A stretch of DNA of 64,000 nt, taken from NCBI GenBank assembly GCA_002457215.1, contig NTJZ01000002.1:124001-188000 (forward strand), given 5' to 3'. A program made the position numbers and the translations under genes. This document shows, piece by piece, positions 1 to 64,000 of this stretch. Source of the DNA: OM182 bacterium MED-G28. GTDB lineage: Bacteria; Pseudomonadota; Gammaproteobacteria; Pseudomonadales; Pseudohongiellaceae. The notes under the pieces are model-generated. The model saw only the letters and a list, made by a program, of their open reading frames with translations. It was not told where the DNA came from and did no database searches. The first letter of the stretch is position 1; each line of letters opens with the position of its first letter.

Positions 1-206
1 GCTACTGCCATGTCTTGACGAGCGCTGCAATAAACCATGGTGCCGTCATCGGCAAAAGATAATTCTCCCTCTGCCCACATGGTGTTAATAGGTGCACCAA
101 AATTATGGACGGCCAGATCGATCCAACTGCGTTCTTGAGCTTGAGCAGAGAAACTAATAAAACTAAGCATAATGATTAGGCTTGGGTAAGAAAACATTGC
201 TTTCAT
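1..206 (-). CDS. Partial secreted protein (5' end only), possibly a PD40/TolB-like beta-propeller
   Basis: Reverse-strand reading gives MKAMFSYPSLIIMLSFISFSAQAQERSWIDLAVHNFGAPINTMWAEGELSFADDGTMVYCSARQDMAV, a signal peptide plus a PD40-like segment; runs off the window. Confidence 0.6.
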   Translation of the reverse strand, partial: MKAMFSYPSLIIMLSFISFSAQAQERSWIDLAVHNFGAPINTMWAEGELSFADDGTMVYCSARQDMAV

Positions 207-217
207 AATGTTCCTCT

Positions 218-760
218 TTAGCTGCGAGAAGTAATTTGGAATGTCCACCATCGGTCTGGACGTTCTGCATTGGGATCTGGCGCTGGATTATCCAGTGCTT
301 GATATATTTGTAGTTTTGCGACTCGCGCACGCCATGCTTGATCCATACGGGCGGGGTCAGTTATACGATTTACATAAACCGGATAGGTAACACCATTTAA
401 GCGCATTACCCCGACTTCATCTGCATCCACTTTGCTAGCCCAGTATTTGGTATCACAAACAGAACAGCTTAAATACATTTCACCTTCAGGCGTTGACATG
501 CAATTTAAGTTAATCGAGTGTGGCCGAATCCCTGCATAAATCTGTAGCTGGCACAGCGGCACCTGGTTTGCGAATGACCAATCTGAGACCGGTTCATTAT
601 TACTCTCACCGAAGAGGAAGCCTCCCGGTGTTCTCACACAAGGACAAGTCGCGGAATAAATGATAAATCCAACAATGCCAATAGCAAGCAGGGCAGCAAG
701 AGAGCCACCTACTAGTACCTTAACTTTTGAGTTTCTTGGTACAACTTGTTCTTCCGACAT
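218..760 (-). CDS. Membrane-anchored Cys-rich hypothetical protein
   Basis: 180 aa ORF with an N-terminal TM segment and CPC and CSVC motifs; downstream of the enolase-superfamily gene. Confidence 0.7.
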   Translation of the reverse strand: MSEEQVVPRNSKVKVLVGGSLAALLAIGIVGFIIYSATCPCVRTPGGFLFGESNNEPVSDWSFANQVPLCQLQIYAGIRPHSINLNCMSTPEGEMYLSCSVCDTKYWASKVDADEVGVMRLNGVTYPVYVNRITDPARMDQAWRARVAKLQIYQALDNPAPDPNAERPDRWWTFQITSRS

Positions 761-782
761 AGCGCTTCCTCTCTTTTAAAGT

Positions 783-2051
783 TTATTGTCTAAGAGTTAA
801 CTGAAAATCTAAAACCATTTCTTCACTGAGCGAATGACCAAAGCCTGGTTCGCTCGGGGCAAAAACATAGCCGTTTTCTACCCGGCAGGACATGGCATCA
901 AGTATGGCTGATCCTTCGGGAAAGCTTTCAGCCATAGTACAACTCGGGGAGGTTAAAGCAATAGGGAAGCCCCAAGAGCTAGCGCCGCGGTGGGGAATTA
1001 TTTCCAAACCAGCCGCTTCTACCAAGGCTGAAATACGGCGACCAGCGGTAGTACCTCCGCACCAAGTAATATCAGGCTGTAAAATTTCTGCTGAACCAAT
1101 TCCCACCAGTACTTTAAACCCATGTTCGGTGTATTCGTGCTCACCACATGCTATACGCGTCCAACCTTCTCCTTTTCCGCCAATGCGATTTACGAGTTCT
1201 GCATAACCGAATACATCATCTGGAGATAATAGCTCCTCCATGAAGTACAACTTCGCTTCGCGTAGCCTTTCACAAAAAGGAATTGCCCATTCCACAGTTC
1301 CATCACGAGATACGCAATCGGTCATTATTCTTACATCAGGTCCGAGCACATCTCTCGCTTCAAGCACGGAATCCACAAAATTATCGAGTACGGCAGAAGG
1401 TGTGCGCGGGCCACCATATGTAGTCCGTTTAAAGTTTTTAACTCCTCTCGATCGCGCTTCAACGAAATCGCCATTAGTTTGATAGATTTCAATGCGATCG
1501 CGATTGGCCCTCCCGAGCAATTGGTGTACCGGCAAACCTGCGTGCTTGCCAGCTATATCCCAAAGAGCATTGTCTACAGAACTAAGAGCCATGGCAAAAA
1601 GGCCACGTCGCCCATAAAAAATACTGGAGGTGTACATCTGATCCCAGAGTTGTTCAACATTGAGCGGGTTTGCATTTAGTAACAAATGCTGGAGATGTCC
1701 TTCAATTATTTCCACTGAAGCACTGCCTCCAGCGCCCATTCCGAAACCGGTAATGCCTTCATTGGTTTTAATGATGGTAATTATTGCTGAGGGAAGCTGT
1801 TCAAACGGACCGCCGAAGCGCCATCGACGGGGATCATCATCACCATCGAAGCTGGGGGCATCAAGCAATCCTTCGGATCGCTGATTTATATAGATTGGAT
1901 AAGCCTTAACTTCGCGAATACGAAGGCTTGAAGATTGAGCCAGCAAGTTAGTTGGAGACACTGCGCCAACAGCAGCAGCTGATAACGCTGCAAAAGCGCT
2001 TGCCTTTTTTAAAAACTGTCTCCTGCTTTGGTTGTTATTTTTCTTATGCAT
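783..2051 (-). CDS. Tat-exported mandelate racemase/muconate lactonizing enzyme (enolase superfamily) protein
   Basis: SRRQFLKK twin-arginine signal; D (MTDCV), E (FMEELL) and E (CGEHEYTEHGF) candidate metal ligands; PHRG. Confidence 0.85.
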   Translation of the reverse strand: MHKKNNNQSRRQFLKKASAFAALSAAAVGAVSPTNLLAQSSSLRIREVKAYPIYINQRSEGLLDAPSFDGDDDPRRWRFGGPFEQLPSAIITIIKTNEGITGFGMGAGGSASVEIIEGHLQHLLLNANPLNVEQLWDQMYTSSIFYGRRGLFAMALSSVDNALWDIAGKHAGLPVHQLLGRANRDRIEIYQTNGDFVEARSRGVKNFKRTTYGGPRTPSAVLDNFVDSVLEARDVLGPDVRIMTDCVSRDGTVEWAIPFCERLREAKLYFMEELLSPDDVFGYAELVNRIGGKGEGWTRIACGEHEYTEHGFKVLVGIGSAEILQPDITWCGGTTAGRRISALVEAAGLEIIPHRGASSWGFPIALTSPSCTMAESFPEGSAILDAMSCRVENGYVFAPSEPGFGHSLSEEMVLDFQLTLRQ

Positions 2052-2127
2052 TGGTTATCCAGTTTTTCCTAGCTACTTCAAATACCAATATCATGTATGG
2101 GCATCAAAAATTCAAAAAAGCTTGAAT

Positions 2128-3291
2128 CTAATCAGGAACTTCTTCTTCCAGCTCAAACAATTGTTGCAGAATTCTGCGCCATTGAATGTATTGCTCTTCC
2201 ATGGTGCCGCTAAGACCATGCACTTGTTCATTGAGTTCAAGAATGGCAGGGGCGATCTCATTACTAAACCCTAGTGAAAGATCTTGGTATTCCATTTCAA
2301 ATATTTTACTCCAGCGGTATCTATCGTAACGTTGGGTAAGGGTTAAGTAGCTTCGTGAACGACCATAACTATTAAAATCGTAACTCTCACTAGCAGCCAT
2401 CTCTTCTTCAATTTGATCATAGGAATATTTTCGCCAGATCACATAAGCTGCCTGCATTTCTTCATAGAGAGATTCATAATATTGATCAACGGTATCGATG
2501 AATAAGTGATGACGCTGTCGCATCTCATTTACTCGCCCAAGTTGAGGGTCATCGGGTGCGGGGAGTGTGACTACGGTTAATCGACCAAGTTCATTTCTGC
2601 CCAGGTTCTCCGCAAAAGATTCTGGTGCAAGATCACCAGCATAAACCAATTGAGAGACTCGTTTAATGTTTATTAATTCTTGGGTGGATAGTGTGGAACG
2701 CACGTCGACTAGGTCATTATTAACCTGATTATAGATATCCTGAAACGGTTCGGTGAAGTTAGCTGAATCGAATTGATTGCTCGGTGTATACCGAGTCGAT
2801 ACCGGGAAATCAGCTGCCGAACTCTGATCGGTATAATCTTTATCTAACCACAAACGGCCCGTACTATCCTTAGCCTCGACTTGCATAGTTAGTCGCTGTC
2901 CATCTGAAGCCAGAACTGTTGCACTAATAAGCAAGTCCATCGATGGATCTTCAAGGGGCAGAACTCTAACTGGCCCCCACTGATTCGATGCAACTAGTGT
3001 GCTGCGCAGCACATAAGGTAGGTAGTGAGTTTCATTTTCTCTAATTTCTGTGAATATCCACTCACCAATATCTAATGATTCCTCTTCACTAATAACTATA
3101 TCAAAGACTTTTATCCCTATATCAAGTAGTTGATATTGTTCTGGTTCAAGAACCGTTGCTTCTAGCTCTACGATACCAACTTCGGGAATAGGCGGCTCGA
3201 TGGGTTCTTGCGGAAAAGGTTGGGAACAACTCGCAAAAGGTGCCACAAGTGGTAGTAGTATCAAAAATCCGTAGACTTTATTAAGGGCCAT
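2128..3291 (-). CDS. Putative lipoprotein of unknown function
   Basis: 387 aa ORF, signal peptide with lipobox-like APFASC. Confidence 0.65.
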   Translation of the reverse strand: MALNKVYGFLILLPLVAPFASCSQPFPQEPIEPPIPEVGIVELEATVLEPEQYQLLDIGIKVFDIVISEEESLDIGEWIFTEIRENETHYLPYVLRSTLVASNQWGPVRVLPLEDPSMDLLISATVLASDGQRLTMQVEAKDSTGRLWLDKDYTDQSSAADFPVSTRYTPSNQFDSANFTEPFQDIYNQVNNDLVDVRSTLSTQELINIKRVSQLVYAGDLAPESFAENLGRNELGRLTVVTLPAPDDPQLGRVNEMRQRHHLFIDTVDQYYESLYEEMQAAYVIWRKYSYDQIEEEMAASESYDFNSYGRSRSYLTLTQRYDRYRWSKIFEMEYQDLSLGFSNEIAPAILELNEQVHGLSGTMEEQYIQWRRILQQLFELEEEVPD

Positions 3292-3297
3292 GTCTCT

Positions 3298-4146
3298 TTA
3301 ATTTAATGGAGTTCGTTGACTACAAACTCTACCTCTTGTAATAGTTTGTATACAATTATATTCGTTGGGAGGGGCTTGATATTTATTATAAGACTGGACG
3401 AGATTGAACGGGATAGATCCGTTGCTCGATATGCTGGTAATCATTCTTAGGGTCTGACTGTTAGAGGCAACACTGAAGCGATGAATAATATAGAGTCCAT
3501 CAGGGAGAGCTATTTCAAAGACAAGTTGTTGGCGATCCCAACCACAGATCTCTGCACCGTGTTGACTTGAAAATGTTTGAGTAGGGCCAGTATCCATACC
3601 ACAAATTAGCGGGGCCTCTCCTCGACGCTCGATTCTTACTCGTTCCCGATCTTGAAATATTTCCATGGTAGAACTACGGTTGATGTATTCCGATAGGCGA
3701 GCCAGAACAAACAGGTTCGCCTCCCGCCTGCGTGGTGAATTGAGGTTAGTGTTGCCCAAGGTGACGGACGGACCACCTCCAAGCCCAATTCCAGCCCGCT
3801 GAGCTGCCGCATTTTGCTGTCTCATATTCATGCGACGATTAAGCTCTTCTTCCCAATTATCACTGCGGGCAAAGTCTTTCTCCCAGTTCCCTGAGAAGTT
3901 CATTCGAATGGGGGTGTCCAAGTCTAAAACCGGCAAATCGTCAGCAGGGGTTTGCATATCAGGTTGCTCTTCAGCTTCGGTGCTAGCTTGCGCACTGATC
4001 TCGAAATTGACTCCGTCATTAGTTAGTTCGCTAGGTTGGGCATAGCTAGGAGCATTCAGTAAGAGCAACAGCAAACTTAGAAGAAAACTAGCGCTTTCGC
4101 CGATTTCCGAGTTTTGAGTTTTTCGCTGAATATGTGCCATTGCCAC
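3298..4146 (-). CDS. Secreted hypothetical protein
   Basis: 282 aa ORF with signal-like hydrophobic N-terminus ending SYAQ; close to and co-directional with the downstream lipoprotein gene. Confidence 0.65.
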   Translation of the reverse strand: MAMAHIQRKTQNSEIGESASFLLSLLLLLLNAPSYAQPSELTNDGVNFEISAQASTEAEEQPDMQTPADDLPVLDLDTPIRMNFSGNWEKDFARSDNWEEELNRRMNMRQQNAAAQRAGIGLGGGPSVTLGNTNLNSPRRREANLFVLARLSEYINRSSTMEIFQDRERVRIERRGEAPLICGMDTGPTQTFSSQHGAEICGWDRQQLVFEIALPDGLYIIHRFSVASNSQTLRMITSISSNGSIPFNLVQSYNKYQAPPNEYNCIQTITRGRVCSQRTPLN

Positions 4147-4352
4147 AATACTCTCATTTTGGGTAGATTATGTACTTTCTAACTATAGTCAGTCCGGAAA
4201 ATAACCCTTCAATTAGAGTTCAAATGCTCCAACACGCGCTCTATTTAGTCAATATAAGAAAGGCGATGAATTGACTATTCTTAATGGACTTTATCACCAG
4301 AGCCTCCTATGCTCCAAAAATAGTGAAACTGACGTAGAAGGAGATTCCAATA

Positions 4353-5249
4353 ATGATCCATTCAATCTATGGCCGATTTTCTCAGTCTTTCCAACTTCCT
4401 AATTTCACGGTAATTTTTCTTTCCTGTGGTATTTTCTTCGCCTCAAGCGCTCAGGCGCAGCGAGATTTCAGCGACGTTGAAATTGTGCCTCACCATGTTG
4501 CGGGCACTTTTTATTATTTGGAGGGAGCGGGTGGCAATATAGGGCTTAGCATTGGCGACGACGGTGTGGTCATGATCGATGATCAATTTGCCCCCTTAAC
4601 AGACAAGATCCTAGACGCTATTCGAGGACTCAATGATGGTGAACTGCGTTTCGTTATTAATACCCATGTACATCCCGATCACACTGGTGGTAACGAAAAC
4701 TTGGGCAAGATGGGAATAGTTATTCTGGCGCGAGATGAAGTGAGGGTTCGCCTTAGTGCTTTTTCGCCGAGAGATGCTTTACCAATATTGACCTACAGTG
4801 ATTCGATAACCATACATCTTAATGAAGAAGAAGTTCATGCCTTTCCTGTCCCTCCAGCCCATACAGATGGAGACAGCTTTATTCATTTTCGGGATTCCGA
4901 CGTTATTCACACAGGCGATGTCTTCAGGACGACTGCGTTTCCTGTTATTGACATCAACAACGGCGGAACTTTGCAAGGCACCTTGCAAGCTCTGGCAATC
5001 TTGGTTGGAACAGCAGGGCCAGATACAAAGATCGTGCCGGGTCATGGGGTGGTTTCTAATCGAATGGATGTCATGAGTTTTCGAGATATGGTTATCGAAG
5101 TTGCTGATGCAGTTGAAGCGATGCTTGCCAGAGGTATGACCTACGAAGAGGTGGCGGTAGCCTCCCCTACTTCGGCTTATAACGATCGTTATGGAGATCC
5201 TGATCGGTTTCTAAGAGCAGTTTATACCGAGCTTGGTGGAGAGCTTTAG
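4353..5249 (+). CDS. Secreted MBL-fold metallo-hydrolase
   Basis: Signal peptide; THVHPDHTGG (HxHxDH) motif, HTGD, VPGHG. Confidence 0.9.
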   Translation: MIHSIYGRFSQSFQLPNFTVIFLSCGIFFASSAQAQRDFSDVEIVPHHVAGTFYYLEGAGGNIGLSIGDDGVVMIDDQFAPLTDKILDAIRGLNDGELRFVINTHVHPDHTGGNENLGKMGIVILARDEVRVRLSAFSPRDALPILTYSDSITIHLNEEEVHAFPVPPAHTDGDSFIHFRDSDVIHTGDVFRTTAFPVIDINNGGTLQGTLQALAILVGTAGPDTKIVPGHGVVSNRMDVMSFRDMVIEVADAVEAMLARGMTYEEVAVASPTSAYNDRYGDPDRFLRAVYTELGGEL

Positions 5250-5339
5250 AAAACTTATTTATAAGAACATGAAGACTAATTAGCAATGATCGGTAAACTA
5301 GGTCCAATAAACAAAGCTCGGTGAATAAAGAGAAAACCT

Positions 5340-6590
5340 GTGAATTTACGATTAAGTAGACTAACACTCAATTTAACTATTGCCTTCAGTATTTCAATTT
5401 CGGCCAACTATTTGGCCGCGGCTGACAATACCGCCTTGGTAAACCAGTTTTGGTCTACCCCCGATAATGCGCAGAATGCTGAAATTCAATCGCAGCTAAT
5501 TAGCTCTTCGTCTGATGTGTCGACGCTATATCAGTTGCTAAAAACAGGACCGACTTACAGGTCTGACGTGCCAACAGGCCAACAAGAGAGTATTCGAATC
5601 GCTGCAGACGGGACTCGATTTCCCTTCATCTTTTTAGTGCCTGACAACTATGACCCGACACACCGATATCCGGTCGAGTTTATGCTCCACGGAGGAGTAA
5701 GTCGCCCTGAATGGGAACCAGGCGGAGGATGGTGGCGCCGGGGATTTGACTCCTTGGAACAGTCAGACCGCATAGTTGTCATTCCTGCCTCTTGGGTTGA
5801 TGCATTCTGGTGGCACGAGAATCAAGCGGAGAATTTGCCAGCGATACTGAATACGCTTAAAGCAAGCTACAATATTGATGAAGATCGAGTGACATTGACT
5901 GGCGTTTCCGACGGAGGAACAGGCGCTTATTTTTTCGCTTTTAAACAGCCAACACCCTGGGCTGCTTTTCTGCCTTACATTGGCCACCCAGGTGTTTTAA
6001 GAAACCAACAAAGTGGGGGTGGTTATCGCCTATATTTTGAAAATCTGATGTCGAAGCCACTCTACATAGTTAATGGTGAGAATGACCGACTCTATCCTGC
6101 TTCTTCTGTTGCGCCTTTTATTGAAATTCTTGCAGAAGAAGGCGTTGACCACATTTGGAAAGTGGTTCCCGAAGGGGGTCATAATACTAATTGGCTTCCA
6201 GATGAAGCCCCGATGATCGAAAAATTCAAGCAAGATAATCCACGGAATGCCTTGCCAGAAAGAGTGCAGTGGGTTGCGGATAGAACTGATAAGTTCAATC
6301 GAAATCTTTGGGTCCAAATTGATTCTATGTCTCAAACTCCGGGTTTATTAGAGGTAAATCGAAATGGCAACGAATTTCGTGTTTTGGCGCGCGGGGTCTC
6401 CGAATTCACGCTGCTTCTTAATCCTGAGGAAGTGAACTTCTCTCAAGCAATTCAGGTATATGTGAACAGTGAAAATATTTTTGATGAAATTGTCGCGCAA
6501 GATAAACAAACACTTTTACACTGGGCCAGCAAAGACTTAGATAGAAGCATGTTGTTTACCGCGGAGTTAAAGTTGAGGACTGGTGAATAG
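5340..6590 (+). CDS. Secreted alpha/beta hydrolase (esterase/peptidase-like)
   Basis: GTG start, signal peptide; LHGG oxyanion region, GVSDGG nucleophile elbow, GGHNT near the C-terminal His. Confidence 0.75.
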   Translation: MNLRLSRLTLNLTIAFSISISANYLAAADNTALVNQFWSTPDNAQNAEIQSQLISSSSDVSTLYQLLKTGPTYRSDVPTGQQESIRIAADGTRFPFIFLVPDNYDPTHRYPVEFMLHGGVSRPEWEPGGGWWRRGFDSLEQSDRIVVIPASWVDAFWWHENQAENLPAILNTLKASYNIDEDRVTLTGVSDGGTGAYFFAFKQPTPWAAFLPYIGHPGVLRNQQSGGGYRLYFENLMSKPLYIVNGENDRLYPASSVAPFIEILAEEGVDHIWKVVPEGGHNTNWLPDEAPMIEKFKQDNPRNALPERVQWVADRTDKFNRNLWVQIDSMSQTPGLLEVNRNGNEFRVLARGVSEFTLLLNPEEVNFSQAIQVYVNSENIFDEIVAQDKQTLLHWASKDLDRSMLFTAELKLRTGE

Positions 6591-7063
6591 ACCTGTCTGT
6601 GCAAAGCATTGCGCACTCTTCCTTCTTCTGGCGAAAATATTTTATGTAAGAATAAGTGACAAAAGCTAGCATCTGCAGCTATCGCTTGGTGGCGATTTTA
6701 TGTCCGATTGAAGGTTTGCTAGGCTGTGTTTCGCAAGTAACGAGATACTAAATTTGATAAGAGCTTTAAAAGCTAGGTGTGTTTGCCAAAGATATAGGGG
6801 TAGACGATACAAATTAATTTCAAGCAATCTTAGATGAAAAGCACAGATTAATAATTCGTCAACCAGAATTAGTTGAAGTGCAAGGCGACGTGACACTACC
6901 TATTAAGGATAATCGAGCAAAAGAGGATATTCAGAGAAGTGAAGATGAAGAAAGCTAGAAAAATTAAGTCAGTCCTAGATCATTCAGAAACCTATAATTT
7001 CTAAGATTAAATATAACCTATTGTGGATAGTTGCAACTATCCCAAACAATCAAGTAACGAGCG

Positions 7064-9235
7064 ATGACAAATAAAAAATTAATTGGAAAACTACAAGTAA
7101 GTACCCCCCTCGTACATTTTATTAATGATGAGCTACTCCCAAAGCTCGATATTAAAGCTAATCTCTTCTGGTCTGGTTTCGAAACAATCATTAATGACTT
7201 TACTCCGCGCAATACTGAGCTTTTACTGGAACGCGATGTGCTTCAAGAAAAGATAGATGACTGGCACAGAAAAAATCGAGGCCAGGGTCACGACGCAGGC
7301 GCTTATAAGAAATTCTTATTCGAAATTGGATATTTGACTGACCAAAACACAGAGTTCGAAGTAAGCACTGCTAACGTCGACAGTGAAATTTGCTCCCAAG
7401 CAGGACCGCAGCTTGTCGTGCCAGTAAAAAATGCACGTTTTGCATTGAATGCAGCTAATGCGAGATGGGGGAGTCTTTACGATGCGCTCTATGGCACGGA
7501 TGCGATCTCTGAAGAAAATGGTGCAGATCGTGCGGGAGGGTATAACCCGATCCGTGGCCAAAAAGTAATTAAGTTCTCTAAAAACTTTCTAGATTGCGTG
7601 TGCCCACTAAATAATGGATCTCATCAGGACGTCACTCTATATCAGATCGAGGATGGTAGATTACGTGCACAATTAAATGATGGGTCAGTTTTATCCTTGA
7701 AAAACCCAGATCAATTAAAAGGTTATCTAGGTGATGCCGCTGAACCAAGCAATGTGTTAATCATTAATAATGATTTACATATCGACATTCAGATCGACCG
7801 ACATTCAGAAATTGGAGCGGGAGATGGCGCTGGGGTTAAAGATGTTGTGCTGGAAGCAGCGGTAACTACGATTCAAGATTGCGAAGATTCAGTGGCGGCC
7901 GTTGATGCACAAGACAAAGTTGAAATATATCGAAATTGGCTCGGCTTAATAAATGGAGATCTCACCGACACATTTATTAAAGGAGGGCAACAAACGACTC
8001 GAACGCTGAATCCAGACCGAGAGTTTACTGGCACAAATGAGGAAACAATTAAGTTAGCTGGGCGTAGTCTCTTGTTAGTGAGGAATGTTGGACACTTAAT
8101 GCGTAATAATGCAATCGTTGATGGCAATGGTGAAGAAGTTTATGAAGGCATTATGGACGGTGTAGTTACTAGTGCTATCGCATCTCTAGACGTAGATAGA
8201 AAAAATCATTTAAGTAATTCTAGATCGGGCAGCGTCTACATTGTTAAACCGAAAATGCATGGCCCGGCTGAAGTAAAATTCACTTGTGACCTATTTTCTG
8301 CGATTGAAAAGTTGATAGGAATTGATGCTAATGTGCTTAAAGTCGGCATCATGGATGAAGAACGAAGAACGACGCTTAATCTAAAGGAATGCATTGCAGC
8401 AGCTAAAGAAAGAGTTGTTTTTATTAACACAGGCTTTCTGGATCGAACCGGTGACGAGATACATACTAGTATGGAAGCTGGGCCGATGATCCCTAAGACA
8501 AAGATGAAAGGATCAACTTGGATCGCTTCCTACGAGAACAGTAATGTTGATGTGGGCCTAGCCTCTGGTTTACAGGGGAAAGCACAGATTGGCAAAGGTA
8601 TGTGGGCCATGCCTGATTTGATGGCGGCGATGATGGAACAAAAAATTGGCCACCCGCAAGCTGGCGCAAATACTGCCTGGGTCCCTTCGCCTACAGCTGC
8701 CGTTTTACACGCTATGCACTACCATCACGTGAATGTGATTGCTAAACAGAATGAATTGAAATCTCGCTCCGCAGCAAGCATGGATGACATATTAAAAATT
8801 CCATTGCTTGAAGATCCAACAAGCTTGAGCGCTGAAGAGATTCAGCATGAACTGGATAACAATGCCCAGGGTATTCTTGGTTATGTTGTCCGCTGGATTG
8901 ATCAAGGGATAGGTTGCTCGAAGGTTCCTGATATTAGCAATATTGGTTTGATGGAAGACAGAGCCACTTTAAGAATTTCTAGTCAGCATATGGCTAACTG
9001 GCTGCATCATGGACTGTGCAACAGAAAACAAGTTCAAGAGACTTTGGAACGGATGGCCGCTGTAGTGGATGATCAGAATAAAGAAGATCCTTTGTACGAA
9101 CCTATGTCGGCGAACTTATCTGGTTCAATTGCCTTCAAAGCAGCATGTGATTTGGTTTTTGATGGCCTAAACCAACCCAACGGATATACCGAACCGATAC
9201 TGCATGCTCGTAGGCTTGAGAAAAAACAAGCTTAG
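7064..9235 (+). CDS. glcB: Malate synthase G
   Basis: 723 aa; [26 protein letters not shown] and [19 protein letters not shown] motifs characteristic of malate synthase G. Confidence 0.96.
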
Positions 9236-9303
9236 TTAAAATACAGAGCGTCCTAGGGTTCTATATTAGAGACTTGTTTTTATTGGTTTGTATTGGAGGA
9301 ATT

Positions 9304-10320
9304 TTATCGGCCGCTTTCCTCGGCTTCTTCTCGCTCCAATGCTCGTGCACCGGCTAGAATGCCGGTCATACCGTAGTTGCCTTCATGACAAGCATATTCA
9401 TAAAGATTGCCATCAAGTCTGGATAAAGGGAACTCACCATAAAAATCCGAAGCAAAAATACTTGGATCGCTGACTCTAAAACCGTAAATTAATTTATTGC
9501 CTGTCTCACGGCGAAAAGTTTCAGTAATGGTTAGGTTGTCTGTCGGCATGCCACGAAAAGAGTGCCAGTCATTAAAGTGTTTGGTTTCTACAACTAAAGT
9601 GTCTCCTTCCCAATGGCCTATGGAATCTCCCATCCATTTTTCGTGCGGTTCACTAGCAGGATTGCGCTGGTCAGTGATTTTAATAATACGGGCATCGTGT
9701 ACCATTTCAGCAACAATCGTGACATAACCGGGAGACTGGACAAATTGCAGGTGACTATTGTAGATGACTGGCATCATGACTGGTCCAGCGGAAGGACCAA
9801 ATCCAACCAGGCAGCGTTCAGGTAGGCCTCGACCCTCAGGGCCATCATTTCTGCCAGGGCGATCGACGCGACCGGCACGCACTCTATCCATTACACCTGG
9901 CACTATTTCCGGCATGCGACCATTTGGAGGGTCGATAATCGCTGACGTGCGCATCTCACCATTTATTGTTGGGATAAACTGTGCATCTTCGCGCCAGAAC
10001 AAATCATAATTACCTATAGGAGGCAACGATGAAGCTACTTCGGGCGGAGGTCGATCTGGATCCAAGGGTTCGTTATCCTCATCGAAGCGTTGCTGTTCTG
10101 CTTGTTCGATAGCTAGGGCTTCTTCTTCTGTGTAGAAGCGTTTCTCTCCCAGTTCTCTCGGTCGCTCAAATGGGATGATAGAGCTGTGTTTCCATACCGC
10201 TTGAAAATCAGGTACTCCCCACTCAGTTCGAGGGATTTCATAATCCTGCGCTAAAGCGGGTGATGTTATGACAGTTAATCCAAGGAAAAGAGCTGATTTC
10301 ATTTTCATCTTTCTACTCAT
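9304..10320 (-). CDS. Conserved secreted protein of unknown function (paralogue of 61866..62870)
   Basis: Signal peptide; ERCLVGFGPSAGP, VAEMVHDARI and YEYACHEGNYGMTGILAGARA shared with the second copy. Confidence 0.8.
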   Translation of the reverse strand: MSRKMKMKSALFLGLTVITSPALAQDYEIPRTEWGVPDFQAVWKHSSIIPFERPRELGEKRFYTEEEALAIEQAEQQRFDEDNEPLDPDRPPPEVASSLPPIGNYDLFWREDAQFIPTINGEMRTSAIIDPPNGRMPEIVPGVMDRVRAGRVDRPGRNDGPEGRGLPERCLVGFGPSAGPVMMPVIYNSHLQFVQSPGYVTIVAEMVHDARIIKITDQRNPASEPHEKWMGDSIGHWEGDTLVVETKHFNDWHSFRGMPTDNLTITETFRRETGNKLIYGFRVSDPSIFASDFYGEFPLSRLDGNLYEYACHEGNYGMTGILAGARALEREEAEESGR

Positions 10321-10601
10321 TCGCTTTCTTAAATAGGGGTTTAGGGTTTTGCATTGGTTGGCAGGGTAGGCTTAATCAAGATTTAACCCTGTCTTGGTGC
10401 ATATTTCTTGGTACGTTGAGAGCTTATCATTCCAAGAGTTCAAGTCAATTGTCGAGAAGTCCCTGTTTATGGGCTTTCTGCCACATTTGCAACATTTAGT
10501 GATTTCATCGGAAATATTGAACCTGGTCGCGTTAGTTGTCATGATTAGCAGCTCAGCTAGCAAAGAAAACAAAAGAGCCTCCGGGTTCTTCACTAAGAGG
10601 T

Positions 10602-11732
10602 TTGTTCCACATGCGAAATTTCTCTAAGTTGGTCTTTATTGGACTCGCAGTACTACTTTCCGCCCATACCTATGCCCAAGGCAATGCTCGCGGGAATATT
10701 GGTGAAAGCCCCTACAATGTAATTCGCCACTGGGCTGAACCTTTCCAGGAATTTGGGTTTGGTTTCGGCGGAAACTCGGGGGTTTGGGCAGAATCACCAG
10801 ACCGAATCATTATCACGCAACGCGGTGAAACTGTATTGCCGTTCCCGATTCCAGATGATTTTCCTGGTTATGCCGGTGCGCTAGGCATCAATGTTCTAAG
10901 AGAAACCAATCGCAGAACTTGGCAAAACTGTCTTTATGTTGTGAATGGTGATGGTGAGCCTATCGAAATTTGGGATCACCTGGATTATCTCTGTGAGGGC
11001 TCAGACGGTCCTGGCCCCCACAGAATTCGCATCAGCCCATATGATCCAGAGAACCGTATCTGGTTAGTACATGAAACATTTCACCAGATCTATGTTATTT
11101 CGAACGATGGCTCAGAAGTACTCGCGACTTATGGGGAAAAATTGGTGCCAGGGGATGATGAGACCCATTTTGGTCGACCTCAAGACATTGCCTTTTTGCC
11201 AGACGGCCGAATCCTAATTGCCGATGGATTAGATAACCATCGCGTAATGATCATGGACAGTGAAATGAATTATCTTGGTGAGTTCGGGGGGTTCGGTGAT
11301 GGGCCTGGTCAATTCAACACAATTCATGCCATTGGTATAGGCCCCGAAGGAAGAGTCATTGTTCTTGATCGTTCAGGGGGACAGGTAAACCTTTTTCGTA
11401 CCACCGACGACCCGGCGATTATTGAATTCGAACGTTCTATTGGTTCGCCTTTGACCTTGCCTCTAGATATCATCGTTAACGAAGATGATTTTTGGATTAC
11501 TGATTTAGGACCATTGCGATTTCTTAACTTCGATTTTGAAGGAAATCTGAAATATACCTGGCTAGTACCATTAGATTTGCCAGATGGTTACATCGAAGTT
11601 CATACGTTTTCAGTAGATTCAGAAGGTAATCTTTTTGGTGGTGATAATCAGTATGGTCGGTCACAGAAATTTGTGCCTAAAGAAGGAGTAGGGCCTGAAT
11701 TGCTAATAGAGCCACCATGGACTGCAAATTAA
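10602..11732 (+). CDS. Secreted NHL-repeat/6-bladed beta-propeller protein
   Basis: Signal peptide; repeated GRPQDIAFLPDGRILIADGLDNHRVMI-type NHL blades. Confidence 0.85.
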   Translation: MFHMRNFSKLVFIGLAVLLSAHTYAQGNARGNIGESPYNVIRHWAEPFQEFGFGFGGNSGVWAESPDRIIITQRGETVLPFPIPDDFPGYAGALGINVLRETNRRTWQNCLYVVNGDGEPIEIWDHLDYLCEGSDGPGPHRIRISPYDPENRIWLVHETFHQIYVISNDGSEVLATYGEKLVPGDDETHFGRPQDIAFLPDGRILIADGLDNHRVMIMDSEMNYLGEFGGFGDGPGQFNTIHAIGIGPEGRVIVLDRSGGQVNLFRTTDDPAIIEFERSIGSPLTLPLDIIVNEDDFWITDLGPLRFLNFDFEGNLKYTWLVPLDLPDGYIEVHTFSVDSEGNLFGGDNQYGRSQKFVPKEGVGPELLIEPPWTAN

Positions 11733-11745
11733 TAAGGAAGGACTA

Positions 11746-12681
11746 ATGGGAACAATAACAAAAAAAATATCCTTAGTATTTCTAGGAATTTTCGTCTTAA
11801 GCATCATGTCGAATGCTAGCGCGCAACGCCTAAATAAACTAATCGAGATGTTTGAGAATGATGAGCCAGCTTTTGGTGTTTTGTCCTTCGATTATTCTTT
11901 AGAGAATGCGCGATCACTTGCTACTTCTGGCCTTGATTTCGTTTTTGTTGATATGGAACATGCACCTTTCGATGTTGAGAAGTTGCGACAGTTCTTATTG
12001 GGGATGACCAACAAGCGAGAGATCTTAGAAAAAGGAAACTTGCAACCGAATGTTATTCCCTTGGTGAGAGTGCCTGCTGCTGGTGGAGCTGAGGAATTAA
12101 TTGCTCAAGCGAAACAAGTTTTAGACGTTGGTGTTTTCGGCATTTTCTTTCCTGCAATTCACACACGGGAGCAAGCTGAGCTAGCTGTTAGAGCCACTCG
12201 TTATCCGCAATACAACGGTACTCCAGATTATGAACCGGTTGGATTGAGAGGAAGAAACCCTTCGAATGCAGTATGGTATTGGGGGGTCAGTGATTATCAT
12301 GCCAAGGCTGATGTTTGGCCCCTAGATCCTCAAGGTGAATTACTCTCTATGATGTTTATTGAATCTGCTGAGGGAGTAGAAAACATTGAAGAAATTATTT
12401 CTGTTCCTGGACTAGGCGCTATTTTTATTGGGCCATCAGACTTAAGTACTTCTATGGGCTACACCAGTCCAGCAGCACCAGCAGTGGAAGAAGCTATACA
12501 AACGGTTCTGCGAGCATGCCTGGACAATGATGTACCCTGCGCAATAACTACTGGGGCCGGTTCAGTGCAGGATCGAATTGAGCAAGGCTTTAGATTTGTA
12601 ACAGTTGGAGCAGATGGTGGTTTGAACGCGGGAGCTTCGAACGCACTGCGCCTTGGCAGAGAGGCAGCAGGCCGACCCTAA
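11746..12681 (+). CDS. HpcH/HpaI aldolase/citrate lyase family protein with signal peptide
   Basis: FVFVDMEHAPFD, RVPAAG, GIFFPAI, GAIFIGPSDLSTSMG motifs; N-terminal signal ending SNASAQ. Confidence 0.87.
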   Translation: MGTITKKISLVFLGIFVLSIMSNASAQRLNKLIEMFENDEPAFGVLSFDYSLENARSLATSGLDFVFVDMEHAPFDVEKLRQFLLGMTNKREILEKGNLQPNVIPLVRVPAAGGAEELIAQAKQVLDVGVFGIFFPAIHTREQAELAVRATRYPQYNGTPDYEPVGLRGRNPSNAVWYWGVSDYHAKADVWPLDPQGELLSMMFIESAEGVENIEEIISVPGLGAIFIGPSDLSTSMGYTSPAAPAVEEAIQTVLRACLDNDVPCAITTGAGSVQDRIEQGFRFVTVGADGGLNAGASNALRLGREAAGRP

Positions 12682-12686
12682 ATTTT

Positions 12687-13859
12687 TCACGAGAGGTTTT
12701 CCAGAGTTCGCTGAATTCTAGCGAAAGCCTCTTCTAAAATTTCTTTTTCTTGTCCAAAAGCAATACGCATGTGATGATCCATACCAAAGGAATCACCTGA
12801 ACCAATAAACACACTTGCTTCATTAATTAGTTTCAACATTAAATCGTTAGAGTTGATGTCGAGATTGTACTTAATGAAACTCACCGCAGATGCTTGAGGT
12901 GGGGTGTAAGAAAACAAACCTTCCTGGGCATCCATCCATTTCTGTAAAATCGGAAAACCATTGCGAATATAATTGCGAGCGCGGGCAATGAGTCGTGGTC
13001 GAATTTCTGGTGATAGTGCATGGGCAGCTAAGGTATTACTTAGCATGGATGCGGTTATGGTTGCATATTCATGGCGCCGCCAGATCTTTTCGACAGTATC
13101 AGGCGGGCCGACTATCCAACCAATTCTCAATCCAGGAAGCCCATAGGCTTTGCTCATGCTTCCTACCGAGATCACTTTATCGTAAAGCCCAAAGAAAGAT
13201 TCAGATTCTTCTTCTTGTTCGCGCTCTGCACCTCGATAAACTTCGTCAGCGAGAATCCAGGCTCCGACTCGTTCCGCCGCAGCGATAATACGCTGCGTTT
13301 CGGTTTCAGTAAAAATATGACCGGTTGGGTTGTTGGGGTTAACGACAGCGATAACTTTTGTTTTTTCATTGACTGCTGCTGTTAGTTCGTCAATGTTTAG
13401 TGACCAGCTATCCCCGGAATTCAAAGAGAAAGTCTTAACTTTATACCCTTGATTTTCGGCAATTCCCCAAACTTGCTTATAGGTCGGAGTTATCGTCGCA
13501 AGTTCATCTCCGTCCTCCAGAAGGGTTTGCACAACTATTTGATTAGCTTCTGCCGCGCCCACAGTTACTAACACGTTATTTATGGTAGCTTGATTGTACA
13601 AAGAAGCTATTGACTCTCTTAATGGAGGGCTGCCATTCACATGGGGGTAGTTGATCTCTGTACTCAATAATTTATTGAGCAGCGATTCATCGTTTCCAAT
13701 TAGTTCCTGCAAGGTAATGGGATGGACGCCGCTTTCAGTTAAATTGAAATCAACTTTCTGTTCCCAAACTGACTGGCTATATTCAAGGTCAAAAGGCGTG
13801 AACTTCATGCACATTCCGATAGTGACTGATTTTTCGAGAGCCCATTTTGCCAGATTCAC
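12687..13859 (-). CDS. PLP-dependent class I/II aminotransferase
   Basis: NPNNPTGHIF, LADEVYRG, SMSKAYGLPGLRIGW. Start may be the internal ATG at 13808 (MKFTPFDLEYSQ). Confidence 0.9.
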   Translation of the reverse strand: MNLAKWALEKSVTIGMCMKFTPFDLEYSQSVWEQKVDFNLTESGVHPITLQELIGNDESLLNKLLSTEINYPHVNGSPPLRESIASLYNQATINNVLVTVGAAEANQIVVQTLLEDGDELATITPTYKQVWGIAENQGYKVKTFSLNSGDSWSLNIDELTAAVNEKTKVIAVVNPNNPTGHIFTETETQRIIAAAERVGAWILADEVYRGAEREQEEESESFFGLYDKVISVGSMSKAYGLPGLRIGWIVGPPDTVEKIWRRHEYATITASMLSNTLAAHALSPEIRPRLIARARNYIRNGFPILQKWMDAQEGLFSYTPPQASAVSFIKYNLDINSNDLMLKLINEASVFIGSGDSFGMDHHMRIAFGQEKEILEEAFARIQRTLENLS

Positions 13860-13913
13860 CTAAACTATGCCGCAATTGGAGCAAATAACATTCACTTGTT
13901 AGACTGCCTAGTA

Positions 13914-14681
13914 ATGATCGAACTTAAAAATCTTCAGAAGACATTCGATAATGGCGCGACTTACGCTGTTGCTAATACCTCCTTTTCCGTGGAAAAGGGT
14001 GAATTACTCGGATTAATAGGAGAGTCTGGCAGTGGTAAGACCACAACATTAAAAATGATTAACCGGCTGGAAGAGCCGTCTTCTGGTGAAGTGTATGTTA
14101 ATGGTCAGAATGTGTTAGCCAGTAATCCAGAAGAATTGCGTCGTAATATCGGTTACGTTTTTCAGGGGATAGGCTTATTTCCACATTACACAGTTGCCGA
14201 AAATGTCGCTGCGGTGCCTCAGTTACTTGGCTGGGATGACAATCGAGTTAAGTTGCGTTGCCAAGAAACATTGAAAATGGTTGGCCTTCCTGTCGAGGAA
14301 TATGGTGCTCGCTATTCCTCGCAGCTCTCTGGGGGACAGCAACAACGAGTCGGTGTTGCTCGTGCTCTTGCCTCAGAGCCAGATGTCATCCTTATGGATG
14401 AACCCTTTGGAGCACTCGACCCAATTACGCGGGCCGAATTACAAGAAGAATTTAAACGCATTCAAACTAACTTGAATTTGACTGTCATTATCGTAACCCA
14501 TGACATGACCGAAGCCCTACTTATGGCGGACCGGATCGCCGTGATGAAAGACGGTGAAGTTCTGCAAATCGGAACGCCCCAAGAACTACTCAATAAGCCC
14601 GAACATGAATACGTAAAGAAAATGGTTGATATGCCTAAGCGTCGTGCAGATAGATTAGAGAAGTTGGTGCATTCATCATGA
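13914..14681 (+). CDS. Osmoprotectant (glycine betaine/choline-type) ABC transporter ATP-binding protein
   Basis: Walker A GESGSGKTT, LSGGQQQR signature, Walker B VILMDEP; OpuCA-type. ATG at 13914 preferred over TTG at 13896. Confidence 0.9.
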   Translation: MIELKNLQKTFDNGATYAVANTSFSVEKGELLGLIGESGSGKTTTLKMINRLEEPSSGEVYVNGQNVLASNPEELRRNIGYVFQGIGLFPHYTVAENVAAVPQLLGWDDNRVKLRCQETLKMVGLPVEEYGARYSSQLSGGQQQRVGVARALASEPDVILMDEPFGALDPITRAELQEEFKRIQTNLNLTVIIVTHDMTEALLMADRIAVMKDGEVLQIGTPQELLNKPEHEYVKKMVDMPKRRADRLEKLVHSS

Positions 14682-16201
14682 GTGATAATTTGCGCGAACA
14701 ATTAGTTCTTTTACCAGACTATTTCCAAGGACATTTATTATTGACTCTGATTTCTTTATCTTTGGGAATTATTATCAGTATTCCTCTAGGTGTATGGGCA
14801 GCTCAGTCCAAAATTGTTAAACGACCTCTGTTGACTGCGGTTAGCATAATTCAAACTTTTCCCAGCGTTGCTATATTAGCTATGGTCGTCGCCCTTCTCG
14901 GAGGCCAAATTGGATTGGTCCCGGCGATTATTGCTCTTGTGTTGTATTCCATGTTGCCTATTGTCCGTAACACAGTTACTGGACTAGAAACCGTTGCTGA
15001 TGAAGTGGTAGAGGCTGCTAGAGGTATCGGAATGAGCTCGAACCAAATACTAACTAAGGTGCGTTTACCCTTAGCCTTGCCAGTTATCATAGCGGGAATA
15101 CGCACAGCTGCAGTGTGGACAGTCGGGGTCGCGACTCTTTCAACTTTGGTTGGAGCTACTAGTTTTGGCAACTACATTTTTACTGGTCTACAAACAAGCA
15201 ACTTGGTTTCAGTAACTGTTGGCTCATTAGCAGCTGCGTTAATGGCGATCGTTCTTGATTCCATCATTGGCGGTATTCAATGGCTTACTGAACAGCGCAA
15301 TCAAAAATCTTCCACTAGAAAATTCAAACAGGTTAAGTTCATAGTAATCACTGCGGTGTTACTTGGCGGAAGTTTTTCTGCCTACAGCTTACTGCCAGAA
15401 CCTAAAGCAGATTTTGTAATAGGAGGTAAAGCCTACACCGAGCAGTATATTATCGCTGGCTTATTGGCCACTGAATTAGAAGCTGCTGGTTTTACAGTTG
15501 ATCAAAGAATTGGGATGGGAACCGAAGTTCTTTACACAGCAACGGCTAATGGCACAGTGGATGTTTACTTGGAATACACCGGCACGGTTTGGGCGAATAT
15601 TATGAATAATTCACACAACCCGGGGAGGAAGGTGGTGTTAGAAAGTGTGACAGACTTTGTAAAAGGAAAGGATGGCATGATCAATGTTGGAACTCTGGGT
15701 TTTCAGAATCGTTATGCACTGGCGATGCGAAAAGATCGTGCCCAGGAATTAGGTATAGTATCTATTGAAGACATGATCCCTTTGGCAGATGGATTGATTG
15801 CTGCCGGGGATTTAGAGTTTTTTGGTCGGTTAGAGTGGATTACTTTGCGCGACACTTACAATATTGATTTTGCTGAAAAATTGACCTTTGATTCAACACT
15901 GATGTATACCGCAGTAAATGAAGGGCAGGTCGATTTGATCACTGCCTATACCAGTGATGGCCGTGTCGCTGCATTTGATCTTCAGATTATTGAAGATCCG
16001 AGAAATAGTATGTTGCCCTATGATAGTTTTCTACTCGCTTCCTCGAGAGCTGCTGAGAATAATCGTTTTGTCGAAATCATGCAGACTTTGGTTAATCAGA
16101 TTTCTGATCTCGAAATGCGGGAAGCAAATCGACTTGTGGATGTCGAAGGTCGCTCGGTGTCTGATGCGATAGCATACTTACAGACAATAATTCACGAATA
16201 G
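14678..16201 (+). CDS. Osmoprotectant ABC transporter permease fused to substrate-binding domain
   Basis: N-terminal OpuCB-like permease (EAARGIGMSSNQILTKVRLPLALPVIIAGIRTA) followed by OpuAC/OpuCC-like SBP (GGKAYTEQYIIAGLLA); overlaps the ATPase by 4 nt. Confidence 0.9.
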   Translation: MSDNLREQLVLLPDYFQGHLLLTLISLSLGIIISIPLGVWAAQSKIVKRPLLTAVSIIQTFPSVAILAMVVALLGGQIGLVPAIIALVLYSMLPIVRNTVTGLETVADEVVEAARGIGMSSNQILTKVRLPLALPVIIAGIRTAAVWTVGVATLSTLVGATSFGNYIFTGLQTSNLVSVTVGSLAAALMAIVLDSIIGGIQWLTEQRNQKSSTRKFKQVKFIVITAVLLGGSFSAYSLLPEPKADFVIGGKAYTEQYIIAGLLATELEAAGFTVDQRIGMGTEVLYTATANGTVDVYLEYTGTVWANIMNNSHNPGRKVVLESVTDFVKGKDGMINVGTLGFQNRYALAMRKDRAQELGIVSIEDMIPLADGLIAAGDLEFFGRLEWITLRDTYNIDFAEKLTFDSTLMYTAVNEGQVDLITAYTSDGRVAAFDLQIIEDPRNSMLPYDSFLLASSRAAENNRFVEIMQTLVNQISDLEMREANRLVDVEGRSVSDAIAYLQTIIHE

Positions 16202-16234
16202 TTATGGGACCGAGATTTTTATTAGGTAAAGTAT

Positions 16235-16268
16235 AAAAAGGCCAGCTTTAAAAACGCTGGCCTTTTTT
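16235..16268 (+). terminator. Rho-independent terminator
   Basis: AAAAAGGCCAGC-tttaaaaac-GCTGGCCTTTTTT: perfect stem with T tract after the ABC operon; may be bidirectional. Confidence 0.9.
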
Positions 16269-16296
16269 AATTATCGTATCTGTCATTCGAGAGATA

Positions 16297-17532
16297 TTAC
16301 TGATAAATCGCAGAACGAGCAGCTCCATGAACTTGGACAGAGTAAAGAACATCACTATTTTGAATCATGCCGATGAAGATTATGTTTTCAACTGGATCGA
16401 TCCAAAACCATGAGCCAGCGATACCCCACCACCAATGCGTGCCCTTAGGTGCGCCCTGAAATACATCAGGGTTTTCTACAATTGCAAAGTCGACACCAAA
16501 AACGTTTCCAGGATACAACTGGCCAATTCCTTCCACGCCTTCTGGCAGGTGATTGCTACGCATAATTTGCACGGCTTCTTCAGACAGAATGCGTTCGCCA
16601 TTTAGTGCGCCTTTGTTCAAATGCATCTGCGTAAATTTCATGTAGTCTGCTGCAGTAGATGTAAGTCCGCCACCACCAGAAAGGAATTTTGGTGGGCTTA
16701 GAAAGGCACCGGTATCAGTGCGGATCAGTGATCCATCCTGACCGGGAAAATACTGTCGGGCAAGCCTGTGGGCATTTTCTGATTTTACATAGAAACCTGT
16801 GTCTACCATGCCCAAAGGGTTGAAAATTCTTTCTTGTAAAAATTCGTCAAATGATTGACCGGAAAGTTTTTCTACCAAGTAACCCTGCACATCCACAGAA
16901 ATTGAATAAACCCATTGTGTTCCAGGCTGATAGCCTAAGGGAATGTCTTCAAGTGCAGGTATAGACTCGGCTAAAGTATAATTGGGTAGGTCCATAATTC
17001 CAGCGTTAGCATAGGCTTCAGCAATAGGACCTTGAGATAGCGGCGGTGTATAAAGCAGTCCGCCAGTGTGGCTCATCAATTCACGCACGGTCATTGGATG
17101 ATTAGCAGGTTCCGTTTCCCAGCTGCCGTCTTCATTTTGAGAGACGAATACGTCCACATTGGCTAGTTCTGGCAAATATTTACCAACCGGATCATCAAGT
17201 TCAAATTTTCCTTCATCGAACAGAATCATCAGTGCAGTACCGGTCACCGGTTTTGTCATAGAAAAAATACGGAAGATTGAATCAGTGCTCATCGCTACTT
17301 GGTCTTCTACATTCTGATAACCCAAGGCTTTATTCATTTGAATTTCGCCGTCTTGAGCAATCATAACAACGGCACCAGAAAGTTTGCCTTGGTCTATTCT
17401 GCCCTGTAAATCGGCTTCTACCGCATCTAGGCGAGACCTATCTATATCTGCATTGGCCAGTGCGCTGAAGGCTGATAGAAGCATAATCAGTAAGCTTGAG
17501 ACTAATCGCTGGCTTAGTTGGAAGTGTGACAT
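16297..17532 (-). CDS. Secreted beta-lactamase-family serine hydrolase (EstB/PBP-like)
   Basis: SMTKPVTG (SxxK), YSISVDVQG (YxS/N-like), signal peptide. Confidence 0.9.
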   Translation of the reverse strand: MSHFQLSQRLVSSLLIMLLSAFSALANADIDRSRLDAVEADLQGRIDQGKLSGAVVMIAQDGEIQMNKALGYQNVEDQVAMSTDSIFRIFSMTKPVTGTALMILFDEGKFELDDPVGKYLPELANVDVFVSQNEDGSWETEPANHPMTVRELMSHTGGLLYTPPLSQGPIAEAYANAGIMDLPNYTLAESIPALEDIPLGYQPGTQWVYSISVDVQGYLVEKLSGQSFDEFLQERIFNPLGMVDTGFYVKSENAHRLARQYFPGQDGSLIRTDTGAFLSPPKFLSGGGGLTSTAADYMKFTQMHLNKGALNGERILSEEAVQIMRSNHLPEGVEGIGQLYPGNVFGVDFAIVENPDVFQGAPKGTHWWWGIAGSWFWIDPVENIIFIGMIQNSDVLYSVQVHGAARSAIYQ

Positions 17533-17656
17533 TACTCGTTCCTCTAAAGAATGATATTGAGCATTAATTTTTACTATGCAGTATTAGAGCATCAAACATG
17601 ACAAAAATAAAAGTCTGTAAGAAGGGCTGCACGGTCAGTGAGATTGGGTTAGTAGT

Positions 17657-19117
17657 TTATTGGGGGAGTGGGAAACGATCTAAAATTCTTCGTATGGCTT
17701 CTTCGGTTATAGTCGAACTCACTATATTCATACCACGATGAATTCCTGCAGCAATTTGCAGGGGATCATGGCCTATTTCGTTTTCTTGATTCCAAATTGA
17801 AATTTCTGCGCCTCGTTCACTTAAAAACGTAACCACTGCTGGTAAATGCTTGTAAGCGGCGCCATGCATTGCGGTGTTGCCCATGTTATCGACAGCATTA
17901 ATGTCGCCGCCCAAACTTAAGACATATTGCACTGCCTCCAGGGCCTCCTCTTCCGTGCCAGGATCCTCACCAGGCGCTCCAGTACCGAGACCAGCAGCTA
18001 CCATCAGAGGAGTACTATTGTCATCGTTAGGGATTGTTGGGTCTGCACCAAATTCAACCAGCAATTTCATTAAATCAGCATCGGCGGTTCGTGCTGCTAG
18101 AAGGAATGCTGTTGCTCCCCGCATATTAAGATCGCTAACGCCTACGGGAGGGCGCCTAGTAACTTGTGCATTGATATCTGCACCGGTAGCAATTAGTTTG
18201 CGGGTGAACTCCAATGAGCCGATAACACCAGAGCCTTGGGGTGCTGGATTGTTGCTGCCCGCCTGTCCGGCTTTACGAATCCAGCTGATTTGGTGGATGG
18301 GAGCCCAGCCGAGGGGTGCGGCGTTTGGATTAGCACCTCGATCTAGCAACAGAGCGGCAGTTTCAAAATGAGCACTGCCGATCGCAAGTAATAATGGTGT
18401 CATGCCAGTCTGAGCAGCACCTGACAGCCCATTCTCAGTGACTACTGCTTGTCCTGCAGGCAGCGCTTCTTCGATATCTGCGCCCAGGTCGAGCAATGCT
18501 TCGACGGTCGCAGTTTTTCCCTCCCGGGCAGCAAAAAGCAGGGGAGTAAATCCGCGTTCGGAACGGGCTGTAATATCTGCATTATTGCTAACCAGCAATT
18601 TAACAACTTCAAGATTTCCTTCACCGGCCGCCCACATGAGCGCAGATTGCCCACGCCAACTTTCTCGTTCGTTCACGTTTGCGCCTGCTTCAATTAATAG
18701 CGCAACTGATGCAACAACACCAGTTCGGGCCGCAGTCATGATTACCGTTTCATTTTCTGCCATCGCTGTGTTGGCCAGTCCGCCGGTGCTTAGCAACAGC
18801 CTAACTATTTCGGGGTTGCCATTGTTGGCAGCTAATGAAAGAGGGGCAACACCGTAGCGGTTTTTACTGTTAACCTCAGCACCGGCATTTAAGAGTAGCT
18901 GGGTAATAACTGAATTATCACGATGCACTGACCAATGCAGCGCCTGTGATCCATCAGCCGCTTCTGCGTTAATGTCTATCCCAGAATCTAACAAAGCTCG
19001 CACAGCGGTATTATCTTGCTCTTGAACTGCTTGTATCAAACGTAAGTCCTCCTGAGCTAGCGCCCAGATTGGTGTAAGGACTAAAAAAATTACTGCAATG
19101 TTTTTCTTCACGCTCAA
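17657..19117 (-). CDS. Secreted ankyrin-repeat protein
   Basis: Signal peptide; many ankyrin repeats such as GSQALHWSVHRDNSVITQLLLNAGAEVNSKNRYGVAPLSLAANNGNPEIVRLLL. Confidence 0.93.
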   Translation of the reverse strand: MSVKKNIAVIFLVLTPIWALAQEDLRLIQAVQEQDNTAVRALLDSGIDINAEAADGSQALHWSVHRDNSVITQLLLNAGAEVNSKNRYGVAPLSLAANNGNPEIVRLLLSTGGLANTAMAENETVIMTAARTGVVASVALLIEAGANVNERESWRGQSALMWAAGEGNLEVVKLLVSNNADITARSERGFTPLLFAAREGKTATVEALLDLGADIEEALPAGQAVVTENGLSGAAQTGMTPLLLAIGSAHFETAALLLDRGANPNAAPLGWAPIHQISWIRKAGQAGSNNPAPQGSGVIGSLEFTRKLIATGADINAQVTRRPPVGVSDLNMRGATAFLLAARTADADLMKLLVEFGADPTIPNDDNSTPLMVAAGLGTGAPGEDPGTEEEALEAVQYVLSLGGDINAVDNMGNTAMHGAAYKHLPAVVTFLSERGAEISIWNQENEIGHDPLQIAAGIHRGMNIVSSTITEEAIRRILDRFPLPQ

Positions 19118-19126
19118 TCTTTTCTG

Positions 19127-20467
19127 TTAGGCTGAATGAAACAACTCATCAACGCGACCATTGTTATCAGCGAAACTATCCAGATGCACACCAACGCTAT
19201 CTAGAAGCGTCAGGTGCAAGTTAGCCAACGGAGTTTGTTCATCTCCGTAGCGGATATGTCTGCCACCATGGATTCCACTATTTTTTCCACTGGCTACAAC
19301 AATGGGTAAATTTTTATGATCATGGACGTCAGGGTTACCCATCCCGCTGCCTAATAGATAAGTTGAATTATCTAACAAAGTACCATTACCTTCGTTAACC
19401 GCCTCCATTTTATCCAACATATAAGCAAAGAGAGATACATGATACTTATTAATTTTCGCCAACTTCTCTAGTTGAACAGGATCATTACCATGATGTGAGA
19501 TTGGGTGATGAGGCTCGGCAACGCCAATCTGCGGATAGGTCCGAGTAGACGCCTCACGGGCTAACTGAAAGCTAATAACCCGGGTTAGATCGGCTTGTAG
19601 TGCGAGGGTTTGTAGATCCATCATTAACTTCACATGATCTTCCCATTGTTCAGGCACTGAAGTAGGGCGCGTCAATTTAGGGAGCTGGACATTATCACTT
19701 TGTGCCTGTGACATCTGAATACGCCGTTCAACTTCGCGTACAGTATCCAAATACTCATCTACTTTCACTCGGTCGTTATTTCCAAGTTGTTTTTGATATT
19801 TGGACATATCTTCCATGACAGCATCTAATAGGCTGGCATTAGTAGCGAGTTGCGCCTGACGTTGTTCCGGAGTCCCGCCGTCGCCAAACAATCTTTCAAA
19901 TAACACACGGGGATCAGATACAGTTGGCAATGGTGTAGTGGGCGATGACCAGGCCAAACTATTTTGATAAACACAAGCATAACCGTTATCGCAATTGCCT
20001 ACCTGACTAATAATATCTGTGCCTATTTCCAGCGAGGGAAACGGTGTCTTCGAGCCTATTACTTTGGCAGCGATTTGGTCGACTGTCGTACCCAGGTAAT
20101 AGTCACTTCCTTCCGTGCGCTTAGCTTTTACGCAGCTAAGAAATGCGCAATTAGACGAAGCATGATTCCCAGTTGTGTGTGCATCGTTAATTTCTAAGTT
20201 TGATAGCACAGAGATTTTGTCTAGATGCGGATTAAGTGATGCCAATGAAGCGCTAAGGCTGCTCAGCTTGCCTTCCGTCCGTGGGACCCAAGGCTCTGGG
20301 TTCATGCCCATAGGTAGATAGAAATAACCAAGGCGACGAATGGGTTCAGAAGCACTGCCCGATTGGGCTAAAGCCGGAACCATGGCATCCAACATTGGCA
20401 ATGCAACCGCCGCGCCTAGTCCTCGCAGAACAGTCCTTCGAGGCAGCGTTTTTTTGGTAATTATCAT
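19127..20467 (-). CDS. DUF1552 family protein, Tat-like signal
   Basis: PRRTVLRGLGAAVALPMLDAMVPA N-terminus and overall DUF1552 pattern (GYFYLPMGMNPEPWVP, SHHGNDP, LLGSGMGNP). Confidence 0.9.
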   Translation of the reverse strand: MIITKKTLPRRTVLRGLGAAVALPMLDAMVPALAQSGSASEPIRRLGYFYLPMGMNPEPWVPRTEGKLSSLSASLASLNPHLDKISVLSNLEINDAHTTGNHASSNCAFLSCVKAKRTEGSDYYLGTTVDQIAAKVIGSKTPFPSLEIGTDIISQVGNCDNGYACVYQNSLAWSSPTTPLPTVSDPRVLFERLFGDGGTPEQRQAQLATNASLLDAVMEDMSKYQKQLGNNDRVKVDEYLDTVREVERRIQMSQAQSDNVQLPKLTRPTSVPEQWEDHVKLMMDLQTLALQADLTRVISFQLAREASTRTYPQIGVAEPHHPISHHGNDPVQLEKLAKINKYHVSLFAYMLDKMEAVNEGNGTLLDNSTYLLGSGMGNPDVHDHKNLPIVVASGKNSGIHGGRHIRYGDEQTPLANLHLTLLDSVGVHLDSFADNNGRVDELFHSA

Positions 20468-22878
20468 AGAGTTCTCCTCATCTGAAAGGGAGTGCTATTA
20501 ACGAGTGCAACAACTATTGAACTAAAACTGTAATCTTCTGCTGCAGCATCTTCTAGAATCGACCTAATAGCCGGTGCGTCATAGTATTCAAGGCCGCGGC
20601 CCAAAGCATAGGTAAGCAACTTTTCGCTCATAGTCCCGACAAAGGCTTCTGGGTTTTTCACCAGAGTATTACGTAATCCGATTACACCATCAAGGGGCTC
20701 GCTTCCGGGTAAGTTACCTCTGGTATCGATGTGTGGATGATCGCTATTTACATTCCTTATACGGCCAATGGCATCAAAATCTTCCATAACTAAGCCAATG
20801 GGGTCCATGACTTCATGACAGGCTGCACATACAGGATTAGCCCGGTGCTGCGCCATGCGATCTCGCATGGTTTCTATCTTGACTTCAGACTCATTCTCAG
20901 CCAAAGCTGGCACATCGTCTGGTGGTGGAGGGGGAGGAATGCCGAGGACATTTTCTAATACCCACTTACCTCGTTGCACCGGTGAGGTCCGGGTCGCATA
21001 GGATGTCACCGTAAGCACACTGCCATGGCCTAATAATCCGATACGAGGACTATTTGGATCAAGATCTATTTTACGAAACTGATCGCCATAGACATTAGGA
21101 ATATCATAATGTCGTGCCAGTCTCTCATTGAGAAATGTGTAATCCGCGCTCAGCAATTCCATGACATTTCTATCTTCATCTATGATGTGTCCAAACAACA
21201 TTTCGGTTTCTTTGCGCATTGATTGCCGCAAGTTGTCATCGAAATCTGGAAACAGTCGTAGGTTGGGATCAACCGAGTCAAGGTTTCTAAGATAGAGCCA
21301 TTGATCCGCAAAATTTGAGGCGAGTGATTCGGCACGGGGATCTGCCAACATTCTTTTGACTTGTTGTTCTAAAACTCCAGTCCTGCTTAGCTCGTCTCGT
21401 GTCGCCAATTCCAATAACTCTTCGTCAGGAATACTGCTCCATAAGAAGAATGAAAGCCTTGATGCTAACTCAACATCACTTAATGCATAGACTTGGCCGG
21501 AGTCGAGCTCAGCAGGGTCTTGTTCTATGCGGAACAAAAATTCGGGGCTTACTAATAAAGCCCGCAAAGCCATTTCGATGCCGGCCTCAAAACCTTTCTC
21601 GCCATTTACCTGCTCAAAAAAAGACAGGGGAGTTTCTATGTCGTTCTCAGATATCGGTCGACGAAAAGCTTTCGTGGCTAAATTGCTAACGATTATACGA
21701 GCACATTCGCCTGCAGAAGTCTGTGGATCAGGTTGGCAGATAAAAATGCGATTACGTGGCGCTGTTTCTGAAATCCCTGCTGACTCATAAGGTCCAGCAA
21801 CCGCCACAGAAAGTACAGCTGGTTGTTGTCGAGGATGACGATCGCGATTGAAATGAGCTTCGTAGGGCTGGCGTGTGCTTTCGATCAAAGCTGAATTTTT
21901 TCGTATAAAAGTTACACCGACTTCATGGGCGCCTGCGGTTACAGTAGCCGTTGTTTGCAAGCCGGTACCCGCTCCCTGGTCAGAATAATAAAAAGTGGCA
22001 TAACGTTCAGAACGGTTTGGTTCTACTTCAAAGATATCAATACGCTGACCATCTATTGTAACTTCAACTTCATGAGGCTCTGTCAGTCCTTCAATATTTT
22101 CATTACGGTCCCGGGTAAGAGTGACATCGATCACGTACTCGCCATCCCTAGGGAAATTGTAACTAAACAAAGTGCCACCTCGAGTTCCAAAGGGAAGTCC
22201 TTCCATGCGGTCTTCTTGGGTACGGTCCGCTGAAACCAATTCAACATGGCTTAGGGGGCTCGTTAGAGAAGCGCCGACAGCAAGGCGAGAAATTTTTTCT
22301 GCTGCCGCAAGATAACGTTCCATTAGTGTTGGCGACAGATTTGTTAAATTGACATTATCGAATCCATAACTCGCATCATCTTTTGGCAGCAGCTCTGATA
22401 CATCGACACTAAGTTCCAAGATGTCACGTACAGCGTTCTGATATTGCAATCTGTTCAAACGGCTAAAGGTCGGTGTACGACCAGGGTTGGGATTTGTCAG
22501 CGCGAGAGTGTTTAACGCTGTGGCAACGTCTTCTTCGAATTTGGCAAAGCGTATTTCATCAGGTCGAGGCATGCCCGTTGGCGGCATGGCATTAGCGCGC
22601 AGTTTACGTAGCACTCTCTCCCAAACATCTGGATGGGCTTCGATGTTATTCACATCATAGGCATCGAGCTCTAGCCCACCTGTTTTAAGTGTGGCGTTAT
22701 GACAGGCCACACAATATTGATCAACCAGTGCAGCATTGCTCTGGTCTAAACCAGCACTAACTGCAATATTGCTTGAGGGCATTGGAGTTGGTGCTGGGGA
22801 ATCTGGTAAAAAAACTATTATGCCAAGCAATAGCGCGGCTGCTATGGCTGCGGACATAACGAGGCCTGTCTTTTTCAT
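20464..22878 (-). CDS. DUF1587/1595/1592/1588/1585 multidomain secreted cytochrome c-like protein
   Basis: CVACHNATLKTGGL haem motif, LSRLNRLQYQNAVRDIL, SRLSFFLWSSIPDEELL, RGKWVLENVLGIPPPPPP, CAACHEVMDPIGLVMEDFDAIG. Confidence 0.93.
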   Translation of the reverse strand: MKKTGLVMSAAIAAALLLGIIVFLPDSPAPTPMPSSNIAVSAGLDQSNAALVDQYCVACHNATLKTGGLELDAYDVNNIEAHPDVWERVLRKLRANAMPPTGMPRPDEIRFAKFEEDVATALNTLALTNPNPGRTPTFSRLNRLQYQNAVRDILELSVDVSELLPKDDASYGFDNVNLTNLSPTLMERYLAAAEKISRLAVGASLTSPLSHVELVSADRTQEDRMEGLPFGTRGGTLFSYNFPRDGEYVIDVTLTRDRNENIEGLTEPHEVEVTIDGQRIDIFEVEPNRSERYATFYYSDQGAGTGLQTTATVTAGAHEVGVTFIRKNSALIESTRQPYEAHFNRDRHPRQQPAVLSVAVAGPYESAGISETAPRNRIFICQPDPQTSAGECARIIVSNLATKAFRRPISENDIETPLSFFEQVNGEKGFEAGIEMALRALLVSPEFLFRIEQDPAELDSGQVYALSDVELASRLSFFLWSSIPDEELLELATRDELSRTGVLEQQVKRMLADPRAESLASNFADQWLYLRNLDSVDPNLRLFPDFDDNLRQSMRKETEMLFGHIIDEDRNVMELLSADYTFLNERLARHYDIPNVYGDQFRKIDLDPNSPRIGLLGHGSVLTVTSYATRTSPVQRGKWVLENVLGIPPPPPPDDVPALAENESEVKIETMRDRMAQHRANPVCAACHEVMDPIGLVMEDFDAIGRIRNVNSDHPHIDTRGNLPGSEPLDGVIGLRNTLVKNPEAFVGTMSEKLLTYALGRGLEYYDAPAIRSILEDAAAEDYSFSSIVVALVNSTPFQMRRTL

Positions 22879-23415
22879 TTTTTCTCCAGGCTGGGTCTGA
22901 GTTTTTAGACAGTATATTCCAAAAGTCCAACTATTGCGGTAATAGCCGCTCGATAGGGCAAAGTAAACTGACCTCAGGGGGCTGTCAAGGAAATTAGCAG
23001 GTGGCCTGAATACCCTACGGGCAGGGCATATTGGCTAAGCGACAATATAGTCTGTATGGATTTTGGTGTTGTAGTCAGTAACGCCTTACTTTCAGGTAAT
23101 TAATGATTAAATAATGTGATCTTTGAGTGGAATATTGCGAACTCCTTCACCTCGAAATTTTAGAAAAACTTCATAAGATTCGTGGATTTTCTCGCTCTCA
23201 ATATTCTAGTATTTTTAACTCAAAAGTATTATTCAAAACCAACAGGATATTCGTATCAAACGATCTCATTGCTAGCAGCTTACGCTAGTATATATGTTTG
23301 TTAAGGCATTCTTTATGGTCCTGCCAAATTCCTTTCAGATTCTATCTAACTACAAAGTTATGTTTTTTCCCGTTATTAAGAACTTCTCTCAAGTTGCTTG
23401 AGTTAACTAAATCCT

Positions 23416-24447
23416 TTATGCGACACCTGCACCTCTAACACCAACATACACAGAATAAAGCGATTGGCTTGCAGTCATGAAAAGGCGATTACGTTTAGCG
23501 CCACCAAAGCAAACATTCGCGCAAACTTCCGGCAGACGAATAGCACCGATTGTGTCTCCATCTGGTGCAATAATTTGCACTCCAGGTCTTGCGCCAGCCC
23601 AAACATTGCCATCAACATCACAGCGGATACCGTCGGCTGAAGTTCGACTGTTATCAGTAGGGTCAACCAGCTCAGCGAAGACCCGACCATTCCGCAATCT
23701 TTCACCATCTACGTCCCATACTTTAATGTCTCGACCAGCGCCAGTATTGGCAACGTATAGCAAGGAATAATCAGGAGAGAAACAGAGTCCATTAGGGGCG
23801 TCGATATCATCAGTTACTCGATTGATATTGCCGCTGCTTGGGTCAACACGATACACGGAAAGCGGGTGCTGCTGTTCTGCCCTGTTTCCTTCGTAGTCGC
23901 CGCGAATCCCATAAGGGGGATCCGTAAACCAAATACTTCCATCGGGGTGAACGGTTGCGTCATTAGGTGAGTTTAAAGGGCTACCTTCGTAGCTATCGGC
24001 GATTACTGTGAGGGAGCCGTCATATTCGTAACGAACTACCCGCCGATTGCCATGTTCGCAAGAAATTTGTCGACCTTGAAAATCGAAGGTATTGCCGTTG
24101 CTATTTCCGGAGGGGTACCTAAACTCAGACACGCGGCCATCATCTTCAATCCAGCGTAATTGGCGATTGTTGGGAATGTCACTCCAAACTACATATCGAC
24201 CAACACCATTCCAGGCGGGCCCTTCAGCCCACATTGTTCCAACGTGATGCCTTTGTATAGGCGTGTTAAATAGTATGTATCGTTGGAAGCGAGCGTCCAA
24301 AGCCACCAGATCTGGATCTGGATAACGCAGTGGCGTATTACCTGACCAATCACGGGGCTGGGCAGGAGATAGATCCTGCGCGTTTGTTAGCTTGGGAAGA
24401 AATGCAGCTGTAGCTGCAGTGGCGGCAAGGAATGAACGACGCTTCAT
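23416..24447 (-). CDS. SMP-30/gluconolactonase-family protein, exported
   Basis: RRSFLAATAATAAFLP signal; WAEGPAW, SPNDATVHPDGSIWFTDPPYGI, DAPNGLCFSPDYSLLYVANT, DGIRCDVDGNVW. Confidence 0.92.
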   Translation of the reverse strand: MKRRSFLAATAATAAFLPKLTNAQDLSPAQPRDWSGNTPLRYPDPDLVALDARFQRYILFNTPIQRHHVGTMWAEGPAWNGVGRYVVWSDIPNNRQLRWIEDDGRVSEFRYPSGNSNGNTFDFQGRQISCEHGNRRVVRYEYDGSLTVIADSYEGSPLNSPNDATVHPDGSIWFTDPPYGIRGDYEGNRAEQQHPLSVYRVDPSSGNINRVTDDIDAPNGLCFSPDYSLLYVANTGAGRDIKVWDVDGERLRNGRVFAELVDPTDNSRTSADGIRCDVDGNVWAGARPGVQIIAPDGDTIGAIRLPEVCANVCFGGAKRNRLFMTASQSLYSVYVGVRGAGVA

Positions 24448-24657
24448 AGCAACCTCAATAGAATTATGGATAAATCAAGTATATGAAATACTCTGATGGC
24501 TTTGTTATTGAATTATTAGCTTTGGATGCTAATGCAAGCAAATAGACTTGTCTATGAAGTAAAGTTTTCGCTTTGAGCTCAAAGAAGGCAGTAGGAAAAT
24601 TTGGTATAAGAATCTCCTTAACTGCAAAATTGGCTACTAATCTATTCGACTGAGAGA

Positions 24658-26295
24658 TTATTGAGAGGAATCAGCTGCATCAAGAAAGGGACCATCGACG
24701 CAGAGGCGTCTGCCATCGGGTGCATCGCATGCCCCACAAATTCCGACTCCACACTTTGTATGATAGTCGATGGAATTGTAGATTTGTTCTGGCGAAGTAT
24801 ATTTTCTTTGGAGTGATTCGGCTGCTCGAACCATAGGAGCAGGGCCGCAGTTATAGAAAATTAGCGCGGCTAATTCTTCTTCGGACATTTTTTTCAAGTA
24901 TTCTTCTAATAATTCAGTAATAACGCCGTGGTGACCAAAGCTACCATCATCAGTGGCAAGGTGAAGATTACCTACTTCGGCAGCTTCATCTACAAAATAA
25001 AGTCTTTCTTTTGAACGCGCGCCAAAGAAAATTTCAGTGTTGCCAAAGTCGCGAGCTAACTGGTAGACGGCAGCTAATCCAGTGCCTCCTGCAACCGCGA
25101 TTATCTTAGAATTCTTTGGTGGGTTTACGGGGTTGCCATAGGGGCCTCTTACGTAAGCTTCGACGCCAGGTTTCAATGCCATACATTCTTCGGTAAATGC
25201 CCCGAGGTTAATCACTGCCAGTTTAAATGGATCATCCACCAATGCGGAGAATGGCTTTTCTCCCAATCCAGGGATCCAAAGGAAAACAAACTGTCCAGCA
25301 TGTATTTCAATTTTACGATCGAAAGTAAGAATGCATATGTCATCTGTTATGTATTCATTGCTTACAAGGGCCACTGGCCTAAAGTTCATATTAATATCAT
25401 AGCGGACTAACGTTTCAGCACTACTTTCCTCAGTCCCATTTTCTAACTCGTTACTTAGCACTTTAAAATAGTCAGCGATATCATCTGTAGTCATGCCAAC
25501 CAAAGCAGAGCCAATACCAATAATTGAGGCGCCGGCTTTCTGAAAACTTCTCACATCCTCAGCACTGCTAATTCCTCCGCAGCCAATAATCGGACAATCT
25601 ACCGCACTATGAATTTCCTGCACGCATCTTAATGCAGTGGGTAATATGACCTTCCCGGAGACGCCTCCCAGTTTGTTGCTTAATATTGGGTGGCCATGGG
25701 CTTCATAGCATTCTGGATTAGTTGTGTTAATGGCACAGATTCCATCGGCACCACCCGCTACTGCGGCTTGGGCGATCTCAACGATATTTGGCACATTGGG
25801 TGTAAGTTTAGGAATTATCGGGACGTCGACTGCAGTTTTTACCGCAGCTACTATTTCGCGCACTAGCGCTGGATCCTGTCCCATAGCCATACCATAGCCT
25901 TTGGCATGAGGGCAGGACAGATTCAGTTCTAGTCCGTCTCCATAGAGAGCAAGTTTCTTTGCCACTTCGACGTATTCTTCGACGTTTCCACCAAAGATTG
26001 AAATTAGCAAAAAGCGATCCTTAGGTATCACGAGACCTTTTAAGAGTTCAGCTGATCGATCGGCCCCTGGGTTGGTGAGTCCGACCGCATTAGTGAAACT
26101 GCCTGGCTCAAATTGGGAGAGAACTGGTTCTCTATAACCAAGTCTGGGTTCTGGACCAATACTCTTGGTTGTTAACACGCCTACCTCAGGGATTTGGTTG
26201 AAGAAACGCTGAATGATATTTGCGGAGCAAGTGACGATGCCGGAGGGGACAGTAAAGGGGCCGGAAAGTGATTTTCCAAGAAACTCTATTTTCAA
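24658..26295 (-). CDS. Dihydroorotate dehydrogenase-like (class 1B) domain fused to a PyrK-like FAD/[2Fe-2S] domain
   Basis: LELNLSCPHAKGYGMAMGQDPALV and CGGISSAEDV; then FRPVALVSNEYITDDICILTF, GGTGLAAVYQLA and CGVGICGACDAPDGRRLC. Confidence 0.9.
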   Translation of the reverse strand: MKIEFLGKSLSGPFTVPSGIVTCSANIIQRFFNQIPEVGVLTTKSIGPEPRLGYREPVLSQFEPGSFTNAVGLTNPGADRSAELLKGLVIPKDRFLLISIFGGNVEEYVEVAKKLALYGDGLELNLSCPHAKGYGMAMGQDPALVREIVAAVKTAVDVPIIPKLTPNVPNIVEIAQAAVAGGADGICAINTTNPECYEAHGHPILSNKLGGVSGKVILPTALRCVQEIHSAVDCPIIGCGGISSAEDVRSFQKAGASIIGIGSALVGMTTDDIADYFKVLSNELENGTEESSAETLVRYDINMNFRPVALVSNEYITDDICILTFDRKIEIHAGQFVFLWIPGLGEKPFSALVDDPFKLAVINLGAFTEECMALKPGVEAYVRGPYGNPVNPPKNSKIIAVAGGTGLAAVYQLARDFGNTEIFFGARSKERLYFVDEAAEVGNLHLATDDGSFGHHGVITELLEEYLKKMSEEELAALIFYNCGPAPMVRAAESLQRKYTSPEQIYNSIDYHTKCGVGICGACDAPDGRRLCVDGPFLDAADSSQ

Positions 26296-26360
26296 CGGGA
26301 CAAGATACTCAACATCAGGTTAACAACAGTTTTGTATTTTATAGTTTTAAGCACAGGAAC

Positions 26361-26389
26361 GCACTAGCTCAGTTCCAACTGGCTAGTGC
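26361..26389. other. Strong intercistronic hairpin between matB-like and PyrDK-like genes
   Basis: GCACTAGC-t-CAGTT-cc-AACTG-GCTAGTGC, 8+5 bp near-perfect inverted repeat; no clear T tract. Confidence 0.7.
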
Positions 26390-26448
26390 TCTGTGATTAG
26401 CTGAACCTTTCTTTCTGCATGAAGAGGCGTGGGCAAATGGTGGAAAGC

Positions 26449-27933
26449 CTAGAGCATTTCCTTGAGTACTGGTTTAGTCACCTTGCCCATTGCGTTACGG
26501 GGCAATGCCTCTATAAGTATTAATGATTTCGGAATCTTGTAGGAGGACATCCTGCCATCACACCATTCTTTTAGAGCTTCATACTCAAGGGAAGCACCCG
26601 CTTTGACAGCGACAAATGCAGTAACCGCCTCGCCCCAGGTATCGTCCTCTACGCCAATTACGGCAACTTCTTCGATATCATCATGGGTAAGAAGTACGCC
26701 TTCGATCTCAAGTGCAGAAAGTTTATAGCCACCGGATTTAATGATATCGACGGATGAGCGACCCATAATCCGGTAATAGCCATCTTCAAGCACTGCGACA
26801 TCGCCGGTGCAAAACCAACTATCCTTAAAACTTTCTTTAGTAGCAGTTGCGTTGTCCCAATACTCCAGGAAAACATTATCGCCTTTGATGCGAATTTCTC
26901 CAGCAACGGCTTCTTCTGTTATAAGGCTGTCATTTTCATCAAATAATTCACAATCGACGCCTGGTAATGCTTGTCCTACAGCCCCTGCTCGACGCTCGCC
27001 GTTATAAGGATTTGAGATACCCATACCTATTTCGGTCATCCCATAGCGTTCCAATAAAACTTGTCCAGTTAGGCCCTTCCACTGGTTAAAGAGTTTTACT
27101 GGGCAGGCAGCAGATCCAGAGATGTTAAGCCGCATGTCTTTGAATCCGTCGCAAATCTTTTGCACTTCAGCGGGATCGATACTGTCGAAGTACTGAATTA
27201 GCTTTACATAGATTGTTGGTACCGCCATGAATACGTTGTAGGTGCCGGCAACGATTTGGTGTGAAATTTTTGGAATGTCAAACTTGGCAAATAAGTGAAC
27301 CGTGGCTCCGGCCCACAAGCCACAACTCAGGATGTTGATGATTCCATGAATATGATGCAGAGGTAAAAATAAAGGGATGACATCGTTTTCGGACCATTCC
27401 CAGGCATCTATGAGCGTCGTTATTTGTGCGTGAATAGTCTTATGCGTGCTAACCACGCCTTTGGGTTTATTGGTGGTGCCTGAGGTAAATAGCATCATTG
27501 CTCTGCGTTCGGGCGTTAACTTTGGCAAAGGTCCAGCCGCATCAGCTAACACCTCGTCGGCAGACATCAGTTCAATGTTAAGTGATGCACATAAATCCCG
27601 AAGTGATTCTTGATACTCAGCATTGGCGACCATGCGAGTTACGCTAGCACAGCTAAGATAGTGATCTAATTCAGACACTGCAGAAGCAACGTTCAGCGGA
27701 ACAGCAATACCACCGGCTCGCCAGACACCATGCATCGTAGTGACATAATCAAGACTAGCGGGCATAAAGAAAGCAATTCGCTCTTCTTGAAGGTCATCTT
27801 TGTTACCGAGCAATCCAGTAGCAAAGCGATTGACACGAGAATTAACTTCGCTGTAAGTGTAAGTGTTGTCAGCTTCAACTAAAGCGACACGTTCACTATC
27901 ATTGTGAAGGTAGGGGAAAGGTGATTCAGCCAT
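26449..27933 (-). CDS. matB: Malonate-CoA ligase-like AMP-forming acyl-CoA synthetase
   Basis: MLFTSGTTNKPKGVVSTHK, LPLHHIHGIINILSCGLWAGATVHLFAKFD, ERYGMTEIGM; directly downstream of MadLM-like genes. Confidence 0.85.
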   Translation of the reverse strand: MAESPFPYLHNDSERVALVEADNTYTYSEVNSRVNRFATGLLGNKDDLQEERIAFFMPASLDYVTTMHGVWRAGGIAVPLNVASAVSELDHYLSCASVTRMVANAEYQESLRDLCASLNIELMSADEVLADAAGPLPKLTPERRAMMLFTSGTTNKPKGVVSTHKTIHAQITTLIDAWEWSENDVIPLFLPLHHIHGIINILSCGLWAGATVHLFAKFDIPKISHQIVAGTYNVFMAVPTIYVKLIQYFDSIDPAEVQKICDGFKDMRLNISGSAACPVKLFNQWKGLTGQVLLERYGMTEIGMGISNPYNGERRAGAVGQALPGVDCELFDENDSLITEEAVAGEIRIKGDNVFLEYWDNATATKESFKDSWFCTGDVAVLEDGYYRIMGRSSVDIIKSGGYKLSALEIEGVLLTHDDIEEVAVIGVEDDTWGEAVTAFVAVKAGASLEYEALKEWCDGRMSSYKIPKSLILIEALPRNAMGKVTKPVLKEML

Positions 27934-27975
27934 TGTTAGTACCGTAGTCCTTCTTTTTATATATAGATTGATTTG

Positions 27976-28734
27976 TTAATAAAACGCGCTGACGATAAAA
28001 AATAAAATAGATGGCCCTAACAAACATCCTACACCTGTGTAGAAAGTAGCTGTCATAGCACCATAAGGAACAAGTTTGGGATCTGTTGCTGCTAATCCAG
28101 CGGCAACACCACTAGTGGTTCCCATTAAGCCGCCGAATACCATAGCTGATTGCGGATTATCCAAACCGATATGCTTAGCTACCAAGGGTGTCCCGATCAT
28201 AACCAAGATGGATTTAACCAGTCCTGCTGCAACACTCAAGGTGATTACGGCATCACTTGCGCCAATAGCCTCACCGGTAACCGGGCCAACGATATAGGTT
28301 ACAGCACCTGCCCCAATTGTCGTAATGGCTGCCGGGTCGGTATAGCCGAAAAGTATGGCAATCACAGCACCTACAATAAAAGATACAATGACTCCCGCAA
28401 AGATGGAAATCACACCGGCGAGACCGGCTTTTTTAAGTTCGCGCAATTGAACACCGAAAGCAGTAGCCACGATAGCGAAGTCACGCATCATCCCGCCGCC
28501 CATGAGTCCGATCCCACCGAGTAGCGCGACGTCGGCTACACCGGTATTGCCGCCGGTGGCAACTCCACCGAAGTAAGCTGCAAGCAAACCCAACGCGATA
28601 GCAATAGCAGAGCCATGAATGCGACCATTGGTGAGTTTGTCCGCTAGAAAATAAGAAATCCAAATCGTTACCCCAACCACAGCAAAAGCAACGACTAAAT
28701 TATTTCGAACAAAGACAGTTTCAATAATATCCAT
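27976..28734 (-). CDS. madM: Malonate transporter subunit MadM
   Basis: 252 aa polytopic protein; GGIGLMGGGMMRDFAIVATAFG and GGLMGTTSGVAAGLAATDPKLVPYGAMTATFYTGVGCLLGPS. Confidence 0.9.
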   Translation of the reverse strand: MDIIETVFVRNNLVVAFAVVGVTIWISYFLADKLTNGRIHGSAIAIALGLLAAYFGGVATGGNTGVADVALLGGIGLMGGGMMRDFAIVATAFGVQLRELKKAGLAGVISIFAGVIVSFIVGAVIAILFGYTDPAAITTIGAGAVTYIVGPVTGEAIGASDAVITLSVAAGLVKSILVMIGTPLVAKHIGLDNPQSAMVFGGLMGTTSGVAAGLAATDPKLVPYGAMTATFYTGVGCLLGPSILFFIVSAFY

Positions 28735-29126
28735 TACGCCGCTCCCTGTTCTTTTTGATCATCGGTAGCGGGACTATTACCAATTTTGCTGAGTATCGGA
28801 ACGAGGGCAAAACTTACTACCACCGCCGCAATACCGGCTAACAGTGCTAGTAAACCACCATCCACAGCAGCAGCAACGTTTTGCCGAGCAGCCATTGCTA
28901 CGACGATTGGAATATACATCGCACTCCAGAACTTAATGCCGCTGCCGGCTGAACCTTCCGTGAGAGTTTTGAATTTTTCAGAATTGCTCGCGAAAACAAG
29001 AAATAGCATCGCGATACCAACACCCCCCACGTTGGCTTCTACGTTGAGGGCTACACCAAGTGCTTCGCCTATAACCATGCCTAATATTAGGCATGCAGAA
29101 AGTAAGGCTACTCCATAAACAATCAT
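28734..29126 (-). CDS. madL: Malonate transporter subunit MadL
   Basis: 130 aa polytopic protein; VNVEANVGGVGIAMLFLVF-type segment; 1-nt TAATG overlap with madM. Confidence 0.9.
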   Translation of the reverse strand: MIVYGVALLSACLILGMVIGEALGVALNVEANVGGVGIAMLFLVFASNSEKFKTLTEGSAGSGIKFWSAMYIPIVVAMAARQNVAAAVDGGLLALLAGIAAVVVSFALVPILSKIGNSPATDDQKEQGAA

Positions 29127-29579
29127 TATTCTTATTCCTTATTATTGTTAGGTGTCGGTTAAGCGCTGACGAAGGCGGGCCGAAGCCTGATGATATGACG
29201 CGGCTGAGTTCAGTGCAATTTGCTCATGAAAACAAAACTATTCTAGCAACACATTGAATTCGATAAATTTTAAAGAAAATGTTTTTATAGAGGCAGAGGT
29301 TTAAGGATTAATATGGCTCAAGCTAATTGGAATTAGTGTTAAAGATTAGAGACGTGGATAGGTGACTTATTTTAGGGAAAGGGTAAACTATATCCCATAG
29401 ATTAATAAAATGCTGATGCCAAAAACTTATGCCACTTTGGGTCCAGCCGAACAAGGACAACTTATGGCGTTCTTTAGATTGCTTTAATCTAGTCAAGAGT
29501 CAGTAGTATTTGTGACTCTCGCAGGCTGGGAGTAAAAGAAGACCATGAGCAAAAAAGATATGAAAAAGAGGGAATAGAA

Positions 29580-30050
29580 ATGAAAAAGCGGACAGGATTT
29601 ATAATTTGCGCAATAGTGAGCATTATTTTCAGTGCGCAAGCAGATCAAACCTTTAGGGCCGATCAAACTTTTGGTGGGGAAGTGCCATCTGCTGGCGATC
29701 CGGTTTCACTGAAACAAGCGATTGTTAAACTTGACCAAGGCCAAGAAGGGTTTGTGAAAATTGCCGGACAAGTTACTGAAGTATGCCAGGCGAAAGGATG
29801 TTGGATGATTTTGATCGATGGTGATACCTACGCTCGTGTTACTTTTGAAGATTATGGATTTTTTATTCCTATTGAAACTAGTATGCAGCGCTCAGTCATT
29901 TACGGACAGCTGACTCAACATACTCTTTCTGGTGAACAAGCTGAGCATTTTGCGCAAGATGCGGGCGCCCAATCAACCTTGAAACTTGAGGGCGAAGTTC
30001 AAGAATATTCTATTTTGGCTCGTGCGGTGCAGTTAGAAAATCGCTCTTAA
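29580..30050 (+). CDS. Secreted DUF4920-like protein
   Basis: Signal peptide; GQVTEVCQAKGCWMILIDGDTYARVTFEDYGFFIP. Confidence 0.85.
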   Translation: MKKRTGFIICAIVSIIFSAQADQTFRADQTFGGEVPSAGDPVSLKQAIVKLDQGQEGFVKIAGQVTEVCQAKGCWMILIDGDTYARVTFEDYGFFIPIETSMQRSVIYGQLTQHTLSGEQAEHFAQDAGAQSTLKLEGEVQEYSILARAVQLENRS

Positions 30051-30081
30051 TATTTATTAGTTAATCAAAACAAATTATTTG

Positions 30082-30109
30082 AAAAGGGAGGCAATTGCCT
30101 TCCTTTTTT
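30082..30109 (+). terminator. Rho-independent terminator
   Basis: AAAAGGGAGGCAATTGCCTTCCTTTTTT stem (one G-T wobble) followed by T tract, just after the DUF4920 gene. Confidence 0.8.
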
Positions 30110-30281
30110 ATGCCCGGCTATAAATGGGGAAAAATCAGCATAGCGACTTCGACGCTGCTCGCAATACACAAAACTTACGCTTGCTTTGAAAGTAACGTTC
30201 CCATAGAACATAGGCGTTAGAAATGCCCAGTGGAATTGATAAGAAAATTAAGGAAGCGGAAGATAGAGTTTCAGAGAGTAT

Positions 30282-30408
30282 CCCGGCCCTCTAGAGCAAT
30301 GGTAGAGGGCGGGAAACCCAAGGAGTGCCTGATACACAGTTTAAAAGGTGTGGTGTGGCTGTGCCTCAGGTGAGTGCAATACAACATTAGACCATTATGC
30401 TGTGTTGC
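30282..30408. ncRNA. Candidate structured non-coding RNA (three consecutive hairpins)
   Basis: HP1 30282-30313 CCCGGCCCTCTA/TAGAGGGCGGG; HP2 30328-30370 CCTGAtaCACAG/CTGTGccTCAGG; HP3 30376-30408 GCAATACAACAT/ATGCTGTGTTGC (one wobble, one mismatch). No ORF. Confidence 0.4.
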
Positions 30409-30524
30409 GAGAGGGACCTTACCACTATATATAGTTAATCACAAGACACAGTGACACGAGAGTTAGTTCTAAGAATAGCTTAGTTTCTTCTTGATTGCTG
30501 GAGTAAAGGCTGATTCAGCCAAAT

Positions 30525-30564
30525 TTAGCAATATAGTAAATAATATACTTTACTATATTGCTAA
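30525..30564. repeat. Perfect 16-bp inverted repeat with 8-nt spacer
   Basis: TTAGCAATATAGTAAA-taatatac-TTTACTATATTGCTAA. Confidence 0.9.
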
Positions 30565-30784
30565 GAGTCTTACATAGTGCGGGCTAACTGCTTGAAATAA
30601 TTGGTCTATGCGCTATCTATGTAGTTGACTTAAAGTAGAGGCATTATTCACCGCTGGTGAAAAGACGAGCTCAACTGTATTGTGAAAGATAATCAGAAAT
30701 GACCACAGTTCGAAAAAGAGCAAGGGTCAGGAATAGAGGTTGTTCTAGTTCCTATATTAAAGAGATTGGACTGTATTTAACCGC

Positions 30785-31588
30785 TTACAGTTCTCTTAAC
30801 CAAATATTGCGAAATGAAACTACCTGACCATGATCCTGCAGCAACAATGGCAATTTGCCCGTGCAATCCATAGTTTCTCCAATTTCATAGGGCTCGCAGA
30901 TCGCTTTGTATTCAGGAACGGCAGGAAATGTGCTACCTAATACTTCTGTATGATTTTGCACCAGCACGCCATTATGAATTAATGTCACATAGGCAGGGCT
31001 TTGCAGAGTGCCATCGCGATCATAAATAGGTGCGGTGAAAATGATGTCATAGGCTTGCCATTCTCCTGGGGGATTTGAAGCGTTTACCAATGGCGGGTAT
31101 TGGTGATATACAGAGCCAGCCTGGCCATTTACATAAGTAGGGTTTTCCCAACTGTCCAGCATTTGAATTTCAAACAAAGACTGCATAAAGATGCCGCTGT
31201 TACCTCGGCTCTGGCCCTCGCCTATTATCTCTTCACTTGGTCGCCATTCGATATGTAATTGAATGTCGCCAAAGGATTGTTTACTAACCAGTGTTCCGCT
31301 GCCATTATTTACGGTTAGCACGCCATCATCGATATGCCACTGCGATGCTTCGCCACTCCCCACGTGTTTCCATGCATCCATATTTACTCCATCGAATAAA
31401 ACTATTGCATCTGATGGGGGTGAGCCTTCAATAACACCTGTTATTGTTTCAGGTAAAGGGCCAACAGGATTGCCTAAAATCGCAGTTTGAGCATTTGAAA
31501 CTGAAGATACAGATAGGAAGCTAAGTAGTAAAAAAAGTTTGTTCATAATCAGTCTCATTACAAGTTTGCTTTCCCGCTGGTTAGCCAA
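30785..31588 (-). CDS. DUF1080 (3-keto-disaccharide hydrolase family) secreted protein
   Basis: LFDGVNMDAWKHVGSGEASQWHIDDGVLTV, FGDIQLHIEWRPS, RGNSGIFMQSLFEIQMLDS, GEWQAYDIIFTAP. Confidence 0.92.
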   Translation of the reverse strand: MANQRESKLVMRLIMNKLFLLLSFLSVSSVSNAQTAILGNPVGPLPETITGVIEGSPPSDAIVLFDGVNMDAWKHVGSGEASQWHIDDGVLTVNNGSGTLVSKQSFGDIQLHIEWRPSEEIIGEGQSRGNSGIFMQSLFEIQMLDSWENPTYVNGQAGSVYHQYPPLVNASNPPGEWQAYDIIFTAPIYDRDGTLQSPAYVTLIHNGVLVQNHTEVLGSTFPAVPEYKAICEPYEIGETMDCTGKLPLLLQDHGQVVSFRNIWLREL

Positions 31589-32300
31589 GTAAGTTCATAT
31601 CCTCGTCCCATTCGGCAACTTCATCCCTTTTGGTCTGATCGACGCACTTAGCTAGCCATTCTGGTTCATAAGATTTGCCATGGCGCTTAAGCACTTCATC
31701 AGGCACGCCATCCCATACATTTGGACTATTTCCAATATAGCCTAGTTCTTTCAGTCCGCGTTCCGTGGTGTAGTATCCTGTCAAGGTCAGGTCTCGCATT
31801 AGCGAGAAAAAACGGATCCCGGTTTGTAAATCAGGATTGCTATTATCTGCGTAGGCGATGTCATCACAAACACTGAGGCGTTGTTTTTCACTGATGTTTA
31901 TAAAATCTGCACCATGATTCTCAATGGCATAATTATCTAGCCAAGCAATACCTCCTCTAACAGGTAACTTGTATTGTGTTCGATCTTTTACCATAAATTC
32001 AACAAAGTCAGGCAGTCCAGCATCCAGAGCGCCGCCATTTGGGTTTTCATTTGGTAAGATTATGTCGCACAAGACCGCTATGGTTACCAACTCGTGCTCC
32101 CGAAAGTAGGTTTCGGCAAATAGCTTTTGGTCAGAGAGCCTTTCGATTTCGGTTCGGCCATAGGAGTAATTAGTGGGAAGGGGAGTCCAGCTAATTAGGG
32201 GCTGAGTGTTACCACTGATACTACTGCAAGCAGTAGAGGTGATTACAGAACCTGCCAATGGGGCCAAAAATAGGGATTTTAGTGTTTCTCTTCTGTCCAT
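31581..32300 (-). CDS. Gluconate 2-dehydrogenase subunit 3-family protein (GMC small subunit), Tat/lipoprotein-like signal
   Basis: MDRRETLKSLFLAPLAGSVITSTAC signal; LVTIAVLCDIILP and DAGLPDFVEFMV motifs; next to a GMC oxidoreductase. Confidence 0.87.
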   Translation of the reverse strand: MDRRETLKSLFLAPLAGSVITSTACSSISGNTQPLISWTPLPTNYSYGRTEIERLSDQKLFAETYFREHELVTIAVLCDIILPNENPNGGALDAGLPDFVEFMVKDRTQYKLPVRGGIAWLDNYAIENHGADFINISEKQRLSVCDDIAYADNSNPDLQTGIRFFSLMRDLTLTGYYTTERGLKELGYIGNSPNVWDGVPDEVLKRHGKSYEPEWLAKCVDQTKRDEVAEWDEDMNLLG

Positions 32301-32308
32301 TTTCGAGC

Positions 32309-34015
32309 CTAGATATTCCTTTGCCGCATTTGTTCAACAATGTAGTCAGAAGTTCGCCAGGCTAGTGCCAATATAGTCCAGGTCGGATTTTTATCAGCTT
32401 GCGATACAAAGGTACCACCATCCACCACAAAAACATTGTCGGCATCGTGTAACTGACCGAACTCATTTGTAACACTGGTCCTTACATCGACACCCATGCG
32501 TGTAGTGCCTACTTCGTGAATAATTTCGCCTGGTTTAGTTAATCCGTAATTTTGGTCTGCACCTGGTTTATCGCCCAGCGTCACTCCGCCAGATGCTTCA
32601 AGTAGCTCTTCCATTGTGTCTTGCATATGTCGGGCCTGATTAATTTCCTGCTGGGTCCATTGATAATCAAAGCGCAGCACTGGTATTCCCCATTCGTCCA
32701 CAACAACAGGATCTAATTCGCATCGATTATTGTATTGCGGAACACTCTCGCCACGACAAGCAATGCTAAGCCTAGCGCCATAGAATCGCCGAATATCATC
32801 TCTTAATTGATTTCCATAACCGCCGACTCGTTTACCCAGGTATTCATTGTATTGATTTGCAGCAAAGCCAAAGCCATAAGACGGCATGCTCATGCCACCG
32901 CCGATCTCTAAATGGTAGCCGCGAGAGAAATCCAGATTGGCGCCCTCCAACCACCAAGGGGTGTAGACATGCATTCCACCCACGCCATCTTCATTGTAAA
33001 TATCACGATCCATTAGGTCGGGTAAGAAGGCCGCGCGACTCGCGCCAGTTGAATCATGCAGGTAACGACCAACATGATCACTACTATTGCCAAGGCCATT
33101 ATCATGTTGGCTGCTTCTTGAATTTAGTAATATGCGAGCGCTGCTGCAAGCCGAAGCTGCTAAAATCACGGACCGACCTCGCAGTTGTAAATCTTGATGA
33201 TTCTTTTTATCGATGTAGCTAACTCCAGTGGCTCTGCCTTCCCGATCTGTGGTGACTTCGCGAACCATTGAATTTGTGAACAAGTCCACTCGGCCGCCAT
33301 TAAGGGCAGGATAAATAAGCACTGTGCTTGATGAAAAATCTGCATGAACTCCACAGGCCCGACTGCACTGGCCGCAATAGAAGCAAAGGCCTCTTTCATG
33401 ATTAATACGTTTTGTGAGTATAGATTTGCGCGCAGGAATTACTGGTACATTAGATTTACGAGCCCCATCAATATAATAAAGCTCATGTAATCGAGGTTTT
33501 GGTGCAGGTAAAAAATAGCCATCTGGGTCGTTGTAGAGCCCTTCATTGCTGCCAAAAACACCGATCAGCTTATCAACTTTATCATAATAGGGTTTTATGT
33601 CTCCGTAACCTATTGGCCAATTGTCACCAAGACCATCAATGTCTCTGCGTCCAAAATCTAATGGGCCAAACCTGAGAGAAATTCGGCCCCAGTGATTGGT
33701 GCGACCACCAAGCATACGGCCTCGCCACCACATGAAATCTGTCTCGCCTTTTTGCGTATAGGGCTCTCCATCTAACTCCCACCCACCGATGCAGGAATTG
33801 TAGTCACCGAATGGGCGTCTTTGGGTACTGGCACCACGACGAGGGGATTCCCAGGGGTAACGAAGTTGAGTGCGTTGCTCTTCATCGGCAGGGTCGTAAA
33901 AATCACCAGCTTCAATTAGTGCAACTTTAAGACCTGCATTAGCAAGTTGGTGGGTAGCCATGCCACCACCGGCCCCAGAGCCAACTATAATAACATCGTA
34001 AATTTGCTCAGCCAT
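32309..34015 (-). CDS. GMC-family FAD-dependent oxidoreductase
   Basis: VGSGAGGGMATHQLANAGLKVALIEAG Rossmann motif, GGRTNHWGRISLR, HEVGTTRMG, VVDGGTFVSQADKNPTWTILALA. Confidence 0.93.
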   Translation of the reverse strand: MAEQIYDVIIVGSGAGGGMATHQLANAGLKVALIEAGDFYDPADEEQRTQLRYPWESPRRGASTQRRPFGDYNSCIGGWELDGEPYTQKGETDFMWWRGRMLGGRTNHWGRISLRFGPLDFGRRDIDGLGDNWPIGYGDIKPYYDKVDKLIGVFGSNEGLYNDPDGYFLPAPKPRLHELYYIDGARKSNVPVIPARKSILTKRINHERGLCFYCGQCSRACGVHADFSSSTVLIYPALNGGRVDLFTNSMVREVTTDREGRATGVSYIDKKNHQDLQLRGRSVILAASACSSARILLNSRSSQHDNGLGNSSDHVGRYLHDSTGASRAAFLPDLMDRDIYNEDGVGGMHVYTPWWLEGANLDFSRGYHLEIGGGMSMPSYGFGFAANQYNEYLGKRVGGYGNQLRDDIRRFYGARLSIACRGESVPQYNNRCELDPVVVDEWGIPVLRFDYQWTQQEINQARHMQDTMEELLEASGGVTLGDKPGADQNYGLTKPGEIIHEVGTTRMGVDVRTSVTNEFGQLHDADNVFVVDGGTFVSQADKNPTWTILALAWRTSDYIVEQMRQRNI

Positions 34016-34029
34016 GATGATCTGGTTTC

Positions 34030-34872
34030 TTAAAAACGAATGCTGTTTACGGCGTTAAAACTGTAAGCAACGGAACTAATACCATCATCAGGAGCGTCAT
34101 GCTCAATGAAATAATGTTCGATGCCAGCAGTATCAGAATGGGTAAAAATTTCAGCGAAGTCGATTATGCCACGGCCAACATCCACCATCTGACCTGCTGC
34201 GTTTTGATCTTTGACATGAACCATCGGGAAGCGACCTGGATTTTCATTAAAGATGACAATGGGGTCTGCTCCAGCATTGACCGCCCAATAAAGATCTAAT
34301 TCAAAAACTACAAGATCGGGGTCGGTCAAAGTCAATAAATAGTCGTAGCCAATTTTATTGCCTTGTGTTTCAAACTCAAAACTATGATTGTGATAACCAA
34401 TAGTTATTCCGGCGTCTTTACAGCGTTGTCCATAGTCGTTTAGCGCTTCGGCATGTCTTTCATAATGAGCAAGTGTCCGCTCGTCTCCGGGCAAAGAGGG
34501 GACCACCATATATTTCTGGCCAAGTTCACCAGCAATATCAATTTGTTTGTCTACGTCTTCTCTGAGCAAGTTGAGACCGACGTGAGCAGCGGGGGATGAT
34601 AAACCTAGGCGATCTAATACCCGACGGACTTCTGCGATGGGCCTCCCGTGATAGCCAGCAAACTGCATTTCTTTAAAACCGAGCTCGGCGAGCTTCTCTA
34701 AAGTACCTTCAAAATCCTGGGCCATTTCAGCGCGCAATGTGTAAAGCTGTAAACCTATCCTGTCTACTCGGCGACTCTGAGCTAGAGCAACTGAGAATGG
34801 AGTAGCAGCCATTGCGCTAGTAATAGCTGCTTGTAGTAAAAATTGACGACGGGATTGGACTTGATCATTCAT
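34030..34872 (-). CDS. Exported TIM-barrel sugar phosphate isomerase/epimerase-family protein
   Basis: MNDQVQSRRQFLLQAAITSAMAAT Tat signal at 34872 (longer ORF to 35043 overlaps the next gene); GYHNHSFEFE, FELDLYWAVNAGADP, VHVKDQ. Confidence 0.9.
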   Translation of the reverse strand: MNDQVQSRRQFLLQAAITSAMAATPFSVALAQSRRVDRIGLQLYTLRAEMAQDFEGTLEKLAELGFKEMQFAGYHGRPIAEVRRVLDRLGLSSPAAHVGLNLLREDVDKQIDIAGELGQKYMVVPSLPGDERTLAHYERHAEALNDYGQRCKDAGITIGYHNHSFEFETQGNKIGYDYLLTLTDPDLVVFELDLYWAVNAGADPIVIFNENPGRFPMVHVKDQNAAGQMVDVGRGIIDFAEIFTHSDTAGIEHYFIEHDAPDDGISSVAYSFNAVNSIRF

Positions 34873-34942
34873 TATTCTTCTCCTGATGCAGAAAAACAGT
34901 GTAGCTGAACACTTTGATTGGTAACAGTCCCGGTATATAGGG

Positions 34943-36082
34943 TTAGTGGTCCAAGCTTTGCCAGATTGAGCCGGCTTGATTCGAAGCGACTGCTTTATCG
35001 ATAAAACGCATGCCCCGCAATCCATCATCAACTGTCGGAACAAGGTTAGTAAATTCTGTTTTGTTGTTATGAGCCAGTATCAAATCTGCCGTTTCGCGAT
35101 AGATGTTGGCGAAACCTTCAATAAATCCTTCTGGGTGGCCACTCGGGATGCGGGAGGCCGCATTCGCGAGCTCTCCAGAAGTTGAACCAGCACGCGTGAG
35201 TATTTGTTTCGGCTTACCCAGGGTAGTGTGCTGAAGGTAATTAGGATCTTCTTGCGACCATTCGAGCCCACCCTTATCGCCAAAAATGCGGATATTTAGG
35301 CCGTTCTCTTTGCCGCTGGCGATTTGGCTCACCCAGAGCATGCCCTTGGCGCCATTTTTGTAATGCAGAAGTATATTGGCATTATCATCGAGCGACCTAC
35401 CGGATACGAATGAGTCCAAATCTGCCAGTAAAGAGCTAGCCTCCAAGCCTGTAATAAACTCGGCGAGCTGATATGCATGAGTGCCAATATCGCCAATTGC
35501 ACCGCCCGCTCCGGCTTGATTTGGGTCTGTTCGCCAAGTAGCCTGCTTTTGGCCATTTTGTTCAATATTTGTTGCTAACCAATCTTGCGCGTATTCCGAC
35601 TGCACCAAGCGCACAGTGCCAATTTCGCCTTTTGCTATCATCTCTTTGGCTTGTCGGACCATTGGATAGCCACTGTAGTTGTAAGTTATCGCGAAAACTA
35701 ACCCCGACTCCTTCACCAAAGTAGCGAGTTCTTCAGCATCACTTAATTTTGCTGTTAAGGGTTTGTCGCAAATAACATGAATGCCGGCCTCAAGGAACTC
35801 TTTAGCAACATCTGCATGCAAATGATTCGGAGTTACGATAGCAACAGCATCTATACCATCTGCTAGCTTTCCTTCTTTTTTGGCCATCTCTTGGTAGGAG
35901 GTGTAACTACGTTTTTTATCTATGCCGATCTCGGCAGCTGATTCGCTAGCTTTGATCGGACTGCTACTTAACGCTCCGGCGACGAGATCATATCGATCAT
36001 CTAATCTAGCGGCCATTCTATGGACGCTTCCGATAAAGGCATCTTTACCTCCGCCTACCATGCCTAGTTTGATCTTTTGCAT
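34943..36082 (-). CDS. Gfo/Idh/MocA-family oxidoreductase
   Basis: GMVGGGKDAFIGSVHRMAARLD, AVAIVTPNHLHADVAKEFLEAGIHVICDKPLT, GGAIGDIGTHAYQLAEFITG. Confidence 0.94.
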   Translation of the reverse strand: MQKIKLGMVGGGKDAFIGSVHRMAARLDDRYDLVAGALSSSPIKASESAAEIGIDKKRSYTSYQEMAKKEGKLADGIDAVAIVTPNHLHADVAKEFLEAGIHVICDKPLTAKLSDAEELATLVKESGLVFAITYNYSGYPMVRQAKEMIAKGEIGTVRLVQSEYAQDWLATNIEQNGQKQATWRTDPNQAGAGGAIGDIGTHAYQLAEFITGLEASSLLADLDSFVSGRSLDDNANILLHYKNGAKGMLWVSQIASGKENGLNIRIFGDKGGLEWSQEDPNYLQHTTLGKPKQILTRAGSTSGELANAASRIPSGHPEGFIEGFANIYRETADLILAHNNKTEFTNLVPTVDDGLRGMRFIDKAVASNQAGSIWQSLDH

Positions 36083-36144
36083 GCTTAGTCTTGTTCCCTA
36101 GATTAGCCGTATTATTTCTTCAAAAATTTCTCGATACAGTATAA

Positions 36145-37200
36145 CTAACTGAGGCCTAAAATTTTTCTATTGATTGCTTCGTTTACACCGGAATCAGCAA
36201 AGTCATCAAAGGCTTTATCCGTGACATGTATAATATGGTCGCGTATAAATTCTGCGCCTTCACGCGCACCGTCTTCCTGATGTTTGAGACAGCACTCCCA
36301 CTCAAGTACTGCCCAGCCATCAAAATCATTGGCGCTGAGTTTAGAAAAGATTCCCCTGAAATCGACCTGTCCGTCACCCAAAGATCTAAAGCGGCCAGCC
36401 CGATCAATCCAGGATTGATAGCCACCGTAAGCGCCTTGTTTGGCAGTAGGATTAAACTCTGCATCTTTTATGTGAACGAGTCTTATGCGTTCTTTATATT
36501 CATCCATAAAGGCAAGGTAGTCTAATTGCTGCAGGATAAGATGACTCGGATCGAAAAGAATATTACAACGAGGGTGATTGTTAACGCGCTCTAAAAACAT
36601 TTCGAAAGTAATGCCGTCATGCAGATCCTCGCCAGGATGAATCTCAAAACCAATATCTACTCCAGATTCATCGAAGGCGTCTAAGATCGGATGCCAGCGT
36701 TTAGCGAGTTCATCGAAAGCCGCTTCCACAAGGCCTACTGGACGCTGCGGCCAGGGATAAAAATAGGGCCATGCCAGAGCGCCCGGAAAGCTAGCATGCG
36801 CAGTAAGGCCAAGGTTGTGTGAGGCCTTAGCAGCTAATAACATTTGTTCGACTGCCCAGGCCTGCCGGGCAGTAGGGTCGCCTTGAACTTCCGGTGCGGC
36901 GAAGCCATCAAACATTTCATCGTAGGCAGGATGCACGGCGACTAGCTGGCCCTGCAAATGCGTGGATAGCTCAGTAATTTCAATACCATGTTCAGCCAGA
37001 GTGCCCCTCACTTCGTCGCAATAACCTTGGCTCTCCGCCGCTTGCTTTAAGTCAAATAGTCGCGCATCCCAGCTTGGAATCTGGACGCCTTTGAACCCGA
37101 GTTTGGCAGCCCAGTGTCCAATCTCATTTAAAGAATTAAATGGTGATTCATTTGCTGCAAATTGCGCTAAGAATATTGCAGGTCCTTTTATAGTTTTCAT
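36145..37200 (-). CDS. TIM-barrel sugar phosphate isomerase/epimerase-family protein
   Basis: GVQIPSWDARLFDL, IGFEIHPGEDLHDG, ILFDPSHLILQQLDY, VHIKDAEF, GWAVLEWEC. Start at 37200 (MKTIKGPA) preferred. Confidence 0.9.
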   Translation of the reverse strand: MKTIKGPAIFLAQFAANESPFNSLNEIGHWAAKLGFKGVQIPSWDARLFDLKQAAESQGYCDEVRGTLAEHGIEITELSTHLQGQLVAVHPAYDEMFDGFAAPEVQGDPTARQAWAVEQMLLAAKASHNLGLTAHASFPGALAWPYFYPWPQRPVGLVEAAFDELAKRWHPILDAFDESGVDIGFEIHPGEDLHDGITFEMFLERVNNHPRCNILFDPSHLILQQLDYLAFMDEYKERIRLVHIKDAEFNPTAKQGAYGGYQSWIDRAGRFRSLGDGQVDFRGIFSKLSANDFDGWAVLEWECCLKHQEDGAREGAEFIRDHIIHVTDKAFDDFADSGVNEAINRKILGLS

Positions 37201-37220
37201 TCGGGATTCTCGTTGTTGAC

Positions 37221-38540
37221 TTAGAGTCGGTTCCACATGTCAGGGAGAACAAAAGATTCCAATTCTTTTTGTCCTTGAATTAAATAGTTTCGCAATTTCT
37301 CAACCACGTCAGGATTTTCGCGAGTATAGCTGTATGTTTCACCAGGGTCTTTTTCTAGATCGAATAGAAGACCTTCGGGGCCATAGTAGGAATTAGGATT
37401 ATCAAAACTTGGAAGTGCCCCGCGATACCAACTTTCAAGTACGAGTTTCCAATTACCACTGCGGACTCCTGCAATTCGATCGTTATTAAAAAGGTAGAGT
37501 TTTTCGTGAGGTGTTTTCTCATTCTTGCTTAAGATTCCTCGGATACTTGCTCCATCTATTGTGCGCTCATCCGGTAGCGGAACATCGGCAAAATCGAGCA
37601 ACGTTGGAAGAATATCAATATTCATTGCCGCTTCGCTAGAATGGCTACCTATAGGAATTACGCCCGGCCACCTTGCGATAAAAGGTACTCGCAGACCACC
37701 TTCCCAAGAACTGCCTTTGCGATTACGGAACTGACCGGAGCTACCTTCAAACCAAGGGCCATTGTCAGAAGTGAATATCACCATCGTTTGTTCATCGATT
37801 TCTAATTCTTTTAGTTTGTCGAAAATCTCTCCCATACTCCAGTCGATAGTTTCAACAACATCACCGTATAGACCTGCTTCGGACTGGTTTTCAAACTCGT
37901 CGGAGACGAATAGAGGTACATGGGGAAAACTGTGAGGGAGATAGAGGAAGAAAGGATGGTTCTGGTTTTCTTCAATAAAGCGCAGTGATTCAGCGGTGTA
38001 TCTTTGTGTCAGTGTTGTTTGATCGACAGGGTTCTCGATGACTTGAGCATCCTGGTACAACACAAAATCAGGCATATCGTTACTGTGGAGGACGCCATAA
38101 AATTCATCGAATCCATGGTTCAATGGGTACCATTCCAGGCGAGAACCCAAATGCCATTTGCCAAACAGTGCGGTTTTATAGCCTTCTTCTCTCAGCGCTT
38201 CAGCAATGGTGATTTCAGATTCTGCCAAGTGGATTTCATTCGTTGGGCGAGCAACATCAGTGACTAAATCCAATCGCACTGGATAACGACCAGTAAGCAG
38301 GCCTCCTCTAGAAGCAGTACAGACATTAGCGCTGGCATAAAAAGAATCGAAATAAATTCCTTCCGCTGCCATACGATCCAGATTTGGAGTTTGGATTAAT
38401 GTGGAACCGTATATCCCGAGATCGCCAAATCCAAGATCGTCTGCCATGACCACGATGAAATTGGGCCTTTGCAGTTGAGCAAAGGCACCTGTAGATAGAC
38501 AGAAACCTACAAAAATTGACACGATTCTCGCTTTAAACAT
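37221..38540 (-). CDS. Secreted sulfatase
   Basis: NFIVVMADDLGFGDLGIYG; CTASRGGLLTGR formylglycine-type motif; FGKWHLG; VIFTSDNGPW. Confidence 0.95.
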   Translation of the reverse strand: MFKARIVSIFVGFCLSTGAFAQLQRPNFIVVMADDLGFGDLGIYGSTLIQTPNLDRMAAEGIYFDSFYASANVCTASRGGLLTGRYPVRLDLVTDVARPTNEIHLAESEITIAEALREEGYKTALFGKWHLGSRLEWYPLNHGFDEFYGVLHSNDMPDFVLYQDAQVIENPVDQTTLTQRYTAESLRFIEENQNHPFFLYLPHSFPHVPLFVSDEFENQSEAGLYGDVVETIDWSMGEIFDKLKELEIDEQTMVIFTSDNGPWFEGSSGQFRNRKGSSWEGGLRVPFIARWPGVIPIGSHSSEAAMNIDILPTLLDFADVPLPDERTIDGASIRGILSKNEKTPHEKLYLFNNDRIAGVRSGNWKLVLESWYRGALPSFDNPNSYYGPEGLLFDLEKDPGETYSYTRENPDVVEKLRNYLIQGQKELESFVLPDMWNRL

Positions 38541-38683
38541 GCTTCATCCCTAATATTTTCCTCAGGGTCCCAAAGTTATTACAAAAACCCTCAGATTTTA
38601 ATAAAAGAATTAAACAGACAGGAGAGTTGAACAGAAACAGATAGTTTTTAACGGCTTGGAAGATTGCAGAATTTTAGTCTTAG

Positions 38684-39097
38684 TTAGGGAAAGTCGAAAA
38701 GATCTTTTTTCATATAAAAACCATAAGCAAGAAATGCGAAGATTGCAGCCACAGTAATACCGCTCCAGAGTGCTGACCCTTCAGTTGCCATAAAATTCCA
38801 AACCAACATGCTATATGCAACTTGAAGTATGTAAAGCTCTATCCAAGGATGCAGCCAAGACTTCATTTTCCACAACCCGAAAAATCCAGCCCCGTAAACA
38901 AACCAGTGTAGGAGAGCTCCCAGTTTTGCTAACCAACCATAAAATAAGACCCCAAACCAAACTTCCTGATCTTCGGCGAGTGGTTTTATAAAAATATCCC
39001 AGGGTAGATAGATGAAAGTCATGAAGAAACAAAAGCCCATGACGGCATTCATCCAAATTGGGCGTAACGCGAAATTTTGTTTTAGCTGTTTGAACAT
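38684..39097 (-). CDS. Small integral membrane protein, unknown function
   Basis: 137 aa with about four hydrophobic segments. Confidence 0.7.
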   Translation of the reverse strand: MFKQLKQNFALRPIWMNAVMGFCFFMTFIYLPWDIFIKPLAEDQEVWFGVLFYGWLAKLGALLHWFVYGAGFFGLWKMKSWLHPWIELYILQVAYSMLVWNFMATEGSALWSGITVAAIFAFLAYGFYMKKDLFDFP

Positions 39098-39190
39098 AAA
39101 AACACCTAGTCTAGGTTAGTATTATCGGCAGGTTTTAACTCGCCGCCTTCTACTATAGTTGCCCGGAAGCCAGCTTGATAATTCCTAAGC

Positions 39191-39562
39191 CTACTCATTT
39201 TCCATCAATGTCATAGTAGAGCCATCGATCATGAGAACATCACCGATATTGGACAGTTCTATCCCCTCGATACATGCTACATTAAAACCATACTCATCAG
39301 GTGCGGCGCGCCGCTGGTGGTGAGTATAGATTCCACAATGAGAACAAAAATAGTGTTTAGCAATTTTTGTATTCCACTGATAAAGGCTAAGCTTTTCTTC
39401 GCCTTCAATAATACTTAGCTCAGTTAGTTTGGCAGTGGCCATTACCACGCCTTTGCGTTTACAAAGCGAGCAATTACAGCGGCGCAGTCCTTGGACACCA
39501 TCTGGTGCTCGCAATACAAACTTCACGGACCCACAATGACACCGACCGTTTAGTATGCTCAA
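39191..39562 (-). CDS. GFA-family (Mss4/CENP-V fold) protein
   Basis: GRCHCGSVKF, CNCSLCKRKG, YFCSHCGIYTHHQRR zinc-binding pattern. Confidence 0.92.
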   Translation of the reverse strand: MSILNGRCHCGSVKFVLRAPDGVQGLRRCNCSLCKRKGVVMATAKLTELSIIEGEEKLSLYQWNTKIAKHYFCSHCGIYTHHQRRAAPDEYGFNVACIEGIELSNIGDVLMIDGSTMTLMENE

Positions 39563-40005
39563 AGTGAGCCCTCAGAGAGTAGAGCTAAAACTGCTCCAGC
39601 AGGATCTTGAATCACGCAAAATTGCTTACTCCCCATACGGCGGGGACCTTCTAACACTTTGCCCCCTGATTTTTCGCATTTTTCAGCGCTTTCCGCGACG
39701 CTAGCGACCCGAACATACGCCAACCATTGCGCTGGCAAATTAGCGTTTGGGCCTTTGGCATGACATATTCCTGCGATGGTATTGACCGTGCCTGGTAGAT
39801 TGATGTTGTAATCGCTATACGTGCCCATGTCTTGTTCTGTGCTAGTCCAACCTACCACTGAACAATAGAAATCTTTAACTCGCGAGGCATCGTCGACGGT
39901 TAAATCCAGCCACTCGATTTTACCGACATTGTTTGGCTTTTCTTTTTGTTCTTCCGCTTGCGCTTGTTCATTGATCGATTCAGCCGGGTTTGATTCATCA
40001 GTCAT
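39559..40005 (-). CDS. VOC/glyoxalase-family protein
   Basis: IEWLDLTVDDASRVKDFYCSVVGW, CVIQDPAGAVLALLS; overlaps the GFA gene by 4 nt. Confidence 0.88.
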   Translation of the reverse strand: MTDESNPAESINEQAQAEEQKEKPNNVGKIEWLDLTVDDASRVKDFYCSVVGWTSTEQDMGTYSDYNINLPGTVNTIAGICHAKGPNANLPAQWLAYVRVASVAESAEKCEKSGGKVLEGPRRMGSKQFCVIQDPAGAVLALLSEGSL

Positions 40006-40031
40006 ACAAGTGCCTCTTAGTCTTGACCTTT

Positions 40032-40574
40032 CTAGTGGATGATATGTGTAGGTAGCCTATCTAAACTGACCTGATTTTTTTCCTTCCAATAATCTTCGAT
40101 GCTGCCTCTGCCTTTAACCTCCAACCATTTGTCCATGTTGTCACGTTCTTCCTTGAAATTGTAAAAAGGAACGCCGAAACCACAGGACGTTTGTATTAGC
40201 TCGACGGAAAAGTCTAAGTATTTTCTGGCACTAGGATGCGGATTGAAAAATTCTTCCAGCTCAGTCCACCGGTAGTCTCGAGAATGGATAGCTTCTCCTT
40301 TCCCATAAAGTCGCAATATTTTTGGCGACCTATCGAAGGCGCAGAACGTCATGGTCATGCGGTTATTCTGGGATAGATGGGCAGTAGTCTCATTGCTGCT
40401 GCCGGTGATATTTATCCACATAATACGATTAGGGGACAACACTCGCGAAGAATTGAAACCCTTGGGTGATACATTGATAGTGCCATCATTAGCGGCAGTC
40501 CCAACATAGGAAATCTTCTGATGATTTATAAATTCAATATGGTCATCAGACAATTCTTCATAGCGTTTAGCCAT
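40032..40574 (-). CDS. Pyridoxamine 5'-phosphate oxidase-family FMN-binding protein
   Basis: FINHQKISYVGTAANDGTINVSPKGF, TAHLSQNNRMTMTFCAF, ILRLYGKGEA. Confidence 0.88.
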   Translation of the reverse strand: MAKRYEELSDDHIEFINHQKISYVGTAANDGTINVSPKGFNSSRVLSPNRIMWINITGSSNETTAHLSQNNRMTMTFCAFDRSPKILRLYGKGEAIHSRDYRWTELEEFFNPHPSARKYLDFSVELIQTSCGFGVPFYNFKEERDNMDKWLEVKGRGSIEDYWKEKNQVSLDRLPTHIIH

Positions 40575-40657
40575 GAAACCTCCTATGTCTTAACTATAAT
40601 ATTCCAAGCACAACGATGCGATCGATGAGCCTAACCTCGAGAGGCGCTTTTAGAAAA

Positions 40658-42793
40658 CTAGTCTTTTAAACTAAAAACGTAAAGCGCGTTTCCATTGCTT
40701 GGATGTCGAACATCAGGCGCAATTACTCTTGGTACTGTTCTGGGACTTACGCCTCGAGCACCCAAAGCGGAGGTTACGCCAATGTATTGCTTGCCATCGA
40801 TAGCGAAAGTTACAGGATGGCCCTGAACTGAAGTTCCTAAACGGGTTTCCCAAAGAATTTCACCATTCGTGGCATCAAAAGCGCGAAAATTTCTATCCAG
40901 ATCCCCAACAAATACAAGATTGCCTGCAGTAGACATAGTGCCAGTTAAGAATGCAGCTCTTTGCTGGTAGCTCCAGTTCTCTTCCAGTGTATCAACATTA
41001 AAGGAAGAGATTTTACCCATGTTGCCATCAGAACCGGGCATCTCAAACCACCTTCGGTTGGCAGCAGTGCCGCCAGCACCATGCACTAGTGGGACTTCTC
41101 GAGCTGCAATTTCTAAACAAGATTGGCTCAAAGGAATAATTAGAGAGGCAGTCGGCTCATGGTACGTCATGGAGTGCCAGTCCTTGCCTCCGGCAGTAGA
41201 AGGGCAGACAGAAATCCATTGATCTATTTGCGCATTCTGAATGTCTTGACGATAAGTTACTTCACCCGTATCCGAATCAATATCAGTAAAGGCGTTTTGA
41301 AAAATAGTTTCTTTGTGTGCGATAAATTGGCCACTGACACGATCATGTTTCCAAAGTATGCCGTGTTTACCAATTGAGAAAACCAGTTTGTCGTCGCCTC
41401 TGTTGATGAGTACGCGTTCGAATACTTCGTCAAGATCCAGGGCCTCTGCTGGTACGTGTTGGAAAAACCAATCTAGCTCACCATTATCCACGTCAACTGC
41501 GACCGTTGAGTTGGTGAACAAACCGCTATCGTAAATGCTAAGACTGCGTGAGGCAGGCATCCAAGGTTTTTGTTGTGCTGTTCCCCAATAAGTCAGTTTT
41601 AATTCGGGATCGTAGCTACCAGTAATCCAAGTTTCTCCCCCAGCTCGGAATAGGTCATCAATATCACCCCAAGTATCACCACCTGGCTCGGCGGATTCTG
41701 CGACTGTGTTAAAACGCCATGCCAATTCTCCGGTATTGGCATCGTGCGCACTAATATAACAATCGTCTTCAATGTAGCGAGAACAGCCAGCCAGTCCAAG
41801 AATGACTTTGCCGTCGGCTACTATTGGGCCGGAAGAATTTTCAAACCCTCTACTATTGTCGGCTACCACAGTTTCCCAAACCTGTTCACCCGTTCGTGCG
41901 TCAAGGGCAAGTAATCGCGCATCAGTAGTGGCATGAATTATCTTGTCGTTATAGATAGCGATATTGCGCATGTCTTCGCTATCGAATGGACCTGCATGGT
42001 GTTCCCAAATCAACTCACCGGTTTTGCCATCCAGAGCTTGAATTATGTTGCTGGTATTAATGAGATAAATTATGCCATTGTAGACAAGAGGCGAAGGCTC
42101 AGAGTCGCCATCATGCATGCTCCATACCCATTCGAGTTGGAGATCATCGACGTTGTCAGAATTAATTTCATCCAGTGGACTATAACTATTTGCATCATAC
42201 GTGCGGCGTATCATGGGCCAATCATTAGGAGAAGGATCTTCCAACATCGCATCGGTGATTGGTATGTAGTTTTCTATGGTGCCTGCTTGAATTACACCTA
42301 AAGGGCGCGCCGGCTCACTAGCTTGTTGCGCTATGGCCGCGCCGACATCGGGAACGTTGATTGCCATGGGATATTCAGCATTGGCCGCTATGACTGGATT
42401 CGAATCTGGTACACCAATGCCTTGCATAATGTGAGCTATGATATTGATATAGTCGTCATCGGTCATATTCTGATTGCCGCCTGGAGGCATATTCGCTTTT
42501 AGGTAGATGAAAAAGTTGCTTGGCGACTGTCGCCCCCAGCTATTAACGAAGCCGCCGCCGCTTAGCATTGGCCCGAGAGCGCTGCCCTGTCTTTCAGCAC
42601 CGTGACAAGCAGCACAATTCGTTGCATAAGCCTGTGCGCCAGTATTAGCCTGACTAGAAAAAGTGATACTCGGCACTACTTCAGCTATAGCCTCTATTTC
42701 AGGCCCTGCTCCAGAGCTGTCGCCCGTTTCGCTACCACACGCAACCAATAAAGAAAGCGCTGAAACTCCTAAAGATAATTTTATTGTTTTCAT
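40658..42793 (-). CDS. Lipoprotein PQQ-dependent dehydrogenase with N-terminal cytochrome c domain (copy 1)
   Basis: Lipobox LLVAC; CAACHGAERQGSALGP; PQQ blades such as LDGKTGELIWEHHAGP; GGETWITGSYDPELKLTYWGTAQQKPW. Confidence 0.92.
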   Translation of the reverse strand: MKTIKLSLGVSALSLLVACGSETGDSSGAGPEIEAIAEVVPSITFSSQANTGAQAYATNCAACHGAERQGSALGPMLSGGGFVNSWGRQSPSNFFIYLKANMPPGGNQNMTDDDYINIIAHIMQGIGVPDSNPVIAANAEYPMAINVPDVGAAIAQQASEPARPLGVIQAGTIENYIPITDAMLEDPSPNDWPMIRRTYDANSYSPLDEINSDNVDDLQLEWVWSMHDGDSEPSPLVYNGIIYLINTSNIIQALDGKTGELIWEHHAGPFDSEDMRNIAIYNDKIIHATTDARLLALDARTGEQVWETVVADNSRGFENSSGPIVADGKVILGLAGCSRYIEDDCYISAHDANTGELAWRFNTVAESAEPGGDTWGDIDDLFRAGGETWITGSYDPELKLTYWGTAQQKPWMPASRSLSIYDSGLFTNSTVAVDVDNGELDWFFQHVPAEALDLDEVFERVLINRGDDKLVFSIGKHGILWKHDRVSGQFIAHKETIFQNAFTDIDSDTGEVTYRQDIQNAQIDQWISVCPSTAGGKDWHSMTYHEPTASLIIPLSQSCLEIAAREVPLVHGAGGTAANRRWFEMPGSDGNMGKISSFNVDTLEENWSYQQRAAFLTGTMSTAGNLVFVGDLDRNFRAFDATNGEILWETRLGTSVQGHPVTFAIDGKQYIGVTSALGARGVSPRTVPRVIAPDVRHPSNGNALYVFSLKD

Positions 42794-42828
42794 AATTTTA
42801 AACCTGATCAGAGAAGTTTAATTGGTTG

Positions 42829-44979
42829 TTATTCTTCAGGTAAAGAGAATACATAGATAGCGTTGCCCCATCTTGGGTAGGTGATCTCTGTTGCGATCAC
42901 ACCAGGAACAGTACGGGGACTAGTCCCCCCGAGAGCACTCGTTACGGCAATATATTGTTTGCCATCAATAGCGAAAGAGACCGGATGGCCTTGCACAGAA
43001 GTGCCCAATCGAGTCTGCCACAGAATTTCCCCGGTATTGACATCTAAGGCCTTAAAGCGGCGGTCAAGATCTCCGACGAACACTAAGTCGCCCGCTGTTG
43101 AAATTGTGCCGGTGTGGAGAGATGCTCGTTGTTGATGACTCCAAACTTCCTCCATACTGTCTACATGGTAAGCGCCAACTTTACCCAAGTTGCCATCAGT
43201 GCCAGGCATTTCAAAAAATTTGCGGCTCGCTGCCAATCCGCCGCCACCTTGGACTAATGCAACTTCTCTAGCAGCATTTTCTAGACAGGTTTGACTTAAC
43301 GGCGCAATCATTAATCCAGAAGGCGGATGATAAGTCATGGAATGCCAATCTTTTCCACCAGCGCTGCTCGGACAAGCCGAAGTCCATTCATTCAATTGTG
43401 CATTCTGAATATCTTCTCGGTAAGTGACTTCTCCAGTCTCTGCATTGATATCAGTGAAAGCATTTTGAAAGACTGTTTCCACATAGTCTTCAAATTCGCC
43501 AGTTACCCGATTATTCTTCCAAAGAATTCCGTATTTGCCGAGGGAGTAAACAAACTTGTTATCACCACGATTAACTAAGACTCGTTCAAATACTTCGTCT
43601 AGATCTAGTGCTTCAGCTGGTACATGTTGAAAAAACCAATCCAATTCACCGCTGTTTGTGTTTACTGCGATTGTAGAATTGGTGTACAAACCGACGTCGA
43701 AAATTGACATGTGTCGTGAGACTGGGACCCAGGGTTTCTGTTGTGCTGTTCCCCAGTAAGTTAAGTTCAAGTCAGGGTCATAACTGCCTGTAATCCAGGT
43801 TTCACCGCCCGCTCGGAACACATCATCAAGGCCGCCCCAGGTGTCACCACCTGGTTGGCCCATTTCCGCAATTGTTTCGAATTGCCAAAGTAATTCGCCA
43901 TTGTCCGCATCGTAGGCGCTTACATAACAATCTTCAGGAATGTATCGTGCACAACCCGCTAATCCCTGTATTACTTTGCCATCTGCAACGATCGGTCCAG
44001 AAGAGTTGGAAAATCCTTTGCTGTTGTCAGCAACTTGAGTTTCCCAAACCTGTTCGCCTGTGCGTGCATCCAGGGCAACTAGTCTGGCATCAGTGGTCGC
44101 CTGAATAATCTTGTCGTCATACATGGCAATGTTGCGCATGTCTTGACGATTCGCGGGCCCACTCCAATGTTCCCAGATTAATTCACCGGTTTTGCCATCA
44201 AGTGCCTGAATAACGTTTCCAGGGTTGATGAGATAGATGATCCCGTTATAAACCAAAGGCGCGGGTTCAGAATCACCTTCATGCATGTTCCAGACCCATT
44301 CCAACGATAGACTTTTTACGTTCTCAGTATTGATTTCATCCAGAGGGCTGTAACTATGTCCATAAAAATTTCGCCGGTGCATTGGCCAGTCAGCGGGATC
44401 CGGGTCTCGCAACATCTCTTGAGTGAGAGGGACGAACTCAACAAAATCGTCAGTATTGCCAGCAACGGTTAAGCCTTGCGGCGCTGGCGGATCGGCTCTT
44501 TGCCGTTGTGCAACAATCTGGGAGATATTATCTGCAATAGTAAAATCTGTTTGGGCAGTAAGCGCATCACGGACTGAATCAACACCGTTGGCATCAAGAA
44601 TATGAGACACGATACTCAAATAGTCAGCGTCACTGAGATTTTCATTACCGCCAGGCGGCATGTTTGATTGGATGTTTCCAAGCAGTAGCGCAGGAGTTTG
44701 ACTTCCCCAGCGCTGCACAAATGAGAAACCGGAAAGTAATGGTCCGAGAGTCGTGCCTTCCAAGTTAGCGCCATGGCAGGCTGCACAATTGGTTGCAAAA
44801 AGATCTGAACCCTCAGCAGCCTGTAGTTCAAAACTAAGTGCAGTTTCTATTTCGGCAGGAACTAGGGCTACCTCCGGTGTGGTTTTTTCTCCACTGCAAG
44901 CGCTGAGCGCTATTGTTGAGAAAATAGCAAGTGAACTAAAGCCCAGGTGTCTTTTTTTAACTTCAATATTGAATTGCAT
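42829..44979 (-). CDS. Lipoprotein PQQ-dependent dehydrogenase with N-terminal cytochrome c domain (copy 2)
   Basis: Lipobox ALSAC; CAACHGANLEGTTLGP; GGETWITGSYDPDLNLTYWGTAQQKPW; strongly similar to copy 1 along its length. Confidence 0.92.
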   Translation of the reverse strand: MQFNIEVKKRHLGFSSLAIFSTIALSACSGEKTTPEVALVPAEIETALSFELQAAEGSDLFATNCAACHGANLEGTTLGPLLSGFSFVQRWGSQTPALLLGNIQSNMPPGGNENLSDADYLSIVSHILDANGVDSVRDALTAQTDFTIADNISQIVAQRQRADPPAPQGLTVAGNTDDFVEFVPLTQEMLRDPDPADWPMHRRNFYGHSYSPLDEINTENVKSLSLEWVWNMHEGDSEPAPLVYNGIIYLINPGNVIQALDGKTGELIWEHWSGPANRQDMRNIAMYDDKIIQATTDARLVALDARTGEQVWETQVADNSKGFSNSSGPIVADGKVIQGLAGCARYIPEDCYVSAYDADNGELLWQFETIAEMGQPGGDTWGGLDDVFRAGGETWITGSYDPDLNLTYWGTAQQKPWVPVSRHMSIFDVGLYTNSTIAVNTNSGELDWFFQHVPAEALDLDEVFERVLVNRGDNKFVYSLGKYGILWKNNRVTGEFEDYVETVFQNAFTDINAETGEVTYREDIQNAQLNEWTSACPSSAGGKDWHSMTYHPPSGLMIAPLSQTCLENAAREVALVQGGGGLAASRKFFEMPGTDGNLGKVGAYHVDSMEEVWSHQQRASLHTGTISTAGDLVFVGDLDRRFKALDVNTGEILWQTRLGTSVQGHPVSFAIDGKQYIAVTSALGGTSPRTVPGVIATEITYPRWGNAIYVFSLPEE

Positions 44980-44996
44980 TCTATTTAACCCAGTAA

Positions 44997-45446
44997 CTAC
45001 TGATTATCGAATTGGCTACGTAGAAAAACCCAACCCCGTAATTCGCCCGGCGGGTTGCTCTCGCTATGAATTTGAATATAAAACTCGTTATTGCGCAGTG
45101 CTTCTACTTGTTCGTCAGAAAGGCTTAACTCACCTCCAACATTTCCATTGGTCGCTTGAGAAACTTCGAGTGTATGAATCACAGGTCCAGGTTGTGCAGG
45201 TGGTCCATTGTGAATATGGGCGCCAGTGGCTACTGAGCTCATGCCAGTAAAATTGCCTTCAACACTGAGTGAATTTCCGCTAAGCGTTAAAATAACTTCG
45301 CCTTCACCGAGAATGGTAGTTACGGTCTGAGGAGTAGTCGGCATCGGTGAGAGTCGTGCTCGAAAAACCTCTTGTGCTTGAATGGCGGATGAGAAAAATA
45401 GGATGCCAGTAACTAAAATAAGTGGGATTTTAAGGCCGAGTTTCAT
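44997..45446 (-). CDS. CHRD-domain secreted protein
   Basis: FRARLSPMPTTPQTVT, GAHIHNGPPAQPGPVIH, IQIHSESNPPGELRGWV. Confidence 0.92.
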   Translation of the reverse strand: MKLGLKIPLILVTGILFFSSAIQAQEVFRARLSPMPTTPQTVTTILGEGEVILTLSGNSLSVEGNFTGMSSVATGAHIHNGPPAQPGPVIHTLEVSQATNGNVGGELSLSDEQVEALRNNEFYIQIHSESNPPGELRGWVFLRSQFDNQ

Positions 45447-45501
45447 AATTACCTCATGGCTTTAGTTATTTGAAAATTCTGTTGTGAAAGCTAACAGTAA
45501 A

Positions 45502-45525
45502 CCGCGCGATATTGCAATCGCGCGG
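45502..45525 (-). terminator. Probable hairpin terminator between the tannase-like and CHRD genes
   Basis: CCGCGCGAT-attgca-ATCGCGCGG perfect 9-bp stem; on the minus strand followed by a weak TTTACTGTT tract. Confidence 0.55.
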
Positions 45526-45574
45526 CTAAAACTTCGACTATATTCAGTCAGTTAGTGGAGGTGTGAACGATTAG

Positions 45575-47254
45575 TTAGCGACACTGAAAGTTTTCGACGA
45601 ACCAATTGTCAGGATTGTTCGCATCATTTGCTGGACCAATGTAATGTGCTCGCTGCGGATACGCGCACACAGGACGCTGATTATCCACTTTGCCATCAGT
45701 TCGGTGCTCGGCAGTGACATATTCTGGCGCCACACCATTTTCAACCCAGTCCACAAGTGGCGCGAGCTTGTCCCAATTATCCGGTCCCGGTCCTCCCCGA
45801 CAATGACCCATTCCCGGCGCCATAAACAATCTGCTAGCCTCGCTGGCCTGAGTTAGATTGCCATCAAAAGTCGCGTTAACCATTTCATTGAAGTAGTCCA
45901 ATGTATCTTCTGCCACGATTAACGTATCTACCCAGCCATGATAAACAATTAGCTTGCCGCCACGATCTTTAAGGAACTGGCTCAGATCAGGATCAGTAGC
46001 ATCAGTAATCGACATCATTAAGTCGCCTTTGCCAGAGTAAAAATCATTAATGTCGTAATCCTTCCAGTGAAATTCGGGAAAAACTCCATCGGTCTTTGCT
46101 TCATAGTTGTAGTCCCTTACGTTGGGAATAGTTACCCCGGGATCATCTTCATAAAACAGATAGTTCATGTGATCGCCCGCGACACCAACTAATTTCGATG
46201 GCCCCATATTGTTGCCTTCGTGGGGAACATAGAAGCCCGTCCATCGGGGTTCGGATCCAAATGCTTTCCCAGGGTATACCTGCCTTCCGGCATCATCCTG
46301 TGGGCCGCTATAAAAATCGATAATGGTCTGGAGTTGGGCGCTCGTAAAACATTGATCTGAATTGGTGCCTGACGGACACATGAGATCTGACAGATCCAGC
46401 GTTGGGTCGAAATTGCAGCTCATGGGGTTATCGATTACGCCATCGCTAATACCATCGATAGCATCGCATTTGCCCAATACTTGTTCGTGTAAAACATCGA
46501 TTAGATTCAAGCTATCAAAGCTGCCATTGCCGTCGGTATCCACTGCTAAGTTCCCGGCAAGATTGTTGCTATACATTCGTTGCAGATTCCAGACACCGGA
46601 GGCATTTAACGCCTGGTATGCAAAGGCTGGCGCGCCAGCTACTATGCCATCAAAATCATTGGGATATCGTTGTGCCTCCATGAGACCTTGACGTCCGCCT
46701 TGAGAGCAGCCTTCAAAATAAGAAAAATCAGGACTGCGATTGTAATATTCATTAACTAATCGTTTGCCAGCCATCACGGTTAGGTGCACTGCACGATAGC
46801 CAAAATCAATCTCTGCCTGGCGATTGTTGAATGCAAAAGATGCACCAGGCTCAACACCATTGTCGTGGCCTAAGTTGGAATTAGTTACTGCATAACCCTC
46901 GGCGACACGGTGATTAGCGTAGTCTAAGTCGCCGTCTTTACCGCCATCGCCCCATTGTAGAAATCTTCCATTCCAATTTTCAGGTAAAGGCAATTGCGCA
47001 TGAAAATGGATAGCTGGAGAGATAATTCCTCGCACATAGCAATAGTCATTGTCTGACTGGTCGTTGTCTCTTATCTGTGCCAAGGTAATGGTAAGATTGC
47101 GCAAAAATACCAAGTCTTCGCAGGCTTGAGCGTCGGAATTTGTTTGGTTCTGACCAAGGCCAAGGCTTGAAAATGATAAGAAGAGCAGAAAGATTAATAA
47201 ATTAGCAAAGCGAGACATAAAAGCACCTGCATTCCTTTTTTGTAAATTCAGCAT
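45575..47254 (-). CDS. Secreted tannase/feruloyl esterase-family protein
   Basis: GYAVTNSNLGHDNG, YFEGCSQGGRQGLMEAQRYPNDFDGIVAGAPA, GWVDTLIV, MGHCRGG. Confidence 0.95.
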   Translation of the reverse strand: MLNLQKRNAGAFMSRFANLLIFLLFLSFSSLGLGQNQTNSDAQACEDLVFLRNLTITLAQIRDNDQSDNDYCYVRGIISPAIHFHAQLPLPENWNGRFLQWGDGGKDGDLDYANHRVAEGYAVTNSNLGHDNGVEPGASFAFNNRQAEIDFGYRAVHLTVMAGKRLVNEYYNRSPDFSYFEGCSQGGRQGLMEAQRYPNDFDGIVAGAPAFAYQALNASGVWNLQRMYSNNLAGNLAVDTDGNGSFDSLNLIDVLHEQVLGKCDAIDGISDGVIDNPMSCNFDPTLDLSDLMCPSGTNSDQCFTSAQLQTIIDFYSGPQDDAGRQVYPGKAFGSEPRWTGFYVPHEGNNMGPSKLVGVAGDHMNYLFYEDDPGVTIPNVRDYNYEAKTDGVFPEFHWKDYDINDFYSGKGDLMMSITDATDPDLSQFLKDRGGKLIVYHGWVDTLIVAEDTLDYFNEMVNATFDGNLTQASEASRLFMAPGMGHCRGGPGPDNWDKLAPLVDWVENGVAPEYVTAEHRTDGKVDNQRPVCAYPQRAHYIGPANDANNPDNWFVENFQCR

Positions 47255-47275
47255 TAAGTACTGAGACTACAGGCT

Positions 47276-47953
47276 GTGTGTGGACGATTCAATCTAATCA
47301 ATAGCCCAGAGATCCAAAGCCTTTGTGAAACTCTTGGAATCAGCTTACAGGCTAGTCATGAAAGCCATGACATAGCTCCCGGGGACAAAATTTCGATTAT
47401 TCACAACGAAGCAGGTGTGCGTAAAATATCAGAGGCGATTTGGTGGTTGTTTCTCGATAAGGAATCCCTCAAACCCAACTACAAGTACGCCAGCTTCAAC
47501 TCGAGATCAGACAAATTATCTAGTAAACGTGCAGTTGCCTATAAACCATTTCGAGAGTCTCGCTGTCTTATTCCTGCTTCTGCATTTGTCGAAGGTTTGG
47601 GTGATAAAAAAACATATCACAAGATCGAATTAGAAGATTCAGCAATTGCCTTTGGCGGTTTATATAAAGAGCATTTGAATCGAGAAACTGGAGAAATAGT
47701 GTATTCAGCGTCGATAATCACTCTGCCACCGTTAGTCCCTCAATGGAACGAAATTCACCCCAAATCGATGCCACTGATGCTGGATTTTGAAGATTCAGAC
47801 TTGGTTGAAAAATGGTTGGACCCGAAAGTCCGAGACGTCGAACAATTTGAATTTTTGTTGGACCCTAAAGTATCGACGCCAATGAAAATCACCAAAATAG
47901 ATAAGCCCAGCAAATGGAATCCGATTGAAGAGAGCTTCATGATCCAGAAGTAA
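47276..47953 (+). CDS. SRAP-family (SOS response-associated peptidase, YedK/HMCES-like) protein
   Basis: GTG start leaves Cys2 (MCGRFNL); FNSRSDKL, CLIPASAFVEG, IHPKSMPLML. Confidence 0.9.
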   Translation: MCGRFNLINSPEIQSLCETLGISLQASHESHDIAPGDKISIIHNEAGVRKISEAIWWLFLDKESLKPNYKYASFNSRSDKLSSKRAVAYKPFRESRCLIPASAFVEGLGDKKTYHKIELEDSAIAFGGLYKEHLNRETGEIVYSASIITLPPLVPQWNEIHPKSMPLMLDFEDSDLVEKWLDPKVRDVEQFEFLLDPKVSTPMKITKIDKPSKWNPIEESFMIQK

Positions 47954-47997
47954 TTACCGCAGTGAATGTTTAGTGATACAAAATAGGTAACACGTTT

Positions 47998-49170
47998 ATG
48001 TCAGAAAAAAAATCCAAAACCTTGGAAGTAAACAAAACCACCAAGATAAAAAGGCGCACAGTTTTGAAATCTGCAGCGATTCCTTTGGTTGCATCATTCA
48101 CATCAAGGCCATCAACAGCCCAGAATTCTGTCATCGGCAGAAAAATAAGAGTTGGTATCATAGGGGCTGGTGCCAATGTACGGAATGTTCAGCTAGCAGG
48201 ATTTCGAGCCATTGCCGAGTGCGAAGTTGCTGCAGTAGCAAACAGGACCCTGCAATCGAGTCAGCGAGTTGCTTCAGAGTTTGGTATTCCTAAAGCTTAC
48301 GGTTCCTGGCAAGAATTGCTTGCTGACGAAGAGATAGATGCAGTGCTTATTGGCACTTGGCCCTACATGCATCGAGATCTCACACTGGCGAGCCTTGAAA
48401 GTGGAAAACATGTCATGTGTCAGGCGCGCATGGCAAATAATACTGAAGAAGCTCGGGAAATGTTGGCAGCTTCTCTTCGCTATCCTGATTTGATATCTCA
48501 ATTGGTGCCAACTTCCACGAGTTATGTGATAGACAATGTGGTGCAGCGCTTGGTCTCGGAGAGTTATTTAGGCGACGTTCTTTCAGTTGAGATACAGCGG
48601 TTAAGGAGAACCTTTGTTGAAAATCCAGCTGAACTGGACTGGCGACATGATGTGGAATTCAGTGGCGTTAACACACTAAACTTAGGCTCAACTTATGAAT
48701 CGATGATGCGTTGGCTAGGCCCGGGTAATCAGGTCATGGCACAAACAAAAACTCATGTGGCTAAACGTTTAAATCGTGATGGTCAAAGTGTTGATGTAGA
48801 AATTCCCGACCATGTTGATGTTATCTATGAGCTCGCTAATAGCGCGCAAGTTCACATGCGTTTTAGTGAAACTACGGGCCTCTCAAGTGGCAATCAAACC
48901 TGGATACATGGTAGTGATGGCACGATTTTTGTTGATAACAGACAAAATGTATTTGTTGGAAGGCGCGGTGATAATGAGTTATCACCGCTCCCCAATCCTG
49001 TTCAAGAGCAAGCCTATTATCGCGTCGAAGAAGAGTTCATCAACGCAATATTAGGCAGAGAAGAAATTTCACTGAACAGTTTTGCTACTGGTGTTCAATA
49101 TATGGAGTGGACCGAGGCTGTACATCGAAGTGCTGCATCTGGCCGGCGAATTGAATTACCCTTGGTTTAA
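47998..49170 (+). CDS. Gfo/Idh/MocA-family oxidoreductase with Tat-like N-terminus
   Basis: KIKRRTVLKSAAIPLVASF signal-like; VGIIGAGANVRNVQLAGF, AVLIGTWPYMHRDLTLASLESGKHVMCQARMA. Confidence 0.88.
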   Translation: MSEKKSKTLEVNKTTKIKRRTVLKSAAIPLVASFTSRPSTAQNSVIGRKIRVGIIGAGANVRNVQLAGFRAIAECEVAAVANRTLQSSQRVASEFGIPKAYGSWQELLADEEIDAVLIGTWPYMHRDLTLASLESGKHVMCQARMANNTEEAREMLAASLRYPDLISQLVPTSTSYVIDNVVQRLVSESYLGDVLSVEIQRLRRTFVENPAELDWRHDVEFSGVNTLNLGSTYESMMRWLGPGNQVMAQTKTHVAKRLNRDGQSVDVEIPDHVDVIYELANSAQVHMRFSETTGLSSGNQTWIHGSDGTIFVDNRQNVFVGRRGDNELSPLPNPVQEQAYYRVEEEFINAILGREEISLNSFATGVQYMEWTEAVHRSAASGRRIELPLV

Positions 49171-49211
49171 TTCAAATTTTTAGAGTTAATGCACATAGGA
49201 ATAAGAATCGA

Positions 49212-50066
49212 ATGGAAGAGATAGCGCGAAATAAGTGCTTTGGTGGCACTCAGATTCGATGTAAACATTTTTCGTCGACTGTCATCTGTGAAATGAATTT
49301 TTCAGTATTTCTGCCGGAGCAAGTACCCAGCAGTGCTGACGTAAAATTACCAGTAATCTATTGGTTGTCAGGTTTAACTTGCACTGATGAAAACTTTGTC
49401 CAAAAAGCGGGTGCTCAGAAACTGGCTTCAGAGCTTGGCGTCATTATCGTGGCTCCGGATACCAGTCCTCGTGGAGAGGGAGTGCCGGATGATGCAGATG
49501 CTGCTTATGATTTTGGTCTAGGCGCAGGCTTTTATCTAAATGCAACTCAAGAGCCTTGGAAAAAACATTATCAGATGTACGACTATGTAGTTGAAGAACT
49601 ACCTTCAATAATAAATCGAGAATTTCCTGCAGATGAAAAACTTCAATCGATAATGGGTCATTCAATGGGAGGTCATGGAGCGATATCAATTGCGTTAAAA
49701 AATCCTGACAAATACAAGTGCGCATCAGCCTTCGCGCCCATTGCTTCTCCAATGAATTGCCCTTGGGGAGTCAAGGCTTTTAAGAACTACCTCGGTGACG
49801 ATGAGAGCAAATGGGCTGACTACGATTCGGTCGAGCTCATGAAAAAAGCAATCCAACCAATTCCGATGCTGGTAGATCAGGGGTCAGCAGACCAATTTCT
49901 AGAGGAACAACTAAAGCCTTCGCTATTGGTAGAAGTAGCTAACCGGACGGGTTATCCCCTTCGTTATAGCCAGATCGATGGTTATGACCACAGCTATTTT
50001 TTTATCTCGAGCTTTATCGAGAAGCACTTACATTTCCATGCTGGAATATTAGGGAAAGGTGTTTAA
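49212..50066 (+). CDS. fghA: S-formylglutathione hydrolase
   Basis: YWLSGLTCTDENFVQKAGAQ, IVAPDTSPRGEGVPDD, IMGHSMGGHGAISIALKNPDKYK. Confidence 0.94.
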   Translation: MEEIARNKCFGGTQIRCKHFSSTVICEMNFSVFLPEQVPSSADVKLPVIYWLSGLTCTDENFVQKAGAQKLASELGVIIVAPDTSPRGEGVPDDADAAYDFGLGAGFYLNATQEPWKKHYQMYDYVVEELPSIINREFPADEKLQSIMGHSMGGHGAISIALKNPDKYKCASAFAPIASPMNCPWGVKAFKNYLGDDESKWADYDSVELMKKAIQPIPMLVDQGSADQFLEEQLKPSLLVEVANRTGYPLRYSQIDGYDHSYFFISSFIEKHLHFHAGILGKGV

Positions 50067-51487
50067 GCCGCGATCCAAATCAGCAGTCCGCATACCAGTG
50101 CGATTACTTGTCCTATTCTATCTGTTAAGGCAAACAACACTGGGTCTTCCTCGAGTTTTCCCTCATTAGCGAAATGCCAGATACGAACCAGCAACACCAT
50201 AAATAGCGGGCAAATTAACCATAGTACGAGAGGTGAACTGTAGAGCTGGGTTGTTTCTGGCGAAGTTATGTAAAGCATAAAAACTGCTATAGCAAATCCG
50301 CTGGAGCCTATACCTATTCTTGAAAGCAACGGCGTATGCACATCATGATAGGCCCTCCCTTCGATCCTATGTTTACTCTCTGCAACTAGATTTAACAATT
50401 CCGTTACTCGTTTAACTAGGGCCAAGCCAAAAAACAAAAATAAAGAAAACGCCACTAGCCAACCTGTAGCTTGAACAGTAATTGCTGCAGCACCTGCTAT
50501 TATTCTGAGGGTATAAAGCATAGCTAGAGTAACAGCATCCAGCAGAAATAAGCGTTTCAGGTAAAAACTGTATAAAGAAGTTAAGACTCCATAGCCTAAC
50601 AGCGCCAACAAAAATAAGAATGGAAGTTTGAAGGCGATAAGAAATCCTCCCAAAAAGAGAAGCGGGGCAGCAATAAACCCGACCACTAGTGGAAGCTCAC
50701 CTGACGCAAGAGCTCGATGACGTTTCGATCGATGTTGTCTATCACTGAACAAATCCAGCATATCGTTAAGGAGATAGACACTAGACGCACACAAACAAAA
50801 ACTTACATAAGCAGTGGTTGAAAGAAGCAATAGGTCAAAATCATTAACTTGGTGAGACAAGACCAAAGGCAAAAAAACCAGAAGATTCTTGAGCCATTGA
50901 TGGGGGCGCATAGCTTCTAGAAGCTTTAGCGTTCTTGAGTAAGGTAAATCGAAGCGTGTTAATTTTTTATTTTCAACTTTCTTTGCCAGATTATCTCCAC
51001 AGTTAACTAGAAGCGCCTCGGCACTTTCTTTCCATATTGGTAAGTCATCAGCAGAATTTCCAGCATAAGAAAATGCTTCGTCAGAATTTATTTCTTTAAT
51101 TTTTTTTAGCTTGTGTCTGGACTTTAGATTTATACATTCATCGCTACCGAAAACCTCGTCGAATAAATCCCAGCGCCGGCTAATACTTTCTACAGCAATC
51201 TGGTTTGATGCGGAGATAAGCACAAGTTTTCTGCCATGGGCTTTCTCTTGTTCCAAAAACCTTTGAAATTCTTCATTTATCGGAAGTCGATCTGCAGGCA
51301 AAACTACCCGCTTCGCTAATTGAAATTTTAGATGAGCTCTTCCTTTTAAAAGCCAAAGCGGAATTGCAAATAAATAGAAAAAATTCTTCTTTAAAAGGAG
51401 TAATAACGACTCGAATATTAAATCTGTCTTGATTAATGTGCCGTCGAGATCAACAAACAGTGGAAGATGGGGATTTGAGCTAGTCAA
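50063..51487 (-). CDS. HAD phosphatase-UbiA prenyltransferase fusion (decaprenyl-phosphate phosphoribosyltransferase-like)
   Basis: N-terminal FVDLDGTLIKTD HAD motif; C-terminal LLEAMRPHQWLKNLLVFLPLVLSHQ, NDMLDLFSDRQHRSKRHRALASGELP UbiA motifs. Confidence 0.88.
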   Translation of the reverse strand: MTSSNPHLPLFVDLDGTLIKTDLIFESLLLLLKKNFFYLFAIPLWLLKGRAHLKFQLAKRVVLPADRLPINEEFQRFLEQEKAHGRKLVLISASNQIAVESISRRWDLFDEVFGSDECINLKSRHKLKKIKEINSDEAFSYAGNSADDLPIWKESAEALLVNCGDNLAKKVENKKLTRFDLPYSRTLKLLEAMRPHQWLKNLLVFLPLVLSHQVNDFDLLLLSTTAYVSFCLCASSVYLLNDMLDLFSDRQHRSKRHRALASGELPLVVGFIAAPLLFLGGFLIAFKLPFLFLLALLGYGVLTSLYSFYLKRLFLLDAVTLAMLYTLRIIAGAAAITVQATGWLVAFSLFLFFGLALVKRVTELLNLVAESKHRIEGRAYHDVHTPLLSRIGIGSSGFAIAVFMLYITSPETTQLYSSPLVLWLICPLFMVLLVRIWHFANEGKLEEDPVLFALTDRIGQVIALVCGLLIWIAA

Positions 51488-51491
51488 CTAT

Positions 51492-52226
51492 CTAGATCTT
51501 TAATCGCTTAAATATGAATTCGGGAATCAAACATACAGTCGCCATAATTATACGCCAGTAGCCAGGAACATATACCGTATGATTTTTTCGATCGATACCG
51601 CGCACAATCTTATTCGCCACCAATTCAGGGGTTGACCACAAGAGACCTTTGTCAAACTTTGAGGTCATTGGTGAGTCAACCAAGCCTGGTTTGATATCGA
51701 TTACGTGGACTTTATGGGCTAGTAGTTTACCTCTTAGTCCTTGAAGATAAGTCGAAACCATCGATTTTGCGGCTCCATAGATAAAGTTAGGCTGGCGGCC
51801 TCTATCACCTGCGACAGAGGTAATTACTGCGAGTACGCCGCTTTGTTGCGCCTTAAACACTTTTGATAGTTCAGTACAGAGTGAGATTATACTAAGACCA
51901 TTAACATTGATTTCTTTTTTGGCTCTGTTGTAATCATTTTCGCAAGCTTCTTGATCTGGCAGTGACCCATGACAAAGCAACGCAATGTCAATTTTTTCTA
52001 ACGATTGCCTGGCTTGCTCGAGAGCTTCGCCGTGATTTTTCTGATTGCTCAAATCAAGCACATAATAAGCAACGGAACGCGCACCACGGATCATTAAATC
52101 TTCTTTGAGCTCGATCAATAACTCTTCATTTCGAGCAATAAGAAATAATTGTGCTTTGCGTGCTGCGTACAAGCGCGCCGACGCTTTTGCTATTGCTGAA
52201 GTAGCACCAATAATCAGAATTTTCAT
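51492..52226 (-). CDS. SDR-family reductase, DprE2-like
   Basis: ILIIGATSAIAKASARLYA, VITSVAGDRGRQPNFIYGAAKSMVSTYLQGLRGKL; adjacent to a DprE1-like gene. Confidence 0.87.
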   Translation of the reverse strand: MKILIIGATSAIAKASARLYAARKAQLFLIARNEELLIELKEDLMIRGARSVAYYVLDLSNQKNHGEALEQARQSLEKIDIALLCHGSLPDQEACENDYNRAKKEINVNGLSIISLCTELSKVFKAQQSGVLAVITSVAGDRGRQPNFIYGAAKSMVSTYLQGLRGKLLAHKVHVIDIKPGLVDSPMTSKFDKGLLWSTPELVANKIVRGIDRKNHTVYVPGYWRIIMATVCLIPEFIFKRLKI

Positions 52227-52261
52227 TATCTATTTGTTTTATTTTTTCCTTAGATTGATTT

Positions 52262-53575
52262 CTACTGCGTCAATCCCAATCGCATCGACTGGTGGGAAAC
52301 AAAAGTATTGCTTGGATCAAGGGTCTTTTTTATCTCCACAAAACGTTCCCAATTTGGATAAGCGGCCTTGAACACATCTTCACTCATTCTCGAATCTTTG
52401 GCTAGATAGAGTCGGCCACCGTGGGCTAATAAAACCTCGTCGAGTTTACTGAGAAGAGGGAAAACACTTGGTTCATTTTTAAAATCTAGCGCCAATGTAT
52501 AACCAGCAGTGGGGAATGACAGTAGGTTCTGATTAGCATTGCCAAACTTCTTCAAGACAGAAATAAAAGACCCTGTTGAAGATTCAGATACTATTTTTAG
52601 AATTTCGCGAATCCCTTCTCTGGCAGAGCTAGATGGCATGACAAATTGATATTGCAAAAAGCCTTTGGAGCCATAGAGACGATTCCAATTTCGAATATTG
52701 TCTAACGGGAAAAAATAAGAATCATAGTTTACTATTGAAGGATTCTTGCGATGCTTCCACATTTCATAGATCGCGTTGTTAAATAATTTGTTGCTAAATC
52801 TATTTAAGAAAAATCCTGGAGTTCCAAACGGTACTGACAAGCTAACTCTAGATTTTGGTTGTTGTAGACCATCTGCACAATGGTCTGCCAAATGAAGAAT
52901 TGACCTGCCGAGGCTTTTCCCGCGGGCCAAACAATCCAGCCACGCAAAAGAGTGTTTGCTATCTTCGTTCTGGTCAATCAGATCCATGCAATCATCAAGA
53001 TCTTTAGCAACAATAGAATTTCTTTTAATAAAGACACTTGATACTTTATGTAGAGAAATCGTGGCATTAATGATTATTCCGGTTAATCCCATCCCACCGC
53101 AGGTAGCTAAAAATGCATCCCTATTTTCATCGCGGCTACATTGAATTATTTCCCCTGAGGACAGCAGTAAAGAAAAACTTCTTACATGGTCACAAAAACT
53201 ACCGTCTGTATGGTGATTCTTGCCGTGAATATCAGCCGCTATGGCTCCGCCAATCGAGACAAATTTTGTTCCAGGAAGCACAGGGGCGAAGAATCCCTCT
53301 GGAATGATAACTGTAAGCAGAGCACCCATAGACACTCCAGCCCCGCACTTTATGATACCGGTGGTCGCATTAAATTCTAAAAAACTATCCAGGAAGCGGC
53401 TACTTAAGACAGTATCCGCGAGAGAGCTGTCTCCATAGCTACGGCCGGCACCACGCGGAATCATTGGGCCGTGTTTCTTTTTAGTTCCAAAAAGTTTCTG
53501 AATCGATTCTCGTGTGGGGGGTTCGAGTAATTCCGCGGTGACTCCCGGAAACCTACCCCAGCCATGTAGTTGCAT
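52262..53575 (-). CDS. FAD-linked oxidase, DprE1-like (decaprenylphosphoryl-ribose 2'-epimerase oxidase component)
   Basis: GWGRFPGV, RGAGRSYGDSSLAD, PVLPGTKFVSIGGAIAADIHGKNHHTDGSFCDHV. Confidence 0.9.
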   Translation of the reverse strand: MQLHGWGRFPGVTAELLEPPTRESIQKLFGTKKKHGPMIPRGAGRSYGDSSLADTVLSSRFLDSFLEFNATTGIIKCGAGVSMGALLTVIIPEGFFAPVLPGTKFVSIGGAIAADIHGKNHHTDGSFCDHVRSFSLLLSSGEIIQCSRDENRDAFLATCGGMGLTGIIINATISLHKVSSVFIKRNSIVAKDLDDCMDLIDQNEDSKHSFAWLDCLARGKSLGRSILHLADHCADGLQQPKSRVSLSVPFGTPGFFLNRFSNKLFNNAIYEMWKHRKNPSIVNYDSYFFPLDNIRNWNRLYGSKGFLQYQFVMPSSSAREGIREILKIVSESSTGSFISVLKKFGNANQNLLSFPTAGYTLALDFKNEPSVFPLLSKLDEVLLAHGGRLYLAKDSRMSEDVFKAAYPNWERFVEIKKTLDPSNTFVSHQSMRLGLTQ

Positions 53576-53986
53576 CTAAACTTCTCGCTTTGGAAATACG
53601 TAATGCTTGTCTAGCTGATACTTTACTACATATCCAATGGTCAAACCGATGACAGCACCTAAATATCTGGCGAATTTTGTACCATAGAGTAATTCGAAAC
53701 TGATTTCAGCCATCCAAAATAAAAGGGTTGTGCCTATGCCAGTGAGACTATAAGCGAGAAACGTTCGCATATCATTCAAGGCCGATGAAGCGCGGCAACC
53801 AAAGATAAAGCGCTTATCTAAATAGTATTTACAGATCAAACCGACTAGTGTGCCGGCTAGGATGCCCGCATAGATATTTAGAAATGCACTATAAAATCTA
53901 ATTGTTAATTCTTGTGCGAAAAGATTTGCTAGTGTAGCGAATACAGCAAAGCTCGCATATTTAACGGTAATACTTAGCGATGTCAT
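53576..53986 (-). CDS. GtrA-family membrane protein
   Basis: 136 aa, four hydrophobic segments; LICKYYLDKRFIF and VVKYQLDKHYVFPKR typical of GtrA. Confidence 0.88.
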   Translation of the reverse strand: MTSLSITVKYASFAVFATLANLFAQELTIRFYSAFLNIYAGILAGTLVGLICKYYLDKRFIFGCRASSALNDMRTFLAYSLTGIGTTLLFWMAEISFELLYGTKFARYLGAVIGLTIGYVVKYQLDKHYVFPKREV

Positions 53987-54121
53987 GATCTAGAGATTGT
54001 TGGCATTTTTGTTTACTGCGTTATGTTAGTCTCTTCCTAGTATAATGCTAATAGTTATAGTCTCTGGCTTTAATTTACTGGCACTTAGATTCATTACTCA
54101 TTCAGCAGAGGGCAACGGTAG

Positions 54122-54961
54122 ATGGAAATGGATTTACAGGAAGTTCAGACCTTTGCGATTGCTATTGCTGAGCAAGCAGGTGAGATAGTTTGTAAGAAGA
54201 GGCTAGAGGCTAAGCTTTCTCATGAATTTAAATATGGCAATGAGTTGGTAACTAATGCTGATCTTGCAGCTGATAAATTTATTAGTGAAGAGATTAGTAA
54301 ACGATATGGCAGTCACTTGATCTTGTCTGAAGAGCTCTCTCCAGATATTGGCAACCTTCAAGAAATCCAGGAATCAGTGTGGATTGTCGATCCTATTGAC
54401 GGCACGGTGAATTTTGCCCATGGACATAATCAGTCAGCAATCTCCATAGCATATGTCGAGCAGCAGCAAGTAAAAATTGGTGTTGTTTATAATCCTTTCA
54501 CTAAGGAAATGTTTTCAGCCTTGAAAGGAGGGGGCGCCTTTCTTAACGATAGTCCGATCAGAATAGTAAATGAGCCAGCGCTTGATCGCGCGATTATTGC
54601 CACAGGGTTTCCTTACGAAAAATCTAATCTGGAACCTATGATTCAACGACTACGCGTCGTATTACATCATTGTGCGGACATTCGGCGACTAGGGTCTGCT
54701 GCTCTCGATATTTGTTGGGTAGCGGCAGGGCGATTAGATGGTTATTACGAAAGCCTCTGTATTTGGGATTTTGCAGCTGCGAGGCTAATAGCAAAGGAGG
54801 CTGGTGCAGAATGCGGTCATTTTAGCGACGTGCCGGAGGGCATCGATCCGCAGTTCCATCCTGACGATTTGTTAATTGCTAATCCTGTTTTATACCCAGA
54901 GTTGAAGCGAATCTTAGGGTCTGCCGCAGAGAAAGAAACTCCATTAAAATCGCTGGGTTAA
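54122..54961 (+). CDS. Inositol monophosphatase-family phosphatase
   Basis: LILSEE, VWIVDPIDGTVNFAHG, WDFAAARLIAKEAG. Confidence 0.92.
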   Translation: MEMDLQEVQTFAIAIAEQAGEIVCKKRLEAKLSHEFKYGNELVTNADLAADKFISEEISKRYGSHLILSEELSPDIGNLQEIQESVWIVDPIDGTVNFAHGHNQSAISIAYVEQQQVKIGVVYNPFTKEMFSALKGGGAFLNDSPIRIVNEPALDRAIIATGFPYEKSNLEPMIQRLRVVLHHCADIRRLGSAALDICWVAAGRLDGYYESLCIWDFAAARLIAKEAGAECGHFSDVPEGIDPQFHPDDLLIANPVLYPELKRILGSAAEKETPLKSLG

Positions 54962-55171
54962 GCTAGGCTTTATAAACGATAAACGGATATCTTTCCGATT
55001 GACGAAAACCCTTATAGGTCGTATGGTTGTGGGGTTTTATTTATGCTGAATTTTCAAAAGAGTGCCTGCTCTAGTAGGGTTACCCGATTCAGGCCGTATG
55101 ATAGAGAAACCCCAGTTTTCGGGATCTATAGACTAATATTCTAAAAAAATATGAAGACTTAGGAGGAAGCA

Positions 55172-56872
55172 GTGAAAAAAGTGAGCTTATTAAAAACTTC
55201 GTTTCTGGCACTGGTACTTATGCCTGCGGTAGCGGCGGCGGCAGACCGTGTTGGAGATTTTTCACTTTTGGATCAAGATGGTTATCACCACGGAATGAGT
55301 TGGTACGATGATCATCAGGCGATTGCATTACTGGTCCAAGCTAATGATAGTGATGCAGCGGCAGTTCCCGCATTTGACGCACTGAAAGCCAAATTTGATG
55401 GAGCTGGCGTTGAATTTCTAATGATTAATCCAATGGGTCGTTTGAATCGAGAAGCTGTACAGGACAAAGTTGCTGAATACGGTGTCGATATTCCTGTATT
55501 AATGGATGATGCGCGCTTGATTTCACAAGCGCTTGGCGTTGCTCGTGTTGGTGAAGTGCTGCTCTTCGATCCGAAGCGATTTACCGTTGAATTCCGCGGA
55601 TCAGTTACCGCTGCGGAAGGTGCAATTGAACAGATTCTTGCCGGCGAAGAAGTATCACCGGCATTGGTCGAAAGTTCTGGCATGGCGGTTTCTTATGAGG
55701 CTGCGGAAAATGTGCCTTCCTATGTGGCAGATATTGCACCGGTGCTGGCTGAGCAATGTGCAACTTGTCATCGCGAAGGTGGAGTAGCGCCATTCGCCAT
55801 GGATAGCCATACCATGGTGCAAGGATGGTCTCCGATGATTCGCGAAGTATTAATGACTCGACGTATGCCCCCCGGTCAGATTGATGGTCATATCGGCGAA
55901 TTCATTAACGATCGGCTGGTTGATAATGAGGACGTTCGCAATATTATTGCCTGGGTTGATGCTGGTGCACCCAAAGACGGTGACCATGATCCACTTGCTC
56001 TATTGCAATGGCCAGAATCCAAGTGGGCTTTTGGTGAGCCAGACTTGGTACTAGACATACCTGCTACCACCGTGCCAGCGACTGGCAATGGTGTATTTGT
56101 GAATGTCGAAGTCAACTTCGACATGGAGGAAGACAGGTGGGTGAGGGGCAGTCAGATTATTGCTGGTGATCGGACAGTCCTTCATCACACGGTTAATCGT
56201 TTAGATTTCCCAGGTGAATCTGGTCGCCGTTTTCTTGGTGGAGATGGAAATAGGGACAAAGCAGACATTACCGCTTATATCCCGGGCGATACTCCAGATC
56301 TAGCACCACCGAATACTGGCGGATTGGTTAAGGCTGGATCAGTCCTTAAATTAAACATGCACTACACGCCAAATGGACGCGAGACAGTTGATAACAGCCA
56401 GCTAGGTGTTTGGTTCTATCCGCTGGGTGAAGTGCCTGAAGAGAGAATGTCAGGACAATGTGCCTGCGTTTTCCCAAATACTTGGACTACAATTCCAGCT
56501 AACGATCCGGCTTTTGAACAGACAGCCAGTATCGTGATTGAGAACGATGCGCACATCCATAGCTACCTTCCACATATGCATTTTCGTGGCAAGCGCATGC
56601 GCTTCGTTGCTGACTATCCAGACGGAACTAGCGAAGAACTTATCAATGTTGCCAAATACAATTACAACTGGCAGCTAAGCTACACCTACAATGAACCTAA
56701 GTTCGTTCCAGGCGGCACCAAGATTACCGCCACGGCAGCGTGGGATAATTCAGGGCAGAATCCAGCAAATCCTAATCCTGATCGCAACGTAGATTGGGGC
56801 AATGAGAGCTGGGATGAGATGTTTTTCGGCGCAGTTAGATGGAAAGATATCGACCAAGGCGGTGAAGACTAA
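55172..56872 (+). CDS. Secreted redoxin-like/cytochrome c/type II copper monooxygenase-like (PHM-fold) fusion
   Basis: Redoxin-like N-terminus; CATCHREGGVAPF haem motif; VLHHTVNRL, NMHYTPNG, HSYLPHMHFRGKRM and WDEMFFGAV copper-ligand-like motifs. Confidence 0.85.
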   Translation: MKKVSLLKTSFLALVLMPAVAAAADRVGDFSLLDQDGYHHGMSWYDDHQAIALLVQANDSDAAAVPAFDALKAKFDGAGVEFLMINPMGRLNREAVQDKVAEYGVDIPVLMDDARLISQALGVARVGEVLLFDPKRFTVEFRGSVTAAEGAIEQILAGEEVSPALVESSGMAVSYEAAENVPSYVADIAPVLAEQCATCHREGGVAPFAMDSHTMVQGWSPMIREVLMTRRMPPGQIDGHIGEFINDRLVDNEDVRNIIAWVDAGAPKDGDHDPLALLQWPESKWAFGEPDLVLDIPATTVPATGNGVFVNVEVNFDMEEDRWVRGSQIIAGDRTVLHHTVNRLDFPGESGRRFLGGDGNRDKADITAYIPGDTPDLAPPNTGGLVKAGSVLKLNMHYTPNGRETVDNSQLGVWFYPLGEVPEERMSGQCACVFPNTWTTIPANDPAFEQTASIVIENDAHIHSYLPHMHFRGKRMRFVADYPDGTSEELINVAKYNYNWQLSYTYNEPKFVPGGTKITATAAWDNSGQNPANPNPDRNVDWGNESWDEMFFGAVRWKDIDQGGED

Positions 56873-56902
56873 TTCAGGGTTACCTCTCTGAGTCAGAAAT
56901 TA

Positions 56903-56936
56903 AAACCCGATCACTGCGGAGCGATCGGGTTTTTTT
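56903..56936 (+). terminator. Rho-independent terminator
   Basis: AAACCCGATC-actgcggagc-GATCGGGTTT plus T tract. Confidence 0.92.
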
Positions 56937-57114
56937 GTGCCCGTGCCATATTGGCTATAAGCTTTCAGGCATGGTCAAAGGTTGCTTTGAAAGTTCTAGT
57001 TTGTTACCCAGGCCTGAAATCATAGAGGGAATTTATTATAAGTCGTATTATGAACCTAGCTTCTATCGCTACACTAGATAATATTCTCGCTTGGTTCGCT
57101 CATTGCCGGAATGC

Positions 57115-57609
57115 TTAGAGAATCTCGAATACGTCATAGGCAACTTTGCCTTCTACCTGCTTAGACTTACCAACGAAAACTCGATGATTTAGCCAATCGT
57201 ATTTCTCGGATGCGGTATTAAATACCGGTGTAACTCGCCAATATAAACCGGAGTCATCTCTGGCTACTACGCCCTTGTAAGTCATATAAATAATTGCGCC
57301 ATCGTCGGTTTCCAAGGTGATGCGCACATCGAGACTACTGTGGCCTGAAACCTGAGTGATCCAGTCGGCCCCACCATCGTGCACCATGCCTTTTAAGCGG
57401 GCGCCAGAAAAAGTGCCACCGGTTACTGGCGCAATGCTGGTATGCCCCGCATCAAGTTGAGGATCAACATCCAGCAGTAATTCTAATAAGAATTCAGACT
57501 CTAAGTCACTGGCGGGTGATTGTGCTGTGGCCATGAGAGGTACTCCTACGAGCATGAATGTGGCTATCAAGAAAGAAAACGTACGAAACTCTTTGATTCG
57601 ATTGATCAT
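57115..57609 (-). CDS. Secreted DUF3237-family protein
   Basis: GARLKGMVHDGGADWITQ, GVVARDDSGLYWRVTPVFNTASEKYDWLNHRVFVG. Start at 57609 (MINRIKEF) preferred. Confidence 0.87.
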   Translation of the reverse strand: MINRIKEFRTFSFLIATFMLVGVPLMATAQSPASDLESEFLLELLLDVDPQLDAGHTSIAPVTGGTFSGARLKGMVHDGGADWITQVSGHSSLDVRITLETDDGAIIYMTYKGVVARDDSGLYWRVTPVFNTASEKYDWLNHRVFVGKSKQVEGKVAYDVFEIL

Positions 57610-57651
57610 TATTATTCTCCTGTTAAGGGTTTTGATGATAGTTCGAACCAA

Positions 57652-59979
57652 TCAAGAAGTCACAGTCTCTTGTGTGTTTATTTTATTATCGAAGCGCTTC
57701 AAAATGGTAGGCAGATAAAGTAAGTCCAGCACTAATGCCAACACCACTATAGGGACCAGCAATTTCGCTGATTGCTGGAAATATAATGTATTCGCAAAGA
57801 TCAACACAGTTGTGCCAAAAGCGAGCACTAACGTTGTAATAGTTAGGGCAGGGCCAGCAACCTTTATTGAGTGCGCAATAGAATCACTCTTATTAGCGCC
57901 TGCCCTACGTCCTTCCAGGTAATGGCTTAGTATATGGACTGTATCATCGACTACCAGGCCAATACTTATGCTGAACAACATCATAACAAAAGGATCCAGT
58001 TGTCCCACGAATAATGCCCATAATCCAAAAACAATAGTTGCTGGAAGTAAGTTTGGTATTACACTTAGTATTCCAAAATACAAACTTCTAAAACCAATTA
58101 TCAAACAAAGTGTAATAAGTAATAGACTAATTGAATAACCTTGCAATAACTCAATTGTTACAAGTTCATCCATGCGAGCAAACAAGAGTATTCCACTTCC
58201 ATGGATTAGATTGGCTGTCTCGAAAGAGTCGGCAAATTGGGCAGTAATCCTTTTATCTAGATCAATGATTTCCTGATTAGACAACGGCAACGCATTCACT
58301 GTTAGGGTCAACTGAGAACTAGTCTTGTTAAGAAAGCTCGCCAGGGGTATGTAGTTTCTCTCTACAGTCCGATAGGCATTGAGATAGTTAGTATTAGTTT
58401 GAGTATCAAGTGGCAAAAAAAAGTATTCTTCTTGATTGTCATTTACTATCTGATTAATTGTTTTCAATACGTCGGTCAAACTTATAACAGATTCAACATC
58501 TTCCTGAGAAACTAGCCATTGTGAAAATTCGTCAATCTTGGTTAAAAAAATTGGGTCTATCGCGCCGTTCTCTATAGTGCTATCGATGCCATAGGTTAAT
58601 GCTGGACCTCGATTCATGTGCTCGCTTACCACATCGTAATATTGACGAACCTCAGAATCGTCTGCTACGAAATCTAATCGATCAAAATCAGTTTCATTGA
58701 GAGGCAGCATTAACAAAGTAACAACTGCTATGGTGCTGCAAGTCCAAAAAATTCTTTTGTCATGCAAGTTAGTGAAATCTATGATCTGCTGAAGTTGATT
58801 CTGCAGAAAGGGGATATCTGTAGGATCAGAATCTTTGGGTAGCTTAGATAGCCATATAAGCAGGGAGGGCAGCATAGACAGGGTAAGCAGATAGGAAAAA
58901 ATAATGCCAATTGCCACAATGCGTCCAAAATCTTGCACTGCTGGCGACGAGCACATGTTAAGTGACGAAAACCCTATAGCAGTCGTAAGCGCCGCTAACG
59001 TTACTGGTTGGAAGTTATAGTCCATACTATGGCGCATTGAAGCCACTTTCGATTGCCCTTTATAGAGGGCTTGTTTGTAGACTGAAATGATATGAACACT
59101 GGTAGCCACTGAAATTATGACGACGACCAAAGGAGCAATGATGGAAATATTGTTGAAAGCGAAGCTTAAGTAGCCCAATGCACCCACAGTGCAAAGCACA
59201 GTGAATAACACATGGGCGAGAATACAAATTCCCAGTGTAATAGATTTAAAGCAGTAACAAATTACTAATACGCAAAGAAGAATTACGATCGGGAGAAGGG
59301 TGGTTAAATCATCTATCATGGCCTGTTGGCTAGATTGCTCAAGAAGAACATCTGCATTAGCAAATAGCGTTACTTCAGGATTTGATAGCCGTAACTGCGA
59401 TTGCAGATCCAGCACAGCAGTAGCAATTTCCAGCCGCCCTTCATTGCCAACATCTCTGTTGTTTAACGTAATAACAGCAAAAGTCAAAGCACCATTCTTC
59501 GAAAGCAAGTTATTCGTTAGCAGCCTATCCTTTCTAGCATTTTCGCTGACTTGTAGCAGCTCAGGGGTAGAATATTCCTCCAATGGTTTGCTAAATAAAC
59601 GGGCTTGAGTCTCAGGAGAAGTAAATTCAAGTATCGTTGTGATGCCGCGAATGCGGGGAATAGTGGTGAATGTCTCCTTGAGCTCTGCGATCGCATAGAG
59701 AACAGCGGGCGTGAAAACGGTTTCACCTGGTTGCGCAATGAATGCGAAACGAATTTCTGAATTGGGAGGAAACTCTTCACTTAAAAGCTCAAGTTCATCA
59801 AGATAAGGGTCGCTTTCGGTTAGTAATGCGTTTAAAGAGGTATCAAAACTCGTTCGTAGTATTCCTATGCTTAGTAGTAGTGTAACGACAGTTGCAAGCA
59901 TAATCAGGATTTTGTGATTAGCAACAGTTAAGTGCGCAACTCGTTGCGATAAAGAAAAATTTCGTGTTGCGATTTTCAC
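57652..59979 (-). CDS. RND-superfamily MMPL-type transporter
   Basis: 775 aa, two sets of clustered TM segments; ISIGLVVDDTVHILSHYLEGRRAG and LAALTTAIGFSSLNMCSSPAVQDFG. Confidence 0.92.
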   Translation of the reverse strand: MKIATRNFSLSQRVAHLTVANHKILIMLATVVTLLLSIGILRTSFDTSLNALLTESDPYLDELELLSEEFPPNSEIRFAFIAQPGETVFTPAVLYAIAELKETFTTIPRIRGITTILEFTSPETQARLFSKPLEEYSTPELLQVSENARKDRLLTNNLLSKNGALTFAVITLNNRDVGNEGRLEIATAVLDLQSQLRLSNPEVTLFANADVLLEQSSQQAMIDDLTTLLPIVILLCVLVICYCFKSITLGICILAHVLFTVLCTVGALGYLSFAFNNISIIAPLVVVIISVATSVHIISVYKQALYKGQSKVASMRHSMDYNFQPVTLAALTTAIGFSSLNMCSSPAVQDFGRIVAIGIIFSYLLTLSMLPSLLIWLSKLPKDSDPTDIPFLQNQLQQIIDFTNLHDKRIFWTCSTIAVVTLLMLPLNETDFDRLDFVADDSEVRQYYDVVSEHMNRGPALTYGIDSTIENGAIDPIFLTKIDEFSQWLVSQEDVESVISLTDVLKTINQIVNDNQEEYFFLPLDTQTNTNYLNAYRTVERNYIPLASFLNKTSSQLTLTVNALPLSNQEIIDLDKRITAQFADSFETANLIHGSGILLFARMDELVTIELLQGYSISLLLITLCLIIGFRSLYFGILSVIPNLLPATIVFGLWALFVGQLDPFVMMLFSISIGLVVDDTVHILSHYLEGRRAGANKSDSIAHSIKVAGPALTITTLVLAFGTTVLIFANTLYFQQSAKLLVPIVVLALVLDLLYLPTILKRFDNKINTQETVTS

Positions 59980-60867
59980 TTAACTATTTCCGACTGTCTT
60001 GCAGTGTCCAATCCAACTTCTTATGCCACTGCTTAAAAATTTTTGTTTATGTAAGATGAAATAAAATTTACGTGTCCAATCTCGTTGTGGTGCAGTAAGG
60101 CGGACAAGGGTTCCCCGATTAAAAGCATCTTGCAATGTAAGCTCGGACAAACAACCAATTCCGAGTCCGGCCTCAACAGCTCTTTTTATACCTTCTGTAT
60201 GCTGTAATTCTAATCTCAAATTAGATTCAGATAACAAACCACTCATCGCTCGATCAAAAGCTTGTCGTGTTCCAGAACCTCTCTCACGGACTACCCAGTC
60301 TGCAGCGACTAAATCCCTGTCAGTTAGTTTTTTCCTTTTAGCCAAAGCGTGGTCAGGCGAACAAAATAGTGAAAGCTCGTCTTCGCGCCAGTAGCTGACA
60401 TCAAGATCTGCTTCCAGAAGCTCACCTTCGATCAAACCAATGTCTAATTCGAAGTTGCGGACTTTGTTGGCAATAGCGAGGGTGTTTTCTACCTGTAGCT
60501 CTACTTGTGCGGAAGGGTGATCCTGCATAAAGTCCGACATGATACCGATTGCCAAATAATTGCCAATAGTTAATGTCGCACCCACTTTTAATTCGCCTAT
60601 ATCTGATTGATTTATAAGTGAATATTCTATCTGTTCAGCTTGGGAGATAAGTGCTGTGGCCTTTGGTCTAAGCAAAGCGCCTTGTTCGTTAAGTTGTAAG
60701 CGTTTCCCGATCCTGTCGAACAAACGAACGTCAAAGCGATATTCGAGCTCTTTCAAGGCGGTGCTCGCAGCTGACTGAGACATCGCCAACTCAACTGCCG
60801 CGTGGCTCACATTCTGATGATTCGCGATTGCTATAAAGACCTGGAGCTGTTTGAGCGTAAAGTGCAT
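59980..60867 (-). CDS. LysR-family transcriptional regulator
   Basis: MHFTLKQLQVFIAIANHQNVSHAAVELAMSQSAASTALKELEYRFDVRLFDR helix-turn-helix. ATG at 60867 preferred to TTG at 60873. Confidence 0.95.
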   Translation of the reverse strand: MHFTLKQLQVFIAIANHQNVSHAAVELAMSQSAASTALKELEYRFDVRLFDRIGKRLQLNEQGALLRPKATALISQAEQIEYSLINQSDIGELKVGATLTIGNYLAIGIMSDFMQDHPSAQVELQVENTLAIANKVRNFELDIGLIEGELLEADLDVSYWREDELSLFCSPDHALAKRKKLTDRDLVAADWVVRERGSGTRQAFDRAMSGLLSESNLRLELQHTEGIKRAVEAGLGIGCLSELTLQDAFNRGTLVRLTAPQRDWTRKFYFILHKQKFLSSGIRSWIGHCKTVGNS

Positions 60868-60875
60868 TGACAAAG

Positions 60876-60896
60876 TATATCTAATAAATAGATATA
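60876..60896. promoter_or_regulatory. Palindromic putative LysR operator in the divergent promoter
   Basis: TATATCTA-ataaa-TAGATATA perfect 8-bp inverted repeat between the LysR and reductase genes. Confidence 0.6.
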
Positions 60897-60974
60897 AGAT
60901 ATATAAATAATCTATTTTACAGATATATTATGGAAGTTTACGATCTGGCATCACTTAAGTAGAGGCGATTAACA

Positions 60975-61745
60975 GTGGCTCATCTATCAACTCAATCTGT
61001 GACTGATGTGCATCATTGGAATGAATCGCTTTTCAGTTTTAAAACAACACGTGATCGATCCCTACGATTCGAGAGTGGTCATTTTGTTATGTTGGGTTTG
61101 GAAGTTCAGGGGAAACCTCTGATGCGAGCCTATAGCATTGCGAGCCCAAACTACGACAAAGAGTTGGAATTCTTAAGCATCAAGGTTGCTGATGGACCCC
61201 TCACATCAAAACTTCAAAATATTAAAGTGGGTGATGAATTATTGGTTAGCAGCAAACCAACTGGAACTCTAGTTGTTGATCATCTTTTGGAAGGCCGCAA
61301 CCTTTACTTAATTAGTACTGGCACAGGTCTCGCACCCTTTGTCAGCATTATTCAAGATCCGTCTGTTTATGAAAGATTTGATAAAATAGTCCTTACACAT
61401 GGTGTTAGGTTTACCAGCGAATTGGCGTATCAACAACTAATTAATGACGAACTTCCTAATAACGAGTTCTTTGGTAATGATGTAAAAAGAAAGCTTGTCT
61501 ATTATCCATCCGTGACTAGGGAAGAATTCTGCAATCGGGGGCGCATAACTGACTTAATGTTATCGGGCAAACTGTTTAAAGACATTGGATTGTCCCGAGC
61601 CAATCCAGAGCATGATCGTTTCATGATTTGTGGTAGCCCCAGCATGCTAAAAGATACCTGCAATATATTGAACGTCTGGGGATTCAGAGAATCCCGTCGA
61701 GGCATAAGAGCTCATTACGTGATTGAGCGGGCTTTTGCAGAGTAA
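60975..61745 (+). CDS. fpr: Ferredoxin--NADP reductase
   Basis: RAYSIASPNYDKELEFLSIKV, LISTGTGLAPFVSIIQDP, FMICGSPSMLKDT, C-terminal GIRAHYVIERAFAE. Confidence 0.94.
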   Translation: MAHLSTQSVTDVHHWNESLFSFKTTRDRSLRFESGHFVMLGLEVQGKPLMRAYSIASPNYDKELEFLSIKVADGPLTSKLQNIKVGDELLVSSKPTGTLVVDHLLEGRNLYLISTGTGLAPFVSIIQDPSVYERFDKIVLTHGVRFTSELAYQQLINDELPNNEFFGNDVKRKLVYYPSVTREEFCNRGRITDLMLSGKLFKDIGLSRANPEHDRFMICGSPSMLKDTCNILNVWGFRESRRGIRAHYVIERAFAE

Positions 61746-61865
61746 TCAGCTCGGCAACAAAATCCTCATTTATCCGGATCAAGCGAAATCGCCTGTAATC
61801 GTCTATTGGTGTAAACTAGGCTGCTGTTGTCTCTGTTCTAGATTTCAAGCCCGATTTGCTTCTAA

Positions 61866-62870
61866 TTGGAGATTATCGTGAATAACTTGTTTTGTCTCAA
61901 AATACGCTTTCAAGCTTTTGTAGCTCTAATACTTTTTCCGGCCATTGCTGTCGGCCAGGACTATGCAGTAGCTCGCACCAGTTTTGGTGTCCCTGATTTA
62001 CAAGGAACATATAACATTGCCACTGTCACAATGCTGGAACGAGGCGAACAATTTGGTGGTGAGCTGGTTATCACGCCAGAAGAAGCCGCTCGAATTGGTC
62101 AGACTGGTGAAAGCTATCTTGATACGTTGATTGAGAGCGTGGGTGGCGCAGAGGCTGCTGTGGGAGGATACAATACTTTTTGGATGGACCCGGGCGAGCG
62201 CATGGCTTTAATAGATGGCGGGATACGCACTTCGATAATTGTCGAGCCAGAAAATGGTCGTCTACCTTGGGCCGAAGGCGCCCTGCAAAGCATTTTTGCT
62301 GCTCGAGCAGGGGTTGGTGAATTCGACGGTCCTGAAGTGAGGCCAATGGCAGAACGCTGCCTCGTTGGCTTTGGGTCTTCCGGTGGTCCTCCCATGTTGC
62401 CGGTTTTGTACAACAACCATAAGCAGATAGTGCAGACTGAAGATTATGTAATGATAATGGCTGAGATGAATCATGATGCTAGAATTGTGCGCATGAAAGA
62501 CAGTACTCATGACGAAATTGCTAAGTGGTTAGGTGATTCTGTTGGATATTATGATGGAGACACCTTGGTGGTTGAAACCACCAATTTTCATCCACAGCAG
62601 GGCTTGCGTGGTGCTCTTCGACATTTCTTATTTCTGTCTCCTGACGCCAAAGTGACTGAACGTTTTTCTCGACTTGATGAAAACACTTTGCTCTATCGTT
62701 TTACCGTTAACGATCCAAAAATGTTCTCTAGACCATGGACCGGAGAATTACCTATGAATGCTGTGGAAGATATTATCTACGAATACGCTTGCCATGAAGG
62801 TAACTACGCAATGCCGGGAATTCTCGCTGGTGGTCGCCGGGCGGAATATGAAGCAGCTTCGCAGAATTGA
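61866..62870 (+). CDS. Conserved secreted protein of unknown function (paralogue of 9304..10320)
   Basis: ERCLVGFGSSGGPPMLPVLYNNH, MAEMNHDARIVRM, YEYACHEGNYAMPGILAGGRR. GTG at 61878 may be the true start. Confidence 0.8.
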   Translation: MEIIVNNLFCLKIRFQAFVALILFPAIAVGQDYAVARTSFGVPDLQGTYNIATVTMLERGEQFGGELVITPEEAARIGQTGESYLDTLIESVGGAEAAVGGYNTFWMDPGERMALIDGGIRTSIIVEPENGRLPWAEGALQSIFAARAGVGEFDGPEVRPMAERCLVGFGSSGGPPMLPVLYNNHKQIVQTEDYVMIMAEMNHDARIVRMKDSTHDEIAKWLGDSVGYYDGDTLVVETTNFHPQQGLRGALRHFLFLSPDAKVTERFSRLDENTLLYRFTVNDPKMFSRPWTGELPMNAVEDIIYEYACHEGNYAMPGILAGGRRAEYEAASQN

Positions 62871-62892
62871 TCATCTGGTAAAGTAGAAGGGG

Positions 62893-62922
62893 GTTGTCAT
62901 AGACGGTCACGTCTATGACAAC
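62893..62922. repeat. Perfect 12-bp inverted repeat between convergent genes
   Basis: GTTGTCATAGAC-ggtcac-GTCTATGACAAC; no T tract on either side. Confidence 0.85.
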
Positions 62923-62953
62923 ATTAGAACTATTCGTAATTGCGATTGAGGGA

Positions 62954-63838
62954 TTATAGCAATCCGGCTCTATCCAGCACTCCGTCCAAGCGTTTTTCCA
63001 ATTCCGATGGTGCCGGATGCATCGGTAATCGATGCTCATTATTTGGCAACAGGCCCATGCGTTTCATCATGTATTTAATTGGAATTGGGTTGGTGTCATA
63101 GAATACTGATTTGTTGAGCTCGAAGAGTTGATGGTGAAGTGACTTTCCTTTTTCTAGATCATTGTCCCAAACCGCGTGGCACATCTCTGCCAGAATTCCA
63201 GGACGCAAATTTCCAACGGCATTCATTAATCCAACTGCACCGATCGCCAATTCAGGAAAACTGAGTTCTTCTAGTCCCACAAAGACACTGAAATCTGGGA
63301 ACTCAGCCAAACATTCAGAAACAAAGCCAAGATCGTTTACCGCATGCTTCATGCCAATGAAAGTTGAAGACTGCTGCTGTAATTGTCTAATGGTTTCAAT
63401 AGTGATTGACACAGCAGCCCTGCCGGGAATGTGATAGATCATCCACGGAATATCTATGTCCTTAGTGATTTCAAGGTAATACTCAATAATTCCCCGCTGT
63501 GGTGGCCTAATGTAATAGGGAGTAACGATAAGTAGAGCATCAGCCCCAGCTGCGACAGCATGGTCAGTTAGCGCTTTCGATTCTGCCAAGGACTGAGAGC
63601 CCGTGGCAGCAACAACTGAAATAGAGTTATTAGACGTAGTAATAGCAACATCAACTAATTGATTTCTTTCAGCCACTGTCAGTGTGGAAGGCTCAGCTGA
63701 CGTGCCATTTACCAGGATGCCATGAGATCCTTCGTTAACATGGAACTCAATTAGTTTTGCGTAGGTATCCAAATCCACATCACCATTAGAGAAAGGAGTG
63801 ATTATCGGCGGAATTGATCCTTTTACTACGTTACTCAT
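62954..63838 (-). CDS. Dihydrodipicolinate synthase (DapA)-family lyase/aldolase
   Basis: GSIPPIITPFSNGDVD, GILVNGTSAEPSTLT, DALLIVTPYYIRPPQRGIIEYY, YHIPGRAAVSI. Confidence 0.92.
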   Translation of the reverse strand: MSNVVKGSIPPIITPFSNGDVDLDTYAKLIEFHVNEGSHGILVNGTSAEPSTLTVAERNQLVDVAITTSNNSISVVAATGSQSLAESKALTDHAVAAGADALLIVTPYYIRPPQRGIIEYYLEITKDIDIPWMIYHIPGRAAVSITIETIRQLQQQSSTFIGMKHAVNDLGFVSECLAEFPDFSVFVGLEELSFPELAIGAVGLMNAVGNLRPGILAEMCHAVWDNDLEKGKSLHHQLFELNKSVFYDTNPIPIKYMMKRMGLLPNNEHRLPMHPAPSELEKRLDGVLDRAGLL

Positions 63839-63860
63839 TTTACATTCCTTTTAGGAATAA

Positions 63861-64000
63861 CTAGTTTTCGTTTTCCAAACTGTTGTTGAGATTTATGAGT
63901 TGGTTGAGAAGTCCTGTTAGTTCTCGCTTGCCCAATTTTCTTTCAATAGAACGGTATATTTTTTCTGATGCAGGAACTACTTGCTGATATTTTTTCTGCC
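63861..64000 (-). CDS. Partial MarR-family regulator (C-terminal end only)
   Basis: Reverse-strand reading QKKYQQVVPASEKIYRSIERKLGKRELTGLLNQLINLNNSLENEN* resembles MarR C-termini; truncated by window end. Confidence 0.5.
   Translation of the reverse strand, partial: QKKYQQVVPASEKIYRSIERKLGKRELTGLLNQLINLNNSLENEN

Follow-up and report, generated by a model that had tools for sequence, protein, structure and literature searches.

A bacterial redoxin-cytochrome c-PHM fusion protein predicted to belong to the PHM/DBH copper monooxygenase superfamily

Fold and copper ligands compared with PHM and DBH

The closest described systems are peptidylglycine alpha-hydroxylating monooxygenase (PHM) and dopamine beta-hydroxylase (DBH), enzymes whose core serves animals in the production of neuropeptides and noradrenaline. 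CuH of rat PHM is bound by H107, H108 and H172 (PMC6123673), and the two sets of ligands in human DBH are H262/H263/H333 and H412/H414/M487 (PMC4846438). Chain A of DBH presents the closed conformation of the catalytic core, and the DOMON domain of the enzyme has a fold in common with a haem domain (PMC4846438). How the coppers of PHM/DBH, which lie far apart, receive their electrons is debated, as is the closure of the lobes during catalysis (PMC4846438, PMC6123673). Many monooxygenases have been noted in marine bacteria, their reported annotations being mostly cytochrome P450 (PMC8371827).

The gene described here lies in a window of 64,000 nucleotides, the whole stretch of DNA analysed, to which all coordinates refer unless another locus is named. 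It is complete (55172-56872, + strand), starts with GTG 5 nt downstream of a Shine-Dalgarno sequence, AGGAGG (55161-55166, +), and encodes a fusion protein of 566 amino acids. The open reading frame and the motifs that an earlier note had quoted from it (CATCH, VLHHTV, NMHYTPNG, LPHMHFRG and WDEMFF) are all present, and the three domains proposed there, redoxin-like, CATCH haem and PHM-like, are supported. The full-length AlphaFold2 model, computed from an alignment of 71 homologues, has a mean pLDDT of 89.4 and a pTM of 0.86, a value which suggests that the three predicted domains are packed in a defined arrangement.

Structure prediction, which the same note had called for, yields a PHM/DBH fold. 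Modelled alone, the PHM part (residues 279-566) has a pLDDT of 89.6, and its 31 best Foldseek matches in the PDB include nothing but PHM and DBH entries (E values between 8.5e-12 and 8.5e-8), led by rat PHM (E 8.5e-12) and human DBH; the top match by TM-score is human DBH chain A (TMq 0.71). The model contains two consecutive jelly-roll lobes, an N-lobe or CuH domain at about residues 285-425 (56024-56446, +) and a C-lobe or CuM domain at about residues 426-560 (56447-56851, +), and the top PDB matches to PHM/DBH extend across the full length. With the full chain as query, Foldseek returned PHM/DBH together with 3u5r, 2ywi and ResA, the latter three matching the N terminus.

Single-sequence searches are far less revealing. 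Pfam scores for the fusion protein are sub-threshold for AhpC-TSA (22.1 against 26 bits), for the CBB3 cytochrome (15.4 against 27) and for Cu2_monoox_C (PF03712; 12.3 against 23), and the Pfam scan gave no match to PF01082, the curated cut-offs of PF03712 and PF01082 being detection thresholds and not biological criteria. NCBIfam returned nothing above threshold for the protein alone, and a PDB search with its single sequence gave weak redoxin matches only. Elsewhere one paralogue exceeds the Cu2_monoox_C cut-off (26.3 bits), and a search across the phylum indicates that this Pfam model overlooks nearly all haem-PHM proteins. The redoxin assignment rests on profile and fold searches, that of the PHM part on fold searches, and that of the cytochrome on the invariant CxxCH with a weak Pfam match.

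All six candidate copper ligands are in register with those of rat PHM, as the earlier note had proposed from the motifs. The predicted CuH ligands are H338-H339 (VLHHTV; 56183-56188, +), equivalent to rat H107/H108, and H397 (NMHYTPNG; 56360-56362, +), equivalent to rat H172. The predicted CuM ligands are the two histidines of H468-M-H470 (LPHMHFRG; 56573-56581, +) and the thioether of M550 (WDEMFF; 56819-56821, +), equivalent to rat H242/H244 and M314. The register was checked in two steps through a distant bacterial protein, L167, whose two PHM domains each score above the Pfam cut-off. In the first step hhalign matched the family profile to L167 (E 2.3e-31); in the second phmmer matched L167 directly to rat PHM (1opm; E 2.8e-7). 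Both alignments bring HH, H, HxH and M into coincidence. At sequence level, then, the proposal of the note escapes an outcome that it had named as fatal, ligands that cannot be placed on the CuH and CuM sites of PHM.

The alignment of the 71 homologues, the most distant at 36% identity, has only 49 invariant columns. Apart from H200, assigned to the haem, the histidines among them are H338, H339, H397, H468 and H470 and no others; C196, C199 and M550 are likewise invariant. As judged from the alignment, this conservation of the motifs is beyond chance. The six candidate copper ligands are kept in 106 of 107 sequences, redoxin-less ones included. At the level of predicted fold and ligands, we assign the fusion protein to the PHM/DBH superfamily, with a presumed mode of action like that of PHM/DBH, and do not class it as a peptidylglycine hydroxylase.

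R240, N316 and Y318 of PHM anchor the peptide C terminus. Their equivalents in the fusion protein are L466, F552 and A554, and since the anchoring residues are absent the substrate is probably not peptidylglycine, which was rejected as a candidate on this ground. The positions of R240 and Y318 are occupied by Arg and Tyr in the sister paralogues L035 and L036 and their relatives, and the pair differs clade by clade, which fits substrate divergence among paralogues. The residues adjoining the CuM ligands also differ by clade in the 71-homologue alignment. The fusion protein thus has in common with rat PHM (PDB 1opm/1phm) the double jelly-roll and both sets of ligands, HH and H at CuH and HxH and M at CuM, but differs in being bacterial, in being joined to a cytochrome c and a redoxin, and in lacking the peptidylglycine carboxylate anchor; no ascorbate dependence is known for it.

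The cytochrome c and redoxin domains

The domain that precedes the copper lobes is a class-I c-type cytochrome (residues 183-280; 55718-56011, +), delimited from Pfam, AlphaFold2 and the alignment. Its haem attachment motif, C196-A-T-C199-H200 (55757-55771, +), is invariant in 71/71 homologues, as is M232 of the RMPP motif (55865-55867, +), a candidate sixth (distal) haem ligand; M222 is invariant alongside this methionine. CxxCH and M232 are also invariant in a set of 28 sequences, among them ten redoxin-less paralogues. To carry a cytochrome c on the same chain is general among these bacterial PHM-like proteins. Two-domain cytochrome c-PHM proteins (such as L167 and L041-L051) have the same CxxCH, MPP, HH, H, HxH and M, but no redoxin, and next to several of them lies a conserved partner gene, which is absent beside the fusion. 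Because the onboard haem is common to redoxin-less relatives, the redoxin fusion, and not the haem, is the narrower feature. The earlier description of a 'self-contained' oxygenase is also overstated, because the haem domain still depends on an external electron donor. The fusion protein and human DBH (PDB 4zel) have in common the catalytic core and an accessory domain N-terminal to it, but DBH carries a DOMON and a dimerisation domain and takes its electrons from ascorbate, whereas the accessory part of the fusion protein consists of a c-type cytochrome and a redoxin.

The redoxin domain (thioredoxin fold; residues 25-165; 55244-55666, +) was delimited from Pfam, profile and Foldseek matches. 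A profile built from 28 homologues matches the redoxin structures 3u5r (E 8e-18) and 2ywi (E 2e-16), and the domain has the fold and sequence profile of PRX-like/ResA-type redoxins (3u5r, 2ywi, ResA); unlike them, it is degenerate and lacks the catalytic cysteines. The only cysteines of the fusion protein are at positions 196, 199, 430 and 432, leaving residues 1-195 without any, so that thiol chemistry is impossible for the redoxin domain. A tree built from 107 sequences shows that loss of the redoxin cysteine spans the whole branch of the target, with a few retentions. We infer that the domain is vestigial, its present role being that of a scaffold or docking surface.

The remaining cysteine pair, C430-A-C432 (56459-56467, +), forms a CxC motif in the CuM lobe, located from the cysteine positions and confined to the target's clade in the same tree. 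This motif is a possible disulfide or metal site, or neither. The clade with the CAC motif is also the clade without the redoxin cysteine. A stand-alone redoxin of the same type that does have a cysteine (GVGCPIAR) is encoded about 16 kb downstream of the fusion gene (L052/L179 14550-15137; G000:C12:196681-197100).

Predicted mechanism and alternatives

The N terminus of the fusion protein is a Sec-type signal, MKKVSLLKTSFLALVLMPAVAAAA, predicted from sequence and from low pLDDT at residues 1-20 to comprise residues 1-24 (...VLMPAVAAAA; 55172-55243, +). Export to the periplasm is therefore expected. The periplasm is the place of c-type haem attachment, and copper enzymes are commonly found there. 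We consider it probable that the protein is a periplasmic, haem-fed dicopper monooxygenase of the PHM/DBH class with a vestigial redoxin scaffold. In its two jelly-roll lobes, H338/H339/H397 would bind CuH and H468/H470/M550 would bind CuM, and haem c would be bound covalently through C196/C199/H200, probably with M232, on the same chain as the copper lobes. Single electrons would pass from a periplasmic electron-transfer chain to haem c and on to CuH and CuM, in place of ascorbate. CuM would activate O2 for the insertion of one of its oxygen atoms into a C-H bond of a small organic compound other than peptidylglycine, the paralogues having presumably diverged in their substrate pockets, and the cysteine-less N-terminal redoxin domain would provide a scaffold or a surface for docking. 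The analysis itself shows the domains and their fold, the register and invariance of the ligands, the absence of the redoxin cysteine and the number of family genes; that copper and haem are loaded, that electrons take this path, that a substrate is hydroxylated and that the redoxin is a scaffold is what we infer.

The protein might instead be a PHM-type copper monooxygenase in which the cytochrome is not the direct electron source, a diffusible reductant taking its place or H2O2 driving a peroxygenase reaction, while the haem docks, senses or sends electrons elsewhere. DBH, which runs on diffusible ascorbate without haem (PMC4846438), speaks for such an arrangement, but the cytochrome is retained with and without the redoxin (in the 71-homologue set, the 28-sequence set and the distant L167), which argues for a coupled role; we think this reading unlikely. 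We regard it as distinctly improbable that the PHM fold serves a copper/haem redox protein with some function other than monooxygenation, for example that of an oxidase, of a nitrite or peroxide reductase or of a copper-handling protein. Against this, the two mononuclear sites are invariant in the 71 homologues, down to the methionine that marks CuM, and the residues next to CuM vary between clades as expected of substrate selection. In favour of this alternative are the persistence of a paralogue with broken CuM ligands (L038) and the fact that the open-access literature searched contained no activity for bacterial haem-PHM proteins.

An active redoxin, working as a thiol-disulfide module that feeds electrons to haem or copper, is very improbable in spite of the redoxin fold and of the single cysteine kept in related fusions (GNGCP type; column 60, 26/71 homologues): residues 1-195 contain no cysteine, the loss runs throughout the target's clade, and the candidate was rejected for this protein. 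There is scarcely any chance that separate genes were fused by an error of assembly or gene modelling. The window does come from a draft genome of 25 contigs, but the identical single-ORF layout recurs in many other assemblies from the genus, some of them in one contig (such as G024 and G056), and related fusions occur in the Steroidobacteraceae isolates Povalibacter and Peristeroidobacter; an artefact was ruled out by the recurrence of the ORF.

If the haem-fed monooxygenase is correct, a homologue that carries its own haem would make it possible to follow the delivery of single electrons optically, without ascorbate. Given 17 haem-plus-copper genes in the genome, respiratory electrons may replace vitamin C for oxidations, and this marine bacterium may oxidise compounds in that way. 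More tentatively, we propose that Pseudohongiella and its relatives, as a whole lineage of marine gammaproteobacteria, have switched the ascorbate-dependent PHM/DBH chemistry of the animal type to respiratory electrons by covalent cytochrome c fusion, with about 17 substrate-diverged oxygenases per genome and, in the branch of the target, a dead redoxin scaffold and a new CxC in the CuM lobe. Such a lineage-wide family would add an oxygenase class to poorly annotated marine bacteria.

Gene context and family members

The fusion gene appears monocistronic. Upstream is an inositol-monophosphatase-like gene (54122-54961, +; family named by reading the sequence), which is syntenic and probably unrelated; on the other side follow a convergent DUF3237 gene (57115-57651, -; Pfam) and, further downstream, an MMPL/HAE3-type RND transporter (57652-59979, -; Pfam/NCBIfam). 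These three neighbours are retained in most near relatives inspected. No functionally linked neighbour or operon partner was seen at the locus or in near relatives, and promoter and terminator scans around the gene gave results no better than chance. The protein has no match in plasmid and phage collections, which led us to reject a mobile-element origin.

The genome contains 17 haem-PHM genes, 6 with a redoxin and 11 without. Matches to the fusion protein were found in 60/60 other genomes of the genus searched, with a dozen or more in most, and the sister genus has family members in 6/6 genomes. Beyond these the family is sparse: a 245-genome sample of the order yielded 10 genomes in other families, the class sample 4 and the phylum sample a single one. 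The relatives that carry a name are Pseudohongiella-type MAGs and, among the Steroidobacteraceae, Povalibacter and Peristeroidobacter. The open-access papers searched contained nothing on point about bacterial cytochrome c-PHM fusions, which is weak evidence of novelty.

In the redoxin-haem-PHM paralogue L038 (G000:C24:2448-4091), the CuM motif HMH is changed to RMN. Without its CuM histidines, L038 is possibly, to judge by its motif, a CuM-less member that is not an oxygenase, so that not every family member need be one.

Another cluster, L168 (G000:C24:63000-82000; 6384-17915), has three redoxin-haem-PHM paralogues flanking two NHL six-bladed propellers (9960-11144 and 11303-12493, -). The propellers match PAL (3fvz) and carry PAL-like motifs (ADGYxNKR, CDRGADR and three His); in the PDB search PAL is among the matches but is outscored by other NHL proteins. 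Arg/Tyr stands at the rat R240/Y318 positions in two of the cluster's three PHM domains. L168 is a possible bacterial PHM plus PAL cluster of the amidation type, in which the PAL assignment is not secure.

Two secreted families recur beside haem-PHM genes. The first, with a 'PDLQG.W' start, is multicopy in this genome and often adjoins them (window 9304-10320 and 61866-62870; L178 7686-8678; L170 4480-5433; L179 15465-16553); no Pfam match was obtained for the copies in the window or for that in L178, which were scanned. The second is a secreted companion of about 310 amino acids (MFGYMNENWEE..FFSPG..QPTHF pattern) that adjoins seven short cytochrome c-PHM genes (L170 5531-6208, L169 1244-2179, L173 9594-10523, L174 7663-8640, L175 5415-6362, L176 6507-7355 and L177 5946-6761). 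The two copies scanned had no match in Pfam, and it is a candidate obligate partner of the short cytochrome c-PHM proteins.

Redoxin-haem-PHM fusions of other families (L067, L068-L071, L081, L082 and L153) bear a C-terminal EF-hand pair. Pfam returned EF-hand matches in up to 5 members, which suggests a calcium-responsive, four-domain version of the protein.
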